A stretch of DNA of 64,000 nt from Trachythela sp. YZ-2020 (Eukaryota > Cnidaria > Anthozoa > Malacalcyonacea > Clavulariidae). The DNA lies in the NCBI GenBank assembly GCA_016169945.1, contig JADLSH010000395.1:2768501-2832500 (forward strand), written 5' to 3'. Under the pieces are notes generated by a model. The model saw nothing but the letters and a program-made list of their open reading frames with translations. It did no database searches and had not been told where the DNA came from. Below are positions 1-64,000 of the stretch, in pieces. The number at the start of each line of letters is the position of its first letter. Within the stretch, counting starts at the first letter, position 1. Position numbers and translations under genes: made by a program.

Positions 1-150
1 TAGGAACTCGACGTATTTTGTCTTTTAAATCTCCCTACCATAAGTTAAATATACCGTATATATACAGATAATATTATTAATATTTTATTAACTAGTCGAA
101 ACTGTCGTTCAAACATTCCATGCATTCCTTTCTTTGTTTAAGTTGCTTAT
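1..150 (-). repeat. Penelope 3'-end repeat, copy 1
   Basis: This stretch is nearly identical to 3774-3925, with few substitutions and one short insertion. It holds the last codons and 3' untranslated part of the minus-strand Penelope fragment, so both copies look like Penelope 3' ends. The copy at 3.8 kb would be an extremely truncated insertion. Confidence 0.7.
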
Positions 151-725
151 CTGAAATGTGCTTTTATGTTTACAAGTTGAAACTATTTCCGATCTCTTAT
201 TAAGTAAAAATTGTTTATTTTCTTTCATGCATGAAACAAAGTTTTTCTTCCAAACATAAATTACATCTATTTGTTCCTCCCGCATACGAAATTGCGTGTT
301 TTCTATGATTGACCAAGTTATGGTGAAATCTTGTCTATTTGCTTTTAATTTCCAAGTATATTTCGAAAGTTTGAACTTTCGTACCGTTTGAGTACTTTTT
401 GTGTTGAAAGTGATTTAATGTGGTTTCGATATCGCTTTTTAAATGTGCTTGCTGTCGTTGTAATGTAGTTCTTGATGCTGCTTGTGGTAACACGGTTGGA
501 TTGTATAATATGTCCTTGGTCGTGCATTGTTTCTGAAGTGGGCATGACAGTGTTCTATGCAGTTCTGCAGTTGCAACTGTTTGTGTCTTTGCTTTGTGAC
601 TGTGGTTGGTTTTTTCCTAATTATGCGTGCATTGTGCTTTTTGATTATGGACTTGCATGACATGTTCATGCAACTGTAGCTGATCTTGACTGTGCTTCTG
701 TTTTAAAAATTTTTATGTAGTTTGT
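105..725 (-). pseudogene. Penelope-like element, C-terminal fragment (GIY-YIG region), decayed
   Basis: On the minus strand, peptides in shifting frames match the end of a Penelope-like retroelement protein: a KSIIKKHNARI block, an FKKRYRNHIKSL block typical of the GIY-YIG nuclease region, and a C-terminal block of the type RSEIVSTCKHK. The first part aligns at DNA level with the better preserved element at 18.9-19.9 kb. Several frameshifts separate the blocks, so the protein is dead. No RT motifs remain. The final catalytic half of Penelope proteins cuts target DNA; here YIG is degraded to YIT. The 3' flank runs off the left edge of the window. Confidence 0.7.
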
Positions 726-1122
726 GATTAACCAAACTGAAAAGCAGACGTGTTAATGAATAATGGCAAAGAAATAGAATATATCGTATTTTTGCCACGA
801 CATATTTGAAAGCACTATATCTGCAATTATATTTCTCTTAAAAATCTCTGCGATATCAGTTTTTAAGCTTGTTTGTGTATTTCTTTATCTCTTATAAGTT
901 TAGTGTCTTTTATATAGTTTATAGTATATATATATATATACATACGGAGACAAAATATACTGAAGATGAGAAAAAGCATGCAGCTTGCTCGCCTATATCC
1001 ATGCTGAGTGTTAAAGATCTATTTACGTGATTTAAGTATTGTGAAAAGATCTTTGCCCGACAGATTTCGAGCATGAAATGTCTCTGTGCCCTGGAGGTTA
1101 TAAACCGTCAAAGCCTTAAAAA

Positions 1123-2850
1123 ATCACGAAAGTGCTATTTCATGTTCATTGAAAAATATATTACTGCGCCCAGGACGAAGTTAAGTTAAAGATTTATTAT
1201 ATTTGTGATGTTACATGACAAGATTGCTTTAACATTGCGTGTTTATTAACTATAAAACTAATACAGTTAAGTCTTACAGAATCTCATTTGCTGATTGATA
1301 AAACATTGCTCGAATAGTCCTGAATGGTCCACATAATATAGTATTCGATAATTCAACGACCGATAGACGGCATACCATCAGCAGGAACACGAGATTTCTC
1401 AGCAGATCGACGTTTTCTGCCTTCCACTGGAGCATTAAGATATGCGGCATCATTCACTTGAGCTGCTGCATTGTTGATACTCCGTTTAATACGTATACGC
1501 CAAATTTTTTGCTTTCCTTGGCTCAGGTTGACACACATGATTACCAAAATGAAGGCGGTTATGATGCTCTTGCTGACCCTATATATAAAAAGTTAGAAAG
1601 TAAGATTCGACTGGTCAGGAATCTATCAGAAACCCTTCAAGTAGCCAAATTACAATCCAAGCGCGAAGATTATAATGGGAATGGGGTATTTTATGGGGTG
1701 AAATGTATCATAAATCGCCTCATGGGATTAGCAAGTGGTGAGCATTTATCATTCATATTTGCCTACTTACAAAAAGTAACACAGTTCTTTAAATCACTGA
1801 ATCGCTTGATGTAGCAAAAAATGCCCATTGCGTATAGCTAGCACACAACGTATATAATCGCAACGTTGCGGGAATGTTGTAATTTGGTTATGTCTGACCT
1901 GACTACTCTACAACCTTAACAACACGTATTCGCAAATATACATTTTGTGATTAGTTAAAGTGTTATGTGTGCAAAACGTTGTAGGCATGTTTTACCGAAC
2001 GTCACACAAAGACTTTAGCGCAATTATAGTATCACTGCATGGTATATACTTTAGTTAAAAATGGTAAATCTTTTAGGAGCTGCTGACTGCTGTATCCCGT
2101 TTTGCGGCAGATGAGATCATGTTGGTATGCTCGAATAAGTCACTGGGAGTAAACGAAAATTTAAGCGGCGATAAAAGGAACTGAAAATTGATTGTTGATC
2201 AGATCCAAAGTTTTACAAAATTACTCTGTTTTAATTATTGAAACTCAGCCTTTCGTTTGCAATCACCTGTAAGGTAAACTATAGGAAAACAAATGCAATT
2301 TTGCATAAACTTCCATGCATCAGCCATGAAAATTCCCTCATCACGTCAAGGCAAAGCACGATCATGTAAACGGGTCCTTTTTAAAGTGTAATATATACTT
2401 ACATTTTGAAGAACTTGAATTTCTTGACCAATTTGATAGCTCGCTAGGAAAGACTGACTGGGGTGTCTAATATGTAGACCAACAATGAAATAGAACTGTT
2501 TGACGTTACCATTTACCACCTTCGTATTTCAATATAAAAAGCTTTTGTATTCAGTCGCGGAACAGAGCCAATGACGTTTGAATCGGAAAGCTTTTAACTA
2601 TTGTGCAAGAAATTTAAAAAATCACTTGCCCGACGTTGTGTCTCATTTTTAAATACCACTATAGGCCTTGCGGGCACGCAGTGAGTTTGCCTAGTTCCTT
2701 CGGAGGTCGCACGTGTTTGATTATACCAACCGCGGTCAAGCAATCTTTCAGCTTAACCGATAGGGTGCCTGCACTCAGGATAACATGATCATCTAAATTA
2801 CTATATATTACCTATACACCTGCACAATCATTAGATTTAAGATTATAAGA
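1123..2850. repeat. Duplicated segment, copy A, proximal part
   Basis: Long near-identical copy of 21,110-22,726, continuing at 30,919-30,990. Small indels and substitutions separate the copies. Within it, 1368-1535 on the minus strand holds a short open frame containing the motif GRKRRS. An overlapping plus-strand frame (1458-1811) is also present. Both frames occur in copy B, but the copies are too similar to tell coding constraint from recent duplication. No recognised gene. Confidence 0.8.
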
Positions 2851-3773
2851 TCAAAATGTTGGACAAAATTCAAAATTTTCATCCAAATCAGTGACCAGGC
2901 CTTAACATCCCAAACTTAATATAAAATAACAACAATTAACAAAACAACGTCAACAGATAAAAATATGTTAGAATTATTTCTATTTACGTCAAGAAAGGTA
3001 AATTATTGAGGTAGCATACGTAAATTCAAAATACTGTTAATTGTTTACTTATGATCAGAACTGGAATTAACTATTAATTATGCTGGGCTATTCGACTTCC
3101 CCCGCTATAATTAATAGTACAAGGTTTACCTGCAATGTATACATGTCTAAACTCTGAAGCATATATATTTGACAAACTGAACTGGACTACTGCATGTTCA
3201 CATATTAATTCATTTTACATGCATATTCCGTTTACGTCCAAACAAAATTAAGAGCACTATTTCACTGGATGATTCCATTTACTAAGTTGCTTCACTTGCT
3301 TGTAGGTTTGCATGACGACAAATATAATTGTTTTATATTGTGGAAAACACCATGATGCTTATCTATATTTCGCAAAGCTTTCAATCCGTAACCCCGACTA
3401 ATTATATAAAACTACAGATTTTGATTCTCATGCACGTTTTATTAATAGTTTTTACTCAGAGTACTTTGCACTGATGAGAGTACACTGTGATATTAATATA
3501 GTGCTGAGCCAAAACTAATATGCATGCAGAATCTGCTACATGATTGAAAACGTCACTGCAGACATTGTAAATTGCTGTGCCATCTTACCAATCATGCAGT
3601 TTTGAAGGACATTAATATATCAGTCATGATGCTATTCGACGCCAAGGACTGAGGACATAAATGTTTTTTCAAGGGCTCAAAATTCTTTCCAGTTTTTAAC
3701 ATCCTTTCCCTATACTATAAGATAGATATAGAAACATATGAAGCATATTATGTTCAGAACGTTTACCAAAATA
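2851..3773. repeat. Duplicated segment, copy A, distal part
   Basis: Blocks here recur further downstream: 2943-3010 matches 40,170-40,240; 3060-3200 matches 41,045-41,165; 3230-3440 matches 41,440-41,650; 3495-3665 matches 18,700-18,870. Copy B was therefore once contiguous and has been split by later insertions. No gene is visible. Confidence 0.7.
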
Positions 3774-3925
3774 GGAACTCGACGTATTTTGTCTTTTAAA
3801 TCTCCCTACCATAAGTTAAATATACCATATATATACAGATAATATTATTAATATTTTATTAACTAGTCGAAACGTGGGCGTGTGGTTGTTCAAACATTCC
3901 ATGCATTCCTTTCTTTGTTTAAGTT
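3774..3925 (-). repeat. Penelope 3'-end repeat, copy 2 (strongly truncated)
   Basis: Direct repeat of positions 1-150. It shares the C-terminal codons and the downstream non-coding sequence of the Penelope fragment, and nothing of the body of the element. Confidence 0.65.
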
Positions 3926-4120
3926 GTTTAGGCCATTCAAAAAAATATCCCGGTTTATCATCAGCATAGCCACAAGAAAAATACGTGCGGGCGGGCGGAT
4001 TTTTTTTTTAAATATTTGATGGCATCAAATTCGTTATATGCACGGAAGAACATGTTCAAATTCACAAGTCTCAGTGACGTCTGGTTGACTTACATAAAAT
4101 CACGTATTTCTGAATAACAG

Positions 4121-5421
4121 CAGGGCGTCTATAAGATAGGGCGGCGAAACGGCTAGAAAATGTCGTGATCAATGTGTGATGCGCTTTGGGACTGGGTCGA
4201 CGCGGCCCCTGTGTAATTTTTAGAAAAACAACAAGGAGTGGCAAAAACTCCAGGTGGATCGAGTAAATGATTAATATTTTAAAAAGTATTCAGTCGATTG
4301 TTGCTGTATTTTTTCAAGATGTTATTCAAGCATTTTAGCGTTCATACAACAAGTTTTAAGGCGTTCTGTACTATCTAACATATAAAATTTTGTGTTTTAA
4401 ATCTCGAAACATTTGTGACTTCCCTGTCCAATTTCGCCCCGCTCGCAAAACAATTTACTAATTTCGTACCTTAGAATCGAGCTAGAACGTAGCTTTTTTT
4501 AAGACAACACTACCACGAATTAAACTTTATTCCTGCCCAATTTTGTTGTGTAATTTTTTGAACTTTTTTTTCTATAGCATGTCAACTGCAGCATAAAAAT
4601 TGGGTTGTAGTGTAAAAATTTCTCAGGTTCGACTGTTTTGAAAATTCGCTTATTTCAAAGGTAGTCAAACACACTAAGACCACTTTTGCAATTTCAATCT
4701 ACACAAAAATATATACGCTTCTTACCATAAGAACATCATTTGCCAAAAACAAACATTTGAAGAGATATTGCAGATTTTGTAAAGACGAAGGGTCATTCCA
4801 TCCATCACGAGAGCTTCGGCAGTTCCAACCCCGGTTGGTTTTATAAAAAATTCAACCGCTTCTTTTGGCACCAGAACTTAGGAAATCCCAGGGCAGTTAG
4901 ACCATTAATAGATGTATATTTGGTATAAATATCGTTTCTTAATTTTTTGAACTTTTTTTGCTACCTGCCATTGAATGCGCACCAACCGGTCATTTAAATG
5001 GGGAAAGTATGACAGGCAATAGACAAATTTGGCTAACGCTGTTTACATCAGTGTGTTTACGTCGTTGCTACCCAATTCACAACTTCGGATAACTCACATG
5101 CCTGGTTACTATTGTTCTAGTTTGCGAAAACATTGAATAGAACAAAAAGTCAAAAGTAACTAAGCATTAGAATTATGTATAAGAGCTATTCACTCATGTA
5201 TAGATCATTCTAATGCTTAGTAACCTTTGTTCTATTCAATGTTTTCCCGAACTAGAACAATAGTAATTTCTGGCCTGTGTATATAACAAATTTGTGGTAA
5301 TTTTCTTTAACAAATAAAAATGTCTCCACATGCATAAGAAGAATATTCGGGGGGTCCCGCGCATCACACATTCATCAGGGTAACCATTGCCGTTTCGCCG
5401 CCCTATCTTATAGACGCCCTG
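4121..5421. mobile_element. Non-autonomous DNA transposon, 1.3 kb, 32-bp terminal inverted repeats
   Basis: Perfect 32-bp inverted termini (4121-4152 and 5390-5421) start with CAGGGCGTC and end with GACGCCCTG. A second inverted block lies just inside (4171-4188 versus 5360-5377). A perfect 7-bp direct repeat, ATAACAG, flanks the element at 4114-4120 and 5422-5428 as target-site duplication. No transposase ORF is present. The CAGGG start recalls hAT or P-type elements, but the 7-bp duplication does not settle the superfamily. Confidence 0.88.
5106..5266. repeat. Hairpin nested in the 4.1-5.4 kb transposon
   Basis: Arms of about 65 bp (from 5106 and up to 5266) are imperfect reverse complements around a short spacer. 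It could be a small nested foldback element or a structural part of the host transposon. Confidence 0.7.
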
Positions 5422-5650
5422 ATAACAGAAGCAAAATATTCATGACATATTTATATTAAATGAGCCTTTTCCAACAAAAATGGTATACGAAGCCCAATGA
5501 TTTAATAAAACAGTTCTTATGTTCCATGACTTGCATAAATTGAAACTATTTTTGAAAGATTTATTTACAAACATGATATGTAAATAGTTTTTCAACAATA
5601 TTAACCAGATTATATATTAAATATAAAACAGCAATCTAGGGTTGAATCCT

Positions 5651-5732
5651 GTCAGCCTGTATTTTATAACAAGAACGTATTTCAATGTTTCGTCAGCCTG
5701 TATTTTATAACAAGAACGTATTTCAATGTTTC
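5651..5732. repeat. Two tandem copies of a 41-bp unit
   Basis: Positions 5651-5691 and 5692-5732 are identical. No function is evident. Confidence 0.85.
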
Positions 5733-5854
5733 GTCCAAAAGGCCATTTTAATCGTTATTGGCTGACGTGACCTAGATTGTAGTTTTATAAAGATCGCGGC
5801 CGACGCTGATCCAACCACGATTATACATATATATATATATATATATAGTCAAAT

Positions 5855-5898
5855 CTGCAGACATGCATGTTTCGCCGTTCAACGGCTCGTCAGTGCAG
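5855..5898 (-). ncRNA. Hammerhead ribozyme, array copy 1
   Basis: On the minus strand: stem I 5' arm CTGCA, core CTGACGA, stem II of five pairs closed by TGA, core GAAA, palindromic stem III ACATGCATGT, then C17 and stem I 3' arm TGCAG. Predicted self-cleavage lies between plus-strand positions 5859 and 5860. All invariant core bases are present. Confidence 0.87.
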
Positions 5899-6040
5899 CT
5901 TGTAACGCAATCTAGATGCGAGTGACTTCGTATTTATACACCATACGCTTGCTCTCCCAAGCGCATGTGGTACAATACTCAGACACTCACATATACGCAT
6001 CCAGACATGCGTATATATATATATATATATATAGTCAAAT

Positions 6041-6084
6041 CTGCAGACATGCATGTTTCGCCGTTCAACGGCTCGTCAGTGCAG
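6041..6084 (-). ncRNA. Hammerhead ribozyme, array copy 2
   Basis: Same core and stems as copy 1, all invariant bases kept. Predicted cleavage between 6045 and 6046. Confidence 0.87.
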
Positions 6085-6322
6085 CTTGTAACGCAGTCTA
6101 GAAGCGAGTGACTTCGTATTTATACACCATACTCTTGCCCTCACCAAGCGCATGTGGTACAATACTCAGACACATGCGCATCCAGACATGCGTGAAGTGT
6201 CTTGGGGCCAGAGTGCTCAAACGACCACAAGGGAAGTGAGCTTTTGCATTATAGCTTATTAGCCACCAATTAACCTCACAGAGTGCTCAACAACACAAGT
6301 GAAGGAGCATATATAGTCAAAT

Positions 6323-6366
6323 CTGCAGACATGCATGTTTCGCCGTTCAACGGCTCGTCAGTGCAG
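6323..6366 (-). ncRNA. Hammerhead ribozyme, array copy 3
   Basis: Same core and stems as copy 1. The (TA)n tract beside it is short. Predicted cleavage between 6327 and 6328. Confidence 0.87.
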
Positions 6367-6578
6367 CTTGTAACGCAGTCTAGATGCGAGTGACTTCGTA
6401 TTTATACACCATACTCTTGCCCTCACCAAGCGCATGTGGTACAATACTCAGACACATGCGCATCCAGACATGCGTGAAGTGTCTTGGGGCCAGAGTGCTC
6501 AAACGACCACAAGGGAAGTGAGCTTTTGCATTATAGCTTATTAGCCACCAATATATATATATATATATATAGTCAAAT

Positions 6579-6630
6579 CTGCAGACAGACATGCATGCAT
6601 GTTTCGCCGTTCAACGGCTCGTCAGTGCAG
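6579..6630 (-). ncRNA. Hammerhead ribozyme, array copy 4 (expanded variant)
   Basis: The core is intact, but the stem III palindrome has gained one ATGC step and four extra bases (duplicated GTCT on the minus strand) lie between stem III and stem I. Two candidate cleavage positions result, so activity is uncertain. A 47-bp stretch containing the TATA box is duplicated just upstream (6648-6741). Confidence 0.7.
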
Positions 6631-6889
6631 CTTGTAACGCAGTCTAGATGCGAGTGACTTCGTATTTATACACCATACTCTTGCCCTCACCAAGATGCGA
6701 GTGACTTCGTATTTATACACCATACTCTTGCCCTCACCAAGCGCATGTGGTACAATACTCAGACACATGCGCATCCAGACATGCGTGAAGTGTCTTGGGG
6801 CCAGAGTGCTCAAACGACCACAAGGGAAGTGAGCTTTTGCATTATAGCTTATTAGCCACCAATATATATATATATATATATAGTCAAAT

Positions 6890-6937
6890 CTGCAGACATG
6901 CATGCATGTTTCGCCGTTCAACGGCTCGTCAGTGCAG
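6890..6937 (-). ncRNA. Hammerhead ribozyme, array copy 5
   Basis: Intact core with a stem III palindrome lengthened by four bases. Stem I pairs normally. Predicted cleavage between 6894 and 6895. Confidence 0.84.
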
Positions 6938-7104
6938 CTTGTAACGCAGTCTAGATGCGAGTGACTTCGTATTTATACACCATACTCTTGCCCTCACCAA
7001 GCGCATGTGGTACAATACTCAGACACATGCGCATCCAGACATGCGTGAAGTGTCTTGGGGCCAGAGTGCTCAAACGACCACAAGGGAAGTGAGCTTTTGC
7101 ATGA

Positions 7105-7300
7105 TGAACTTTCTAAATATATATATATATATTTAAATTATATTATACATTAAATATATATATATATATTTAAATAATGTTTTGAATAGTTTATATTTTA
7201 TAAAATTCAGTACTAACGTTTTCCTGAAATAACAAACTATAAATATATCATATAGGCTTTATAGTTCTTTAACATTTTAAAATAGTTCATAGTCTATTGT
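7105..7300. other. A+T-rich spacer, no gene seen
   Basis: Contains two (AT)n tracts flanked by TTTAAAT blocks and then simple A+T-rich DNA before the 3' end of the DDE-like pseudogene. Confidence 0.6.
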
Positions 7301-9140
7301 CTACTTTGGTTTGAACGTGCGCTTTCGACGTGGAATCTTGCTTTTCTTTTGATTGAGACACTGACAACAGATAGGGAAGAAATCAGGAGAAAGTTCATCC
7401 ATTGTACCACAGTGGAAGCATATTGGCTCATGACCCACACCATAATATGGAATCTCTATCGGTTCACTGCAAGTTAAATTTTTCTTAACAAATACTTGGG
7501 CAAGGCCATGTTCGTCATTGCTATCGATGTTGGAAAATACACTACCACAAGAGTAGTTCAGCAATTCCAACTCCTGCTCAATTTGTTGCAGCTGCTGTTT
7601 CTTAAATACGTGTTTAGAATGAAGTACGCGCGCCACTTTCCACATTCTTCACATTCTATCACTAGCTTCGTGTTCTTCGCAGTTTGGGCAGTGGGGTTGA
7701 ACGCCATGCCATGGCCCTTGCTTGGAGTTGCCAGAAGTGAAGGCCAGTGGGTGTCAGTAGTTGGTGTCCCTCATCAAACTTCATGTAGTGACTATCTCCT
7801 GGTACCGGATCTGGCAAGTGATGCAAAGTGGAGAATAGACTTGCAGGTAACCGGGGAGGTTTGCAGACTTGGCAAGTTGACTTCCGCATTTTTTATAGAA
7901 AAGACGTAGTGCTTCTCCTGACAGTGGCTCTCTAGAAACCAATTTAGTTTTTCTTTGCCCTCAATTGATTTTTTGGTGGTAACTTTTCTTGTAAGTGTGT
8001 CGTCAACACGCAAGATTTCACTCCATAACGATTCGATTTCCGCCTCAGAAGCTGATTCTTGGACAACGAATGGCTTTCCCTTCAACTTTAATCTCTGAAA
8101 CATACTTCCTAGAAGCACTTTAACTCTGGAAGCTGAGTCAACCACGTCTTCTCTTATACCAGGAACAAGTTCGGCCTGCTTTCTAATTTGTTTCATACTG
8201 CTACAGTCTGATAATTGTTTTTCTGTTTCATCGGACATCCTGCATCGCTATATTCAAAATTGACATGATTCTTTCTGCTGGATCTTTCCAACTGTTGTAT
8301 GGGGGAGTTCTAACAGCAATGATCATATTGTCTGCCTTTAAGAAGTAACATATCAGAGCAAGCTTTACGGACAAGTATGTTACTCGGTGATCCGGACCAC
8401 CATCGGTGTATAGACAAAGTATCTCCTTGTTATCGTCTACATGCAGAGACTAGAAATTTATCTAACTCAGTTGCATGGCGTAAAGGACTAGAAGCTTCAA
8501 AACAGTTCTCTTTCAGTGTCACAGAAACCTGTCCATCATAAAAGCTGCCTTCAATGTCATCAGGCAAATTCACAAGAAGAGCTACACTAGGGGTTAGTGA
8601 TAGCTTACAGAAATCGTGATCAGCAACTTGAAGTGACTCATTCAAGCCGACTATTACTTGCTTTCCCCTTTCGACAGCAGCAACTGGGCAATCTGGTTCA
8701 CCTACTTTGCAAGTATGTTTGTCATCCATACAAACAAAACTTACAAAGTCCCGATACTTCAGGGGAAAACATTTCAGGTACCTGAACAGGGCACTTGCAA
8801 AATGGCAGTCCACATGGCATTTTTGTCAAACTATTAAGAAAGTGGTGCTTTAAAAAGTGGTGGCTACCCCCAACATGTAGATAATGAGTTTATTGTTTCC
8901 AAACGTACCGTGCATTTTATTTACCGTGATAAAACAAACCAAGCTAATTACCTTGAGGTGGCAGCTCTAGTTCGCCTTGGCCAAAATTGTAGCCTCAGCC
9001 ATTGTTGGGATGGTATTGGTGTACCTTCTGGACATCTCTTTGCCACCTCATCGTGGAGGTCCCTGACACTCAGAGCTTTGGCAAGGCGAACTAGAGCATG
9101 TGTAACAACACCAACATTTCCTCTTTCTGAATTGAAAATG
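7301..9140 (-). pseudogene. DDE-transposase-like gene, 3' portion, decayed
   Basis: Minus-strand coding blocks run in order: 9130-8940 (RDLHDEVAKR and QWLRLQFWP); 8813-8430, containing VCMDDKHTCKVGEP and ADHDFCKLSLTPSVALLV; 8430-8240, containing LYTDGGPDHRVTY and then PYNSW.DPAERIMS; 8238-7800; and a C-terminal part with paired cysteines (CQVCKPPRLP; CFHC and CCQC near 7380-7440). The spaced Asp (MDDK), Asp (TDGGPDH) and Glu (PAE) fit an RNase H-fold DDE transposase. I recall the block order from unnamed invertebrate proteins but cannot name the superfamily. Frameshifts at about 8240 and 7890 break it. The 5' part lies at 17.7-18.5 kb beyond the Ngaro insertion. Confidence 0.6.
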
Positions 9141-9453
9141 TTTAAATATTAAATAGAATGGGTAATATTTAGTAGATCTCTAGTATTTAAATATATTAAC
9201 TACGAAACTTCTCAGATTGCATTATTATATGTTTTGATTATAAATCACATGGCTCTGCATTTGGTTTTAATCAAACTGTACTTGGTAAACAAGGTGAAGA
9301 AGAAAATTTAGATATCTCTGTCAGAATAAAGTATTCTAAAGATGTGTTCTTGTAACAAATTGAGTTTTATCAAAAGCAATTCAGTTATAAAACAATGCAA
9401 TTTGAGAATTCTGTTTTTAAAGATAGAGGGAGATCATTTTTATGATGCAAAAT

Positions 9454-9495
9454 AACCCTTTAATATTTTATAGCAGAAGTAACACTTCTAGGAAA
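9454..9495. repeat. 42-bp direct repeat, left flank of the Ngaro insertion
   Basis: Identical to 17,698-17,739, immediately outside the two ends of the inserted element. It behaves as a target-site duplication. Confidence 0.85.
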
Positions 9496-9497
9496 CG

Positions 9498-10013
9498 CAG
9501 TTTGATACACGTGCTGCTTCTAATTTTCATCTCCCCGAATCGGGCTATATTTCGTTGTTAGGGACGGGTGGCCGAACCGTCGAAAAGGTCCTTAAATATG
9601 ATTTGTATTCGGTGCATAAGTATCAGCCCGATATTGTAATCTTGGAGCTTGGGACTAACGATTTGTCGACCCACGCCCCTGAGGTTGTGGGGTCTAAAAT
9701 CGACGACCTTGTGCATGTTTTAAGGCACACATACAATGTTCGAGTTGTTGGGGTGTGCCAGGTTATAAACCGCAATATCCCTTTTGCTCAAGGACCCGAC
9801 CTTGGCTTTAATGCCAAGGCCGCTATTTTGCGGCAATATTTGTCCGTGGTCCTTGCGGGGGAAAATGGGATTTTTGCTTGGGACCATCGGGAATTTTTTC
9901 GAACCGATCGTGCATTGCTATCCTCCGATGGCGTGCATTGTAATGCCCAAGGACAGTACTGTTTGTATCGGAGTTACCGTGGGGCTATCTTGAAAGCTCT
10001 CAACCTTTTGTAA
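9498..10013 (+). CDS. SGNH/GDSL-type hydrolase domain of the Ngaro element, N-terminally truncated
   Basis: The frame is open from the element boundary. It keeps the SGNH block III motif (ELGTNDLS, with the Gly-x-Asn-Asp core) and block V (DGVHCNAQG, Asp-x-x-His). The first block with the nucleophilic serine should lie upstream and is absent because the element is cut at 9496. SGNH hydrolases cleave ester bonds. Such an extra ORF has been noted in some Ngaro elements (from memory), but its role in transposition is unknown. No in-frame ATG at a sensible position is visible; the real start was in the lost part. It ends with TAA at about 10,013. Confidence 0.75.
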   Translation, partial: QFDTRAASNFHLPESGYISLLGTGGRTVEKVLKYDLYSVHKYQPDIVILELGTNDLSTHAPEVVGSKIDDLVHVLRHTYNVRVVGVCQVINRNIPFAQGPDLGFNAKAAILRQYLSVVLAGENGIFAWDHREFFRTDRALLSSDGVHCNAQGQYCLYRSYRGAILKALNLL

Positions 10014-10019
10014 CCTGTG

Positions 10020-10865
10020 AACTCCGTTTTGTACTGTTTGTTTCTGTTCCATTTTGCGTTTTTATTGACAACGCCCTAATTTTATGAGGGCGTCTATTGT
10101 CACACTCTTTGATTATGCAGTATATATCCCCTCTGTACTTGGTGTTGATATATATTATGCTTATATTTGTTATATTATTATGGGCTAGAGCGACATGACT
10201 GTTTTCAGATGCCCACGTTGAGATTTCAATATTGGGTTTTTCCTGCACAGGGCATATTCACGATTATCGTGCTGGTTATATATACGTTTATATAACGTGT
10301 TTCCCCTAGTAGTCTGTCTCGTCTTTTGTTAGACTAACCTACATGTATGTCCTCGTACTTGCTTCGTGCCGCGCTGATATTTAATGTTTAGGGTATATAT
10401 GACTGGCTGATCCTGTGTTTGGAAAAAATGCATGTCTCAGTGGGATAGTGCAATTTATTGTTTTCAGATGCCCACAGTTGAAATCAATATATTGTGGGAC
10501 GGTGCGGCATGTTGTTTTCAGATTGCCCGTTTTTATATTATTTTGCAGCATTTATAATGGATGATCTATTGCGGCTACCTTCGCTGTATGCCATGATTAT
10601 TCCGCTGCGTTGTTTGTTTGTTTGTTCATGTTTAATGTTCCGTTGTGGATATTGCAGCTATTATAAGGATGATATTTTGCGGCTACCTCCGCTGTATGTC
10701 CTGATTATTCGGCTGCGTGTGTGTTCATGTTTTCGTGTTCCTGCGTATACATTTATATCCATATAATTATATCACGAATCGCTTCACCGTACGGAAAACC
10801 CGGCCCAGCTTTGCCTGTCTATGGCCAAACACAATTCTGCCTGTCTGCGTTCTGACATTTTTCTT
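10020..10865 (+). repeat. Ngaro internal spacer with degenerate tandem repeats
   Basis: No ORF is convincing. Short motifs recur at irregular spacing: TTTTCAGATGCCC at about 10,205, 10,460 and (variant) 10,515, and a ~110-bp block containing TGCGGCTACC and CGCTGTATG at 10,571 and 10,678. It separates the hydrolase from gag and may hold the gag-pol leader. Confidence 0.6.
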
Positions 10866-10870
10866 TTAGA

Positions 10871-12016
10871 ATGCCTGCAACTCGCCCAAGTACACGTATC
10901 CAGCGCCGAGCTCAGGCGGCAGCAGCACCTAGTGCCTCTTCGCGGCGTCGTCGGGCCACAGCAGCGTCTACAACTGCCACCAGTGCAGCCAGGGTCGATC
11001 CACAGCCTGCCGTGGTTGCTACACCTCCAGCGTCGCAGAACATTACGCCGCCAGACCTCTCGGACGAAGCGATGCAGAGGATTGTCTCGGCGGTTTCACA
11101 GGCAGTGATGGCGTCGTCAACCAACTCTCCCGTCGCCTCCGTCCATGGAACCAGAACGGAGAGAAGTACCTCTAGTTGTAGGGTCAAATACTAGTCATAA
11201 TTTAGCAGATGCTACCACTATGCATGGGCCGGTAGCATGTGCTTTACATAACATAACAGGTGAGACCAACTTTATTAACGTCTCACAGTCAACAGAGTCA
11301 GGCTCCGCAAAATTTTGCTCAATCAGTGTGCCCATCGATGCTAATGTTAGCGCTAAAGTTAAAGCGAAAATATGGGCGCACGAATTTACAGATTTTGGTG
11401 CTTTACTGAGCTCAGGGGCAGGTGATACTCGGTATCACTTGTCTGTGAGCTCTCAAGCCGGTTCCTCGCTCCCTACTTTATCTTTAGAACCGTCACACAA
11501 GCCAAAGTCCATTCCAAATATCGAGGCATGGACGTCGGCTTTTCAAATTTCCGTTGGCGTCTACACTTCAAAATTTCCCTTGGAAGCACCAATACTAATG
11601 AAATACGGTGAGGTAATACGGGATTTGGCCGCACGAGGGGCTGATTTTATGACACGCAATTTCGTCTCTTGCGGCAAAGCAACCCAGCCGAACTACCTTG
11701 GGGTTATACTCACTGGGAACTTTGGATCCGTTCACAAACTTTCGGTAATGCGCGTTTGAGCAAACCTCAAACAAATATGCGCACGAATTCAAACAACAAT
11801 TCGTCCTCTTCTGTCGCCGGACCCTCTGTTCCTAGGGGGTTTTGCCGCAAGTTCCACCGGGGCGCTGAATGTTCAGGGTGTAACTACAAACACAACTGCT
11901 TTAAATGTGGTGTCGTTCACCCGGCTATTCGTTGTAATTTTCGTGGCCAAAAGCTCCCCTCTGGCTCAGCCCCAAGTGTCGCCAAGTCCCGTACTGCCAA
12001 CACCGGTTCTAATTGA
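10871..12016 (+). pseudogene. Ngaro gag-like protein, frameshifted
   Basis: The Ala/Arg-rich N-terminus is in one frame (10,871-11,194), the middle in another (11,145-11,759) and the C-terminal part back in the first (11,669-12,016). The last part carries WELWIRSQ and then a Cys/His cluster (CRKFHRG...C..C...H..CFKCG..HPAIRC) of the kind found at the end of Ngaro gag proteins, expected to bind nucleic acid. Two apparent frame changes argue for decay, though one could be a recoding site. The C-terminal frame overlaps the RT ORF by about 110 nt. Confidence 0.65.
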
Positions 12017-13574
12017 CAATCTTTACCCGTTATTATGTGGATACGATGTTGGATTGGCGTTAAATTTATATAATGGTTTTAAGTTCGGTTTTTCCCTTCA
12101 TTTTGAAGGATCTCGTATATCATTTTTTGGTTCTAATCTCGTTTCCGCGCAACAGAATCCTGAGATAGTTAGTGCTAAACTCTCGAAAGAATTGGCTGTC
12201 GATCGCCTAGCTGGGCCTTTCAACAGTCCACCCTTCCCTGATTTTCGCGTTTCCCCCTTGGGGCTGGTACCTAAAAAAGTCCCTGGGGAATATCGCTTAA
12301 TTCACCATTTGTCTTTTCCAAGTGGTGAATCTGTTAATGACGGCATTGCTCACGAACATTCGACTGTACATTATGCTCGTGTTGATGATGCCGTTAAAAT
12401 GATCAAACAATTAGGGCGCGGCTGTTTCCTGGCAAAAACAGATATAAAGAGCGCATTTCGTATTATCCCAATAAGGCCTTCCGATTACGATCTTGTAGGA
12501 ATGTTTTGGCAAGGGAAGTATTACTATGATCGCGTTATGCCCTTTGGCTGCGCGTCATCTTGTCGCACTTTCGAGATGTTTAGCACTGCTATCGAGTGGG
12601 TTGCTAAGAAACACTTGCAAATCCCACATCTGATCCACATTCTTGACGATTATCTAATGGCGTCATCTACTTATCACCAATGTCGCATTGACCTTGTCCG
12701 TTTCTTATCTCTCTGTAAATATTTAGGCATACCAATCGCACCCGAAAAAACTGTCGGCCCACAAACTATTCTTTCTTTTGCTGGCATTGAATTAGACACT
12801 TTTCGCATGGAAGCCCGTTTACCAGACGACAAGACCGATAAATGCAAATCTCTAATCTCTGGCTTTCTGCGTCGCAAAAAAGTTACTTTGCGTGAAATAC
12901 AATCGTTGACCGGTTTACTTAATTTTGCTTGCTCGGTAGTTGTCCCTGGTCGGGCTTTCTTGCGCCGTCTTATCGATTTGACAAAAGGCATCAAGTTCCC
13001 ACACCACTTCATTCGTCTCACTAAATCGGTTAAGGCCGATCTTGCCATTTGGCGGTCCTTTTTGGACGATTTTAATGGCCGATCGTTTTTTCTCAGTGAT
13101 GTTTGGAACGATTCGTTCAGTTTAAATCTATATACCGATGCTGCTGGTAGTTTGGGCTACGGTGCTATATTTGGCGATGAGTGGTTTTTCGGTGCATGGC
13201 CTCCCAATTGGAGGCAATTAAATATCACGATTTTAGAATTTTACCCAATTGTACTCAGCGTACTTTTATGGGGAGATAAGATGCGAAACCAGCGTATCAC
13301 CTTTTTTACGGATAATGCGGCATTGGTTGATATTATAAATAAAGCCACTTCACGTGATGTGACTGTTATGATATTTGTCCGCCGACTGGTGCTGGCATGT
13401 TTGAAATTTAACATTTTATTCCGCGCTCGCCATGTTCCGGGTGTCAAAAATGTTTTAGCTGACGCTTTATCTCGATTGCAGGTTTCGAAGTTCAAACAGC
13501 TAGCTCCGGTAGGTGTACAATCGTCACCAACGGTCATACCAGCTCAACTACTCCCGTACAACTGGCCGCTATAA
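11907..13574 (+). CDS. Ngaro reverse transcriptase / RNase H
   Basis: A 555-codon open frame. RT fingers and palm are clear: FRVSPLGLVPKK, RLIHHLS, FLAKTDIKSAFR, MPFGCASS, and the catalytic box HILDDYL. RNase H follows with LYTDAAG, a catalytic Glu in ILEFYP, FTDNAALVD, and the closing NVLADALSR. The protein copies element RNA into DNA. The N-terminus overlaps gag in the +1 frame, so the annotated first residues are probably not the true start. It is the best preserved ORF of the element. Confidence 0.88.
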   Translation: MVSFTRLFVVIFVAKSSPLAQPQVSPSPVLPTPVLIDNLYPLLCGYDVGLALNLYNGFKFGFSLHFEGSRISFFGSNLVSAQQNPEIVSAKLSKELAVDRLAGPFNSPPFPDFRVSPLGLVPKKVPGEYRLIHHLSFPSGESVNDGIAHEHSTVHYARVDDAVKMIKQLGRGCFLAKTDIKSAFRIIPIRPSDYDLVGMFWQGKYYYDRVMPFGCASSCRTFEMFSTAIEWVAKKHLQIPHLIHILDDYLMASSTYHQCRIDLVRFLSLCKYLGIPIAPEKTVGPQTILSFAGIELDTFRMEARLPDDKTDKCKSLISGFLRRKKVTLREIQSLTGLLNFACSVVVPGRAFLRRLIDLTKGIKFPHHFIRLTKSVKADLAIWRSFLDDFNGRSFFLSDVWNDSFSLNLYTDAAGSLGYGAIFGDEWFFGAWPPNWRQLNITILEFYPIVLSVLLWGDKMRNQRITFFTDNAALVDIINKATSRDVTVMIFVRRLVLACLKFNILFRARHVPGVKNVLADALSRLQVSKFKQLAPVGVQSSPTVIPAQLLPYNWPL

Positions 13575-13597
13575 CAACTAAATTAGTTCAATCTAGT

Positions 13598-14468
13598 TTG
13601 CAGCCATCGTCGGTCCCTACATATCGCCGGGCCTGGAAACTATATAGCCAATTTTCAAGTGCAGTTTTTCACTCAGCTTTAGTCCCACTGCCTATATCGC
13701 CCGCCAACTTAAGCCTATTTATTTCGTACATGTTCCAACGCAATTATGCGGCCTCGACGGCCAACACGTACGTTTCTGCACTGGGATATTGTCATCGTCT
13801 TGCGGGGGTGAACGACCCAACTAAAGTATTTTGGATTGTTGAAATGTTGAAAGGATATGGTAAGCTTGGGTCACGCTGTCGATATACCCATAACTCTTCC
13901 TATCCTTCGCACCGTCTTACAACAAACTCCAACAATATGTTCGAGCGAGTATCGTGGGTACTTGCTCAAAGCTATGTGCACGACCGCATTTTTTGCCTTT
14001 TTACGAGTTGGGGAAATCACTTGTTGTCCCCGGTCACCGGACGTACTGCAATTGAATCAGGTCGTTCAACCCGTTGATAATGCGGGCAATATCAGCGGTT
14101 TAAAAATAACATTTTTTAATTATAAGCATTCTTACAACCAATCTAATGTCTCGCTCACACTTCAACGACGTTCAGACGTATGCCCAGTGCAGAGCTTGCT
14201 AGACTATTTTGCACATCGTGGTTTGGCTGATGGCCCCCTTTTTCAAACTCGTGACGGGCATGCAATTTCACGCAAAATGTTCACAGACCATTTAGCTATT
14301 ATATTTCGCACGTGCGGTCTCGATGCAAACAAGTACAAAGGCCATAGTTTTCGCATCGGCGCGGCTACTTTTGCTGCCGAATGCGATTTTTCCGATGCCC
14401 AAATACGACTAATGGGTCGTTGGAAATCCGACGCTTTCCGCAGGTATATTCGTGCTCCTAGCCTGTGA
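13598..14468 (+). pseudogene. Ngaro tyrosine recombinase, one frameshift
   Basis: The N-terminal core-binding part (13,598-13,856: PTYRRAWKLY, NTYVSALGYCHR) is in one frame and the catalytic part (13,857-14,468) in the next, split by a single-base shift near 13,860. Catalytic residues are present: Arg in FLRVGEI, His and Arg in GHSFRIGAATFAAE, and Tyr in GRWKSDAFRRYI. This enzyme integrates the circular DNA intermediate by site-specific recombination. The frameshift would disable it unless suppressed. Confidence 0.85.
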
Positions 14469-14896
14469 CTTACATCAGACACTGCGCCTTTTCAGGCTGA
14501 GCTTTTTGGAGGGATTGATTATGGCTGCCCGTTGATAAACATTCCGGACTTAGTACAATTTGTCAGGTCGACGCAAGGGCAAGACCTGATATTATATAGA
14601 AATGTGCGTGTTAAGATACTAGGAATGTACGTATCACTTAATTACTAATTTACGTTCTCTGTGAGGCTAACGCATGGGCAAGGCTCACACAAATGTTCGC
14701 ATTTAGCAGGTTGGCGGTCCCCTGACAGTTTAACGCATGGGCACGAACTGTCAGGTCGCTCACCATGTTTTTGCCTTTATAATGACAGTAATAATCCACG
14801 CACTGATTTTTCTTTATAGGTTTTAACTTCACTACATCTGCTGATCCCTTGTAACGATTGGATGGGGTTTGCCTCCTTTACCCAAGGAGACTTGTG

Positions 14897-15150
14897 GCGT
14901 ATTTATTGACCCACCTTTTCTGTGCGAACTTTTAATAATTAACTTCGGTTAATAATTTGTTATGTTAATAATTATCTCATTGTTTTCAAAAATTAATAAA
15001 TCGGCATGTGCGTTGCGCAAGACGCACATTGCCATAATTATTCCAGTTGCTGTCTGACTTGGTCAATTGCGCAACGTTCGCGCACAGAAAACAGAGCTAA
15101 TCGTTACAAGATATCTTGCAGACCTAGTGTTAAGGAAAGGAAGCGATAAA
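14897..15150 (+). repeat. Ngaro split direct repeat B1
   Basis: 254 bp, almost identical to the interrupted B2 copy (15,464-15,628 plus 17,610-17,697). It contains an inverted motif around TGCGTTGCGCAAGACGCA. Position after the recombinase ORF fits the Ngaro end structure. Confidence 0.85.
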
Positions 15151-15463
15151 GGAATTATTGGCATACCAATAAAGATTTTATTGCTTCCTGCATCTAGTTT
15201 TGTAGATAAGGAGCTATTGTAATGGGACACGTGGGTATTTTCCCCGTAATTAGTAGTCACATGAATGTAATGCGCAGGAAGCGGATAGGAGTGGCGATAT
15301 AATCTACAGCAGTATGTGCATTAGTTCATTCTGCTCTTCAACCTGGTAGCGCAAGGTCAACTCTCTGGCTGAAGTCAATTTATAACCCGCCCTCCTCCCC
15401 GTTTTCTTGACGCAATATTATTGCATATGTACATTAGTTTAGTTATTAATTTCTAAGTGGTGG
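15151..15463 (+). repeat. Ngaro A2 segment between B1 and B2
   Basis: About 313 bp of non-coding DNA between the two B copies. By family structure it should match the left terminal A1; no match exists near 9.5 kb, consistent with loss of the left end. Confidence 0.65.
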
Positions 15464-15628
15464 GCGTATTTATTGACCCACCTTTTCTGTGCGAACTTTT
15501 AATAATTAACTTCGGTTAATAATTTGTTATGTTAATAATTATCTCATTGTTTTCAAAAATTAATAAATCGGCATGTGCGTTGCGCAAGACGCACATTGCC
15601 ATAATTATTCCAGTTGCTGTCTGACTTG
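15464..15628 (+). repeat. Ngaro B2, left part
   Basis: Matches the first 165 bp of B1 and stops exactly where the LINE begins. The rest continues at 17,610-17,697. Confidence 0.85.
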
Positions 15629-17609
15629 ATAGATAGATAGATAGATAGATCAACTTTATTTAAACACATTGGCCTTTTCAGCAAAAGCTGATTTCCAAAA
15701 GGGATGTGTACTTACAAATTATTATTTATATACTAGCTCTAATATTACATACATAACAAATACAATTATATACCTATTTAGACAAAAAATTAACTACTAC
15801 TTTAAGTCGAGATTAAGGTCGAGGAAGATAGCTTTTTACAGAACGAATTATACGATACCGAATTGCGTATCTCTTCAGGTATCTGATTCCATAGTTTAGC
15901 CCCACAATATTGGAAGCTTTTTTTTAAGGATTCCGTTTTTGGTCTTGGAATATAAAACCTTGTTGAAGAACCTCTCAGATTATGGTCATGAATGGTATTC
16001 AGATTTTGGAAAGCTTCGCATAGTCGTTGGGGGGCTAAACCATTAACTGTCTTGTACATGAGCCTGGCGTTCATTTGTGCCCTACGCTCTTCAAGTGTTA
16101 CCCAGCCTAGAGATTTTCGTGCCAAAATAGACTGACCATGTTCATTTTTTAAGTTCATGATCAACCTAGCCGCTCTGTTTTGGAATTTCTGTAGACGTTC
16201 GCTTAGGCCTTTATTAAGTGTATCCCATACTTCACAGCAATAATCAAAATAAGGTTGGATTAAGGCATTATAAACTTTTATCAAAATGTCTTGTTCGACA
16301 TACTCCCTCATTTTAATAGCCCCAATACCTGATGATATTTTACTGCTAATATGGTTAATGTGTTTTTCCCAACTCAAGTTTTCGTCTAATTCAACTCCAA
16401 GAGCTTTGGTATTTTTAACTTTTTTAATCAATTGATTATTTATTTTAACTCCTTGATGGGCATCAATATTACTTATTTTATGTCGTGTTCCAATTACAAC
16501 ATACTCGGTTTTCATTATATTTAGACTTAGTTTATTTGCACAAAGCCATTTCTGAACATTCCTCATGTCTACGCTCGCCCTCTCTTCCGCCTCACTAATT
16601 GTTCTGCCTACTGCCGTTAAGTTAGTATCATCAGCAAACATTCTTGGAGTTGTGCGTTCTAGGCAGCCTGGCAAATCATTTATATACATAATAAATAAGA
16701 GAGGGCCGAGTATACTTCCCTGAGGAATGCCACAAATGATTTCTTTCTCCACCGAGAGTATACTGGCCAATTGACAACTTTGAGTTGTCAAAGATTTAAT
16801 GCTTTCCTTTGGAAACCATACATTTCAAACTTACTTAGCAGTATTTCGTGGTCGACTGTATCGAATGCTTTTTTTAGGTCAAGAAAAATAACTAAGTTAT
16901 ACAGCCCACGGTCCATGTTGGTATACCATTCGTTCGTACAATCCAATAATGTAGTAGTTGTGGAATGATAAGGTCTGAAACCAAATTGGTGTTTTGAGAA
17001 AAGATTATTCTGGTTAAGATACTCATACATTTGATCATACATAATTCTTTCCATAAGTTTACTTACTACAGGAAGGATTGATATCGGTCTATAGTTGTCC
17101 AACATGGACCGCTGACCTTTCTTAAACAATGGAATAACCCTTGCAGCTTTCCAATCAGAAGGAAATTGATCCGAGTCAATTGACATATTAAAAATCTCAG
17201 TAAGAGAAGGTGCAATAACTGGAGCTGCTACTTGTAGAATTTTAGCTGAAATTTTATCCATTCCAGTCGCTTTGGTGGTAGACAAATTAACTAGAAGAGT
17301 GTAAACCAATGTTACACTCACTGGTCGAAATGAGAAACTGTTCTTTGTCTTAGATTTTTGTTGAGTAATAAAATCTCGAAAACTAACGTCATTGTCATTT
17401 GGAATAGACTCAGCAAGCTTTGGGCCAATATTACTAAAATGATCATTAAAAATGTCGACTAATTCGTCGGTCGATGTAACAGTTTTACCTGGAAGTTTAA
17501 TTTCATTAATCGTAGTCTGTTTTCTGTTTCGACCTAATATATCGTTTATTGTTCTCCAAGCATATTTAGGATTCTGTTTATTATTTGTGAATTTGTTTGC
17601 ATAATAATG
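15629..17609 (-). mobile_element. LINE-1 of the window: 5'-truncated CR1/L2-like retrotransposon
   Basis: Antisense insertion into Ngaro B2. The 3' end is a GATA-type microsatellite (15,629-15,650 on the plus strand) preceded by the coding end. The 5' end is cut upstream of the RT domain, so no endonuclease remains. Joining the flanks restores uninterrupted B repeat sequence with no clear target duplication. Clade assignment rests on the RT sequence style and tail only. Confidence 0.82.
15802..17609 (-). pseudogene. LINE reverse transcriptase, frameshifted
   Basis: The N-terminal half (17,609-16,788) has TKATGMDKISAKILQ, FPSDWKAARVIPLFKKG, NYRPISIL and HQFGFRPYHSTTTTLLD, then FLDLKKAFDTVDH. 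The second half (16,791-15,802) has CGIPQGSILGPLLF, the catalytic box MFADDTNL, and a C-terminal AKLWNQIPEEIR block. A frame change with loss of about ten residues separates the halves near 16,790. The protein would perform target-primed reverse transcription. Not functional as it stands. Confidence 0.85.
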
Positions 17610-17697
17610 GTCAATTGCGCAACGTTCGCGCACAGAAAACAGAGCTAATCGTTACAAGATATCTTGCAGACCTAGTGTTAAGGAAAGGAAGCGATAA
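17610..17697 (+). repeat. Ngaro B2, right part (element 3' end)
   Basis: Continues B2 after the LINE and ends in GCGATAA at the element boundary, as B1 does before A2. Confidence 0.85.
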
Positions 17698-17739
17698 AAC
17701 CCTTTAATATTTTATAGCAGAAGTAACACTTCTAGGAAA
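17698..17739. repeat. 42-bp direct repeat, right flank of the Ngaro insertion
   Basis: Identical to 9454-9495. Confidence 0.85.
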
Positions 17740-18460
17740 AAATTTTACTGTTGGCTACTGAATATATTAAAAAAAAGTATTTATTTAATAATACCATCTA
17801 CTTCAACAGAATCATGTCTTCTGTCATCTGTGGCAGTTTCAACTGTACTATTGATGTATTGCTGACATTGTTCTAAAATACTGAGTACATTTCTGGGCGA
17901 CCAGCACTGTTTAACCGAAGATGCCAAACAAGGTCTGGATCCTGAAAAAATAGAACAAAGGAACAAGACTATAGTTGGGTCATTATCATCTAGTTTTAAA
18001 TATATTACTACAAATACACAGGTCTGTGTATCTATATGAAAAGTAGCAATTTTAAGCAAGACAACTAATTTTAATACCTGCATATCTAACAATTCACCAA
18101 TGGCAATGCGCTTGTCTACTTCTTGCTCATTACTGTCGTGGGTTGCTGAACTGTCTCCAGTTAATCGCCTATATGTTTCCCGAAGAATTCCACTCTTGGT
18201 GTTGGTTACAGTTCCAAAAGAATGTATAAATTATCTTCTCATTGCTCTGGTATGGTACAGAGGAATCTCTGTTAGGAGGTTGTCTCTTACTCTGGAACTT
18301 TCATTAAGAAGATCCTTTTCACTGGAATCAGGTGGAGCCTTCCAAAGGAAGTGCAAGTGCATCTTCCCAGCAACATGTGTATGCTTTACACACTTTACAG
18401 GAATAACCAACCCAGGGGCGCACATTCCAAAAAAGTTTGGGGGGGTGTCCATTGTTCAGG
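17740..18460 (-). pseudogene. DDE-transposase-like gene, 5' portion, decayed
   Basis: Minus-strand exons: 18,400-18,078 contains KMHLHFLWKAPP, NLLTEIPLYHTRAMRR, an in-frame TAA, then TKSGILRETYRRLTG and IAIGELLDMQ. A clean intron follows (18,077-17,942; donor CAG|GTATT, acceptor TTTTTTCAG|GATCC), then DPDLVWHLRLNSAGRP and a frame change before the tail near 17,790. It would continue at 9.4 kb if the Ngaro element were absent. The stop and frameshift mark it as a pseudogene. No name can be given to the family. Confidence 0.55.
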
Positions 18461-18655
18461 GACCGACATTTTATATTTGGGTGACAACATCAAAACATGT
18501 ATTACGAGTTAATGTAAAAATATGTCTGGTGCATGCCAGTGGTGTAGAAGGATTGTTAAAAAATAGGGGGCCGGCTTTGAAAAACTTGAGTCTGTAGATC
18601 GTCGGAAATGGAATTTTCAGAGTCTTCTCTACCTCTTTCGTTATACCTCTACCTC
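18461..18655. other. Short stretch without recognised feature
   Basis: A plus-strand frame runs through 18,100-18,594 but is the antisense of the DDE-like exons and then low-information sequence. Nothing else is seen. Confidence 0.5.
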
Positions 18656-18872
18656 ATAAGTGACCTATTTTGATTCCTGCAATTTAATCATGCATTCAAT
18701 GATAATAGTGCTGAGCCAAAACTAATATGCATGCAGAATCTGCTACATGATTGAAAACGTCACTGCAGTCATTGTAAATTGCTGTGCCATCTTACCAATC
18801 ATGCAGTTTTGAAGGACATTAATATATCAATCATGATGCTATTCGACACCAAGGACTGAGGACAATAAATGT
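18656..18872. repeat. Fragment of the duplicated segment (end of copy B)
   Basis: 18,700-18,870 is nearly identical to 3495-3665, and 18,656-18,720 also resembles 41,790-41,870. Confidence 0.75.
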
Positions 18873-18879
18873 TTTTTTT

Positions 18880-19939
18880 TTAGTTAGTAGGCCTTTTCAT
18901 TTTAAACCACCTGAGTAAGAAATTTGGCAAAGAAAGCATCGACCTATATAGAGATGACGGTTTGGCTATTTCTTGAAAGTAAATCAGCACGTTTAGCAGA
19001 TAAAACAAGGAAAGATCTCCACAAAATTTTCGAGCAGTTTGACCTAAAAATTACCGCCGAATCAAATTTACGCATAGTAAACTTTTTATATGTAACTTTC
19101 GACCTAAAGGCTTACCTCGGCGGGCCCTATAGGAAGCCCAATGACGATCCACTATACATAAATATGCACTCTAATCACCCACCGAGCATCACAAGGCAAC
19201 TACCTGCATCAATTAACAAGCGCATCGCACTTCTTTCATCAGATGAGCAAACTTTTCAGGAACCTGCACCCATTTATCAGAACGCACTTAGGCATAGCAA
19301 CTTTAATCATGAACTTAGCTACACTCAGCACACACCGCAACAACAACGCAGGAATAGACAACGCAACATCATTTGGTTCAACCCAACATTTAGCAAGAGT
19401 GTTAGCACAAACATAGGACGTAATTTCCTTAGTCTAATTGACAAACATTTTCCACCGCACCACAAGCTCCATAAAATTTTTAACAGAAATACAGTTAAAG
19501 TAAGTTACAGCTGCATGAACAATGTCAAGTCAGTAATCACTAAACACAATGCACGCATATCTAGGAATAACAAGCCACAGGACAGGGACACTACCAATTG
19601 CAGTTGTAGAGAAAACACCATTTGCCCGCTTCAAAAACAATGCATGACTAGGGACATAGTATACAAAGCAACAGTCACAGTAAGCAACACAAACACGATC
19701 AAAATTACATTGGCATGACTAAATCTTTTCAGCATAAAAAGCATGCAAATGACACGGAACTTTCGAAATATATTAAATGGACATTGAAAGAAAACAAGGA
19801 TTTCAGTATTAATTGGCAAATTTTAAAACATTCTATTTCGTACACGGGAGGATCAAAACGATGCAATTTTTGTTTAGAAGAAATGATTTTGTATTTTGAA
19901 AGAAAAAAACAAGAATTGTTTACTCAACAAAAGAGCTGA
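18880..19939 (+). pseudogene. Penelope-like element, RT C-terminus plus GIY-YIG remnant
   Basis: 5'-truncated just upstream of the RT catalytic box (IDLYRDDGLA, 18,939-18,968, one frame off the main ORF). The ORF 18,924-19,718 holds NFLYVTFDLKAY, GPYRKPNDDP, NHPPSI, IIWFNPTFSKSV, FLSLIDKHFPP and HKIFNRNTVKVSYSC, the usual Penelope order. After a frame change at about 19,710 the nuclease continues with NYIGMTK and ELSKYI, then KRCNFCLEE (to 19,939). The segment with the conserved GIY-YIG arginine is deleted between YIG and ELSKYI. Penelope proteins combine an RT with this nuclease for target-primed insertion. Dead copy. Confidence 0.85.
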
Positions 19940-20049
19940 AATAATTTCACGGTGTCGTCATCGTAACAAATTTCGCGTAAACAACGCAAACAAAGCCATG
20001 AATGCACACATTGTCTCCCGCATACACCCCCACGCTCCGGCAGGAAGCA

Positions 20050-20055
20050 TATAAG
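20050..20055 (+). promoter_or_regulatory. TATA-like box before the Penelope hammerhead
   Basis: TATAAG, 35 nt upstream of the hammerhead core. Transcription would start just before the ribozyme, mirroring the retrozyme units. Confidence 0.4.
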
Positions 20056-20080
20056 TGGTCATTTCATTCGATACTTGTCA

Positions 20081-20121
20081 CTGCCTGATGATTCTTTTAC
20101 AGATGAAACAGCCTGTTGCAA
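20081..20121 (+). ncRNA. Minimal hammerhead ribozyme of the Penelope element
   Basis: Core CTGATGA (20,085-20,091) and GAAA (20,105-20,108) enclose a weak stem II (TCT/AGA with a T-T mismatch at the first position). Stem III is the short ACA...TGT, followed by T17 at 20,117. Stem I begins with TGC/GCA. Penelope elements are known to carry such minimal hammerheads in their pseudo-LTRs. The stem II mismatch suggests decay or dimer-dependent activity. Confidence 0.6.
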
Positions 20122-20209
20122 ACACGTTTTGAGGTAAGCGAAAATCTATAATTTGCTCTAACTATATGTTGTCGAGCACTCTCTGCGTTTCGTAGACCTA
20201 AACCTACAC

Positions 20210-20404
20210 GTATATATAAGACACTTCACGCATGTCTGGATGCGATGTGTCTGAGTATTGTACCACATGCGCTTGGTGAGGGCAAGAGTATGGTGTATAA
20301 ATACGAAGTCACTCGCATCTAGACTGCGTTACAAGCTGCACTGACGAGCCGTTGAACGGCGAAACATACATGTCTGCAGATTTGACTATATATATATATA
20401 TATA
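20210..20404 (+). mobile_element. Retrozyme unit (single, plus strand)
   Basis: Reverse complement of the last part of the 5.8-7.1 kb units: unique region, TATAAATA at 20,296-20,303, hammerhead core from 20,341, then a (TA)n tract. It begins shortly after the Penelope 3' region and has the same orientation. Confidence 0.82.
20335..20380 (+). ncRNA. Hammerhead ribozyme, plus-strand copy
   Basis: Stem I CTGCA/TGCAG, core CTGACGA (20,341-20,347), stem II GCCGT/ACGGC, GAAA (20,361-20,364), stem III ACA...TGT, C17 at 20,374. Predicted cleavage between 20,374 and 20,375. One base differs from the array copies in stem III. Confidence 0.86.
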
Positions 20405-21105
20405 TTTATGCTTTCCACCCCATATCAGACATAACAATCCTTAACGTATCGAAGCTTGAGCGTCGCATTGATTGAGCTCTGTCTACTGGGCTGCATGATA
20501 GACAGTATAATAAATCTGACACATGATTGGGTTAATTTGGCTTGGGGATTAACAATCCCCCAGCCGCTTTATTTTAAATCTTAATAACAGAAATTAATTA
20601 ATTATATATATATTGCACATGCAAGATGTGCTCAAACAGTTTTGCCCAGTAAAGGTGAGGGCAAGATTACGCCATCACTATACATACAAACTAAAAAAAA
20701 CAAAAAAAACTTTAGAAAATTGTATACCACAATATAATGATGTTCACTTCACAGTAGTTCGTGAATGAATTTAACCTTGCAATGGGTGTGTTTATCACCC
20801 CTTCAGCAGGGGTCATCCTAAGGCCTTCCATTTTCCAAAATGGGCAGTTCTACTTGTAAAATGGGTAGTTAAAAATTGAGTTTTGGAGAGAACATGTTGA
20901 ATTCACAAACCCGAAAAGTGTCTAAACATTCAATATTTAATATATTGTTTGAATTGGTCATTATGATAATATATACTTTCAAATACTTTTTACATTTTAA
21001 CAAATTCCTAAAAATTTCTATCGTTGGGATAACCCTGTGACAGTGCTTGAAGCCAGGCTAGCCAGCTTCCCCCTCCATAGGCGGCGGAACGGGGGGGAAG
21101 TAGGG
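20405..21105. other. Non-coding stretch, nothing recognised
   Basis: A+T-rich DNA with a small inverted motif around GGGGATTAACAATCCCC (about 20,534). No gene, repeat family or RNA is apparent. Confidence 0.5.
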
Positions 21106-22726
21106 AAATCACGAAAGTGCTATTCCATGTTCATTGAAAAATATATTACTGCGCCCAGTACGAAGTTAAGTTAAAGATTTATTATATTTGTGATGTTACA
21201 TGACAAGATTGCTTTAACATTGCGTGTTTATTAACTATAAAACTAATACAGTTAAGTCTTACAGAATCTCATTCACTGATTGATAAAACATTGCTCGAAT
21301 AGTCCTGAATGGTCCACATAATATAGTATTCGATAATTCAACGACCGATAAGACGGCATACCATCAGCAGGAACACGAGATTTCTCAGCAGATCGACGTT
21401 TTCTGCCTTCCACTGGAACATTAAGACATGCGGCATCATTCACTTGAGCTGCTGCATTGTTGATACTCCGTTTAATGCGTATACGCATACTTTTTGGCTT
21501 TCCTTGGCTCAGGTTAACACACATGGTTACCAAAATGAATGCGGTTATGATGCTCTTGCTGACCCTATATATAAAAAGTTAGAAAGTAAGATTCGACTGG
21601 TCAGGAATCTATCAGAAACCCTTCAATTAGCCAAATTGCAATCCAAGCGCGAAGAGTATGGGGAATGGGGTATTTTATGTGGTGAAATGTATTATAAATC
21701 GCCTCATGGGATTAGCAAGTGGTGAGCATTTATCATTCATATTTGCCTACTTACAAAAAGTAACACAGTTCTTTAAATCACTGAATCGCTTGATGTAGCA
21801 AAAAATGCCCATTGCGCGTAGCTACTAGCACACAACGTAATCGCAACGTTGCGGGAATGTTGTAATTTGGTTAGGTCTGACCTGACTACTCTACAACTTT
21901 AACAACACGTTTTCGCAAATACATTTTGTGATTAGTTAAAGTGTTTTGTGTGCAAAACGTTGTAGGCATGTTTTACCGAACGTCACGGAAAGACTTTAGT
22001 GCTATTATAGTATCACTGGTATATATATACTTTAGTTCAAAATAGTAAATCTTTTAGGAGCTGCTGACTGCAGTATCCCATTTGCGGCAGATGAGATCAT
22101 GTTGGTATGCTCGAATAAGTCACTTGGAGTAAACGAAAATTTAAGCGGCGATAAAAGGAACTGAAAATTGATTGTTGATCAGATCCAAAGTTTTACAAAA
22201 TTACTCTGTTTTAATTGTTGAAACTCAGCCTTTCGTTTGCAATCACCTGTAAGGTAAACTATAGGAAAACAAATGCAATTTTGCATAAACTTCCATGCAT
22301 CAGCCATGAAAATTCCCTCATCACGTCAAGGCAAAGCACGATCATGTAAACGGGTCCTTTTTAAAGTGTAATATATACTTACATTTTGAAGAACTTGACT
22401 TTCTTGACCAATTTGATAGCTCGCTAGGAAAGACTGACTGGGGTGTCTAATATGTAGACCAGCAATGATATAGAACTGTTTGACGTTACCATTTACCACC
22501 TTCGTATTTCAATATAAAAAGCTTTTGTATTCAGTCGCGGAACAGAGCCAACGACGTTTGAATCGGAAACCTTTTTAAATATTAGCCCTACTTTTGTCTC
22601 ATTTCTAAATACCAGGCCTTGGTGGACACGCAGTGAGTTTGTCTAGTTCCTTCGGAGGTCGCACGTGTTTGATACCAACCGCGGTCAAGCAATCTTTCAG
22701 CTTACCCGCGATATGGTGCATGCCTG
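21106..22726. repeat. Duplicated segment, copy B, proximal part
   Basis: Near-identical to 1119-2770. It is interrupted at 22,726 by Gypsy-1 and resumes at 30,919. Copy A provides the uninterrupted target sequence. Confidence 0.85.
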
Positions 22727-22891
22727 TGTAGCAGTCAATAGTTTATTTTGGAAGAAGAATAGCCACACAATACAATTGATAGGTATTTATTCAAGCGAAT
22801 GGTAGAAATGTACCTATAATGCAGATGAGCTCTACAAAAAACAGAACCGCGATCTTCTGTCGACACTGTCTCGCACTCTCTTATATCCAAT

Positions 22892-23345
22892 CCATAGCTT
22901 CGGCGTGGAAATCAATGGGGGGTATGCGTGGGCGTACTCGGACAAACAAACCGCGATCCTTAATAAAAATATAGTAAAATAGGTAAACGTAAACGGCATT
23001 TTTCGCCGGAGTATGCGTTTTCCCCCAAATTTTTTTGTCTCACCCCATGAAGATTAACACAAACTTACAAATTTTTGTGCTGAGTTTGCGAAATTTTTTA
23101 AAATGCATTTGCGAGAGTACAAAGTATAAACGGGTATACGCGCTTTATGGCTGCACTATAGTTAGCTTTTATCTTTAACAGGAATAGTATGCAAAGCTAC
23201 AGATTATAAAAATATGATATAAATCCATGCACTTAATATGTCTAAGGAACAAACCTCTTGTCATTGCGTGGTTAATCAAGAAAGGAAATGCGTATATGGA
23301 AGCGTCAGATTAGCATGTTGCGCAAACGTTCTATATAGTGGCTAT
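22892..23345 (+). repeat. Left terminal inverted repeat of the SWIM/YqaJ element
   Basis: Reverse complement of 25,335-25,781 with scattered mismatches and small gaps. Confidence 0.85.
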
Positions 23346-23447
23346 ATAATAGCATAAATAAGATATAGTGTTCAGAAATTCAGAATTGCTAACTGTAAGT
23401 GTATCTTAAACTGAAATTGTGATTTATTTCATTTTTTTCTCTACAAT

Positions 23448-25149
23448 ATGGATATTAATCTCGAGGAAAAATTTAAAACTATGAAAATGCCAGAGTTATT
23501 AAAGAAGTATCTTCAAGATCGTGGCGTTAGTGTGAACAGCCAACTAAAGCCAGGGTTAGTCGCTATTGCGTGCGCTGTGGAAAGCATGAAACTGCCCCTG
23601 ATAAATCGAATAACTATCGAGCAAGAGAAGCAAAATTTGATGCGACGGTTGTCTATCCACGGTTGCCAGTTAGCCGACCCATTTACAATGAAAGTGGAAA
23701 ATGATTTTCAGAACTCTCCTCCTTTTGGTCTTTTTGACATCTTTAAGATTACCGTCTCTTTCGCGAAGGGTATGTGGAATCCTTACAAAGCTTTAACAGA
23801 AGGAAACTGGTGTACATGTTTATGTTTGTAAAGTTAAACCGGCCATGAAAGAGAAGACAAAAGACGGAAAACCATTCTACAGCTTGTGGTTTATTTTAGA
23901 AGGTAAAGGAGCAAATCGTGGTAGTGTTGTAGATGCATATTGTCTATGTTTAGGAGGACGTGGTGGTGGGTGCAAGCACATTGCGGCTGCGCTTTACTCG
24001 TTAGAAGAACTTTTAAACAGCCGCGGAGAAGACAGCGTCACAAGTGGACCTTGCGTGTGGATTAGAAAACATTCCCCTCAAACCACCCTGTGCGAGTTAA
24101 AAGATCTTAAAATCGGCAAAAACAATGGCAACGGCGTTGCAGAATCAAAGAGTCCCAAAAGGTCGTACACGTTTTCAGAATACATTGATTACGATCCTCG
24201 TGCTTTATGGGACAGAATGCCATGTAACACGGACGAACTAATGGGTGTGGTCGAAGCGATGACTCCAATGGTCGATAAACCTACCATCCTGGACGTACTT
24301 GAGAATCAGTTACGTCTTGAAAACGATGTTTCCTCTGTTCCAGCTGTTGATAAAACAGATCCTAACCCGAATTCCAATGGCAACAAGTCGCCCTAACGTG
24401 GAATTATGGAAAATAAAATCGTTTTATATTTGCAACATGTAATGGCAAAAGGCGAGGCAGGTGAAAGTTCGCAAGAATTCTTAGAGCAGCTGCAGTTTAC
24501 AGATGAGGAACGAAATCATGTAGACACTATAACTAAGCAACAGTGGTAGTGTGAAGAATGGTTCAATCACAAAATTGGTTTTATTACAGTTCATTCCAGA
24601 CAAGAATCCACCGAAAAGCTTGTCACCGATACCTCTGCATTAGTCAACCAACTTATCCAAAAGCGAAAGAGTCGCCATAGCATGAAACTACCGGATGACC
24701 CGAAAAATCCTATGCAATGGGGATTAAAACACGAAAGCAGCGCACGTAACGCGTACTACAAGACTGAAGGAAGAAATCACCACAAACTTCAACTGGTCAC
24801 CAAAGGCTTTATGATCTCAGCAGAGAAACCCTATTTGGGTGCAAGCCCAGACAACATTACCTCTTGTAGCTGTACACCAGTTTGCAAGAGTGTTGTTGTT
24901 GAATACAAATGTCCCTGGGCCCATAAAAACTCTGATCCAAAAGAAGCTTTTTTCAGTCCTGAGATCGGTGGTACGCGGAGAAATGGCCAGTTCTCATTGA
25001 AGGAAAATTCAATATATTATTTCCAAATTCAGATTCAAATGTACGTGTACATGCAAACTGCATATATAGCTATCCTTAGTACAGTTAAAGCCACCACCTC
25101 TATGGCAAGTTTTAATCCACCGCTCTCGTTTCTCTCCGTGCTGTCGTGA
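23448..25149 (+). pseudogene. SAP-like / SWIM zinc finger / YqaJ exonuclease protein, decayed
   Basis: The first ORF (23,448-23,831) begins MDINLEEKFK and has an SAP-like helix pair (PELLKKYLQDRGVSV). After a +1 shift near 23,815 the second (23,845-24,396) carries the SWIM finger YCLCLGGRGGGCKHIAAALY (C-x-C...C-x-H). The third part, in the same frame after stops at 24,394 and 24,547, is a YqaJ/lambda-exonuclease-like PD-(D/E)xK nuclease: EEWFNHKIGFIT, WGLKHESSA, GASPDN, VVEYKCPW and YYFQIQIQMYVYM. The metal-binding Glu, Asp and E-x-K are all there. In related proteins these domains lie in one chain, so one frameshift and two stops make this a pseudogene. The extreme C-terminus after 25,070 is unrecognisable. 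Confidence 0.8.
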
Positions 25150-25334
25150 TCCAGGGAAGTGGATAAAAAAATATCATCGTCCTTCGCGTTTCGTTTCCAC
25201 AAATGAGGCAGCCGTGAATACCATAACTACGGGTGACTACCATAATTTCTAAAATATACACTCACGATGTTTACAGTAGCTTTCGTCGATAGAAACTATA
25301 CGGTTTTCGTTATAACTTGATAAATATAATGATA

Positions 25335-25781
25335 ATAGCCACTAGAACGTTTGCGCAACATGCTAATCTGACGCTCCCATATACGCATTTCCTTTCTTGA
25401 TTTAACCACGCAATGACAAGAGGTTTGTTCCTTAGACATAAGTGCATGGATTTATATCATATTTTTATAATCTGTAACTTTGCATACTATTCCTGTTAAA
25501 GATAAAAGCTAACTATAGTGCAGCCATACAGCGCGTATACCCGTTTATACTTTGTACTCTCGCAAATGCATTTTAAAAAATTTCGCAAACTCAACACAAA
25601 AATTTGTCAGTTTGTGTTATCCTTCAAGGGTTGAGACAAAAAAAATTGGGAGAAAACGCATACTCCGGCGAAAAATGCCGTTTACCTTTACCTATTTTAC
25701 TATATTTTTATTAAGGATCGCGGTTTGTTTGTCCGAGTACGCCCACGCATACCCCCCATTGGTTCCACGCCGAAGCTATGG
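25335..25781 (-). repeat. Right terminal inverted repeat of the SWIM/YqaJ element
   Basis: Mirror of 22,892-23,345. Confidence 0.85.
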
Positions 25782-25822
25782 ATTACGCTTATGATGTAAT
25801 CCCTAAGGCTAATACCACTACA

Positions 25823-25842
25823 TATTTCTCCCTTTCTTGAGA
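25823..25842 (-). promoter_or_regulatory. Gypsy-1 polypurine tract
   Basis: On the minus strand a purine run (AAGAAAGGGAGAAA) directly abuts the 3' LTR, as expected for the plus-strand primer. Confidence 0.7.
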
Positions 25843-26777
25843 AATTTCGTCCCGAAGTGGATGTGGTTAGAGTTCGTAACTCTACAAAACATAGTAAAAA
25901 ACCCAGTTTATAAAGATAGTAACCATGCGTATCATATAAAATATAACCCTATACTAATGTTCTCTAAATAAAGTATCTTAATATTGACTTAACTGTTTGT
26001 AAGCCATTCCAGCAACGCATTCTGAATAATATGTTCATTAGTCCTCGTGGCCAAAGACAATAGCACGGAAGCCTTGTGGCACCATGCCCGCTGAAAATCG
26101 AGACGCTCAGGGGGGCGTGAAACTCTTCCTGAGCGCGTAATGACTGGTCTGCCATGTTGGTCGCCATGGGTTGGATCTTTTTCGGATTCACTGTGATCAA
26201 TAAGTGGTGGTGGATCATTTATTGGTTGGACTGCGGGATTAGTCTACTGGTTCCTTGGAATCTCCTCTGACTCTACTAAGCTTGGTGGATTAGGATCCAG
26301 ATCCTCAGTATCAGATCCGTCCAGGTTAGGTTCTGTGAACTCGGAAATTGGGTGAAATGCATGGTGGTGCAGCAGCGCTCAGGTTAGAGCGAACTCTACA
26401 ACGACCGACTCACTGTCCTCATGTTCTCTTTCCACAGAGTTATCCATTTCAACAGGTCCAGTGTTGTCATCAACTCGTTGTCCAACTTGTGCGTTCCGAT
26501 TATCGATTCCACTCTTGCTCTTTCTGGCTTCGTTCCAGGGCACCTCGTAGGGCAACAGTAACAGATTACCATGTAACACTCGTTCTCGTTGAGCACCATC
26601 TCTGCGCACCCAGTACACTGGTAGCTCTCCAGCACGACGGACTACTTCGTACGGTATGTCTTCCCAACGATCCTGGAGTTTATCCTTTCCTCTCGGACTT
26701 AGATTTCTAACAAGGACGCGATCCCCTGGCAGAAGGGCGGTTTCTCGAGCGTACGAGTCGTAGCGGCGTTTGTTGTC
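25843..26777 (-). pseudogene. Gypsy-1 pol C-terminus and tail
   Basis: Minus-strand frames 26,902-26,380 contain DRVLVRNLSPRGKDKLQDRW and VYWVRRDGAQRERVLHGN, the usual end of Gypsy integrase (SH3-like GPY/F region). Below 26,380 the frame continues with an acidic/Ser-rich tail and breaks. No envelope gene is seen. Confidence 0.6.
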
Positions 26778-27620
26778 TTACGATTTCTTCTTGATGCTGC
26801 GCGATGCCAAGTCATACGCATGGGTGAGACGGGCACGAAGACTGTCCACAAAAGTAGTGTAAGATTTCTTCTTTTCTTGTGGAACGAGGTCCAAGCTGAC
26901 ATCGATTGGCAGACGTCGATTACGCCTAAACATCAGGAAATAAGGTGAATAACCCGTAGAGCAGTGTTTTGTGCAGTTATATGCATGCACAAGTGGTGCC
27001 AGGTAGTCCGGCCAAGCGGTCCTCTTTTCTTCATCTAACGTACCGAGCATTCCTAGTAGTGTTCGGTTGAACCTTTCAGTCTGACCATTTCCTTGTGGGT
27101 GGTAGGGTGTTGTTCTCGTCTTCTCTATGTTGGCCATCTTGCACAACTCTTTGATCAACCGACTATCAAAATCTTTTCCTTGATCGGAGTGGAGTCGTTG
27201 AGGGAAACCGTAATTCACGAGAACGTTCTCCCATAAAACCTTTGCGACCGTTTGCACCTTTTGGTTCCTGGTAGGGAACGCCCATGCGTACTTAGTGAAG
27301 CTGTCAGTCACTACTAGGACGTTTTCGTAGTCTCCTTTTCCCTTCTCAATTGACAGGAAATCCATCGCTAGTAATTCCATAGGTTCAGTTGCCAAAATCG
27401 AGATCATTGGTGCATGTGGAGGGTCGACAGCTTTACGTTTGATGCAACGTTCACATGTTTTAATGTACGAAACGACGTCCCGAGTCATTCCAGGCCAATA
27501 GAAACGCTCGCGGAGTAGATCCACAGTTTTATCCTTCCCCAAATGGCCAATGTCTTCGTGGAGACTTTTCAGAACTTCCTTGCGCATTGCAGCGGCAATA
27601 CTAGCTGAGAAGTTTCCCAT
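26778..27620 (-). CDS. Gypsy-1 integrase
   Basis: 281 codons. The zinc-binding HHCC start is visible as HEDIGHLGKDKT...CERC, followed by the catalytic core: Asp in LLAMDFLSIEKG, Asp in LHSDQGKDFDS and Glu in GQTERFNR (D,D35E arrangement). It inserts the cDNA into the host genome. Overlapping codons upstream (27,569-28,057) are in another frame, so pol is frameshifted near 27,590. Confidence 0.87.
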   Translation of the reverse strand: MGNFSASIAAAMRKEVLKSLHEDIGHLGKDKTVDLLRERFYWPGMTRDVVSYIKTCERCIKRKAVDPPHAPMISILATEPMELLAMDFLSIEKGKGDYENVLVVTDSFTKYAWAFPTRNQKVQTVAKVLWENVLVNYGFPQRLHSDQGKDFDSRLIKELCKMANIEKTRTTPYHPQGNGQTERFNRTLLGMLGTLDEEKRTAWPDYLAPLVHAYNCTKHCSTGYSPYFLMFRRNRRLPIDVSLDLVPQEKKKSYTTFVDSLRARLTHAYDLASRSIKKKS

Positions 27621-28120
27621 TCTTCGACAACATGCTTGCGAAACAAAATTCCATCTCGAATTACAAGACGCTCCTTCTCCCTCAATAACTGGAGGACCTG
27701 TTGGTTGCCAACCAGATCATGATGGTTTGAAATGGTGTTGTGGTGGAGGATATTCCGAACCTTCCCAATGACAGGATTATCCGCCATTTGGAGTCTTTTC
27801 CAGTCGGCTTGAGAAATTGCTCGAAGGTCAGTCTGTGGTGGCGTAGGCGGGGTATGTAGAGTGTCCGCGACAGCTTCAACCCGTATGGTGATTGCTTCTA
27901 CCGCTGGGTAACCAACTTCCTCGCTCGTGTAGTGCGTGTCTACTATATGATACTTGCAGATTGCTCGGAACTCGTCGCTCGAACAAACAGCATCTTCCTC
28001 TGTAAGACACTGTACCCTATCTAGGAACGGTTTCACATATTCTTCATCAGTAGGCACAGAGGATGTTTCGTTATCCTCTGCATGTGGTATCTTGGAGAGG
28101 CCATCTGCGTCAGCCGAAGC
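27569..28120 (-). pseudogene. Gypsy-1 RNase H end / connection to integrase
   Basis: Begins with a DADGLSKIPH block, the typical end of Gypsy RNase H, then a linker and DGILFRKHVVEEW just before the integrase zinc finger. A frame change connects it to the integrase ORF. Confidence 0.65.
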
Positions 28121-28659
28121 ACGTACTCAAACAATCCAAAGGGTGTTGTCATTGCTGTTTTTGGCTTGTCATCCTCGACGACCTCTACTTGCAAGTAACC
28201 GCTTTGCAAGTCTAGAGCACAAAACCACTTTGCTCCTTGGAGAGATTCCAATGTCTCTGTTATACGAGGAATTGGATATGGGTCTCTTACTGTTTTCGCA
28301 TTAAGTCTACGAAAATCTACGCAAACTCTCAGACCACCATCCTTTTTGCGTACTGAGACAACGGGGGATGCATAAGGACTCCTTGATTCCCGAATGATTC
28401 CTGCTTCCAGTAGATCGGCCACCGCAGTCCGAAACTCCTCTAACTGCGCAAGTGGTACTCTTCTGTGTGGTAGACGGGATGTAAGATTGTCAGTCAGTTT
28501 TATGTCGTGTTTGATTGCATCCGTACAACCAAGATCTTTCTCGTCTCCCGCAAAAACATGGGACATGCGAGTAAGCATTCTTTGGACGTCTGCTTTCTGT
28601 TCCTCTGTAAGTGAGGTATTGCTTAGATCGACGCCTACTTCCCCGCTCTGTTCATCCAC
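28121..28659 (-). pseudogene. Gypsy-1 reverse transcriptase, internally deleted
   Basis: Has TDNLTSRLPHRRVP, GIIRESRSPYASPVVSVRKK, RVCVDFRRLNAKT, FCALDLQSGYLQVEV and TPFGLFEY. Immediately afterwards the sequence jumps to the end of RNase H, near 28,120. The YxDD box, thumb and RNase H active site are therefore lost (roughly 1 kb deletion), making the element inactive. Confidence 0.82.
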
Positions 28660-29191
28660 AGGACCCGTCTGTTCGCTTTTTTCTGTTCACGTGCTACCAC
28701 ACCTTAAGCCAGGTACGCCGTCGCTATCGTTTCTCCGGGGGGTAGGATCACAGACTCTGAACAATTATTGGTAATTTCGACGGGCACTCGGCATTTTGTT
28801 CCATTTGGGGATAAGGTAACCAGGCTGGGAGTTACAACCAGTCCTTTGGATTGGCCATGACGATGTTTGACTCAATGATAACTTTGGTGGGAATCCTCGG
28901 AATTGAGCGTGCCAATCCCCAAACGCAAACCGTCTCGTGAGAACCAATCTTGATAGGACGACGAGATGTGCTCTTTACTTTCAGTTGGTTGGCATCTTTC
29001 TGCTTGAAAACTTTCCCATGGTATGCGAGTGCTTTAAACGCGCGTGTCCATGCCGAAGATAGTTTGGTAGTTTGCAGGAACATCTTTCCCTCGTTTCAAG
29101 GCTCTTCTTGCAACGCATAGCAAGATTAGTTCCAATTATAAGCGGTACTCTAGAATTGCACTCGTTATCCGGAACAGCCAATGCGAGTGTT
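28660..29191 (-). pseudogene. Gypsy-1 protease-RT linker, broken
   Basis: Frames open and close over this stretch with fragments such as KVIIESNIVMANP, compatible with the region between protease and RT, but no single ORF crosses it. Confidence 0.45.
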
Positions 29192-29755
29192 TCAAATCTT
29201 TCCGCGGTCCCGATTTCGCTCTTGGAAAAAATGTACAACAACTGCCACGTAACCAAGAAATGGAACATTCTGACCACCAGAACCAACCACGCGAACTAAA
29301 TTCTCTATAGGCTCGATATCTTTGTTACTCAAATAATTCTTATAGAAGGATTCTGATATGGATGTCACCTGGCTTCCGGTATCAATCAAAGCTACACCTG
29401 CGTTTCCGTCTACATAGGCCACACACTCATTCGTTTCTCCAACCAGTCCTTCTGTCACCGTGGATTTATCTGTGGTATGGGACAAACTTTCTTTTACGAT
29501 CTCCGGTTGCCCCCGGAGCAGAGATCGTCGTCCGTTTCCCGAATTTCCTTGGGGTCGGTAACTATCACTTGGTCGGTTTCGACATCCAACCGCGATATGC
29601 CCAGGCTGGCCACATCGAAAGCATACCGGCACGTCATCGTCACCATCATTGCCGTTGTCGTGGTTATTTTTATGTCGTGGTATTTCATTACCCCTACCTT
29701 CTTTCAGGGCTTCCCGAACCTCTCTAGCCATAGCAGAGCATATCTCTGCTATCAA
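29192..29755 (-). CDS. Gypsy-1 nucleocapsid zinc knuckle and protease
   Basis: A CCHC knuckle (CFRCGQPGHIAVGC) and then an aspartic protease with the active-site triplet in ALIDTGSQVTSIS. The knuckle packages RNA and the protease matures the polyprotein. The frame is lost at the C-terminal end of the protease near 29,200. Confidence 0.83.
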   Translation of the reverse strand: MIAEICSAMAREVREALKEGRGNEIPRHKNNHDNGNDGDDDVPVCFRCGQPGHIAVGCRNRPSDSYRPQGNSGNGRRSLLRGQPEIVKESLSHTTDKSTVTEGLVGETNECVAYVDGNAGVALIDTGSQVTSISESFYKNYLSNKDIEPIENLVRVVGSGGQNVPFLGYVAVVVHFFQERNRDRGKI

Positions 29756-30714
29756 GCAGGTTTGGCTTCGGGCTGTGGCGCAGTGGAGGTCGACGCTTGG
29801 TTTGAGTGGGCAACACGCTTAGATGTACGGCTAACAACAGATTCCTTTTCTCCGCAACGCGCTACAGTAATCTTTCCGGTGTCGGAATTTATCTTTAACG
29901 GATTCCTTTATGCCTTCCCAAAACAGCATCCGTAGTTGCCTCTCAACGGCATCTTCGTCATGGAAAGTTTTGTCCCGCGAAGCTTAGCCATACGTATATG
30001 GTTGTCGAGCTTCGATGCGAAGGCGGCAACTTCTTCGTTCTCGGCTTGTTTAAAGCGATAAGCTTCCGTCAGTAACTCATCTCCAGTGTCATCCCACGTC
30101 GCTGTAAAACTGGTCCAGTTTCAATGGAAGACTCTCGCAGGTAGCCTCGGGGCCTAATCCAACCAATTTGGTTTTCGCTTCGCGATAGAGCGATCGACGT
30201 ATTTGCTCGGATATGACTTCGCTCGAATACAATCCTCCACGAATAGCGGAGTCAACCTCAAATCTCCACACTCGATATGGAACTCCTTTACCTCGCTCCG
30301 TTTCAGAAATTAATCCATAAAACGGTGAAAATTGAGGTCGAGAGACGTAATGTACGGTCGGAGAATTGCCACCAGGTACCAGATTTCCCACGGACTCAGC
30401 AGGCGTTGATAATTTGATACTTTCGTCGTCGCTGCTTATATTAACATTGCACGCATACTTTAGAAAAGCGTTCAAGGATGCAAACTCGATCTTAAACTGT
30501 TCCAGTTCCGATTTAAATCGCTCCTTCTATTCCTTACTCAACTTCTCAACGTCAAACCCTTCGGTTTCTGCCATATCATTGAGAATGGCGAAGACGCGTT
30601 CTTTTTCAATCTTGATTTTCTCTTCTGGGGATAATTCCATTCTAGACAAGATTTGACTCGCAGATGTATAATTTTCGCCAAATGTCGCTCGAATCCGGTT
30701 TGAGGTGCCAGATA
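29756..30714 (-). pseudogene. Gypsy-1 gag, frameshifted
   Basis: Includes 30,475-30,089 (PFYGLISETERGKGVPYRVWRFEVD, SEVISEQIRRSLYREAKTKL) and an N-terminal piece 30,710-30,527 with a charged helix (ELSPEEKIKIEKER). The capsid-type region is in several frames. It would form the particle shell. Confidence 0.6.
30688..30710 (-). promoter_or_regulatory. Gypsy-1 primer-binding site
   Basis: Four bases inside the 5' LTR the minus strand starts TGGCACCTC. The plus strand reads like a tRNA 3' end including a T-loop-like TCGAATCC and terminal GCCA. Complementarity may exceed the usual ~18 nt. Confidence 0.6.
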
Positions 30715-30918
30715 TGTAGTAGTCAATAGTTTCTTTTGGAAGAAGAATAGCCACACAATACAATTGATAGGTATTTATTCAAGCGAATGGCAGAAACGTA
30801 ACTATAATGCAGATCAGCTCTACAAAAACAGAACCGCGATCTTCTGTCAACACTGTCTCGCACTCTCTTATATCCAATTACGCTTATGATGTAATCGCTC
30901 TAGGCTAATACCACTACA
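30715..30918 (-). repeat. Gypsy-1 5' LTR
   Basis: 204 bp, TG...CA ends on the minus strand (TGTAGTGG...CTACTACA). It contains GAATAAATAC, possibly the polyadenylation signal. Intact counterpart of the split 3' LTR. Confidence 0.87.
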
Positions 30919-30990
30919 CCTGCACTCAGAATAACATCATCTAAATTACTGTATATTACCTATACACCTGCACAATCATTAGATTTAAGA
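30919..30990. repeat. Duplicated segment, copy B, continuation after Gypsy-1
   Basis: Matches copy A at 2773-2850; the 4 bp CCTG occur on both sides of Gypsy-1. Confidence 0.82.
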
Positions 30991-31052
30991 TTATAAGATT
31001 TATACATGCAGATTTCTCAGAACTGGAATAAGTTACGAAAAATCACCTACTC

Positions 31053-31085
31053 GAACCGACTTAGGTCAGTTGGTAGAGCATTGGA
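31053..31085 (+). repeat. tRNA-derived SINE, 5' part with A box
   Basis: GGTCAGTTGGTAGAGCATTGG resembles a tRNA D-arm/A box. The B-box half is found 9 kb away at 40,142-40,168, across Gypsy-2. Confidence 0.5.
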
Positions 31086-31246
31086 CTAAAACACCTTCTC
31101 CAACAAAAAAAAAACTGCCAGAAGGAAAGCAAAGAACAGCGCTCGCCCACATCTCTGGGAAAAGTTCCGAACCCTTCGGCGTTTGTCTAAGTCTCTGATA
31201 GCTACAAACAACAAATCAACAACCGACAATTGACACCAGGAACTCA

Positions 31247-31473
31247 TTGCCGAAATTTCCGACTTTTGACTACGACGTAGACAAGACAAACGCGGGGCCA
31301 AGATGGGAAAAATACGTGAATCGCCTTGAAAACTTGTTCATTGGAATGAACCTTAAAGACGATACTCGGAAACGTGCCCTACTACTTCATTACGGGGGCG
31401 AAACTGTTCACGATATCTACGAAGCGGAAAAAGGTAACAGCCTTGCTACGTATGACGAAACCAAGAAGTTGTG
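31247..31473 (+). pseudogene. Gypsy-2 gag, N-terminal part
   Basis: PTFDYDVDKTNAGPRWEKYV, NRLENLFIGM and RALLLHYGGETVHDIYEAEK are typical of the capsid start in this Gypsy group. It ends at the LINE-2 junction with TKKL, and the downstream half starts with KVLLAYFKPKRN. Confidence 0.78.
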
Positions 31474-32053
31474 GGCACGACCACTACGATTACCGAGACC
31501 GTTATCTGCAATCGCAATATGTGTAGTGTACAATCCACCAGTTAAATGTGTGCAGGAACAACGGGAACTCGTCGAGTACCTTGTTTCCTCTGTTGATGCT
31601 ATGCGGTCTAAATACCCGGATTGTGGTATAGTCATTTTAGGCGACTTCAATCATCTCAATATACATGACTTAGTTATAAACCACAATCTTAAACAAGTTG
31701 TCACCCGCCCGACTAGACAAGATTCAATTCTAGATTATATTATTACGAATTTGAAACCTTTTTACAAAACACCGGACATTTTTGCCCCACTTGGATCATC
31801 GGACCATAATATAATCATGTGGACCCCGAAGGACATTTCCAAGAATAATAATAATACGTGTTTAAAACGGACTGTGCGTCGATATCCTCAGTCAAGTATA
31901 AACGGTTTCGGTTTACGGTTATCTACGAATGAATGGTTCAGTGGACTTGGATCCAGTCCATCGTTGGATGAACTGACGTTATCCTTTACCAATGATTTGA
32001 GCAATGCAATTGATAACTTCTTTCCTGTGAACACAATCAGGTGCCATCCCACT
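31474..32053 (+). CDS. LINE-2 AP endonuclease, C-terminal half
   Basis: Reads ICVVYNPPV, GIVILGDFNHLNIHD, TRQDSILDYIITN and PLGSSDHNIIMWTP, the last blocks of the APE-type endonuclease, with catalytic Asp/Asn in GDFN and the final SDH. The N-terminal half is missing by truncation. It would nick target DNA. The ORF is interrupted at 32,053 by the foldback element. Confidence 0.83.
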
Positions 32054-34059
32054 ATGGCGCGTTTTTACGGTCAAAATTCAATAGTTACAAGTCGAGCTTC
32101 AATGGTTTAAATCGATCAACACTTGCTCGAAACGAACAGAGCGATATACAAATCGAACAGTCAAATCGCCATCAATGGTTTAAATCGATCAACACTTGTT
32201 CGAAACGAACAGACCGATATACAAATCAAATCAAATCGAACAACGCATATTCAAATCGAGCATACGTTACTCGAATCGATCGTCAAACTTGCAGCGAGCA
32301 GTGTTTCCACCTTTTTGAAACGTAACTTCCATTGCCGCTTTCCAAATGAAATTTTCGTCTAAAAATTTCCTTGAATTTCGAATTTACTTCCTTTTTTCCT
32401 TACGTCTAAATTTCCTTCAAAATGGTATTCGCTGTCAATATACGTGAGCTCGGTCCTTTCCACAATTCTCACACGTACGCGCGTAAACAAAGTTGTCGGC
32501 AAAAAGGTATGAATTATTTATATTTTTTAACTTATTCTATATTCTAACAAATATAATTATCTTGATGAAAAGTATAAAATAGTGCGAATAAATTTAAAGA
32601 GATCTTGAACACCCAAAATGTTTCAATCAACGCAAAAGATAGACGATTATATTTTGACTTTTAATATAAATTACTTTATAATGCGCTGTAGTCGAAATGT
32701 AAGTACAAGTATACCCCAACCCAAGAAAGGGCGGGGAATAGCGGGACAATGAAATGATCCCCGGTTTGCTTTTCCCTGTTGGGTAGGCAATGTGTTTGCT
32801 TTCATTGCCTCGCCAGACAGGTCGGAGAAACTGAGAAAATCACATTTGTTATTGACAGGTGCCATATAATATAACCAGGCACATGCGGTGACATTGGAAC
32901 ACAATTATTGTCCCTGGGGTGAGATGACGGCTCATTCGGTAAGGCTGCAAAGTCCAAGTCTCCGCCTTTCCCGGGTTGGGGTAGGCGGGGAGGGGTTGGG
33001 TTACATCGGCTGGTGCATAATATAGACCATTGCTTGGAATTTTAAGTTACAATGTCTTTATATGGATTATGTTGTATTTCCGTAGCCCCCCAAATCTAAT
33101 ACCTAGTATATTAACCATTAAGCCACGATGCGCTCTGGTGCTCTCTTCTTTGTTATTTTACGCTTAATTACTCGTCAAGGGAAGGCTCCTATAAATGTTC
33201 ATTTCCTTGTCAGGGGTGAGACAAAGCAAAATAATAAAATTGGGTTGGGTGCATGCCCCTTTAATATATGGGTGTTAATAAATTACATATCATTAATAAA
33301 ACTCAATGCTGTTGCCGTTTGGCGTTGGCTGTATTCTTGCCCAGTGGCACTGTTTCGAACAAATGCCTTTTTTGTTTGGTCATCCTGGAAACGCTCTGAC
33401 TCACAAAGGGCTTTCGCTCGAAACGTCGAAATTAACATACCATAAATACGGCTATGTCATTCCGCGAACCAGAGGCGATCTTCGAAGACCCGTTTGGTTT
33501 TTTTTGGACTTATTTCAACAGCAAAAGAGCCAACGCGAAACGAAAACACAAAAGGTTTAGAGGCACAACAATATCAATCAAGATTATGTTTGTTAGAATA
33601 TGGAATAACTTTGTACTTTGTATACGCGCGTACGTGTGAGAATTGTGGAAAGGACCGAGCACGCGTATATTGACAGTGGATACAATTTTGAAGGAAATTT
33701 AGACGTAAGGAAAAAATGAAGTAAATTCGAAATTCAAGGAAATTTTTAGACGAAAATTTCATTTGGAAAGCGGCAATGGAAGTTACGTTTCAAAAAGGTG
33801 GAAACACTGCTCGCTGCAAGTTTGACGATCGATTCGAGTAACGTATGCTCGATTTGAATATGCATTGATCGATTCGATTTGATTTGATTTGTATATCGGT
33901 CTGTTCGTTTCGAACAAGTGTTGATCGATTTAAACCATTGATGGCGATTTGACTGTTCGATTTGTATATCGCTCTGTTCGTTTCGAGCAAGTGTTGATCG
34001 ATTTAAACCATTGACGCTCGACTTGTAACTATTGAATTTTGACCGTAAAAACGCGCCAT
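32054..34059. mobile_element. Foldback/MITE-like element, 2.0 kb, ~430-bp inverted repeats
   Basis: Termini ATGGCGCGTTTTTACGGTC are mirrored at 34,041-34,059, and inverted similarity runs from the ends to about 32,480 and 33,620. A perfect 8-bp duplication ATCCCACT flanks it (32,046-32,053 and 34,060-34,067), and LINE-2 coding sequence is restored when it is removed. The inverted repeats contain two internal copies of a ~70-bp unit. No transposase. The 8-bp duplication fits hAT or Mutator-like donors. Confidence 0.9.
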
Positions 34060-34067
34060 ATCCCACT

Positions 34068-35889
34068 GACAAACCATGGATCACTGGGCACATAAAGCAA
34101 CTTATTAAAAAGCGACAACGTGCTTTCCATACTGGCGACGCGAATTTGTGGCGCCAATATAGACGGATGGTCCAGATGGAGATTGAAACCAGAAAAAACA
34201 ATTTTTATACCCAAAAAATCAATAACATGCGCAAAGACGATGTCCGCCAATGGTGGCATATCATTAATACAATGTCAGGCCGACTGAAAAGTCAACCTCA
34301 GTTCACGATTGAGAGAGACGGTCAGCTACTATCGGAGAGCGAACTTGTGGAGTCTTTAAATCATTACTTTGTATGTGTAGGAAGCGATATCCCACCACTT
34401 GATATTCTAGGCCTTCCAACATTTTTACCAGCTGCCGAGCCGCCTCCTACAGTTTATCCTCACGAGGTTTGCAGTTATCTCCTAAAACTACAGACTAATA
34501 AAGCTATGGGCCCAGATAATATTCCATCACGAATTTTAAAAGAGTTCGCCTATGAACTTGCGGAACCTGTTACAGTAATATTTAATACATCTCTGTCGTC
34601 AGGACTGGTACCAGCTTCATGGAAAGATTCTAGTATCATACCCATTCCGAAAACGAAGCAAGCTCAAGCGGAAAGCGACACACGCCCCATTGCACTTACT
34701 CCTGTGTTATCAAAGGTTCTCGAAGACTTTGTGGTTAATTGGATGATTGAGGACATAGGAGGACAAATTGACAATCGCCAATTTGGCAGCCTAAAAGGGA
34801 CATCTACTACCTACTGTCTCCTAGATCTTGTTCACAACTGGCTCTCTGAAATGGACAACCCAGGCCATTATCTTAGAGCTTGCTTTTTGGACTTTAGCAA
34901 GGCTTTCGACAGAATAGACCATAACATTGTTATAACGAAATTGATCGATCTGGGCGTGCGCCGTTCAATAATCCCCTGGATTTGTAGCTTCCTCTCAAAT
35001 CGCCGGCAGTGTGTTAAGTTGGGACAGTGCGTGTCTCAATGGCTCCCAAACAACGCTGGAGTCCCACAGGGTACCAAATTAGACCTATCCTTTTGTTATA
35101 ATGATTAACGATTTGAAAATATTATCCCCGCGCTCCAGTAATTGGAAGTACGTAGACGACCTAACAATATCAGAGATTGTTCCAACAAGAGAGGTGTCTA
35201 CACTGCAAAGCGAGTTAAACGCAATTGGTGATTGGACAAGAATCAATAATATGAAACTGAACCCAAAAAAGTGTAAGGAGATGATTGTCACCTTTCGACG
35301 CGACGTCGAGCAGCCTCCACCCACCTTGGTCGTTGAAAATATTAACCTTGAAAGAGTACAATCCCACAAAGTACTGGGTATAACGATCCAAAATAATCTT
35401 AAGTGGGATTTGCACATTAGTGATATAGTAACTAAAGCATCAAAGAGACTACACATTCTACGTGTCCTTAAGCGCAGTGGTGTTTCATCGTCTCATCTGC
35501 TACGAGTATATCTTACACTCATTAGACCTTTACTTGAATACTGCTGTCCGGTATGGCATTCATCCTTGACCATCAACTTGACAGAAAGAATCGAACGAGT
35601 CCAGAAACGCATAATGCGAATGATTTTTCCGACATTAAGCTACGATGCAGCTCTAGACCATGCCAAATGTTCGTCCTTATGTTCAAGACGTTATTCTTTG
35701 TGTGCCAAAACATTTGACAAAATAGGACAGCCTGATTCACGCCTTAATTATTTAATACCACCGTGTCGGGCTAAGGAACATAGACGTAACTTAAGGTACG
35801 GAAGCAGGCTAACATTGTTTCCCTGCAAGACTGAACGTTTTAAGAAAAGTTTTTTTCCTACGATGTGTTTCCGATCACATAGCTTTTAA
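34068..35889 (+). pseudogene. LINE-2 reverse transcriptase, one frameshift
   Basis: First ORF to 35,108: NKAMGPDNIPSRILKEFA, PASWKDSSIIPIPK, TRPIALTPVLSKVLE, FGSLKGTSTTYCLLD and FLDFSKAFDRIDH, then GVPQGTK. A missing base near 35,080 shifts into 35,101-35,889, with MINDL, the catalytic box KYVDDLT, and the C-terminal RVYLTLIRPLLEYCCPVWH and a Cys-containing end. Makes cDNA by target-primed reverse transcription; inactive here. Confidence 0.85.
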
Positions 35890-36047
35890 ATTGTAAATAT
35901 AGATTTGTTAGATAATTGTTGTAAATAATGTATATCTTATATAGTACACTCTAACATTAATAACTTCTAAAGAATTTTGTAAATAATTTCGTAATTCGCT
36001 TTCGAGCGCGACGATCTTATAATAAACCATTGATTGATTGATTGAAG

Positions 36048-36747
36048 GTATTGTTGGCATATTTTAAGCCTAAACGCAATATTCAAATGGGAATATTTAA
36101 CTTTCGAAGTTGCTAGCAAAAACCAAATCAATCTCTCGATGATTTTGTCACCGAACTGAGAAAACTCTCAAAAACTTGCGAATTTCCGAACACGGATGCT
36201 GAAATTTTGTCTCAAGTTATTCAACACTGCCGTTCGTCACGACTACGAAAACGAGCCTTACGCGAGCCTGACAAGTCCCTAACAGAAATTCTGGCGTTAG
36301 GAAGATCTCTAGAATTGGCAGATCAACAAGCCGCTGCAATAGAGGACGAAACAGTCAATGCAATCGACCGCAACAAGTCGTGGAAAACACCTGCTAAACA
36401 CAACAAGCTATCGCCCGAAGTTTCCAAATTCACAGAAAACATGCTGGAATTGTGGTGGTCAATATCCACATGACACAGTATGCCCAGCAAGAGGTAAAAC
36501 TTGTAATTATTGTAAGAAACCCAACCATTTCAAAACTGTCTGTAATGAGTTGAAACGAAAACAGCAAGTAAAGATGGTATCTGATGACAAATCTGCAGAG
36601 ATAGATTACAAATCTGCAGAGACAGATTACAAATCTGCAGAGACAGATTCTGATGACAGTGACGACTACTGTTACACCATAAACATGGAACCCGAAAATC
36701 GTAAATACAGTAAAGCACTCTTTGCCACAAGTGTCACTAAAACTTAA
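36048..36747 (+). pseudogene. Gypsy-2 gag, C-terminal part with two zinc knuckles
   Basis: Continues gag: a TAG interrupts at about 36,112 (FRSC*QKPNQSLDDFVTELR). Then a frame change leads to two knuckles, CWNCGGQYPHDTVCPARGKTC and CNYCKKPNHFKTVC. Downstream is a 10-residue motif (DYKSAETDYK type) repeated three times. The knuckles bind RNA. Confidence 0.75.
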
Positions 36748-36994
36748 CAATGTTAATACATCTCTACTGATAGACACTGGTTCCACAGTAAATATTATTG
36801 ATGAAGAAACCTATCAGAAATTAGGAAAACCCAAGTTACAGAAAAGTAAAGAACCCAACTTGTACCCCTATGGCACCAGTAACCCTCTTTGTATACTCGG
36901 ACAGTGCGAATTACTGATTGAAACAAAACACAAAATTCAGTGCCATAAATTCTTTGTCACAAAAGGAAACCATGGATCTCTGATGGGTTATTAA
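36722..36994 (+). CDS. Gypsy-2 aspartic protease
   Basis: SLLIDTGSTVNIID is the protease active site. A TAA at 36,992 follows GSLMGY where related elements normally read through into RT in the same frame; this looks like a nonsense mutation. Confidence 0.8.
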   Translation: MPQVSLKLNNVNTSLLIDTGSTVNIIDEETYQKLGKPKLQKSKEPNLYPYGTSNPLCILGQCELLIETKHKIQCHKFFVTKGNHGSLMGY

Positions 36995-37012
36995 ACTGCA
37001 CAAACACTAAAC

Positions 37013-37840
37013 TTGGTCAAAATCCTTCAGAACATCAATGATCCTACTAGCAAATATCCTAACATTTTCAAAGGCATCGGTAAGCTAAAAGATACACAAG
37101 TTAAAATTCACATTGACGATTCCGTAAAACCAGTGGCTCAAAAACCTCGACGTGTACCTTTTCATCTTAGAGACAAAGTTGAACAGGAAATCGAGAAACT
37201 TTTAGATGAAGATATTATTGAAAAGGTTCATGGTGATCCCACCCCGTGGGTATCACCCATTGTCGTTGTCCCGAAGAAAGATTCTGAGTCCGTTCGTGTC
37301 TGTGTAGATATGCGAAAGGCAAATCAAGCAATAATTCGCGAAAGACATCAAATGCCTACCGTTGAAGAACTTACCTCAGATCTTAATGGTGCGAAAATTT
37401 TCAGTAAAATAGATCTTACATCAGGCTATCACCAACTAGAACTCACTCCTGAATCTCGGTCAATCACTACCTTCAACACCCATGTTGGTTTATTCAGATA
37501 CAAAAGATTGAACTTTGGGATATCTTCTGCCTCCGAAATATTCCAAGAAACAATTCGTAATGTCATACAGGACATACCCAATGCAAGAAACATCAGTGAT
37601 GACATTATCATCTTTGGAACCACTCAAGAACAGCATGACAAAACCCTTGAAGCTGTTTTCAGACGTTTGCACGAGAAAGGACTGACCATCAACAAAAGTA
37701 AGTGCCTTTTTAATCAATCTACAATTAAGTTCTTTGGCCTGGTATTTGGTTCAGAAGGTGTTTCCCAGACCCCTGCAAAGTCGATTCCATCCAGCATGCA
37801 ACCAAACCCACTAATGTTGGTGAAGTTAAAAGCTTCTTAG
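37013..37840 (+). CDS. Gypsy-2 reverse transcriptase
   Basis: Contains KPRRVPFHLRDKVEQEIEKL, PWVSPIVVVPKK, RVCVDMRKANQAI, IFSKIDLTSGYHQLEL, LNFGISSASE and the catalytic box NISDDIIIFG, followed by FFGLVFGSEGVS. Frame is lost at about 37,775 before the thumb continues in 37,843-. Confidence 0.86.
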   Translation: MVKILQNINDPTSKYPNIFKGIGKLKDTQVKIHIDDSVKPVAQKPRRVPFHLRDKVEQEIEKLLDEDIIEKVHGDPTPWVSPIVVVPKKDSESVRVCVDMRKANQAIIRERHQMPTVEELTSDLNGAKIFSKIDLTSGYHQLELTPESRSITTFNTHVGLFRYKRLNFGISSASEIFQETIRNVIQDIPNARNISDDIIIFGTTQEQHDKTLEAVFRRLHEKGLTINKSKCLFNQSTIKFFGLVFGSEGVSQTPAKSIPSSMQPNPLMLVKLKAS

Positions 37841-37842
37841 GA

Positions 37843-39758
37843 ATGACAAACTACTGCTCTCGTTTCATCAAAGATTATGCAACCATTTCAGAGCCGTTGC
37901 GGCGCCTAACAAAAACAAACACCCCTTGGTGTTGGTCAGACGAACAAGAGACCGCTTTTCTTTCCCTTAAAGATAGCTTAACAAGTAACTCAGTGATGAG
38001 ATATTTCGACCCTCAAAAAGAACTCACAATTATTGTGGACGCAAGCCCAGTCGGACTAGGCGGTATTTTAACACAAGATAATTATGTACTTAGCTATGCC
38101 AGTCGATCATTGACTGAAGTAGAATCACGATACAGCCAAACGGAGCGCGAAGCTCTAGCCATTGTTTGGGCCTGTGAACATTTTGACATGTACACTAACG
38201 GTGCACACCATTTTACCGTAATAACTGATCACAAACCCCTCGAGAACATTTGGAAAAAGGCGAATCCCACACCCAGAATACAACGGTGGGGTCTACGATT
38301 ACAACCTTACAAATTCACCATTTCCTACCAACCGGGCAGTACCAACCCAAGCGATTACTTATCACGACACCCAGAACCAAATGACCAAACGCGCACTAAG
38401 ACATCATTGCAAGAAAGAGTCGCAGAACAGTATGTTAACTTTCTTGCTATCACATCAACCCCACGGTCAATGACTTTAGATGACATTAAGAATGAAACTA
38501 AAAAAGACAAAACTATGCAAAAAGTTATGTCGTTGGTTCGTTCATCTCGATGGCATGAAATCAAATCTATAAATGACCCCAACATCGACATGAAAGAATT
38601 ACAGTTGTTTTACAACGTGCGAGATGAGCTTGTCTGCCACACAGACAATATTTTATTGAGAAATAATCTCATCGTCATACCCTCTGCATTACGTCGTCAA
38701 GCCATTGACATTGCCCATGAAGGGCATCAAGGCATAAACCGCACAAAATCATTCATTAGATCAAAGATATGGTTCCCAAGAGTTGATGAACAAGTTGAAG
38801 ATATAATTAAGAGCTGTATAGCATGCCAAGCAGCAACATACACGAACACGTCTAACATGGAACCTCTTAAAATGTCAGATATGCCTGAGAAAGCATGGGA
38901 ACACTTAAGTGCTGACTTTTGCGGACCTCTTCCCACAGGGGAATACCTGTTTGTTATCATTGACGAACATTCACGCTACCCCGTTGTAGAGATTGTCCAA
39001 TCGGTCTCAGCCAATACGGTGATTCCAATCCTTGATAAAGTTATATCACAATTCGGATGCCCTAAAGTCATAAAAACTGACAATGGCGCCCCTTTCAACT
39101 CCCTCGCATTTGCAAACTATGCTAAATACATATAGGCTTCGTCCATCGCAAAATAACTCCCTTATGGCCAAGAGCGAATGCCCAAGCAGAATCCTTCAAT
39201 AAACCCCTAATGAAGTCCATCCGAACAGCGCGCCTTGAAGGCAAGAATTGGCGTCAAGAAATGCATAAATTCCTTAGACAATACCGATCCACACCCCACC
39301 CAGCAACAAAGTTCCCTCCATTCCAACTTCTATTTGGCCGAAGTCCACGAACAAAACTTCCCGAAATTTCAAACAAGGCTGACCCAGAACCCGCTGCAAC
39401 AACGCAAGCTAAACTGAACGACAAGTCTGCCAAAGCCAAAGCGAAACAATATGCTGATCGTCGAAACAAAGCAAAGAAAAAAGATTTCAAGGTCGGAGAT
39501 AAGGTTTTAGTCAAAAGTGAGAAGATGGGTAACAAGTTTACAACTCCATATCAACCCGAGCCTTATACTATCCAGACAAAGAAAGGATCTATGCTTACAG
39601 CAGCCTCGAAAGACAGAGTTGTCACAAGAAATTCGTCTTTCTTCAAGAAAGTCTCAGATTCTACTGACTATGAACAAAAACAACATCATCCAGACTCGGG
39701 AAGACCTTCAAGGAAGAAAACTGTACCTAAATATTTGGAAAATTTTGTTAGAGATTAG
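37843..39758 (+). pseudogene. Gypsy-2 RNase H and integrase, one frameshift
   Basis: RNase H: LTIIVDASPVGLGG, SRYSQTEREALAIVW, FTVITDHKPL and PSDYLSRHP. Integrase zinc finger: HEGHQGINRTKSFI...CIACQ. Core: LSADFCGPL (Asp), KTDNGAPFNS (Asp). A single-base shift at about 39,133 (KYI then GFVHRKITPLWPRANAQAE) moves the Glu and C-terminus to the next frame, which ends at 39,758 with a basic KFTTPYQPEPYTI region. Otherwise complete. Confidence 0.85.
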
Positions 39759-39849
39759 ATGTTAACAAAAGAAAAAAACAAGACAATTAAGCTAAGTTCT
39801 TATTTGTTAAAGAACAAAGCAGGACTCTATTGACCTGACTTTTATTCGA

Positions 39850-39862
39850 AAGGGGGGAGGGA
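39850..39862 (+). promoter_or_regulatory. Gypsy-2 polypurine tract
   Basis: AAAGGGGGGAGGGA directly precedes TGTTGTGTTC, the start of the 3' LTR. Confidence 0.75.
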
Positions 39863-40034
39863 TGTTGTGTTCTGCATAAATTATGCATGTTTAGTGAATG
39901 TTCACGTGACTAGAAAGGGAGTTCGGAAGCACATGTTTAGAGGAATATACCTGGATTGTACGAACGCTTACTTTGAGATTTTATTAATAAATACCACACT
40001 TGGCACACTATATAATAATATCTCATTATATAAC
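39863..40034 (+). repeat. Gypsy-2 3' LTR (start clear, end uncertain)
   Basis: Begins TGTTGTGTTCTGC after the polypurine tract and contains AATAAATACCACACTTGG, likely the polyadenylation region. No second LTR is in the window to define the right end. Confidence 0.55.
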
Positions 40035-40141
40035 TAGGGATCCCGTTATGGAGCAGCAAGCTCTGTGGGTCATCCCTGTCACTTTTGACAAAGTTGTAAA
40101 TAAATAAATAAATCAAATAAATAAATCAAATAAATAAATCA
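40035..40141 (+). repeat. Possible LINE-like 3' tail with (AAATAAATC)n
   Basis: Ends in GTAAATAAATAAATAAATCAAAT repeats, a tail style used by non-LTR elements. It could alternatively be the end of the Gypsy-2 LTR. Confidence 0.3.
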
Positions 40142-40168
40142 AAGGTTGCGGCCTTGCGGGTTCGAAAC
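40142..40168 (+). repeat. tRNA-derived SINE, 3' part with B box
   Basis: GCGGGTTCGAAAC matches a tRNA T-arm/B box. It pairs logically with the A-box half at 31,053-31,085. Confidence 0.5.
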
Positions 40169-40250
40169 AACGTCAACAGATAAAAATATGTTAGAATTAT
40201 TTCCTTTTACGTCAAGAAAGGTAAATTATTGAGTTAGTAAATTCAAGCGG
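40169..40250. repeat. Duplicated segment, copy B, further fragment
   Basis: Matches copy A at about 2940-3025. Confidence 0.75.
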
Positions 40251-41040
40251 GTTATAGTCACCTCAAAATACCAAAGCAGGGTGTTCTATATGCCCCTATG
40301 GAGTTTTAGGTCTCTGGGGCTATGTAAGGGATATAGATAGAATGTCCAAGCGTGCTCCGGAGATATTACCGATGCTTAAATCTATATTTAGAATGCGAAT
40401 TTAGAATGCGAAGTATAAAGAGGGTCGGAGATAACGTTCATATGATACATCATTCAAACTATACCTAGTGTTAGGCACAAAGACTTTAATTAAAAATAGC
40501 TTTTCTGTTACATAAACTTACATGCCATAGACGTATAGGAAGCAACTTAATTCAAGTTGGAGGGGCACTTCATCTAAAAGGCATCTATTTTATTAGAAAA
40601 TGGCATTTTTCCCATTGTTTTAGTTGGAGAAAAGGGCACTTTAAATAAAACTTGGGGGCACGTGCCCCCTATATGCCCCCGGTTCCTACGTCACTGATAC
40701 ATGCAGTGTTTTCTCGTTATCAAGTGCAAGAAGACCGTATACTATAGCTAAGATGAAACGTATGCTAAGAGAAGGATATACAATTGTGTAAACTGAGAAA
40801 TTTATTGATATCAGTTTAGACTTTTGAGGGTGACCTAAAACGTCTGTATATAGGTCAATGGAGAACTATATTTCGACTATAATGCTTTACTGTTGCCATT
40901 TAATACGTCTATATTTTATCTATATAATATTTATACCTGAAAATAAGGACTGGATTTCAAGTCCAAACAGTTTGTTATATATATATACATAATTTATTAA
41001 TTTTGATCCAGTCCTACATAGGTCATGTATATAGAACTGA
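40251..41040. other. Non-coding stretch absent from copy A
   Basis: Present in copy B but not in copy A. Contains a G/C-rich stretch (GGGGGCACGTGCCCCC, near 40,655). No ORF or element ends recognised. Confidence 0.5.
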
Positions 41041-41880
41041 ATTAATTTTGATCTAATTATAATTATGCTGGACTATTCGACTTCCGCTAGTACAACTGTA
41101 CAACTTTTACCTGCAATGCATGTCTGAACTCTGAAGCATATATATTTGACAAAACTGAACTGGATAACGTCACAGTATAGAGACGACCAGTAGGGCCACT
41201 CGGCGATGCAACATGTAGCCGGCTTTTTATGCAAAAATATGCAGTTTACTGGCCAGGAAAGTTAGTCCAGCTTGCTTATTGGCCAGAAAAAGCAATTGAC
41301 TTGCTGCCAATGCGTAATGAGCGACCGCACGAAATTTCAAATGAGTGGCACTACTGGTCGTCTCTATACTGTGAAACGTCACATATTTCATACGTCACAT
41401 ATCAATTCCATTTTATATACCATTATCATACATCATTGTATACGTCGGAAGAAAATTAAGAGCTTTTTTCATTGGATGCCGTCTTGTAGGTTTGCATATG
41501 GTTTGCATGACGACAAATATCATTATTTTATATTGTGGTAAAACCATGACGTATATTTATATTTCACAATTAAACTTTCAATCCGTAACCCCGGCTAATT
41601 AGTATATAAAACTATAGATTTCGATACGTACGTCTCATTAATAGCCTTTACTCAGGGTACTGATGAGGATCCAGGCTTATAGCTACGGATCGAAAGCTTG
41701 GCTTTTGGCGTCTTTTAACATATATATATATATATATATATATATCCATTTCTTTTTTTAAACATTGGCACAGAGCGTGTAGTAGGCTAGATATAAGTGA
41801 CCTATTTTGATTTCTTTAATTTAATGATGCATTGAATGATGTTAATATCTTAGTGCTGAGCCAAGGTTAAGATGCGTACA
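41041..41880. repeat. Duplicated segment, copy B, distal fragments
   Basis: 41,045-41,165, 41,440-41,655 and 41,785-41,870 match copy A in the same order, interrupted by a short MITE and an insertion with a (TA)n tract at 41,720-41,745. Confidence 0.7.
41171..41373. mobile_element. Short MITE, 203 bp, ~30-bp inverted repeats
   Basis: CACAGTATAGAGACGACCAG is mirrored at 41,354-41,373, with continued inverted similarity (AGTAGGGCCACTC versus GAGTGGCACTACT). Possible 6-bp target duplication with one mismatch. No coding capacity. Confidence 0.78.
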
Positions 41881-42327
41881 GAATATAACGTTAACAGGAA
41901 AATGCACCCAACGCACTGTGTGTTGTAAGAAAAACGCATACTATTCATATTGTGTAGTACATCAACAATGTTACAACGTCTGTCATATGATAAATACTTT
42001 ATGTCGCACTATACACTTGGCGAGCAAGCTAGCCGCCAAAAACGACCCTAATGCATGTAGTTACAAGTAACATCTACCACCAGAGGAGGTTGGGTGACTA
42101 TACCGACATGCAACGCGGTCAGACTCGGATTATTATATATTATCGATTTCTCGCCACGCGTTGTTCATTCTTCGGCTGCCTTTCGCTGTATACACAACTA
42201 ATGAACTCGGGACTTCAATTTTGAAATTGATATTTTTTTTGTGGGAATAAAGCTTCGATTTCGGATAGTTATGAGTTTTTTCTAAATAGCTTTTTCCAAA
42301 GCAACGTTTTGTTTTGGCTCCAGACAG

Positions 42328-42468
42328 ATGCGAAGACGCATGATAAAAATGCGAACTAAATGCGAAGACGCATGATAAAAATGCGAACTAAATGCGAAGA
42401 CGCATGAGAAAAATGCGAACTAAATGCGAAGACGCATGAGAAAAATGCGAACTAAATGCGAAGACGCA
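42328..42468. repeat. 32-bp tandem repeat, about 4.4 copies
   Basis: Units start at 42,328, 42,360, 42,392, 42,424 and 42,456. Each contains the inverted pair ATGCG...CGCAT. Confidence 0.9.
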
Positions 42469-42752
42469 TGTGCTTTGAGCGTTTGCTCACCGACTCGCAA
42501 AGAAGTACTTTGTTGTAAATCTGTCAACGACAACGCAAGTACTGTATAACATTTCAGTTTTGATAAAAAATTTCTACTTATATGTTACTATACCGCATGT
42601 GGTGCACGGATAATGCTGTTGTGGTGCATGGATAATGCAATTACACGCATGTGCAGCTCTCCTCAATTATACGCATGCGCAGTGAAGCTCTTATTGTTTA
42701 ATTAATCGCTTGGGCTTGACCTAATTATCACGTACATATTTGTCAAAAAACA

Positions 42753-42879
42753 GATCGGGAACCCCAAGGGAACCCCGGGAGAACCCCTAGGGAACCCCGA
42801 GAGAACCCGGCCCCAGAGAACCCTCAGAGAACCCCGAGAGAATCCCTACAGAACCCCAGAGAACCCCGAGAGAACCCCC
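42753..42879. repeat. Degenerate GAGAACCCC minisatellite
   Basis: About ten copies of a 9-13 bp unit with core GAGAACCCC or GGGAACCCC. G-rich on the minus strand. Confidence 0.8.
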
Positions 42880-43037
42880 ACATAAAAGTATTTTTATAAG
42901 AAATTTCCTCTTATCAATAGCAGCTTCTAAAGCTTCCCCTGGATCAAAATATTGTTTACAGTCCAGTTGCACAATATAATAATCATTATGACATCTTATA
43001 AAATGTTTACATCTACCGAACCGGACTCGAATCGGTG

Positions 43038-43121
43038 CCCCACATCGACCTCACATCGACCCAACATCGACCCAACATCGACCCAACATCGACCTCACAT
43101 CGACCTCACATCGACCCTAGA
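43038..43121. repeat. 12-bp repeat (ACATCGACC type)
   Basis: Seven copies of a 12-bp unit ending in ACATCGACC precede the captured LINE fragment. Confidence 0.85.
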
Positions 43122-43218
43122 TTTCAACGGTGCTAAATTGTGGAATAATCTACCAACTGAAGTTAGAAATGCGGAGAGCTTAGTAAGTTTCAATTCGCTT
43201 TTACGTGCATGCAACTAG
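43122..43218 (+). pseudogene. LINE C-terminal fragment captured in the transposon
   Basis: DFNGAKLWNNLPTEVR and AESLVSFNSLLRACN before a stop match the usual LINE protein C-terminus (AKLWNxLPxxIR). Confidence 0.65.
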
Positions 43219-43346
43219 CCTGTTATTTTCCAAGACGGAAAAATCGAAATAAAAATGCACAATTTTTAGCCATACATGGGCGGAAAATTGCATTTTGAAT
43301 AATAATGACCGCGTTGCATATCGGTGTAGTCACCCAACCTCCTCTG

Positions 43347-44185
43347 ACCTACCACAATGGAAAATGCGCGTTTGGAAAATTCCAAATTTCACCCCCTACA
43401 CTGCAGTCACTGCTACACAACGATTTCTCATCCTCGCTCGCTTCAGATAATTCAGTTAATGATTTATAGAGTTTATTCTATTGGTGATGTTACTGTTCAT
43501 GACAGATCGCTTTAGTATTGCGTGTTAACTAAAAGTGTAGCTGTCAGTAATAATCAGTATGAGCTTACAGCTCAGTAATAATCTCTTCATCCAATTTTGA
43601 CGCAGTTTATTAGGGTCTTTTTGTTGCAATAATATATAATATAGGCATTAAATTTGTTCAACTTTAAAATGTTTGGGCTGTGTTCAATTAATCAATTACT
43701 AATATCTGGTCCCTATTTAACGAATATTCACATATTTAGATGACAAAAACCTGACCTACATTTGCATCCCTCAGTATTTGCACCTACATCCCCCCCCCCC
43801 TCCCAACAGCGTTTCTTTGGCCCAGTGCTTTATTGGCCTAGGACTTTTAAGTTCCAGCGTTCTGGAAGTTTTTGGGCTTCCGTATTTTTCGCGCTTGAGT
43901 TTTGCGAGTCGATATGCGCGCTTTTGGGGACCCGCAGCCGGCTGTACCTTTTGAGTCTTATAGAGGCTTGAGACTTCAGTTTATACCCTGCTTACAGTCA
44001 CGTCTGCGCTGTGTTTTACGCTACGTTGATAGGAGGTACTCTATCCTCCATATAATTATATAAGCATGTTTTACTTAGTCAAACAAATATAGCTATTGCT
44101 TTATCACTGCACATCTTTACTGTTTATCACTGCACAATTTCACTCTACCAAGCGCCTTCGGTCGAATGTCGAAGTGTTAATTAGC
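43347..44185. other. Intergenic DNA, no gene recognised
   Basis: Contains a C10 run with CT-rich context (43,790-43,805) and low-information ORFs only. Confidence 0.5.
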
Positions 44186-44189
44186 AGTA

Positions 44190-44480
44190 AAAATAGAAAT
44201 AGGTCTATAGTTGCCTCTTTCTGTCCGCTCATCTGTCTTATAAATAGGTACTAGTTTCGCTTTTTCCAACCTATCTCGGAAAATGCGTGATTCAATGCTT
44301 AAGTTACATATATACGAAGGATAGTAGGAGCTGTAGAATTAACTGAAGACTTAATAAAATAAGTTGGAATACCATCACGACCAGTTGCCTTGGTCGAATC
44401 CAAACCACTGATCAAGCACATAAAAGAATATTTAAACTCATCTGAATTATGCCGCGTTGCAATTTTGCTGTCAAATATGA
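44190..44480 (-). pseudogene. LINE reverse transcriptase fragment
   Basis: On the minus strand, broken frames give KATGRDGIPTYFIKSS, then a K-T-D-E-R-T-E block corresponding to the WK..VPIYK..R..NYRPIS region of LINE RT. Heavily mutated. Confidence 0.5.
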
Positions 44481-45007
44481 GTGTTATAAGGGTTTACCCC
44501 ATTTTTATTTAAGCTTGGGTTCAGGATTAGACGCTAGGATTGATGTATTAAACCAAGTGGCTGTTCAACCAAATTTGGCCCAAAGAATAGATAGTTTGTC
44601 TGATTTATTTGTTTTTATATAGACGGGTCAAATAATTCGTCTGGACTAAGGAATTCCATCAATTATCAATTAACATCGCAACTTTGAAATAGTTTTAAAA
44701 TTTCCCTGAGCAGGTGATGTCAGCCCCAAATATCCCTTTTCACCACCCCACATCCCTCCCCCATCCCCCGTGTTGGCCGGTTCCAATTTACCGTTACTCA
44801 AAGAATATATTATCACCAGTTTGAAAGTCTAATGTGCACTTTTTGTTCATGATATGAAACTTAATCTAGCTTCCATTTACCAATTAAACGTGCAAGAATA
44901 TCTGCCTAAGTGTTAGTGATAAGAACGTTAAAATATTGCATTAATGATTATATGTGATTATACGTGCAAGGTGTTTCAAAATTATTTGATGAACTATTTT
45001 TTTCACT

Positions 45008-45099
45008 TCATTCTTCCTTCTTCCACCCTTGTTTCAGCAATCCCTCGGCTTCCTCGCCTGAGATAAAGTTTTCGTCGTTTGACAGAGTCCGCGTGAATT
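45008..45099 (-). CDS. Exon 6: acidic C-terminus and stop
   Basis: Acceptor CTTCCACAG as in exon 4. FTRTLSNDENFISGEEAE and a Lys/Glu end before TGA at 45,010-45,008. No canonical AATAAA is visible in the next ~70 bp downstream. Confidence 0.75.
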
Positions 45100-48000
45100 C
45101 TGTGGAAGAGCAAAATATACATATGAACAGTGTATCAAAGCTATTTAATGTTTTTAGAATAGTAATAAAGACGAAAATTCAGTTTGTCTGAAGTGAAAAA
45201 CTCTCTAAAAACTCAGGTAAGAAATTCCGTAAAACTTTCATATCTCTGTCGAGGTGTTGGTAACACAGTGGTTAGTGCATGTGAGTTTCATCTCTGCGAC
45301 CGAGGTTTGGTTCCAGCAATATGCTGATATATATTATTTTGCCTCAGTTGCTGATGAGAAAAGTGACGTGTTTCTAGTTTAGGTCTACGAAACACCGCAG
45401 GTTTTCTCCGTGTACTCCGATTTCTTCCTAGTAACACTAGACCAATGAGAACTTTCCCTTTCCTTGATACGAGAAGACTGCTTGGAACAGCCCGAGAGCT
45501 ATTCGAATTGCCTCGTTTGCTGATAGCTCATGCATGCGAGAAGCAATTAAGAGGTTATTTGATTCATTATTTTTCACACATACCTTCATCTCGGAGGGTA
45601 TTGGCCCAACTGCAAACCTTTTTCACGACTAGAAAAAAAAGATAAACTAGAAAATGTACAAGGTAGAGCCTGGTTTTAACCATAGCGACATCAACATAAG
45701 CAAGAACAAAATCATAACTTTTCCTCTTGAGGCTTAAGACTGTAATAGAATCCCCTCCAATGCTAAGTGGTGGATGAAAGCGCTTGTTTTCTTTAGGGGG
45801 GGAAATGGAAATATATAATATGGATCATAGTTTGAAATGGTATGAAAATGGCATTTAGTATCAAATGATACTAACTCTAATATTAATTTTCATTCGCCAC
45901 TTCCTCTTGAGGCTTAGGCTAACACCAGGATCCTCAATGCTAAGTGGTGGATAAACTATTGTTTTAATATGGAAACACCATGGGTATAATATGGATCATA
46001 GTTTGAAATGGTATGAAAATGGCATTTAGTATCAAATGATACTAATTCCATACTAATTGCCATTTCATACTATGGAAACACCATGGATATACTATGGATA
46101 TAATATGGAAATACTATGGAAACACCATGGATATACCATGGATATAATATGGAAATACTATGGAAACACCATGGATATACTAGCTATGGATATACTGTAG
46201 ATATAATATGGAAATACTATGGAAATAACATTTCTATATTATTTCCATAGTATGGATTTCAAAATAATTTTCCATCGACACTTGGTAACACTAGGCCTCA
46301 TTTATTTTGGATAGTCCAATTTACAATTAACAAGATTTTGTAAGGTACTGACACAATTGTTTGGAATACTCTCAGTGGCCGTAGTGTCGTCAGCCTACCA
46401 AAAATCTAAAGGCGTCTGCGGTGCAGGCTATAGTTTCGTCAAAGCATTTCCACCTGTCTGTCCAATTGATCAAGAGGTCATTGATCATCACTAGAAGAAG
46501 AGTTGGCCCTAATACAGTTCCCTGTGGATCGCATCATCAAGTAATAATACCCTTCCCTCGACCTTCAGTAGCAGTTCAACTCAGCAGTAAGGAGCAGCGC
46601 ACTATCTGCTACCCATGCTACCCTACCTCGGGTTTTCTGCTCGGATACATTTTTAAGTCTGCCTGAATCTGTTCAAATAAAGCAGCGGTACTAGGACTTA
46701 CTTCTATTTCTAGAATCTCGAAACCATTTGCAAACACCCTTCAGACATTCATGAGCCTTTCGAAGACGATTCGTAAACGTAGGTCTACGACGACGTCTAC
46801 GTCTACCAAATAACCATGGTGCACGTTTGGAAATTTCTGGTTCATCTTCGTCGTTTGATGTTTCATTTACACTGTCCAAGGCGTTCTCTCTGAATTGAAA
46901 TAATATATAGTGTTGCAATAGTTTGTTCTAAATCTAACTAATTTTAAAAGCTATTATATTATAGTAGAATTAGGGGTATAATGGTTTGGGGTAGTGTGGT
47001 ATGGTATGGTTTGGTATGGCATTGTATGGTGTGGTATGATGGTGTGGAATTGTATAGTGTGGTATAGTATGGTGTGGTATAGTATGCTGTAGGTATGGTA
47101 TGGTATGGTATGGTATGGTATGGTATGGTGTGGTGTGGTGTGGTGTGGTGTGGTGTGGTGTGGTGTGGTGTGGTGTGGTGTGGTGTGGTATGGTATGGTG
47201 TGGTATGATATGGTGTGGTGTGGTGTGGTATGGTGTGGTATGGTATGGTATGGTATGGTGTGGTATGATATGGTGTGGTATGATATGGTATGGCGTGGTG
47301 AGATATGATGTAGTATATTATGGAATGGTGTGGTAAGGTATGGTATGAAATTGAATTTAAAACTAAACAATAACAATACAAACAAGGATCAAGGGGCTAT
47401 AATCTGTTGCTAAAAAGTTGGGTACAAAAACGTCTAAAAGTAATCTTTTAAAAAGGAACGAAATCATATCAATCACGTTTTGAATACTTTTGTCACATCG
47501 TTTTGAATTATACAGGAAAAAAACCATTGTCATTCGTTTGTTTTTGGCCCAGAATCGTTTTCCTTTTCTTAAACCGGCAGCTTTTTTACCATTTTTTACT
47601 TCAACAACAGTCATCTAACACCATGGACACAGCGTACAAAATTAGATAACTTCAGGCAATACATTTAATAGATAAAATATTCTTTGATAACATGTTTTAC
47701 TTACGATGCATCATCATCGGCTTCTTCGGGGGAGATAAAGTCAGTTTCGTCCTTAGACAGACGCGGGAATTCTGTGGAAGAATAAAAATATGCATAATAT
47801 GAACTTAGACAGTGCATATATATTTATGACAGAGCTATTATTGTTTTGAATAGTAATAAAGATGAATATTAACTTGGTAAACAATCACATAAGAAATTCT
47901 GCAAAACTTCCATATCAGTTTTAAGTTGTTGGTGGCACTGGCAGTTGTTAGTGCATGCATGTGCCCTTGATCTGTGTGAATGTGTGATTATGGTTGGGTC

Positions 48001-51000
48001 CAGCATGCAATAAAAGTTGGCTGATTATAATTTCGCCTAAGTTGCTGGTAAGAAGAATACGTGTTACTATATTAAGTCTATACCAAACACTGTGTTTTCT
48101 CCGTGTGCTCCGGTTTCCTCCCGTAGTAACACTGGAGCAATGAGAAATTATCCTTATTGCCAGTAGCGGAAATTATCCTTATTGCTAGTGAGGGTCAGTT
48201 GCCCCACACCCCCTACCTTTACGGAAAATTGACGGAATTTTGGCCTAAAAAGGGTTAAAAATAGTCTATTTTGTCAGAAATTTAGGAGGCTTTCCCCCAC
48301 CGGAAAATGTGAATTTCCGCCACTGCTTAGTGCCCATTGGAATAAAGTTATTCAAATCGCCTGGTTTGCTGACAGCTCGTGCATGCGAGCAGCAAAAGGT
48401 TACTTCATTATTATTTTTGCACATATACCTTCATCTCGAAATCGGATTATATTAACCAAATGGCAAATCGATTTCAGAACTAGAAAAAAATTGAAAAGAT
48501 AAATTAGAAAATGTACAAGATATAAAAGTCTGGTTTCACCCATATATGCATATATATATATAGCGACGCCAACATTAGCGAGAACGAAATAATAACTCTT
48601 CCTCTTGCGGAGACAAGAGGCTGTCTCTGTAAAACTCCAGGTCAATATGTGGCTAAAAAATATAGATTTCTTTCAGATACTCTAGTATTTTGAAGGTCTG
48701 TCCTTGGGAACAACTAATATCGATTTGATTTGGTTCAAATTTCTCTTAAAATATTTTTTGGGACCAATTAATTAATGTTCAACCGGCTGGAAGCTAACTT
48801 GAACTCCGAAAGAAGGCAAAATATCGATATATTGTCACCGCAATTTGCCAATTTATAAATCAAATTCATACTCCAGTTTCCTCGGTCATATGACTTAAAT
48901 AATTATTCTTTTGTATATAATATACAGCAGCGCAGTTATTGACCCCCTGCACAGTAACGGACATCACCTCAAAATATACCAAGTTTGAGAGCATATTTCA
49001 AAATCGTGGCACGTGATTGAAACTTTTCCATTATTAGTTTATTTTCCTGTAAACTACTAACATTAGTCAATACAAAACGCCAATAAAAACTTTCTGTTCT
49101 ACCATTTTGAAAAAATGACAAGCGCTCAAACTTTGTAAAGTTTAAAAATGCGTCGAAATCGAGCAAACTTTATTCGTTAGCATATACTCATTGTTATTAC
49201 CACCTAAAATTGCCTTATACTGTATTGACTATTGTATATGAAGCTTGGTTGTGTAATTAAGTCGTTCATTAAAAAATACGACTTTAAAGAAATTTGAACC
49301 AAACCAAATCGCCGATATTAGTTGTTCCCAAGGACAGACCTTACCTTCCAACAATTTTCAAATGATGTTCTATACTGTTTCTTTGGCATATATTTAAAGA
49401 AAATATTTTCAATTCGAATTATCAGAACGACTTAGTCAATACTATAGCCATGCAGGCAGTGAGGCAGTCACACCAAATATTTCAACATTGCATGCAATTT
49501 GCATGGTTTATGATATTGAATTGAATTCATTCATTTGGAATTTGAATTATATAAAAATATTTATATTGTTTCCTAGATGGCTAAATTACATCAGAAAATA
49601 TTTACAGCATACAAGAAAAAACAAAATCTGAGAAACAATAGCTATTCGATTTCTTCACTCACTGTATATAGTAGAGAATATAATGCAAAACATGTGCTGC
49701 GTTTTTAAGAACTTGTCCATAGTTAACGTAGTGTGCACTATTAATATATGTTTCTGCTTTAGCTTGTTTAATCAGAACTGGAATTCTTACTCTGCAGACC
49801 TGTGCACCACGATGCACAGAACGATGCACCACGGAATACCATCTTAGGAATCGCCGTGTTTTCCAACTTCCAAAGATTAAGACGGACAGATTTTTTAAAA
49901 CTTTTATCCCAGCTTGTGTTAAACATTTGAGCTAATCTCAATTTTTTAGAATTATTTGTATATATATACTAATTAATATAGCTAATATTGTTATACCTGT
50001 CACGTTTTAGGAAGAGTTACTATTTTTAGACTTTTGTAATTTTGCATTCTTTTGTATTTTAACCCTAATCCTAATCCTAACCCTAATCCCAATCCTAACC
50101 TTAATCCTAACCCTAATCCTAACCCTAACCCTAAAAGTTTAACAATAGTAACTGTTCCTAAATCGTGACTCGTATGTGAATTTTGTAATTCAGTTTGTCA
50201 GCTGCAAAGTGTTTTTTAATAAAATATACTATCATGTTATATATAGTTAAAATTTTATCAGGTAAACATTCTTATTGTGCATGGTTATCTTTGATAAACT
50301 TAAGATAAACATTCTTTAGAGTAAGAATGCCAGTTCTGATTAACGCCTCTTCACAGGTTAAAGGTTTGTAGAACTTCGTCTTCGATTTCTTCACTTACTG
50401 TATATATATATTATACCTGTCACGTTTTAGGAAGAGTTACTATTTTTAGACTTTTGTAATTTTGTATTCTTTTGTATTTTAACCCTAACCCTAATCCTAA
50501 CACTAATCCCAACCCTAACCTTAATCCTAATCCTAACCCTAATCCTAACCAACCCTAACCCTAAAAGTATAAAAATAGTAACTGTTCCTAAATCGTGACT
50601 CATATGATATATATAGTTGAAAATATAATGCCAAACTTGGACTGTTAAGAACTTGTCTATAGTTAACGTAGTGTACACTATTAATATATGTTTCTGCTTC
50701 AGCTTGTTTAAGTAATCTTAACATTTAAAGTATTTCCCTGCGTTCTTCAAAATATTGTATGTTCGTTCCATCCCAAATAATCAATTCGAGCAGATTTAAC
50801 TGCTGTAATAGGAACCCTTCCCTGCGTTCTTCAAAATACTGTATGTTCGTTCCATCCCAAATAATCAATTCGAGCAGATTTAACTGCTGTAATAGGAACC
50901 CCTCCAATGTTTAGTGGTGAAAACGATCGGTCGTCTTTAGAAATACTTTTCTGCCTGAATCCTCTTAAAATCAATCAGCGGTGCTAGGACTTACCTATTC

Positions 51001-53362
51001 TAGACCTCGGAACCCATGCGCAAATACCCTTCATGCATTTATGAACCGTTCGAAGATTAGGTATAATTTGAAATCTATGACGACGACGAGGACGAGGACG
51101 ACGAGGACGACGAGGACGACGAGGACGACGAGGAAGACGAGGACGACGTGGACGACGAGGTTGACGAGGACGACGAGAACGACGAGGTGCACGTTTGAAA
51201 TTTTCTGGTTCATCTTCATCGTTTAATGTCTCATTTACACTGTCCAAGGCGTTCTCTCTGAGTTGAAAGAATATATAGTGTGCTTACATCAACCACTGAA
51301 CTTCAGTTTGTTTTTACATCTAACTAATTCTAAAAGCTTCTATAGTAGAATTAGTAGAATGCTTTGGTGTAGTGATGGTTTGTTATGGTGTGGTATGACG
51401 GTGTGAAATTGTATGGTGTGGTATGGTATGTGGTATATGGTATATGGTATAGTGTCATGTGGCGTGGTATGGTATGCGGTGTGGTGCATGTAGTGTGGTA
51501 TGGTAGTATAGTATGGTGTGATATGGCGTGGTGAGGTATGGTGTGGTATAATATGGTGTGATGTGGTGTGGTATGGTATGAAATTCAATTGAAAACTGAA
51601 TTATAATAGTACAAATTCGGCTATTTTCTGTATTCAGCTAAATCTGTTACACAAGTATTCAAAAACGACTAAAAGGAACTGAAACGACAAAGATCAATTA
51701 CGGCCAATTTTGAATACATTTTTACATATTTTCGGATTAAACACGAGAAAACCACGACCATTCATTTGTATTGGGACAAAAATAGTCTTCCCTCTCTTAA
51801 TTTGTTCTTACAATTTTTTACTTAAACAACAGTCATTTTGACATCATGAACGTAAAAATTATTAATGCGAATTTGAACAAACATATCATGCAGTATATTT
51901 AATAGAGATAAAATTACTTACGATCCATCATCATCATTTTCTTGGTTCCTGAATGAATCTGCCCTGCATAAAAAGAAATACTTTAACTGTTAAAATATAA
52001 AATATTTTCCTTGAACCAAATGTACTAAGTTATTTATACTGTATAGTACTGTAAACCTCTGCATCTCACTCGATTGGAATTAAGGTAGAAGGTCGAAATA
52101 TCCACCATCTAAACCTTCTACATGTATAGTATGTACATGTATCAGTTTTCAACCAGAGTTTTAACAAATCTTAACAAGTCCTGAAATTTTAACTGAAGGG
52201 GGGCTCTTCATGGGAGGCTTTAGGGCATGAACCGCCAGAAGATTTTCAATTCTTGGGTGTCTGAAACGCGATTTCCTGCATTTTAGGTGATGTTATAAAA
52301 TGTATAGTTAATAGTTTTATCATTGTATTAAAAGAGAATTGGTCGGAATACCATCCTGAATATAAGGAAAATTAACATTACTAGTCTGCCCTTCAGAAAT
52401 TGAATAGAAATAGATTGCATCTCAAAAGTAGGGGGGGGGACACCGCCAAAAAGGGCACATGGGGGGGCCGGATAAAAAATACCCTGAAATTACAATGTAA
52501 GGAACAAGCATTGTAGGCTGTTCCGACGGGGTCTAAGGTCTCTGCAACACCATTTCCTGCATTCTGAGGCCATTTTTATAATCTAAACGTTATAAGCGCA
52601 TGGATTTTGCTTATTGATTGGAGGGGGAGGGAGGGGGCACTTTCAAACCAGAAAAGAGGGCACTTTCATTTCAGAAAAGGTGCGCTTTTTCCATTTTCGA
52701 AAAAAGTAGGGGGTGCAAATGCCCCCAAGTGCCGCCCCATCCCGGTTCCGCGGCCCCTGGGGATAACTGTATTTTAATTGTAGAATGATGCCAAATCTTA
52801 TCTAATTGGCAAAAATTTGTTATACTATCAAAGATTATTTATATCTTGATAAAAATCTTAAGAATCTAAGAGGGGCTCAGCCCCAGCCCCTCCCCAACTA
52901 GAAGGAGATTTTAACAAGGGGTGCTAAGCCCCCTGAGCCCCCTTTCCACTACATCCCTGTTTTCAACTGTTCTTCGTAGAGGTTAAGTAAGGACCATTTC
53001 TTATGATAGTTTGGTACGGTGTAAGGAAGGAACCAGAGCACCCAGAGAAAATATGTGGTGTTTGATAGTGTCAAACTGCAGGAAGCATTCCTAATTCTCA
53101 CATGCAACTGCACGATTTGAAATTATAATCTGAACCTTAACTTGAATATTACAGTAAAATGAAGCAAATAAATAATATAAATTATTAAGAGAAACTAAAA
53201 AGCACGAACTTACAATTGCCCATCATTTTCAGTGTCACTTTTGACATCTTCAAAGGATTGTTCTTCAAAATCGTCGAGTGCTGCAGTTTCTTCAGTGCGC
53301 CCAACGCTAAGAAACACAGCACAGACTGCAACCAGCAGAGCAATAATTGTCCAACACTTCAT
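45008..53362 (-). CDS. Secreted polyprotein precursor with two Arg-rich Cys-pair peptides (six exons)
   Basis: Coding exons, minus strand: 53,362-53,214; 51,963-51,922; 51,257-50,995; 47,771-47,705; 46,889-46,702; 45,099-45,008 (stop TGA). All introns are GT-AG with GTAAGT donors, and phases are 2,2,1,2,1. Total 801 nt, 266 residues, no internal stop. Residues 1-21 are a signal peptide. 22-84 is Asp/Glu-rich. Lys-Arg at 85-86 precedes a 65-residue segment with about 28 basic and no acidic residues, Pro-Arg-Arg repeats and C-M-K-G-I-C-A-W at its end. A second acidic part leads to Lys-Arg at 195-196 and a 41-residue Arg-rich segment with C-L-K-G-V-C-K-W. The C-terminus is acidic. Acidic propiece plus cationic product is usual for invertebrate antimicrobial peptide precursors; neuropeptide or other secreted roles remain possible. 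I cannot name the family. Confidence 0.8.
45250..45330 (+). repeat. tRNA-like SINE head in the last intron
   Basis: TAACACAGTGGTTAGTGCA (A-box-like) and GGTTTGGTTCC (B-box-like) are 25 bp apart. A diverged relative lies at 47,925-48,010 in the paralogous intron. Confidence 0.5.
45715..46260. repeat. Intronic tandem and palindromic repeats
   Basis: Two copies of a ~180-bp block (start 45,721 and 45,901) lead into repeated ATGGAAACACCATGGATAT-type units (46,070-46,230), rich in the palindrome CCATGG. Confidence 0.7.
46300..46560 (-). pseudogene. LINE RT fragment in intron 5
   Basis: Minus-strand frames give DPQGTVLGPTLLLVMINDL, WTDRWK and a DDTTATESIPN block, matching the PQG..LGP and YADD region of LINE RT with several stops. 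Confidence 0.55.
46702..46889 (-). CDS. Exon 5: second acidic spacer, Lys-Arg site and Arg7 peptide
   Basis: 188 nt, phase 2 to 1. NALDSVNETSNDEDEPE, then ISKR and a peptide beginning APWLFG followed by seven Arg and CLKGVCKW. Confidence 0.83.
46985..47345. repeat. GGTAT/GGTGT minisatellite in intron 4
   Basis: About 70 units of TGGTA or TGGTG with strict strand asymmetry (no C on the plus strand for long runs). The ORFs across it are low-complexity artefacts. A shorter relative is at 51,365-51,580 in intron 2. Confidence 0.9.
47705..47771 (-). CDS. Exon 4: acidic spacer
   Basis: 67 nt, phase 1 to 2. FPRLSKDETDFISPEEADDD. Related to exon 6. Confidence 0.8.
50061..50135. repeat. Interstitial telomeric repeat, copy 1 (CCCTAA type)
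   Basis: About twelve CCCTAA, CCTAAT and related hexamers in intron 3, C-rich on the plus strand. Confidence 0.88.
50481..50564. repeat. Interstitial telomeric repeat, copy 2
   Basis: Same hexamers with identical flanks (49,990-50,060 equals 50,410-50,480), so a ~420-bp block including the telomeric tract was duplicated. Confidence 0.88.
50736..50903. repeat. Two tandem copies of an 84-bp unit
   Basis: 50,736-50,819 and 50,820-50,903 are nearly identical, in intron 3 close to exon 3. Confidence 0.88.
50995..51257 (-). CDS. Exon 3: acidic spacer, Lys-Arg site, Pro-Arg-Arg repeat peptide
   Basis: 263 nt, phase 2 to 1. NALDSVNETLNDEDEPE is followed by NFKR, then PRR repeats encoded by a 9-bp minisatellite and CMKGICAW. 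Homologous to exon 5 over its whole length except for the repeat region. Confidence 0.82.
51365..51585. repeat. TGGTATGG-type minisatellite in intron 2
   Basis: Diverged counterpart of the 47 kb minisatellite at the same place relative to the paralogous exon. Confidence 0.8.
51922..51963 (-). CDS. Exon 2: small acidic exon
   Basis: 42 nt, acceptor TATGCAG, donor ATC|GTAAGT, phase 2 to 2. Encodes ADSFRNQENDDDG plus split codons on both sides. Confidence 0.78.
53214..53362 (-). CDS. Exon 1: signal peptide and first acidic spacer
   Basis: The start ATG (53,362-53,360) follows a TATA-type box by about 50 bp. A hydrophobic core at residues 5-20 is followed by an acidic stretch (DDFEEQSFEDV). The donor is ATT|GTAAGT, leaving phase 2. 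Confidence 0.85.
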
Positions 53363-53411
53363 CGCGATGGCTGACTCGATTCCCTCTGGTTAGCTTGGTT
53401 ATTCTCCCGTT

Positions 53412-53419
53412 CTTTTATG
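53412..53419 (-). promoter_or_regulatory. TATA box of the peptide precursor gene
   Basis: CATAAAAG on the minus strand, 50 bp before the ATG. Implies a start site near 53,385 and a very short 5' leader. Confidence 0.55.
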
Positions 53420-56000
53420 CGTACCGTGCGACGTGGCACAAAATAGATGAAAGAGTTTCTGAGTTTAGCCTGGAGGCTGGAATGCGGAAAAAGTATCAAG
53501 ATAACAGGATACCACGCTTTCAAGTGTGTGCCCTGTTTCAGAAAGTGTTTAATTTCATTTTACGCAGCTTGAGGTTAAATCTCCTTCGGCAATGTAATTA
53601 AATTTCTATGTTCTTTGATGTTTAGACCGTTCAAACCACACAGTCCAACACAGTCCATCATATTTGTCCAAAACTGTCGGACGATGTTGGTTGCAAATTT
53701 GAATCAAATCAAACCTGATCCATCACCAGCCAACATAAAATTATAGTGTTCCAGCAGACCCAACAACGTTGCATCCAACAATTAATGTAGAATCGTGTTA
53801 GACTGATTTGAACGGGCCTTAAAGAATAGAATACACCTTCAGTTGTACGCTTGTTCAGAAAGAAGCGGCCTTTTTAATGATAGATAATTAACAATTCAAA
53901 CGTATATGCTAGCATGTTATATATCATTTGAAGCTTACACGATCCTAAAAACGAATATCATGGCTAAATATTACAAGCAGGTATACATACGAAACATCAT
54001 AAATTGTCTGAACCTATTTATTCTTAGGCATGTGGCATTTAATCTTCGTCTTGAGAAAAATATTAAAGAATGCTTCGTTTCAGGAAGGGCTCAACATAGG
54101 GAAAAAGCATACATCATCTTTTTTCTAAAAGTCAAACATTCACAAAATTAGACAAAGGCCAGATGCCTACGATGCCTATAATGAATACCTATTTGAAACA
54201 TTTAGCGTTTTCAGCATGTTATAAGCTTTAAAATGATATATAACTAGCACATAATTGAATTATCTATAATTTAAAAGGGCGCTTCTTTCACTAGTGCATG
54301 ATATAGCTTGTACCAGCATTTAGAGAAAATGGATGAAGTTTATATGGTCGTTAATAATTGTGCTATTTTGTAGAAAACGCCGCGCTTATTTATTTGGCAA
54401 AGCGTTTTCGATTAGTAGCACATGCAACTCTTAGGCTTTCAATAAGTCTTCTTTTTCTGTACATGCAGTGGACCAAAAATCGCCGAAATAGACTGCAAAT
54501 AGTCTTCTGTTTCCTTTTTGACATAGCAGCTAACCACATATGTTACAAACTTACAATTCCCAGAAAGCCTGTTTGCATGTTTGCAGTTTCTTTATTATTC
54601 CATTAGGTTACACTATCAGTGACCATTTTAAGGACCAAATGCCAAATTATGTCCATTATTAATGAAACTTTCTCGAAGACTTTTCAAATAAAACTATAAA
54701 GTTTACGTTAGGCTAGTAGGCTCAAATCTCGAACGTGCGGTGCCAGTGTAGGTTAGCGTCTACACAATAAGCTTCGGGTCTTTAGGATCATCTACCTGAA
54801 AATTAAAATACAACTTAACAAGAACTTGGAAAATTGTGTATTTTTCCGTAACTCGTTTACATCTTTCAAACGTCGGGGGTTAACTCGAGTAACAAAACGG
54901 TTCCTTTGTTCGAGTTCAGCCCCTATTTTTCTGGGGGCTTAAATCGAACTATCTAAACTGTGTTATCTAATTTGAGTTAAGCCCTCGAAGAAAATGGCAT
55001 GGTTTGGGCGTGGTCGGGGCTTAACTCGAAGGGGCTAACTCGAAGATTTGCTACCCCATATTTATTAATTTAAGCCTCGCGGCTTGTTTGTACAACCTTT
55101 AGGATTAACACCCACGCATACCCCCCGTTGGTTTTGATGCCAAAGCCATTATCATTAGCAATTACGCCCATTCGAAATATTTCTATTTGGAGATAATCGC
55201 TACCACTGACAAATTTTGTTCCTTTTTTGCAATAATTGTATATTTTCGGAAGATATTTCGCTCTCTTGATACAATGGTAGAATACGACCATAATTTGTTC
55301 TTTTAGGTAAAAATAAATAAATTGTTTTTTGTTTAAAACACCATGTTTATCTATTTGGCAAGAAACGTCGCTCGAGACGTCGATATTTTTTCAATCGTTA
55401 TATTACAATTAACTATCTACATATATCACGCGTATATAGATGGAGAGTTTAAGCTTTACGTTCACACGGTAAACGTCAGGCAAATAAATATATTCGGAGA
55501 TAAATATATAAATATATAAAATAAATAGAAATATTAGTAACAATAATAGTAATTGTGGCTAGTTCACCTAATACTTCAAAATTGTAAAAGATTGACTATT
55601 TGACTTGACCATTTGAAAATATGAAAGGAAAGAAAATTCTCCAAAAAAAACGTGAAGCTTAAACGTAACTGCCCGGGGACGAAAATTAACTGCCCGAGAC
55701 AACCTAAGCTGAAATTTTAACTGCCCGGGACAAAAATACTTACACTGAACTAAGGCTATAGAAAAATGAGTACGATATAACTAAGTCCCCCTGCATTAAA
55801 AATGAATTCATTCCAGCAGTGAAACAATGAAAGGCGAAACAGCAACATTAATGTCCAATTGTAAAATTTTTCAATTGTAAAATTATTGCTGCCGAAGGCA
55901 GCACACTATTCTTGACATGCTAAGGTTTCTCCAGAGTTCACTTGCCCCAGTCTTTTACGCCGACCTATGTATAGTCGAGATCGAGATCTTGCGTCTGTCA
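53420..56000. other. Intergenic region with scattered repeats, no gene recognised
   Basis: 53,624-53,825 has inverted ends (CCGTTCAAA versus TTTGAACGGGCC) and may be a small foldback element. 54,295-54,345 repeats at 61,708-61,755. 54,870-55,060 has several TTAACTCGA motifs. 55,100-55,330 is an inverted relative of 61,840-61,995 and its edge resembles the SWIM/YqaJ element terminus. Three AACTGCCCG motifs lie at 55,660-55,730. Confidence 0.5.
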
Positions 56001-56077
56001 GTTGTCGGAATTCCGGGCAGAAAGTCGAGCTCAAGGAGAATTTTTAAAATGGGGGGAGAGGGCGAGAAAATATTGTA

Positions 56078-56521
56078 TTGCGCGCGCATGTTTTGTTCCA
56101 TGTGATCTGCAAGTTCAGAACTCTCAAGATTTTACAAGATTTTATTCTGGATTTCTGGCAAAATATACAAACATTTCCCGAAGAAACACAGGTAAGTATG
56201 GCTTTATTTCTTTCTGCCGATATTCATCAAGGCGATGAACTGTTTACTGTTCATTCTAGAGGAAAGCAATGTGCTTTTATGAGTTTATCGGCGCTTCTTT
56301 CAGCACGAAATATTCCATTGTCCGCGTGGTCTAAAACAACATTTAATAATGTCTTAATACAAGGAGACAAAATGTATTTAAAAGCTCTGAGTAATGGCTT
56401 ATTAGTCCTAGATCCTGGTGTAGAATATTTGTCTATAGATAACTTACCAACCATAGTTAGTGTTTATAATTCATGTACGATGACAAATAATATTAAATAT
56501 CTACCCGTAGAGGTTAATTAA
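56078..56521 (+). CDS. Fragment resembling C76/tegument-type cysteine peptidase domain
   Basis: 147 codons. The informative part is GDELFTVHSRGKQCAFMSLS (56,233-56,292), where QC is the expected nucleophile context, then a Trp and GDKMYLKALSNGLLVLD. This fits the start of a deubiquitinase-like fold seen in large mobile-element proteins and herpesvirus tegument proteins. The C-terminal catalytic His/Asp part is missing. No other domain flanks it, so it is a fragment of an element or a lone exon. A CAG|GTAAGT sequence at 56,190 would allow splicing inside the frame. Confidence 0.4.
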   Translation: MRAHVLFHVICKFRTLKILQDFILDFWQNIQTFPEETQVSMALFLSADIHQGDELFTVHSRGKQCAFMSLSALLSARNIPLSAWSKTTFNNVLIQGDKMYLKALSNGLLVLDPGVEYLSIDNLPTIVSVYNSCTMTNNIKYLPVEVN

Positions 56522-56537
56522 TTCATGTACGATGATA

Positions 56538-57350
56538 ATTCCATCTCATTAGGCCCTTAAGATGATGTAATATATCCATATTTTTTGTAAGTTTGTCACA
56601 ACCATAACAAGTAAATATACCATAATTTATCGACCAAATTTGGTTTTAATTTTCTGCCTCAACAGGCGGATGAATGTTACTTTGTCCACAACTGGCCCTG
56701 CCACAATGGGCAGATCAATAATATTTTGTGCCTCAACGGGCTCAAACATGCTTTCTTACAAGATATGTCATATGTCGGTCTGTGATCGACACAGTTAATA
56801 TATCGCCTGTGCCCCATCTATGACGGTAACAAATAGTGATCTAGCTGTAGTCATAGAGCCTGTACCTGTGATCGTAGCAATCATTGCCTTGGAATTCTTC
56901 AGGGTTGTGACTATTTAGGCTTGGAATTCTTCAGGGGTTGAGTAAAAAAATTGCATTCTTGCAGGTTTCAGGGGTAATAGCTGTAAGACAGGAATTCTTC
57001 AGGGGTAGGTGTTGTAAATACAAAATTCCTCAGGTGGGCTGTTGAAAGTCAGGAATTCTTCAGGGTTATAGAAAAAACCCTGTCCTCGATAGAGGGGGGG
57101 GGGTTACAGATTTTAAATGGAATAGCTCATTGTGATAGAACCTGTGGAGCGTGTTGAGGCACAAAATATTATTGATCTGCCCATTGTGGCAGAGCCAGTT
57201 GTGGCACAAAGTAACATTGACTGCCTGTTGCGGCAGAAAATGAAAACCAAATTTGGTTGATAAATTATGTTATATTTACTTGAAAAAAATGGTTGTTACA
57301 AACTTACAAAATAATATGGATATATTACATCATCTGTAATGGGATGGAAT
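56538..57350. mobile_element. MITE-like element with ~210-bp inverted arms
   Basis: 56,538-56,755 is the imperfect reverse complement of 57,135-57,350. The loop holds about six irregular copies of GGAATTCTTCAGGG (56,890-57,065). No ORF and no clear target duplication. Confidence 0.7.
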
Positions 57351-57513
57351 CTGCGATATAAAGAATTAAATATTTCCAACATATGTCATGTGGATCCCTG
57401 CTCACAGTTGTTTTGGAGAGATATACTATTATGTTGGTTTGCTGTATAATATCATTATTAACAATTTTCCTCGTTTCTGATTGGCTAAGAACATCAAAAT
57501 TTTCTCTTAATTC

Positions 57514-57581
57514 TTTTTACTATGGGTATTTGGGAGAAAATACCACATGTGGTATTTTCTCCCAAATACCCCTAGTAAAAA
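57514..57581. repeat. Perfect 48-bp palindrome within a longer hairpin
   Basis: Arms of 24 bp (57,524-57,547 and 57,548-57,571) are exact reverse complements with no loop, extending imperfectly to about 33 bp. Confidence 0.92.
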
Positions 57582-57649
57582 TTGAGCAACGTCAATTGAG
57601 TAAAATTGGGTAAAAATTGAGTAAAAATTGTTAATAATAATATTAATAC

Positions 57650-57805
57650 GAAATAGCACTTGTTCTCGAAGTATTAATGAAAAATTGCACTTGTGTTTGG
57701 CGAAATATTCGTAATACCGCTCGTGCTTCGCACTCGCGGTATTACGAATATTTCGCCAAACACGCGTGCAATTTTTCATTAATACTTCTCGAACCGTGCT
57801 ATTTC
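57650..57805. repeat. ~70-bp-arm palindrome
   Basis: 57,650-57,720 pairs with 57,736-57,805 at high identity across a 15-bp spacer. Confidence 0.9.
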
Positions 57806-57810
57806 CTATA

Positions 57811-58889
57811 CTAATCATGTATTTTGACAATTCACTGGACAGTACAGATGAACACTGATGGAAGCTAAATGCTAAATAAATATGAAATGAAATATCTACA
57901 GATTGGGAACAAAGACTGTTGTGACATGTTTGTTTAGCATGTTTACTTCTTATATATTATTATTTACAATAATCACAGCTATACATACAGTGTGCCATTA
58001 GCAATATAAATACGTTCAATATTACTAATTGGTCGAGGAATTTTGCATGCAGTTTGGGCGTCAAGGCAGCACTTTCCTTACGATAGTAACTACTAGTATA
58101 ATTGTATAAAATATGAAGCTTCTCTTTGGCAAATTATATACGTGGTGATCTTCTCACAAAAACCGAGTCATTTGTATACATTGCAAAATATTCTATGCCC
58201 GCGGTTAGTCTATGCCTGCACTCCTAAGCAGTTTATCTAACAATTTCAAGGCCGATAAAATGTCTATTATCGAATGTCTATTTGCGCATTTCCAAAGTTC
58301 TGGAGAGAGAGACAATTCCGTCTAACAGCAATTCTGTCTAAGCACCGAGTTGTTGTGAATAAGTGCGGCGGTTATTCGAGGGCGGCGCTTTTTAATATTT
58401 TTTCCCACGAAAACAGGGTAGTTTACATTTGATGGATAATGGCAACAAAAGTCAAGTCTGCATTTTTGACAGAAATATCTCGTGACACAGTTTGACTCTA
58501 CCAAAAACACACACCATGCAGGTTCTCTCCTGTAGCAACACTGAACCAATAAGGGACTGCCCTTACTACAACTGCAAAACCAAGTAGAATGGTTTAGGAC
58601 TGATAAAGCTTTCCAGAATAAATAAGTTAGTTTGGCATAGTTTTCCTCCTGTAGTAGCACGGGACAAATAAGGGTGACCGGTCTTACTGGACCTCCAAGG
58701 ACTGAACAGTTTAGAACTGGTTAAGAGCTGTCCAGTATCAATAAGTTTAGAACTGCATAGTAAAGTTATACAGGATAAATAAGGTTATAGTTTAGCAGGT
58801 TTCCTCATGTAGTTCTAATGTACCACAGACCACTGGACCTCTTGAGAGAACAGTCTACAACTGATAAGGCTATCCCATATAAATTATTT
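57811..58889. other. Non-coding stretch
   Basis: 58,405-58,460 repeats at 62,098-62,150. Degenerate repeats of GTAG...ACTGG type at 58,525-58,860. No gene recognised. Confidence 0.5.
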
Positions 58890-59800
58890 AGCACACTATT
58901 CTTGACACTGCTTTCATTTCTCCAGAGTCCACTCGTGCATACTTAGCCTTTTGCGCGATCTATATATCCTTGCGAACTACCGACCATAAGATGTCCACTC
59001 CATTTAGCTTAAAATTCCAATTAACAAACGTAATAAACGGAGACAGAAGACGGAAATTGTACGGCGCGCGTTATGTTATACAAGTAAAAAACAACGTATA
59101 CGGCGCGAAATAGCACAATAACTGCCCGGCAGTCATTTTCCCGATTTATATATTGGGAGCGTCGAGTTCGAGGCTCCTTGCGATAACAACTCCTAGTTTA
59201 GTTGAGTCATTCAGTAGCTGGTGTACTGCCATCATGGGTGCAAGAGCCTGCATGGGCCGGAACGAGGTTGTGAAAGCGGAAGCAACAAAACATGCAAAAG
59301 TGCGCCAGTGTCAAAGTGGCAGTGTTTATAAAAATTGTTAATTTTCTAGTAAGGCCAAGACATAGTTACATGCAGTCACAGATGAAAGGTAATCTTTAAT
59401 ATGTGCCTGTGGCCAAACATTGATTTTGATTATATAAAGGTAAGAATATTTTCAATTTTTTCCATACCTTGAACAGAAAACAAGCTTCGAACTTAACTCG
59501 ACTGTAATAATTGGTTTCTAATATTTATATTAGACTATACAGTTCGTTAGTACACATATTTAAATACAGGTTACCTAAATATGCATTAGAGAAACATTTT
59601 AGCATGCAGCCTTTGACAATTTATTATACGAATCCCTTTATACTCGTTAATCTTTATAGTTTTAGTTAGAATTTCGTATATTTTCGTAGCAGGCATAATC
59701 ATAATTTTTTATATTTTTGTAATTGACTCTGAAAACTTCCCTTTCTGCCCTGGCTTTGGCGCGAGTTCAATGAAGTATTGTGTTTATTGTGTTGCATTGT
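58890..59800. repeat. Duplicated block, copy 1
   Basis: Matches 62,180-62,790 and 63,540-63,590 in the same order with many small indels. The start also matches 55,905-55,960. Short ORFs here (for example 59,153-59,338) do not stay open in the other copy. Confidence 0.7.
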
Positions 59801-62179
59801 ATTGATAATTGTATAATTTTATTATAACTAAACTACTGAAATTGCAAGCTTGTGGGGGTGTACAGTCGTACTGTCTGCAGGAATTCAAATTTGTTTTTTC
59901 GTGTAGATAACTATCTACAAAAGAGCTCTTTATTCATAGGATACATAGGACATATTTTCGTGTTCTATTTTAGGGATTAATATATTTCCTCTGACTGTAG
60001 ACATATACCACACACGTTTTCCTTACGCAGGTAAATTGGATAAACATTTCATCTAGATAAGATGAAGTACTAATGTACCAATAGGACTAAATTTTCGTGA
60101 CATATGGCAGGTCGACTTAATTTAGCACTTTATTTGTCCTGTTGTCTGTGCCTTCAATCGTTAATTGTAAAATTAATATTAAAAAAAGTAAATGTTTTAA
60201 AATCATCCTGAAAGACAGTTTTCGTATTAATCCTGTCGCTGCAGAGAAGAACAAAAATTCGTCACAAAAATATTTCTTGCACTTAAGTTGGATAAAACTC
60301 GCTACCGATACCCGTTGGCCGTTGACTCGATAGCTCAATGGGTAGAGAGGCGGTCTAGAAACCCGAATATGCGAGTTCGAAGCCGTTTTACTTTAGTCGA
60401 GTCAGTTAAAGCAATGTTACATGAGGCAATTTTGTCTGAAACTTGCAACGAGCCATGTTATGCAGTCGTAGAATTAAGTAATCACAGAAAACGGGTGAGC
60501 ACGACCCATGCATGTTTCACTTTTCAAATATTTTTCATTCGCATTTCTTTGTTACCTTTTGGGTCGTCGGAGTAAAATGTCGAATATGTTCACAATTTCT
60601 GTGCAAATACCTTTTGCATAACATCGGTTTGTGTAAGAAATTGTCTTATGCCATGGCCTTTACTTTAGGAGCGATTGTGCACTGCCGTGAATTTTCATGG
60701 GTGCGCACAAGGCTCTGAACTGATAGCGGACGCAACAAAACAAAAGTGTTTTCATGCAAAAGGCCATAATTGACCAAATAATATTAAGTCTTATTTACCC
60801 ATGCCTTGTTCCATTCTATGCTTAGATTATTAAAACAGTGGTATAACTAGGCATGTGGGTTATCTCAAAATGTGAATTGTGTAAAAATCACTGGGATAAA
60901 TGCGTTAGATGATTATGATTTATGTCTATTAGCATTAGGGTATTTTGGGTAGTTCAAATCGTTCGTTGCATGGTCCGGCTTTCTTCTTGCTCATAAGCTC
61001 TCTAATACTAGATTAAAATAATCAATCTATTGAATAGATTAAAATGCTATCGATGATTTTGGTAACTCAATTAAAGTATACCAATAAATATATATTAAAC
61101 TTTTCAAGTTTTCGATCATTTCAAATCGTTAGTAAGCGTTTCTTTTTGCTTCTATAAACTCCCAAATGTAGTAAAATGTTAAATAGATATTGCATTGCTA
61201 GGTAGTGTTAAACTGCTATTGAGCTTCGATGACAATATTTTACTAATCAATTAGAGTATCAAGTCTGCTACAAGCAAGTCTGCTACAGGGGTAGGTTTTC
61301 TGAGTTAAGTTTTCCTGATCAGAAAGTCGTCAGTATCAGTTCCTATTTAACTGCATGATCATACTTTTCCAGAATTACTGGAGCGTACTATTGTTGTACA
61401 TGCATGCATGCTTAGCCGCAACTTCATTCTTTTGAACACAGACAGAATCTTTAAACAATATTGCATAAGACAGAATAAAATTCAAAAGAAATTAAACAAA
61501 GAAGTTGAGGCTATGCGTGTGGTATGGTACAGTAATTCTGCAAATATACGTTATGTCTGCAGCATCTTGGGTAATTGTTGCAACTGCACTGGAGTAAGTT
61601 GCTTCCCAAAACAAATTTATCCTGATTTTGGCTTAGTATCTATTCTCCTAAATAAATCTATTTAACAAACTTGCAAGTTAGAAATTAGTTATGCAAGTGT
61701 GTATGTTGTGCATGATATAGCTTCAACCAGTATTTAGAGAAAATCGATTAAATGTGAGACGTTTCAAAATGCGGGGGGGAGGATCTCCAGAGAAACGTCC
61801 ATATGACGTTTCCCTTACGGATCGAAAGCTTTATTGTCGTGATGTTTTGAACAAACCAAAACAATTATATTTATTTTTACCATGCAAACCTAAAAGGAAC
61901 AAATTATGGTCGTATTTTACCATTGTATCAAAACAACGCAATATTTTCATGTGTCAGTGGTAGCGATTATCTTCAAATAGAAATATTTCGAATGTTCGGT
62001 ACTTTAAAGTAATTTCAGCTTGGGCTAATTACTTAATTTCTACGTCATGTGTTTTTTTATGATAATGTGTAATAAAACCATTACTATGGCCAATTGCCCA
62101 CGAAAGGGTAGTTTACTTTTGATGGATAATGGCAACATAATACAAATTATTTAAGTCTTAATTGCTGCCGTGCACAGCG
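59801..62179. other. Intergenic region, no gene recognised
   Basis: A+T-rich. Holds the tRNA-like element at 60.3 kb and a sequence at 61,840-61,995 that is the inverted relative of 55,140-55,330. ORFs at 61,408-61,665 and 61,754-61,963 show no domain. Confidence 0.5.
60322..60392 (+). repeat. tRNA-like sequence (pseudo-tRNA or SINE head)
   Basis: TAGCTCAATGGGTAGAG (A box) and GCGAGTTCGAAGCC (B box) at tRNA spacing. The acceptor ends do not pair well and the anticodon arm is irregular, so not a functional tRNA. Confidence 0.5.
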
Positions 62180-62800
62180 AGGTACGGAGGTAGCACAGCA
62201 AGGTAGCGTTATGATATGATACAAGTAAATGAAAAAACACGAAATAGCCCAATGACTGCCCAATCATTTTCCCGATTTATATATTGGGAGCGTCGAGTTC
62301 GACGCAGCACTTTTCTTTGCGATAGTAACTCCTAGTTTAGTTGAAGGTTGTAAGAGCCTGGACCGAAACGAGGTTGTGAAAGCGGACGCAACAAAACATG
62401 CAAAAGTGCGCCAGTGTCACTGAGTGGCAGTGTTTATAAAAAATGTTCTTGTAAGGTCAAGACACAGTTACATTCAGTCACAGATGAAAGATAATCTTTA
62501 ATCCCTTTAGTGCCTGTGGCCAAACATTGAATTTGATTATATAATTTATAAAGATAAAAATATTTTCAATTTTTTCCATACCATGAACAGAAAACAAGCT
62601 TCGAACTTAACTCGACTATAATAATTGGTTTCTAATAATTTAAATATTAGACTATATACCTAAGTATATAGTTCGTTAGTACACATATTTAAATACAGGT
62701 TACCTAAATATGTATTTGACAATTTATTATACGAATCCCTTGCTCGTTAAGCTTTATCGTTTTAGTTAGAATTTCGTATAACAGGTACAAGCATTAATTC
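62180..62800. repeat. Duplicated block, copy 2
   Basis: See 58,890-59,800. Confidence 0.7.
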
Positions 62801-63276
62801 TTTAATAAGAATATCGAGGTTAGAATTACCTGAAGTAAAGTCGGATTTTGAAATTGGATCAGTGGATCTCAGAACATTTTTTAAGAAATGGTTAGTGGGG
62901 TGGCCATCATCGAAAGGGGACGTAACAGGTAGGTGATGTATTACAGGTGTGGGAAGCTGAAGGGGGTCTGGGGGAGTATTCTTGTATTCTTGAGTCTCTG
63001 TGGCTTGACTTCCTGCATTTTCAGAGACAATTTTTGATATATCCCATCTAAACGGAGCCAGGTTTTGTTGTGAGAATACCATAACTTTCCTCTAAACTCA
63101 GTTTTTTCCCCTTTTTGCTTATATTTTGGACAAAATGGACCGTCACTGGGGGTGCCAAAATAGCTAACTGGGGGGGGGCAACATGGGGGCTGGGGGGGCT
63201 TTGGCCTCTCCAGTACATTAGTTAAAAAAGGTCCTGGTGGATCTGTAGGATAACTGGCTTGTGTAGAATGGTCCAA
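62762..63276 (-). other. Unrecognised minus-strand open frames
   Basis: Two overlapping frames (63,276-62,941 and 63,082-62,762), one Pro-rich. No domain recognised. Could be an exon or chance ORF. Confidence 0.2.
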
Positions 63277-64000
63277 AATGCTAGATTTTGATGCCGATGA
63301 GACAGGATTGCCAGTTAGTTAGAGCCGAAATACCTCGATGTTCGGAAATCCGTGTGTGTAAATGTCGGCATGTTTTGCCTAAATACAATGCGTTACAGCA
63401 TTTACACGTTCACACAGAAAATTTTGTCTGAAAACGTTTTTATACACTTGTCAATAAATTATCTTGGGTAACCATTTTAAAGTAAAGCTTTTTAAATGTT
63501 TCTAGCAAATGTTGAAATATCGAAATAAGAGAGTATAAATAAAACCCTTTCTGCCCTGGCTTTGGCGCGAGTTCAATGAAGTATTGTGTTGTATTCACTG
63601 ATCTAATAATAGACTGGATATAGCTTCTATACCTATGAAAAATGAAGCCAAAATAATCAGCGCAAATCTACTTCCGGTTACCACTTTGCAGCGAAGACAA
63701 TATGGAGTTGTATAGGGAAATGAGTCGGCAAGGCTGGTTTTTCACAATTTTGAGGCATTTCCAAGCGCTGGACTAAACCGTTCGTCTTGTAATGAAAAGA
63801 ACAGGATATTTTCTTACTTTGGGAAAGATAATTTTGTAGATTTCGGTAAAAATCACCGCTAAAGACATTTGACAAGTTGCATACGCGAAGTCCATTTTCG
63901 GCCAAAACTCTCTGCCAAGTGGTCTTTCATGCTGGCATTTTCGCTAAACAAATACTCTGGCTGGATAGAAACTCAATTCGAATGGATTAAACGAAAGGTA
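63277..64000. other. Right edge of window, no gene recognised
   Basis: Contains 63,540-63,590, repeated from 59,740. A short minus-strand frame (63,905-63,678) beginning MAENGLRVCNLSNVF shows no family signature. Confidence 0.4.

Follow-up and report, generated by a model that had tools for sequence, protein, structure and literature searches.

A putative six-exon gene of Trachythela sp. YZ-2020 that may encode a secreted precursor of two cationic peptides and carries marks of an intragenic tandem duplication

The 64,000-nucleotide stretch of Trachythela sp. YZ-2020 DNA analysed here (the window) carries a putative gene of six exons on its minus strand, between 53362 and 45008. The evidence supports a split gene under constraint, whose predicted precursor opens with a signal-peptide-like segment and has two cationic segments set between acidic spacers. 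The strongest evidence that this arrangement goes beyond chance is that spacer coding sequence has been kept between duplicated exons and intron sequence has not. On the simplest history, the gene would have undergone one intragenic tandem duplication with its ends inside exons 2 and 6, exon 4 being the in-frame joint. A secreted host-defence-type (antimicrobial) prepropeptide precursor is the best fit to the predicted product and, in our judgement, probably the right description of it.

All five introns have GT-AG borders and compatible phases (2, 2, 1, 2 and 1, in order). The joined exons give 801 bases, that is 266 codons and a TGA, with the frame open throughout. Exon 1 (53214..53362, minus strand, as for all features of the gene below) carries the start codon, a hydrophobic signal-peptide-like segment at about residues 4-20 and the beginning of the acidic region, and exon 2 (51922..51963) adds 14 acidic codons in phase 2-2. 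Exons 3 (50995..51257) and 5 (46702..46889) each contain an acidic spacer, a KR site and a peptide, and exon 4 (47705..47771) lies between them. Exon 6 (45008..45099) is terminal and holds the stop codon. The donor is GTAAGT in 5/5 cases, and the acceptor ends in AG in 5/5. Within a 10.6 kb region, GTAAGT occurs seven times on the minus strand, with 3.4 expected from base composition, and five of the seven are donors of the gene; on the plus strand of the same region it does not occur. These results bear out an earlier sequence-only reading, which had proposed six exons with consistent splice sites and phases and a 266-codon frame. None of 20,000 random joins of six stretches with exon-matched lengths from the same region gave an open frame, a mild control because the exons had been picked for being open. 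The GTAAGT at 54554 was considered as the donor of a second exon 1 and rejected; by eye, no signal-peptide-like frame precedes it. Weak candidates for a promoter and a poly(A) signal are the TATA-like CATAAA at 53414..53419, 57 bases upstream of the start codon, and the first AATAAA past the stop codon, at 44604..44609, about 400 bases downstream.

The N-terminal hydrophobic stretch reaches a 15-residue hydropathy of 3.1, and its likeness to a signal peptide is judged by hydropathy alone. With the end of the signal peptide placed by eye at residue 22, acidic spacer 1 covers residues 23-86 (net charge -20), spacer 2 residues 151-196 (net -13) and the C-terminal tail residues 235-266 (net -1). 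Lys-Arg occurs only twice in the protein, at residues 85-86 and 195-196, the spacers terminating in FKR and SKR. The signal-peptide-like start, the acidic spacers and the two Arg-rich segments, each behind Lys-Arg, had all been described and are all present in the joined frame; cleavage had been placed after residues 86 and 196, and the KR positions are found there, which would make residues 87 and 197 the first of the two peptides, each starting with Ala-Pro. Putative peptide 1 (residues 87-150, 64 aa; 50999..51190) has a net charge of +28 (K+R-D-E), and putative peptide 2 (residues 197-234, 38 aa; 46709..46822) one of +12. Their C-terminal ends (150 and 234) were placed by eye, in both at a Ser-Arg in aligned positions. 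After residue 22 the net charge of the precursor is +6, the acid and base blocks roughly offsetting each other.

Each peptide has two cysteines, and both lie in a motif C-x-K-G-x-C-x-W, read as CMKGICAW in peptide 1 (51014..51037) and as CLKGVCKW in peptide 2 (46724..46747). These are the only two occurrences of the motif in the six frames of the window. Each segment had been said to end in this motif: its presence in both holds, the end position does not, the exons continuing for six (exon 3) and seven (exon 5) whole codons past the Trp. The pattern common to both peptides is L-R-x-x-H-x-C-x-K-G-x-C-x-W-x-x-x-S-R. The arm of peptide 2 is Trp-Leu-Phe-Gly-Arg7. That of peptide 1 is a Pro-Arg-Arg tract encoded by a 9-bp tandem repeat of about 12 copies (51079..51187), and CGT is used for 23 of the 27 Arg codons of exon 3. 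The repeat and the codon bias suggest that the Pro-Arg-Arg arm grew by slippage.

The sequence-only reading described two different cationic products and overlooked their origin by duplication, which is revealed by comparing the DNA of the region with itself. The stretch that starts within exon 2 and takes in exon 3 with its flanks resembles the one that starts within exon 4 and takes in exon 5 with its flanks: 51943-51365 matches 47726-47136 (69%), 51580-51186 matches 47237-46818 (76%, in part simple repeats), and 51056-50950 matches 46766-46658 (81%). Similarly, the 5' part of exon 4, together with the DNA upstream of it, resembles the 5' part of exon 6 and its upstream DNA, with 48610-48346 matching 45732-45497 (71%) and 48155-47717 matching 45460-45045 (67%). 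Matches on both sides of exon 4 are consistent with a single tandem duplication. In a three-way alignment, exon 4 tracks exon 6 up to GAAGCCGA and then exon 2 (GATGATG...ATCGTAAGT), which places the junction at about 47726-47717 and makes the 3' part of exon 2 one end of the duplicated unit. The introns next to exon 4 also match those of the corresponding copies. At present, the two copies measure about 4.2 kb (copy 1) and 2.7 kb (copy 2), a gap that lies largely in intron 3 (3.2 kb, with repeats) versus intron 5 (1.6 kb). We read exons 3 and 5 as copies of one peptide exon, and peptides 1 and 2 as its diverged products.

Protein-level comparison within the window used six tblastn queries (exon 1, exons 1 and 2 joined, and exons 3, 4, 5 and 6) and gave 102 rows. 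Exons 3 and 5 match each other clearly (E 1e-14 and 5e-15). Between exons 4 and 6 the protein match is weak (E 0.02 and 0.13), so their homology rests on the DNA alignment. Among the matches listed, the only clear ones besides each exon itself are between exons 3 and 5, and no further copy of the gene was seen in the window. A few other matches, with E from 7.7e-5 to 0.03, are low-complexity or basic stretches; examples are the antisense strand of the 51072-51203 repeat, a repeat at 42744-42904 and, against exon 5 (E 0.007), 55336-55398.

The ancestor may have been a single-peptide gene made of exon 1, exon 2, one peptide exon and exon 6, in which a single tandem duplication, reaching from the middle of exon 2 to the middle of exon 6, would have produced the two-peptide gene and its in-frame hybrid exon. 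The same structure would allow exons 3 and 5 to be used alternatively, as cassettes, the transcripts being mostly E1-E2-E3-E6 or E1-E2-E5-E6 and the two-peptide form minor. This is compatible with a host-defence role, and we regard it as possible but on the doubtful side. Omitting exons 4-5, exons 3-4 or exon 2 preserves the frame and the stop, all six combinations tried, the full form included, being in frame with one terminal stop, and both peptide exons carry the GTAAGT donor; however, frame compatibility is an automatic outcome of an in-frame duplication.

The two copies have been conserved unequally. In the acidic spacer and KRAP (24 codons), 6/72 bases differ between copies (dN 0.054, dS 0.252). 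Five intron stretches that can be aligned differ at 278/1007 bases, a higher proportion (Fisher p 1.4e-4). The intron stretches were hand-picked for alignability, with repeat arrays and unalignable intron excluded, so the true intron divergence is probably higher. In the peptide part (29 codons, aligned ungapped and anchored at the end, with the Pro-Arg-Arg arm excluded as unalignable), 27/87 bases and 16/29 residues differ (dN 0.479, dS 0.198), yet the two Cys, Lys-Gly and Trp have all been retained. Over the range of alignment lengths, dN of the peptide part is 0.34-0.51, compared with 0.05 in the spacer. Nonsynonymous change exceeds that of the spacer at 29, 24, 19, 17 and 14 codons (Fisher p 4e-5, 4e-5, 0.003, 0.001 and 0.002, respectively), and at 29 codons the synonymous rates of the two parts are similar (p 1.0). 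Amino acids have been replaced faster in the peptide part than in the spacer. Positive selection is suggestive only and not robust: for dN>dS, 29 codons give a bootstrap value of 0.036 and a Fisher p of 0.14, and 24, 19, 17 and 14 codons give bootstrap values of 0.09, 0.17, 0.23 and 0.34. The overall base difference of the peptide part equals that of the introns (27/87 versus 278/1007, p 0.53); with dN>dS marginal at best, a large share of the peptide part may be drifting without constraint. Of the gaps within homologous coding parts, 4/4 have a length divisible by three, compared with 12/25 intron gap runs, numbers too small to carry weight.

A signal-peptide start, an acidic pro-part, dibasic sites and a fast-evolving cationic peptide with kept cysteines make up the usual picture of a host-defence gene. 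The conserved acidic pro-parts, the fast-changing cationic peptides and the charge compensation found here make such a precursor the best fit. The precursor would enter the secretory pathway. During storage, the charge of the cationic peptides (+28 and +12) would be roughly neutralised by that of the acidic spacers (net -20 and -13). A convertase cutting at dibasic sites would then free two peptides after Lys-Arg, each combining a disordered arm, rich in Arg or in Pro and Arg, with a small ring followed by Trp, the ring presumably closed by a single disulfide between the two Cys of C-x-K-G-x-C. Both peptides would bind microbial cells and damage or enter them. Clean release of the peptides is not assured, given the RX[RK]R furin-type motifs in the arms. 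These motifs, six inside the arm of peptide 1 and four, overlapping, in the Arg7 of peptide 2, are confined to the cationic arms, and peptide 2 also contains one RK, so a furin-like enzyme could fragment the arms rather than free whole peptides. Between peptide 1 and spacer 2 there is no KR, RK or KK.

A more specific proposal, speculative and in our estimate unlikely in its full form, is an orphan family of paired host-defence peptides. The duplicated copies would have specialised into a synergistic pair made in fixed ratio from one transcript and tunable by exon skipping. The slippage-grown Pro-Arg-Arg arm would bring about uptake and act on a target inside the cell, as in Pro-rich antimicrobial peptides (AMPs), the aromatic-Arg7 arm would attack membranes, and the C-x-K-G-x-C-x-W ring would be common to both.

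Similar charge patterns are known in venom, neuropeptide and structural precursors. In a venom or stinging-capsule precursor, the acidic propeptide would extend to Lys-Arg and the mature cationic peptides would target prey or predators, not microbes. Such a prepro layout also occurs in cnidarian toxins, and the pattern of a conserved pro-part and a fast-changing mature part would be the same. Most venom peptides have a compact multi-Cys fold, however, and the present peptides have just two Cys each plus long Pro-Arg-Arg and Arg7 arms, which leaves a venom role rather improbable.

A signalling, neuropeptide-like precursor, in which two ring peptides are cut at Lys-Arg and shielded from aminopeptidases by their Ala-Pro N-terminus, is a slightly more remote prospect. 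X-Pro ends protect cnidarian neuropeptides, and both peptides here start with Ala-Pro after Lys-Arg and contain a C-x4-C ring. Against this, neither segment has the Gly before a basic pair that amidation would use. In addition, receptor ligands usually remain alike between copies, but 16 of the 29 aligned residues differ here and the adjoining arm is more divergent still.

If the product were a polycation for structure or storage (in an adhesive, capsule or mineral matrix), charge would matter and sequence would not. The near balance of acid and base blocks (the net +6 after residue 22) suits this, as does a Pro-Arg-Arg tract whose 9-bp repeat is able to expand by slippage, but charge alone would not require the retention of the Cys pair, Lys-Gly, Trp and spacer sequence, and we consider this reading improbable. 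That the frame is no working gene, being a decaying duplicate or a chance frame in a window rich in mobile-element frames (5 of 9 scanned frames match reverse transcriptase or integrase), is very hard to reconcile with spacers conserved relative to introns, GTAAGT at all five donors and 266 codons without a stop.

Searches of protein, Pfam, PDB and viral-contig collections, which appear mainly microbial and may hold few animal genes, returned no homologue of the gene. The full precursor gave one weak match in the protein search (E 0.54, 23% identity), which was rejected; of a very large number of candidates, only the 8000 with most words in common were scored. In the same type of search, the exon 5 form, with part of the Arg run as X, had no candidate with three common words, and the E1-E2-E5-E6 form, with the Arg run as X, had 28 candidates and none at E up to 10. 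The Pfam scan listed three families at E up to 10, all of them short of their own cut-offs and none of them cathelicidin; the best, a phage model, scored 16.2 bits (E 0.0054) where the cut-off is 35 and was rejected, and the cathelin-like pro-domain that marks cathelicidin-type Pro-rich AMPs was not seen in the scan. Exon 5 found nothing in PDB at E up to 10, 16 pattern matches in viral contigs yielded no confirmed case, and Rfam gave no hit in the whole window at gathering thresholds. In open-licence literature four ring-motif strings had no match; precedents exist there, and the titles and abstract openings surveyed included no description of the present gene.

The predicted precursor has the signal-peptide-like start (by hydropathy only) and the at least two peptide blocks between acidic spacers that define multipeptide AMP precursors. 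Two cationic products in one precursor had been called unusual, which is right in that such precursors are rare and goes too far if taken as wholly unusual, cases being known from the literature in Baramicin A, apidaecin and pipid frog genes. In the available part of one source, multipeptide AMP precursors such as Drosophila Baramicin A and bee apidaecin are described as rare and not totally unique (PMC8423362). There, as predicted here, one secreted precursor is cut to several peptides, related tandem copies among them; by the same partial text, RXRR furin sites separate the peptides of Baramicin A, whereas the present gene has plain Lys-Arg at the spacer ends (PMC8423362). The likeness drawn here is one of architecture, and the present gene differs in its Cys pair, its Arg-rich arms and its use of one exon per peptide. 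Arasin precursors yield one peptide each. As described in the accessible section of PMC11767717, crustacean arasins resemble our peptides in having an N-terminal arm rich in Pro and Arg and, after it, a C-terminal part with Cys, but that part has four Cys and the present peptides two each. The portion of the rumicidin paper at hand does not mention cysteine or disulfide (PMC11484942).

Hydra AMPs come from secreted precursors, mostly with halves of opposite charge, and the arminins and periculins among them are genus-restricted, duplicated families, according to the part of PMC10945409 available. The present precursor likewise segregates negative and positive charge, its secretion being predicted from the hydrophobic start alone, but differs from arminins and periculins, by description only and within that part of the text, in having two cationic blocks per precursor with a single Cys pair per block (PMC10945409). 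Pipid frog magainin and caerulein genes also make several peptides per precursor through tandem peptide-encoding exons; in the available text their duplicated exons show quasi-zero divergence, whereas the present copies encode two different peptides and are joined by a hybrid exon (PMC3731216).

Multipeptide AMP precursors and exon duplication are thus already known, and what is unusual here is the divergence of the copies, which have not stayed identical, together with a readable hybrid exon. A single gene here appears to preserve the transition from one defence-type peptide to a pair, with both breakpoints, the hybrid exon and partial intron copies legible. If the peptides are antimicrobial, the gene would be a clean test case for whether a precursor can acquire new peptide activities with no second gene involved, and a new peptide family might be defined by the ring motif.

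Long TGGTA/TGGTG arrays were found at positions 46997-47347 and 51365-51580, in both copies of the intron that precedes a peptide exon. In the large intron 3, between exons 3 and 4, one element occurs twice (50411-50606 and 49991-50176), the copies being 91% alike over 196 aligned bases, and each contains a telomere-like TAACCC array, at 50480-50564 and 50060-50134, respectively. The same intron carries a two-copy 84-bp tandem repeat with 97% matches (50734-50905). Finally, a tandem array with a 44-bp unit was mapped to positions 46067-46227 of intron 5, with 97% matches across 46067-46182.

Outside the gene, the plus strand carries a short basic stretch (55336-55398) that weakly resembles the part of exon 5 encoding the Lys-Arg site, the Ala-Pro peptide start and the Arg run (E 0.007). 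The C-x-K-G-x-C-x-W motif is absent from this stretch, and the likeness is probably one of composition.

Elsewhere in the window, the stretch at 9492-14468 looks like a mobile element: a GDSL-lipase-like frame (9492-10010) is followed shortly after by a reverse transcriptase frame (11760-13574) and then by another frame (13851-14468), for which no Pfam family scored an E-value of 0.001 or below. The Pfam scan also identified a YqaJ-like recombinase domain in the frame 24550-25149, as well as integrase frames on opposite strands at 26778-27716 and 37729-39135, the latter additionally containing RNase H domains. The two integrase frames represent remains of LTR-type retroelements.
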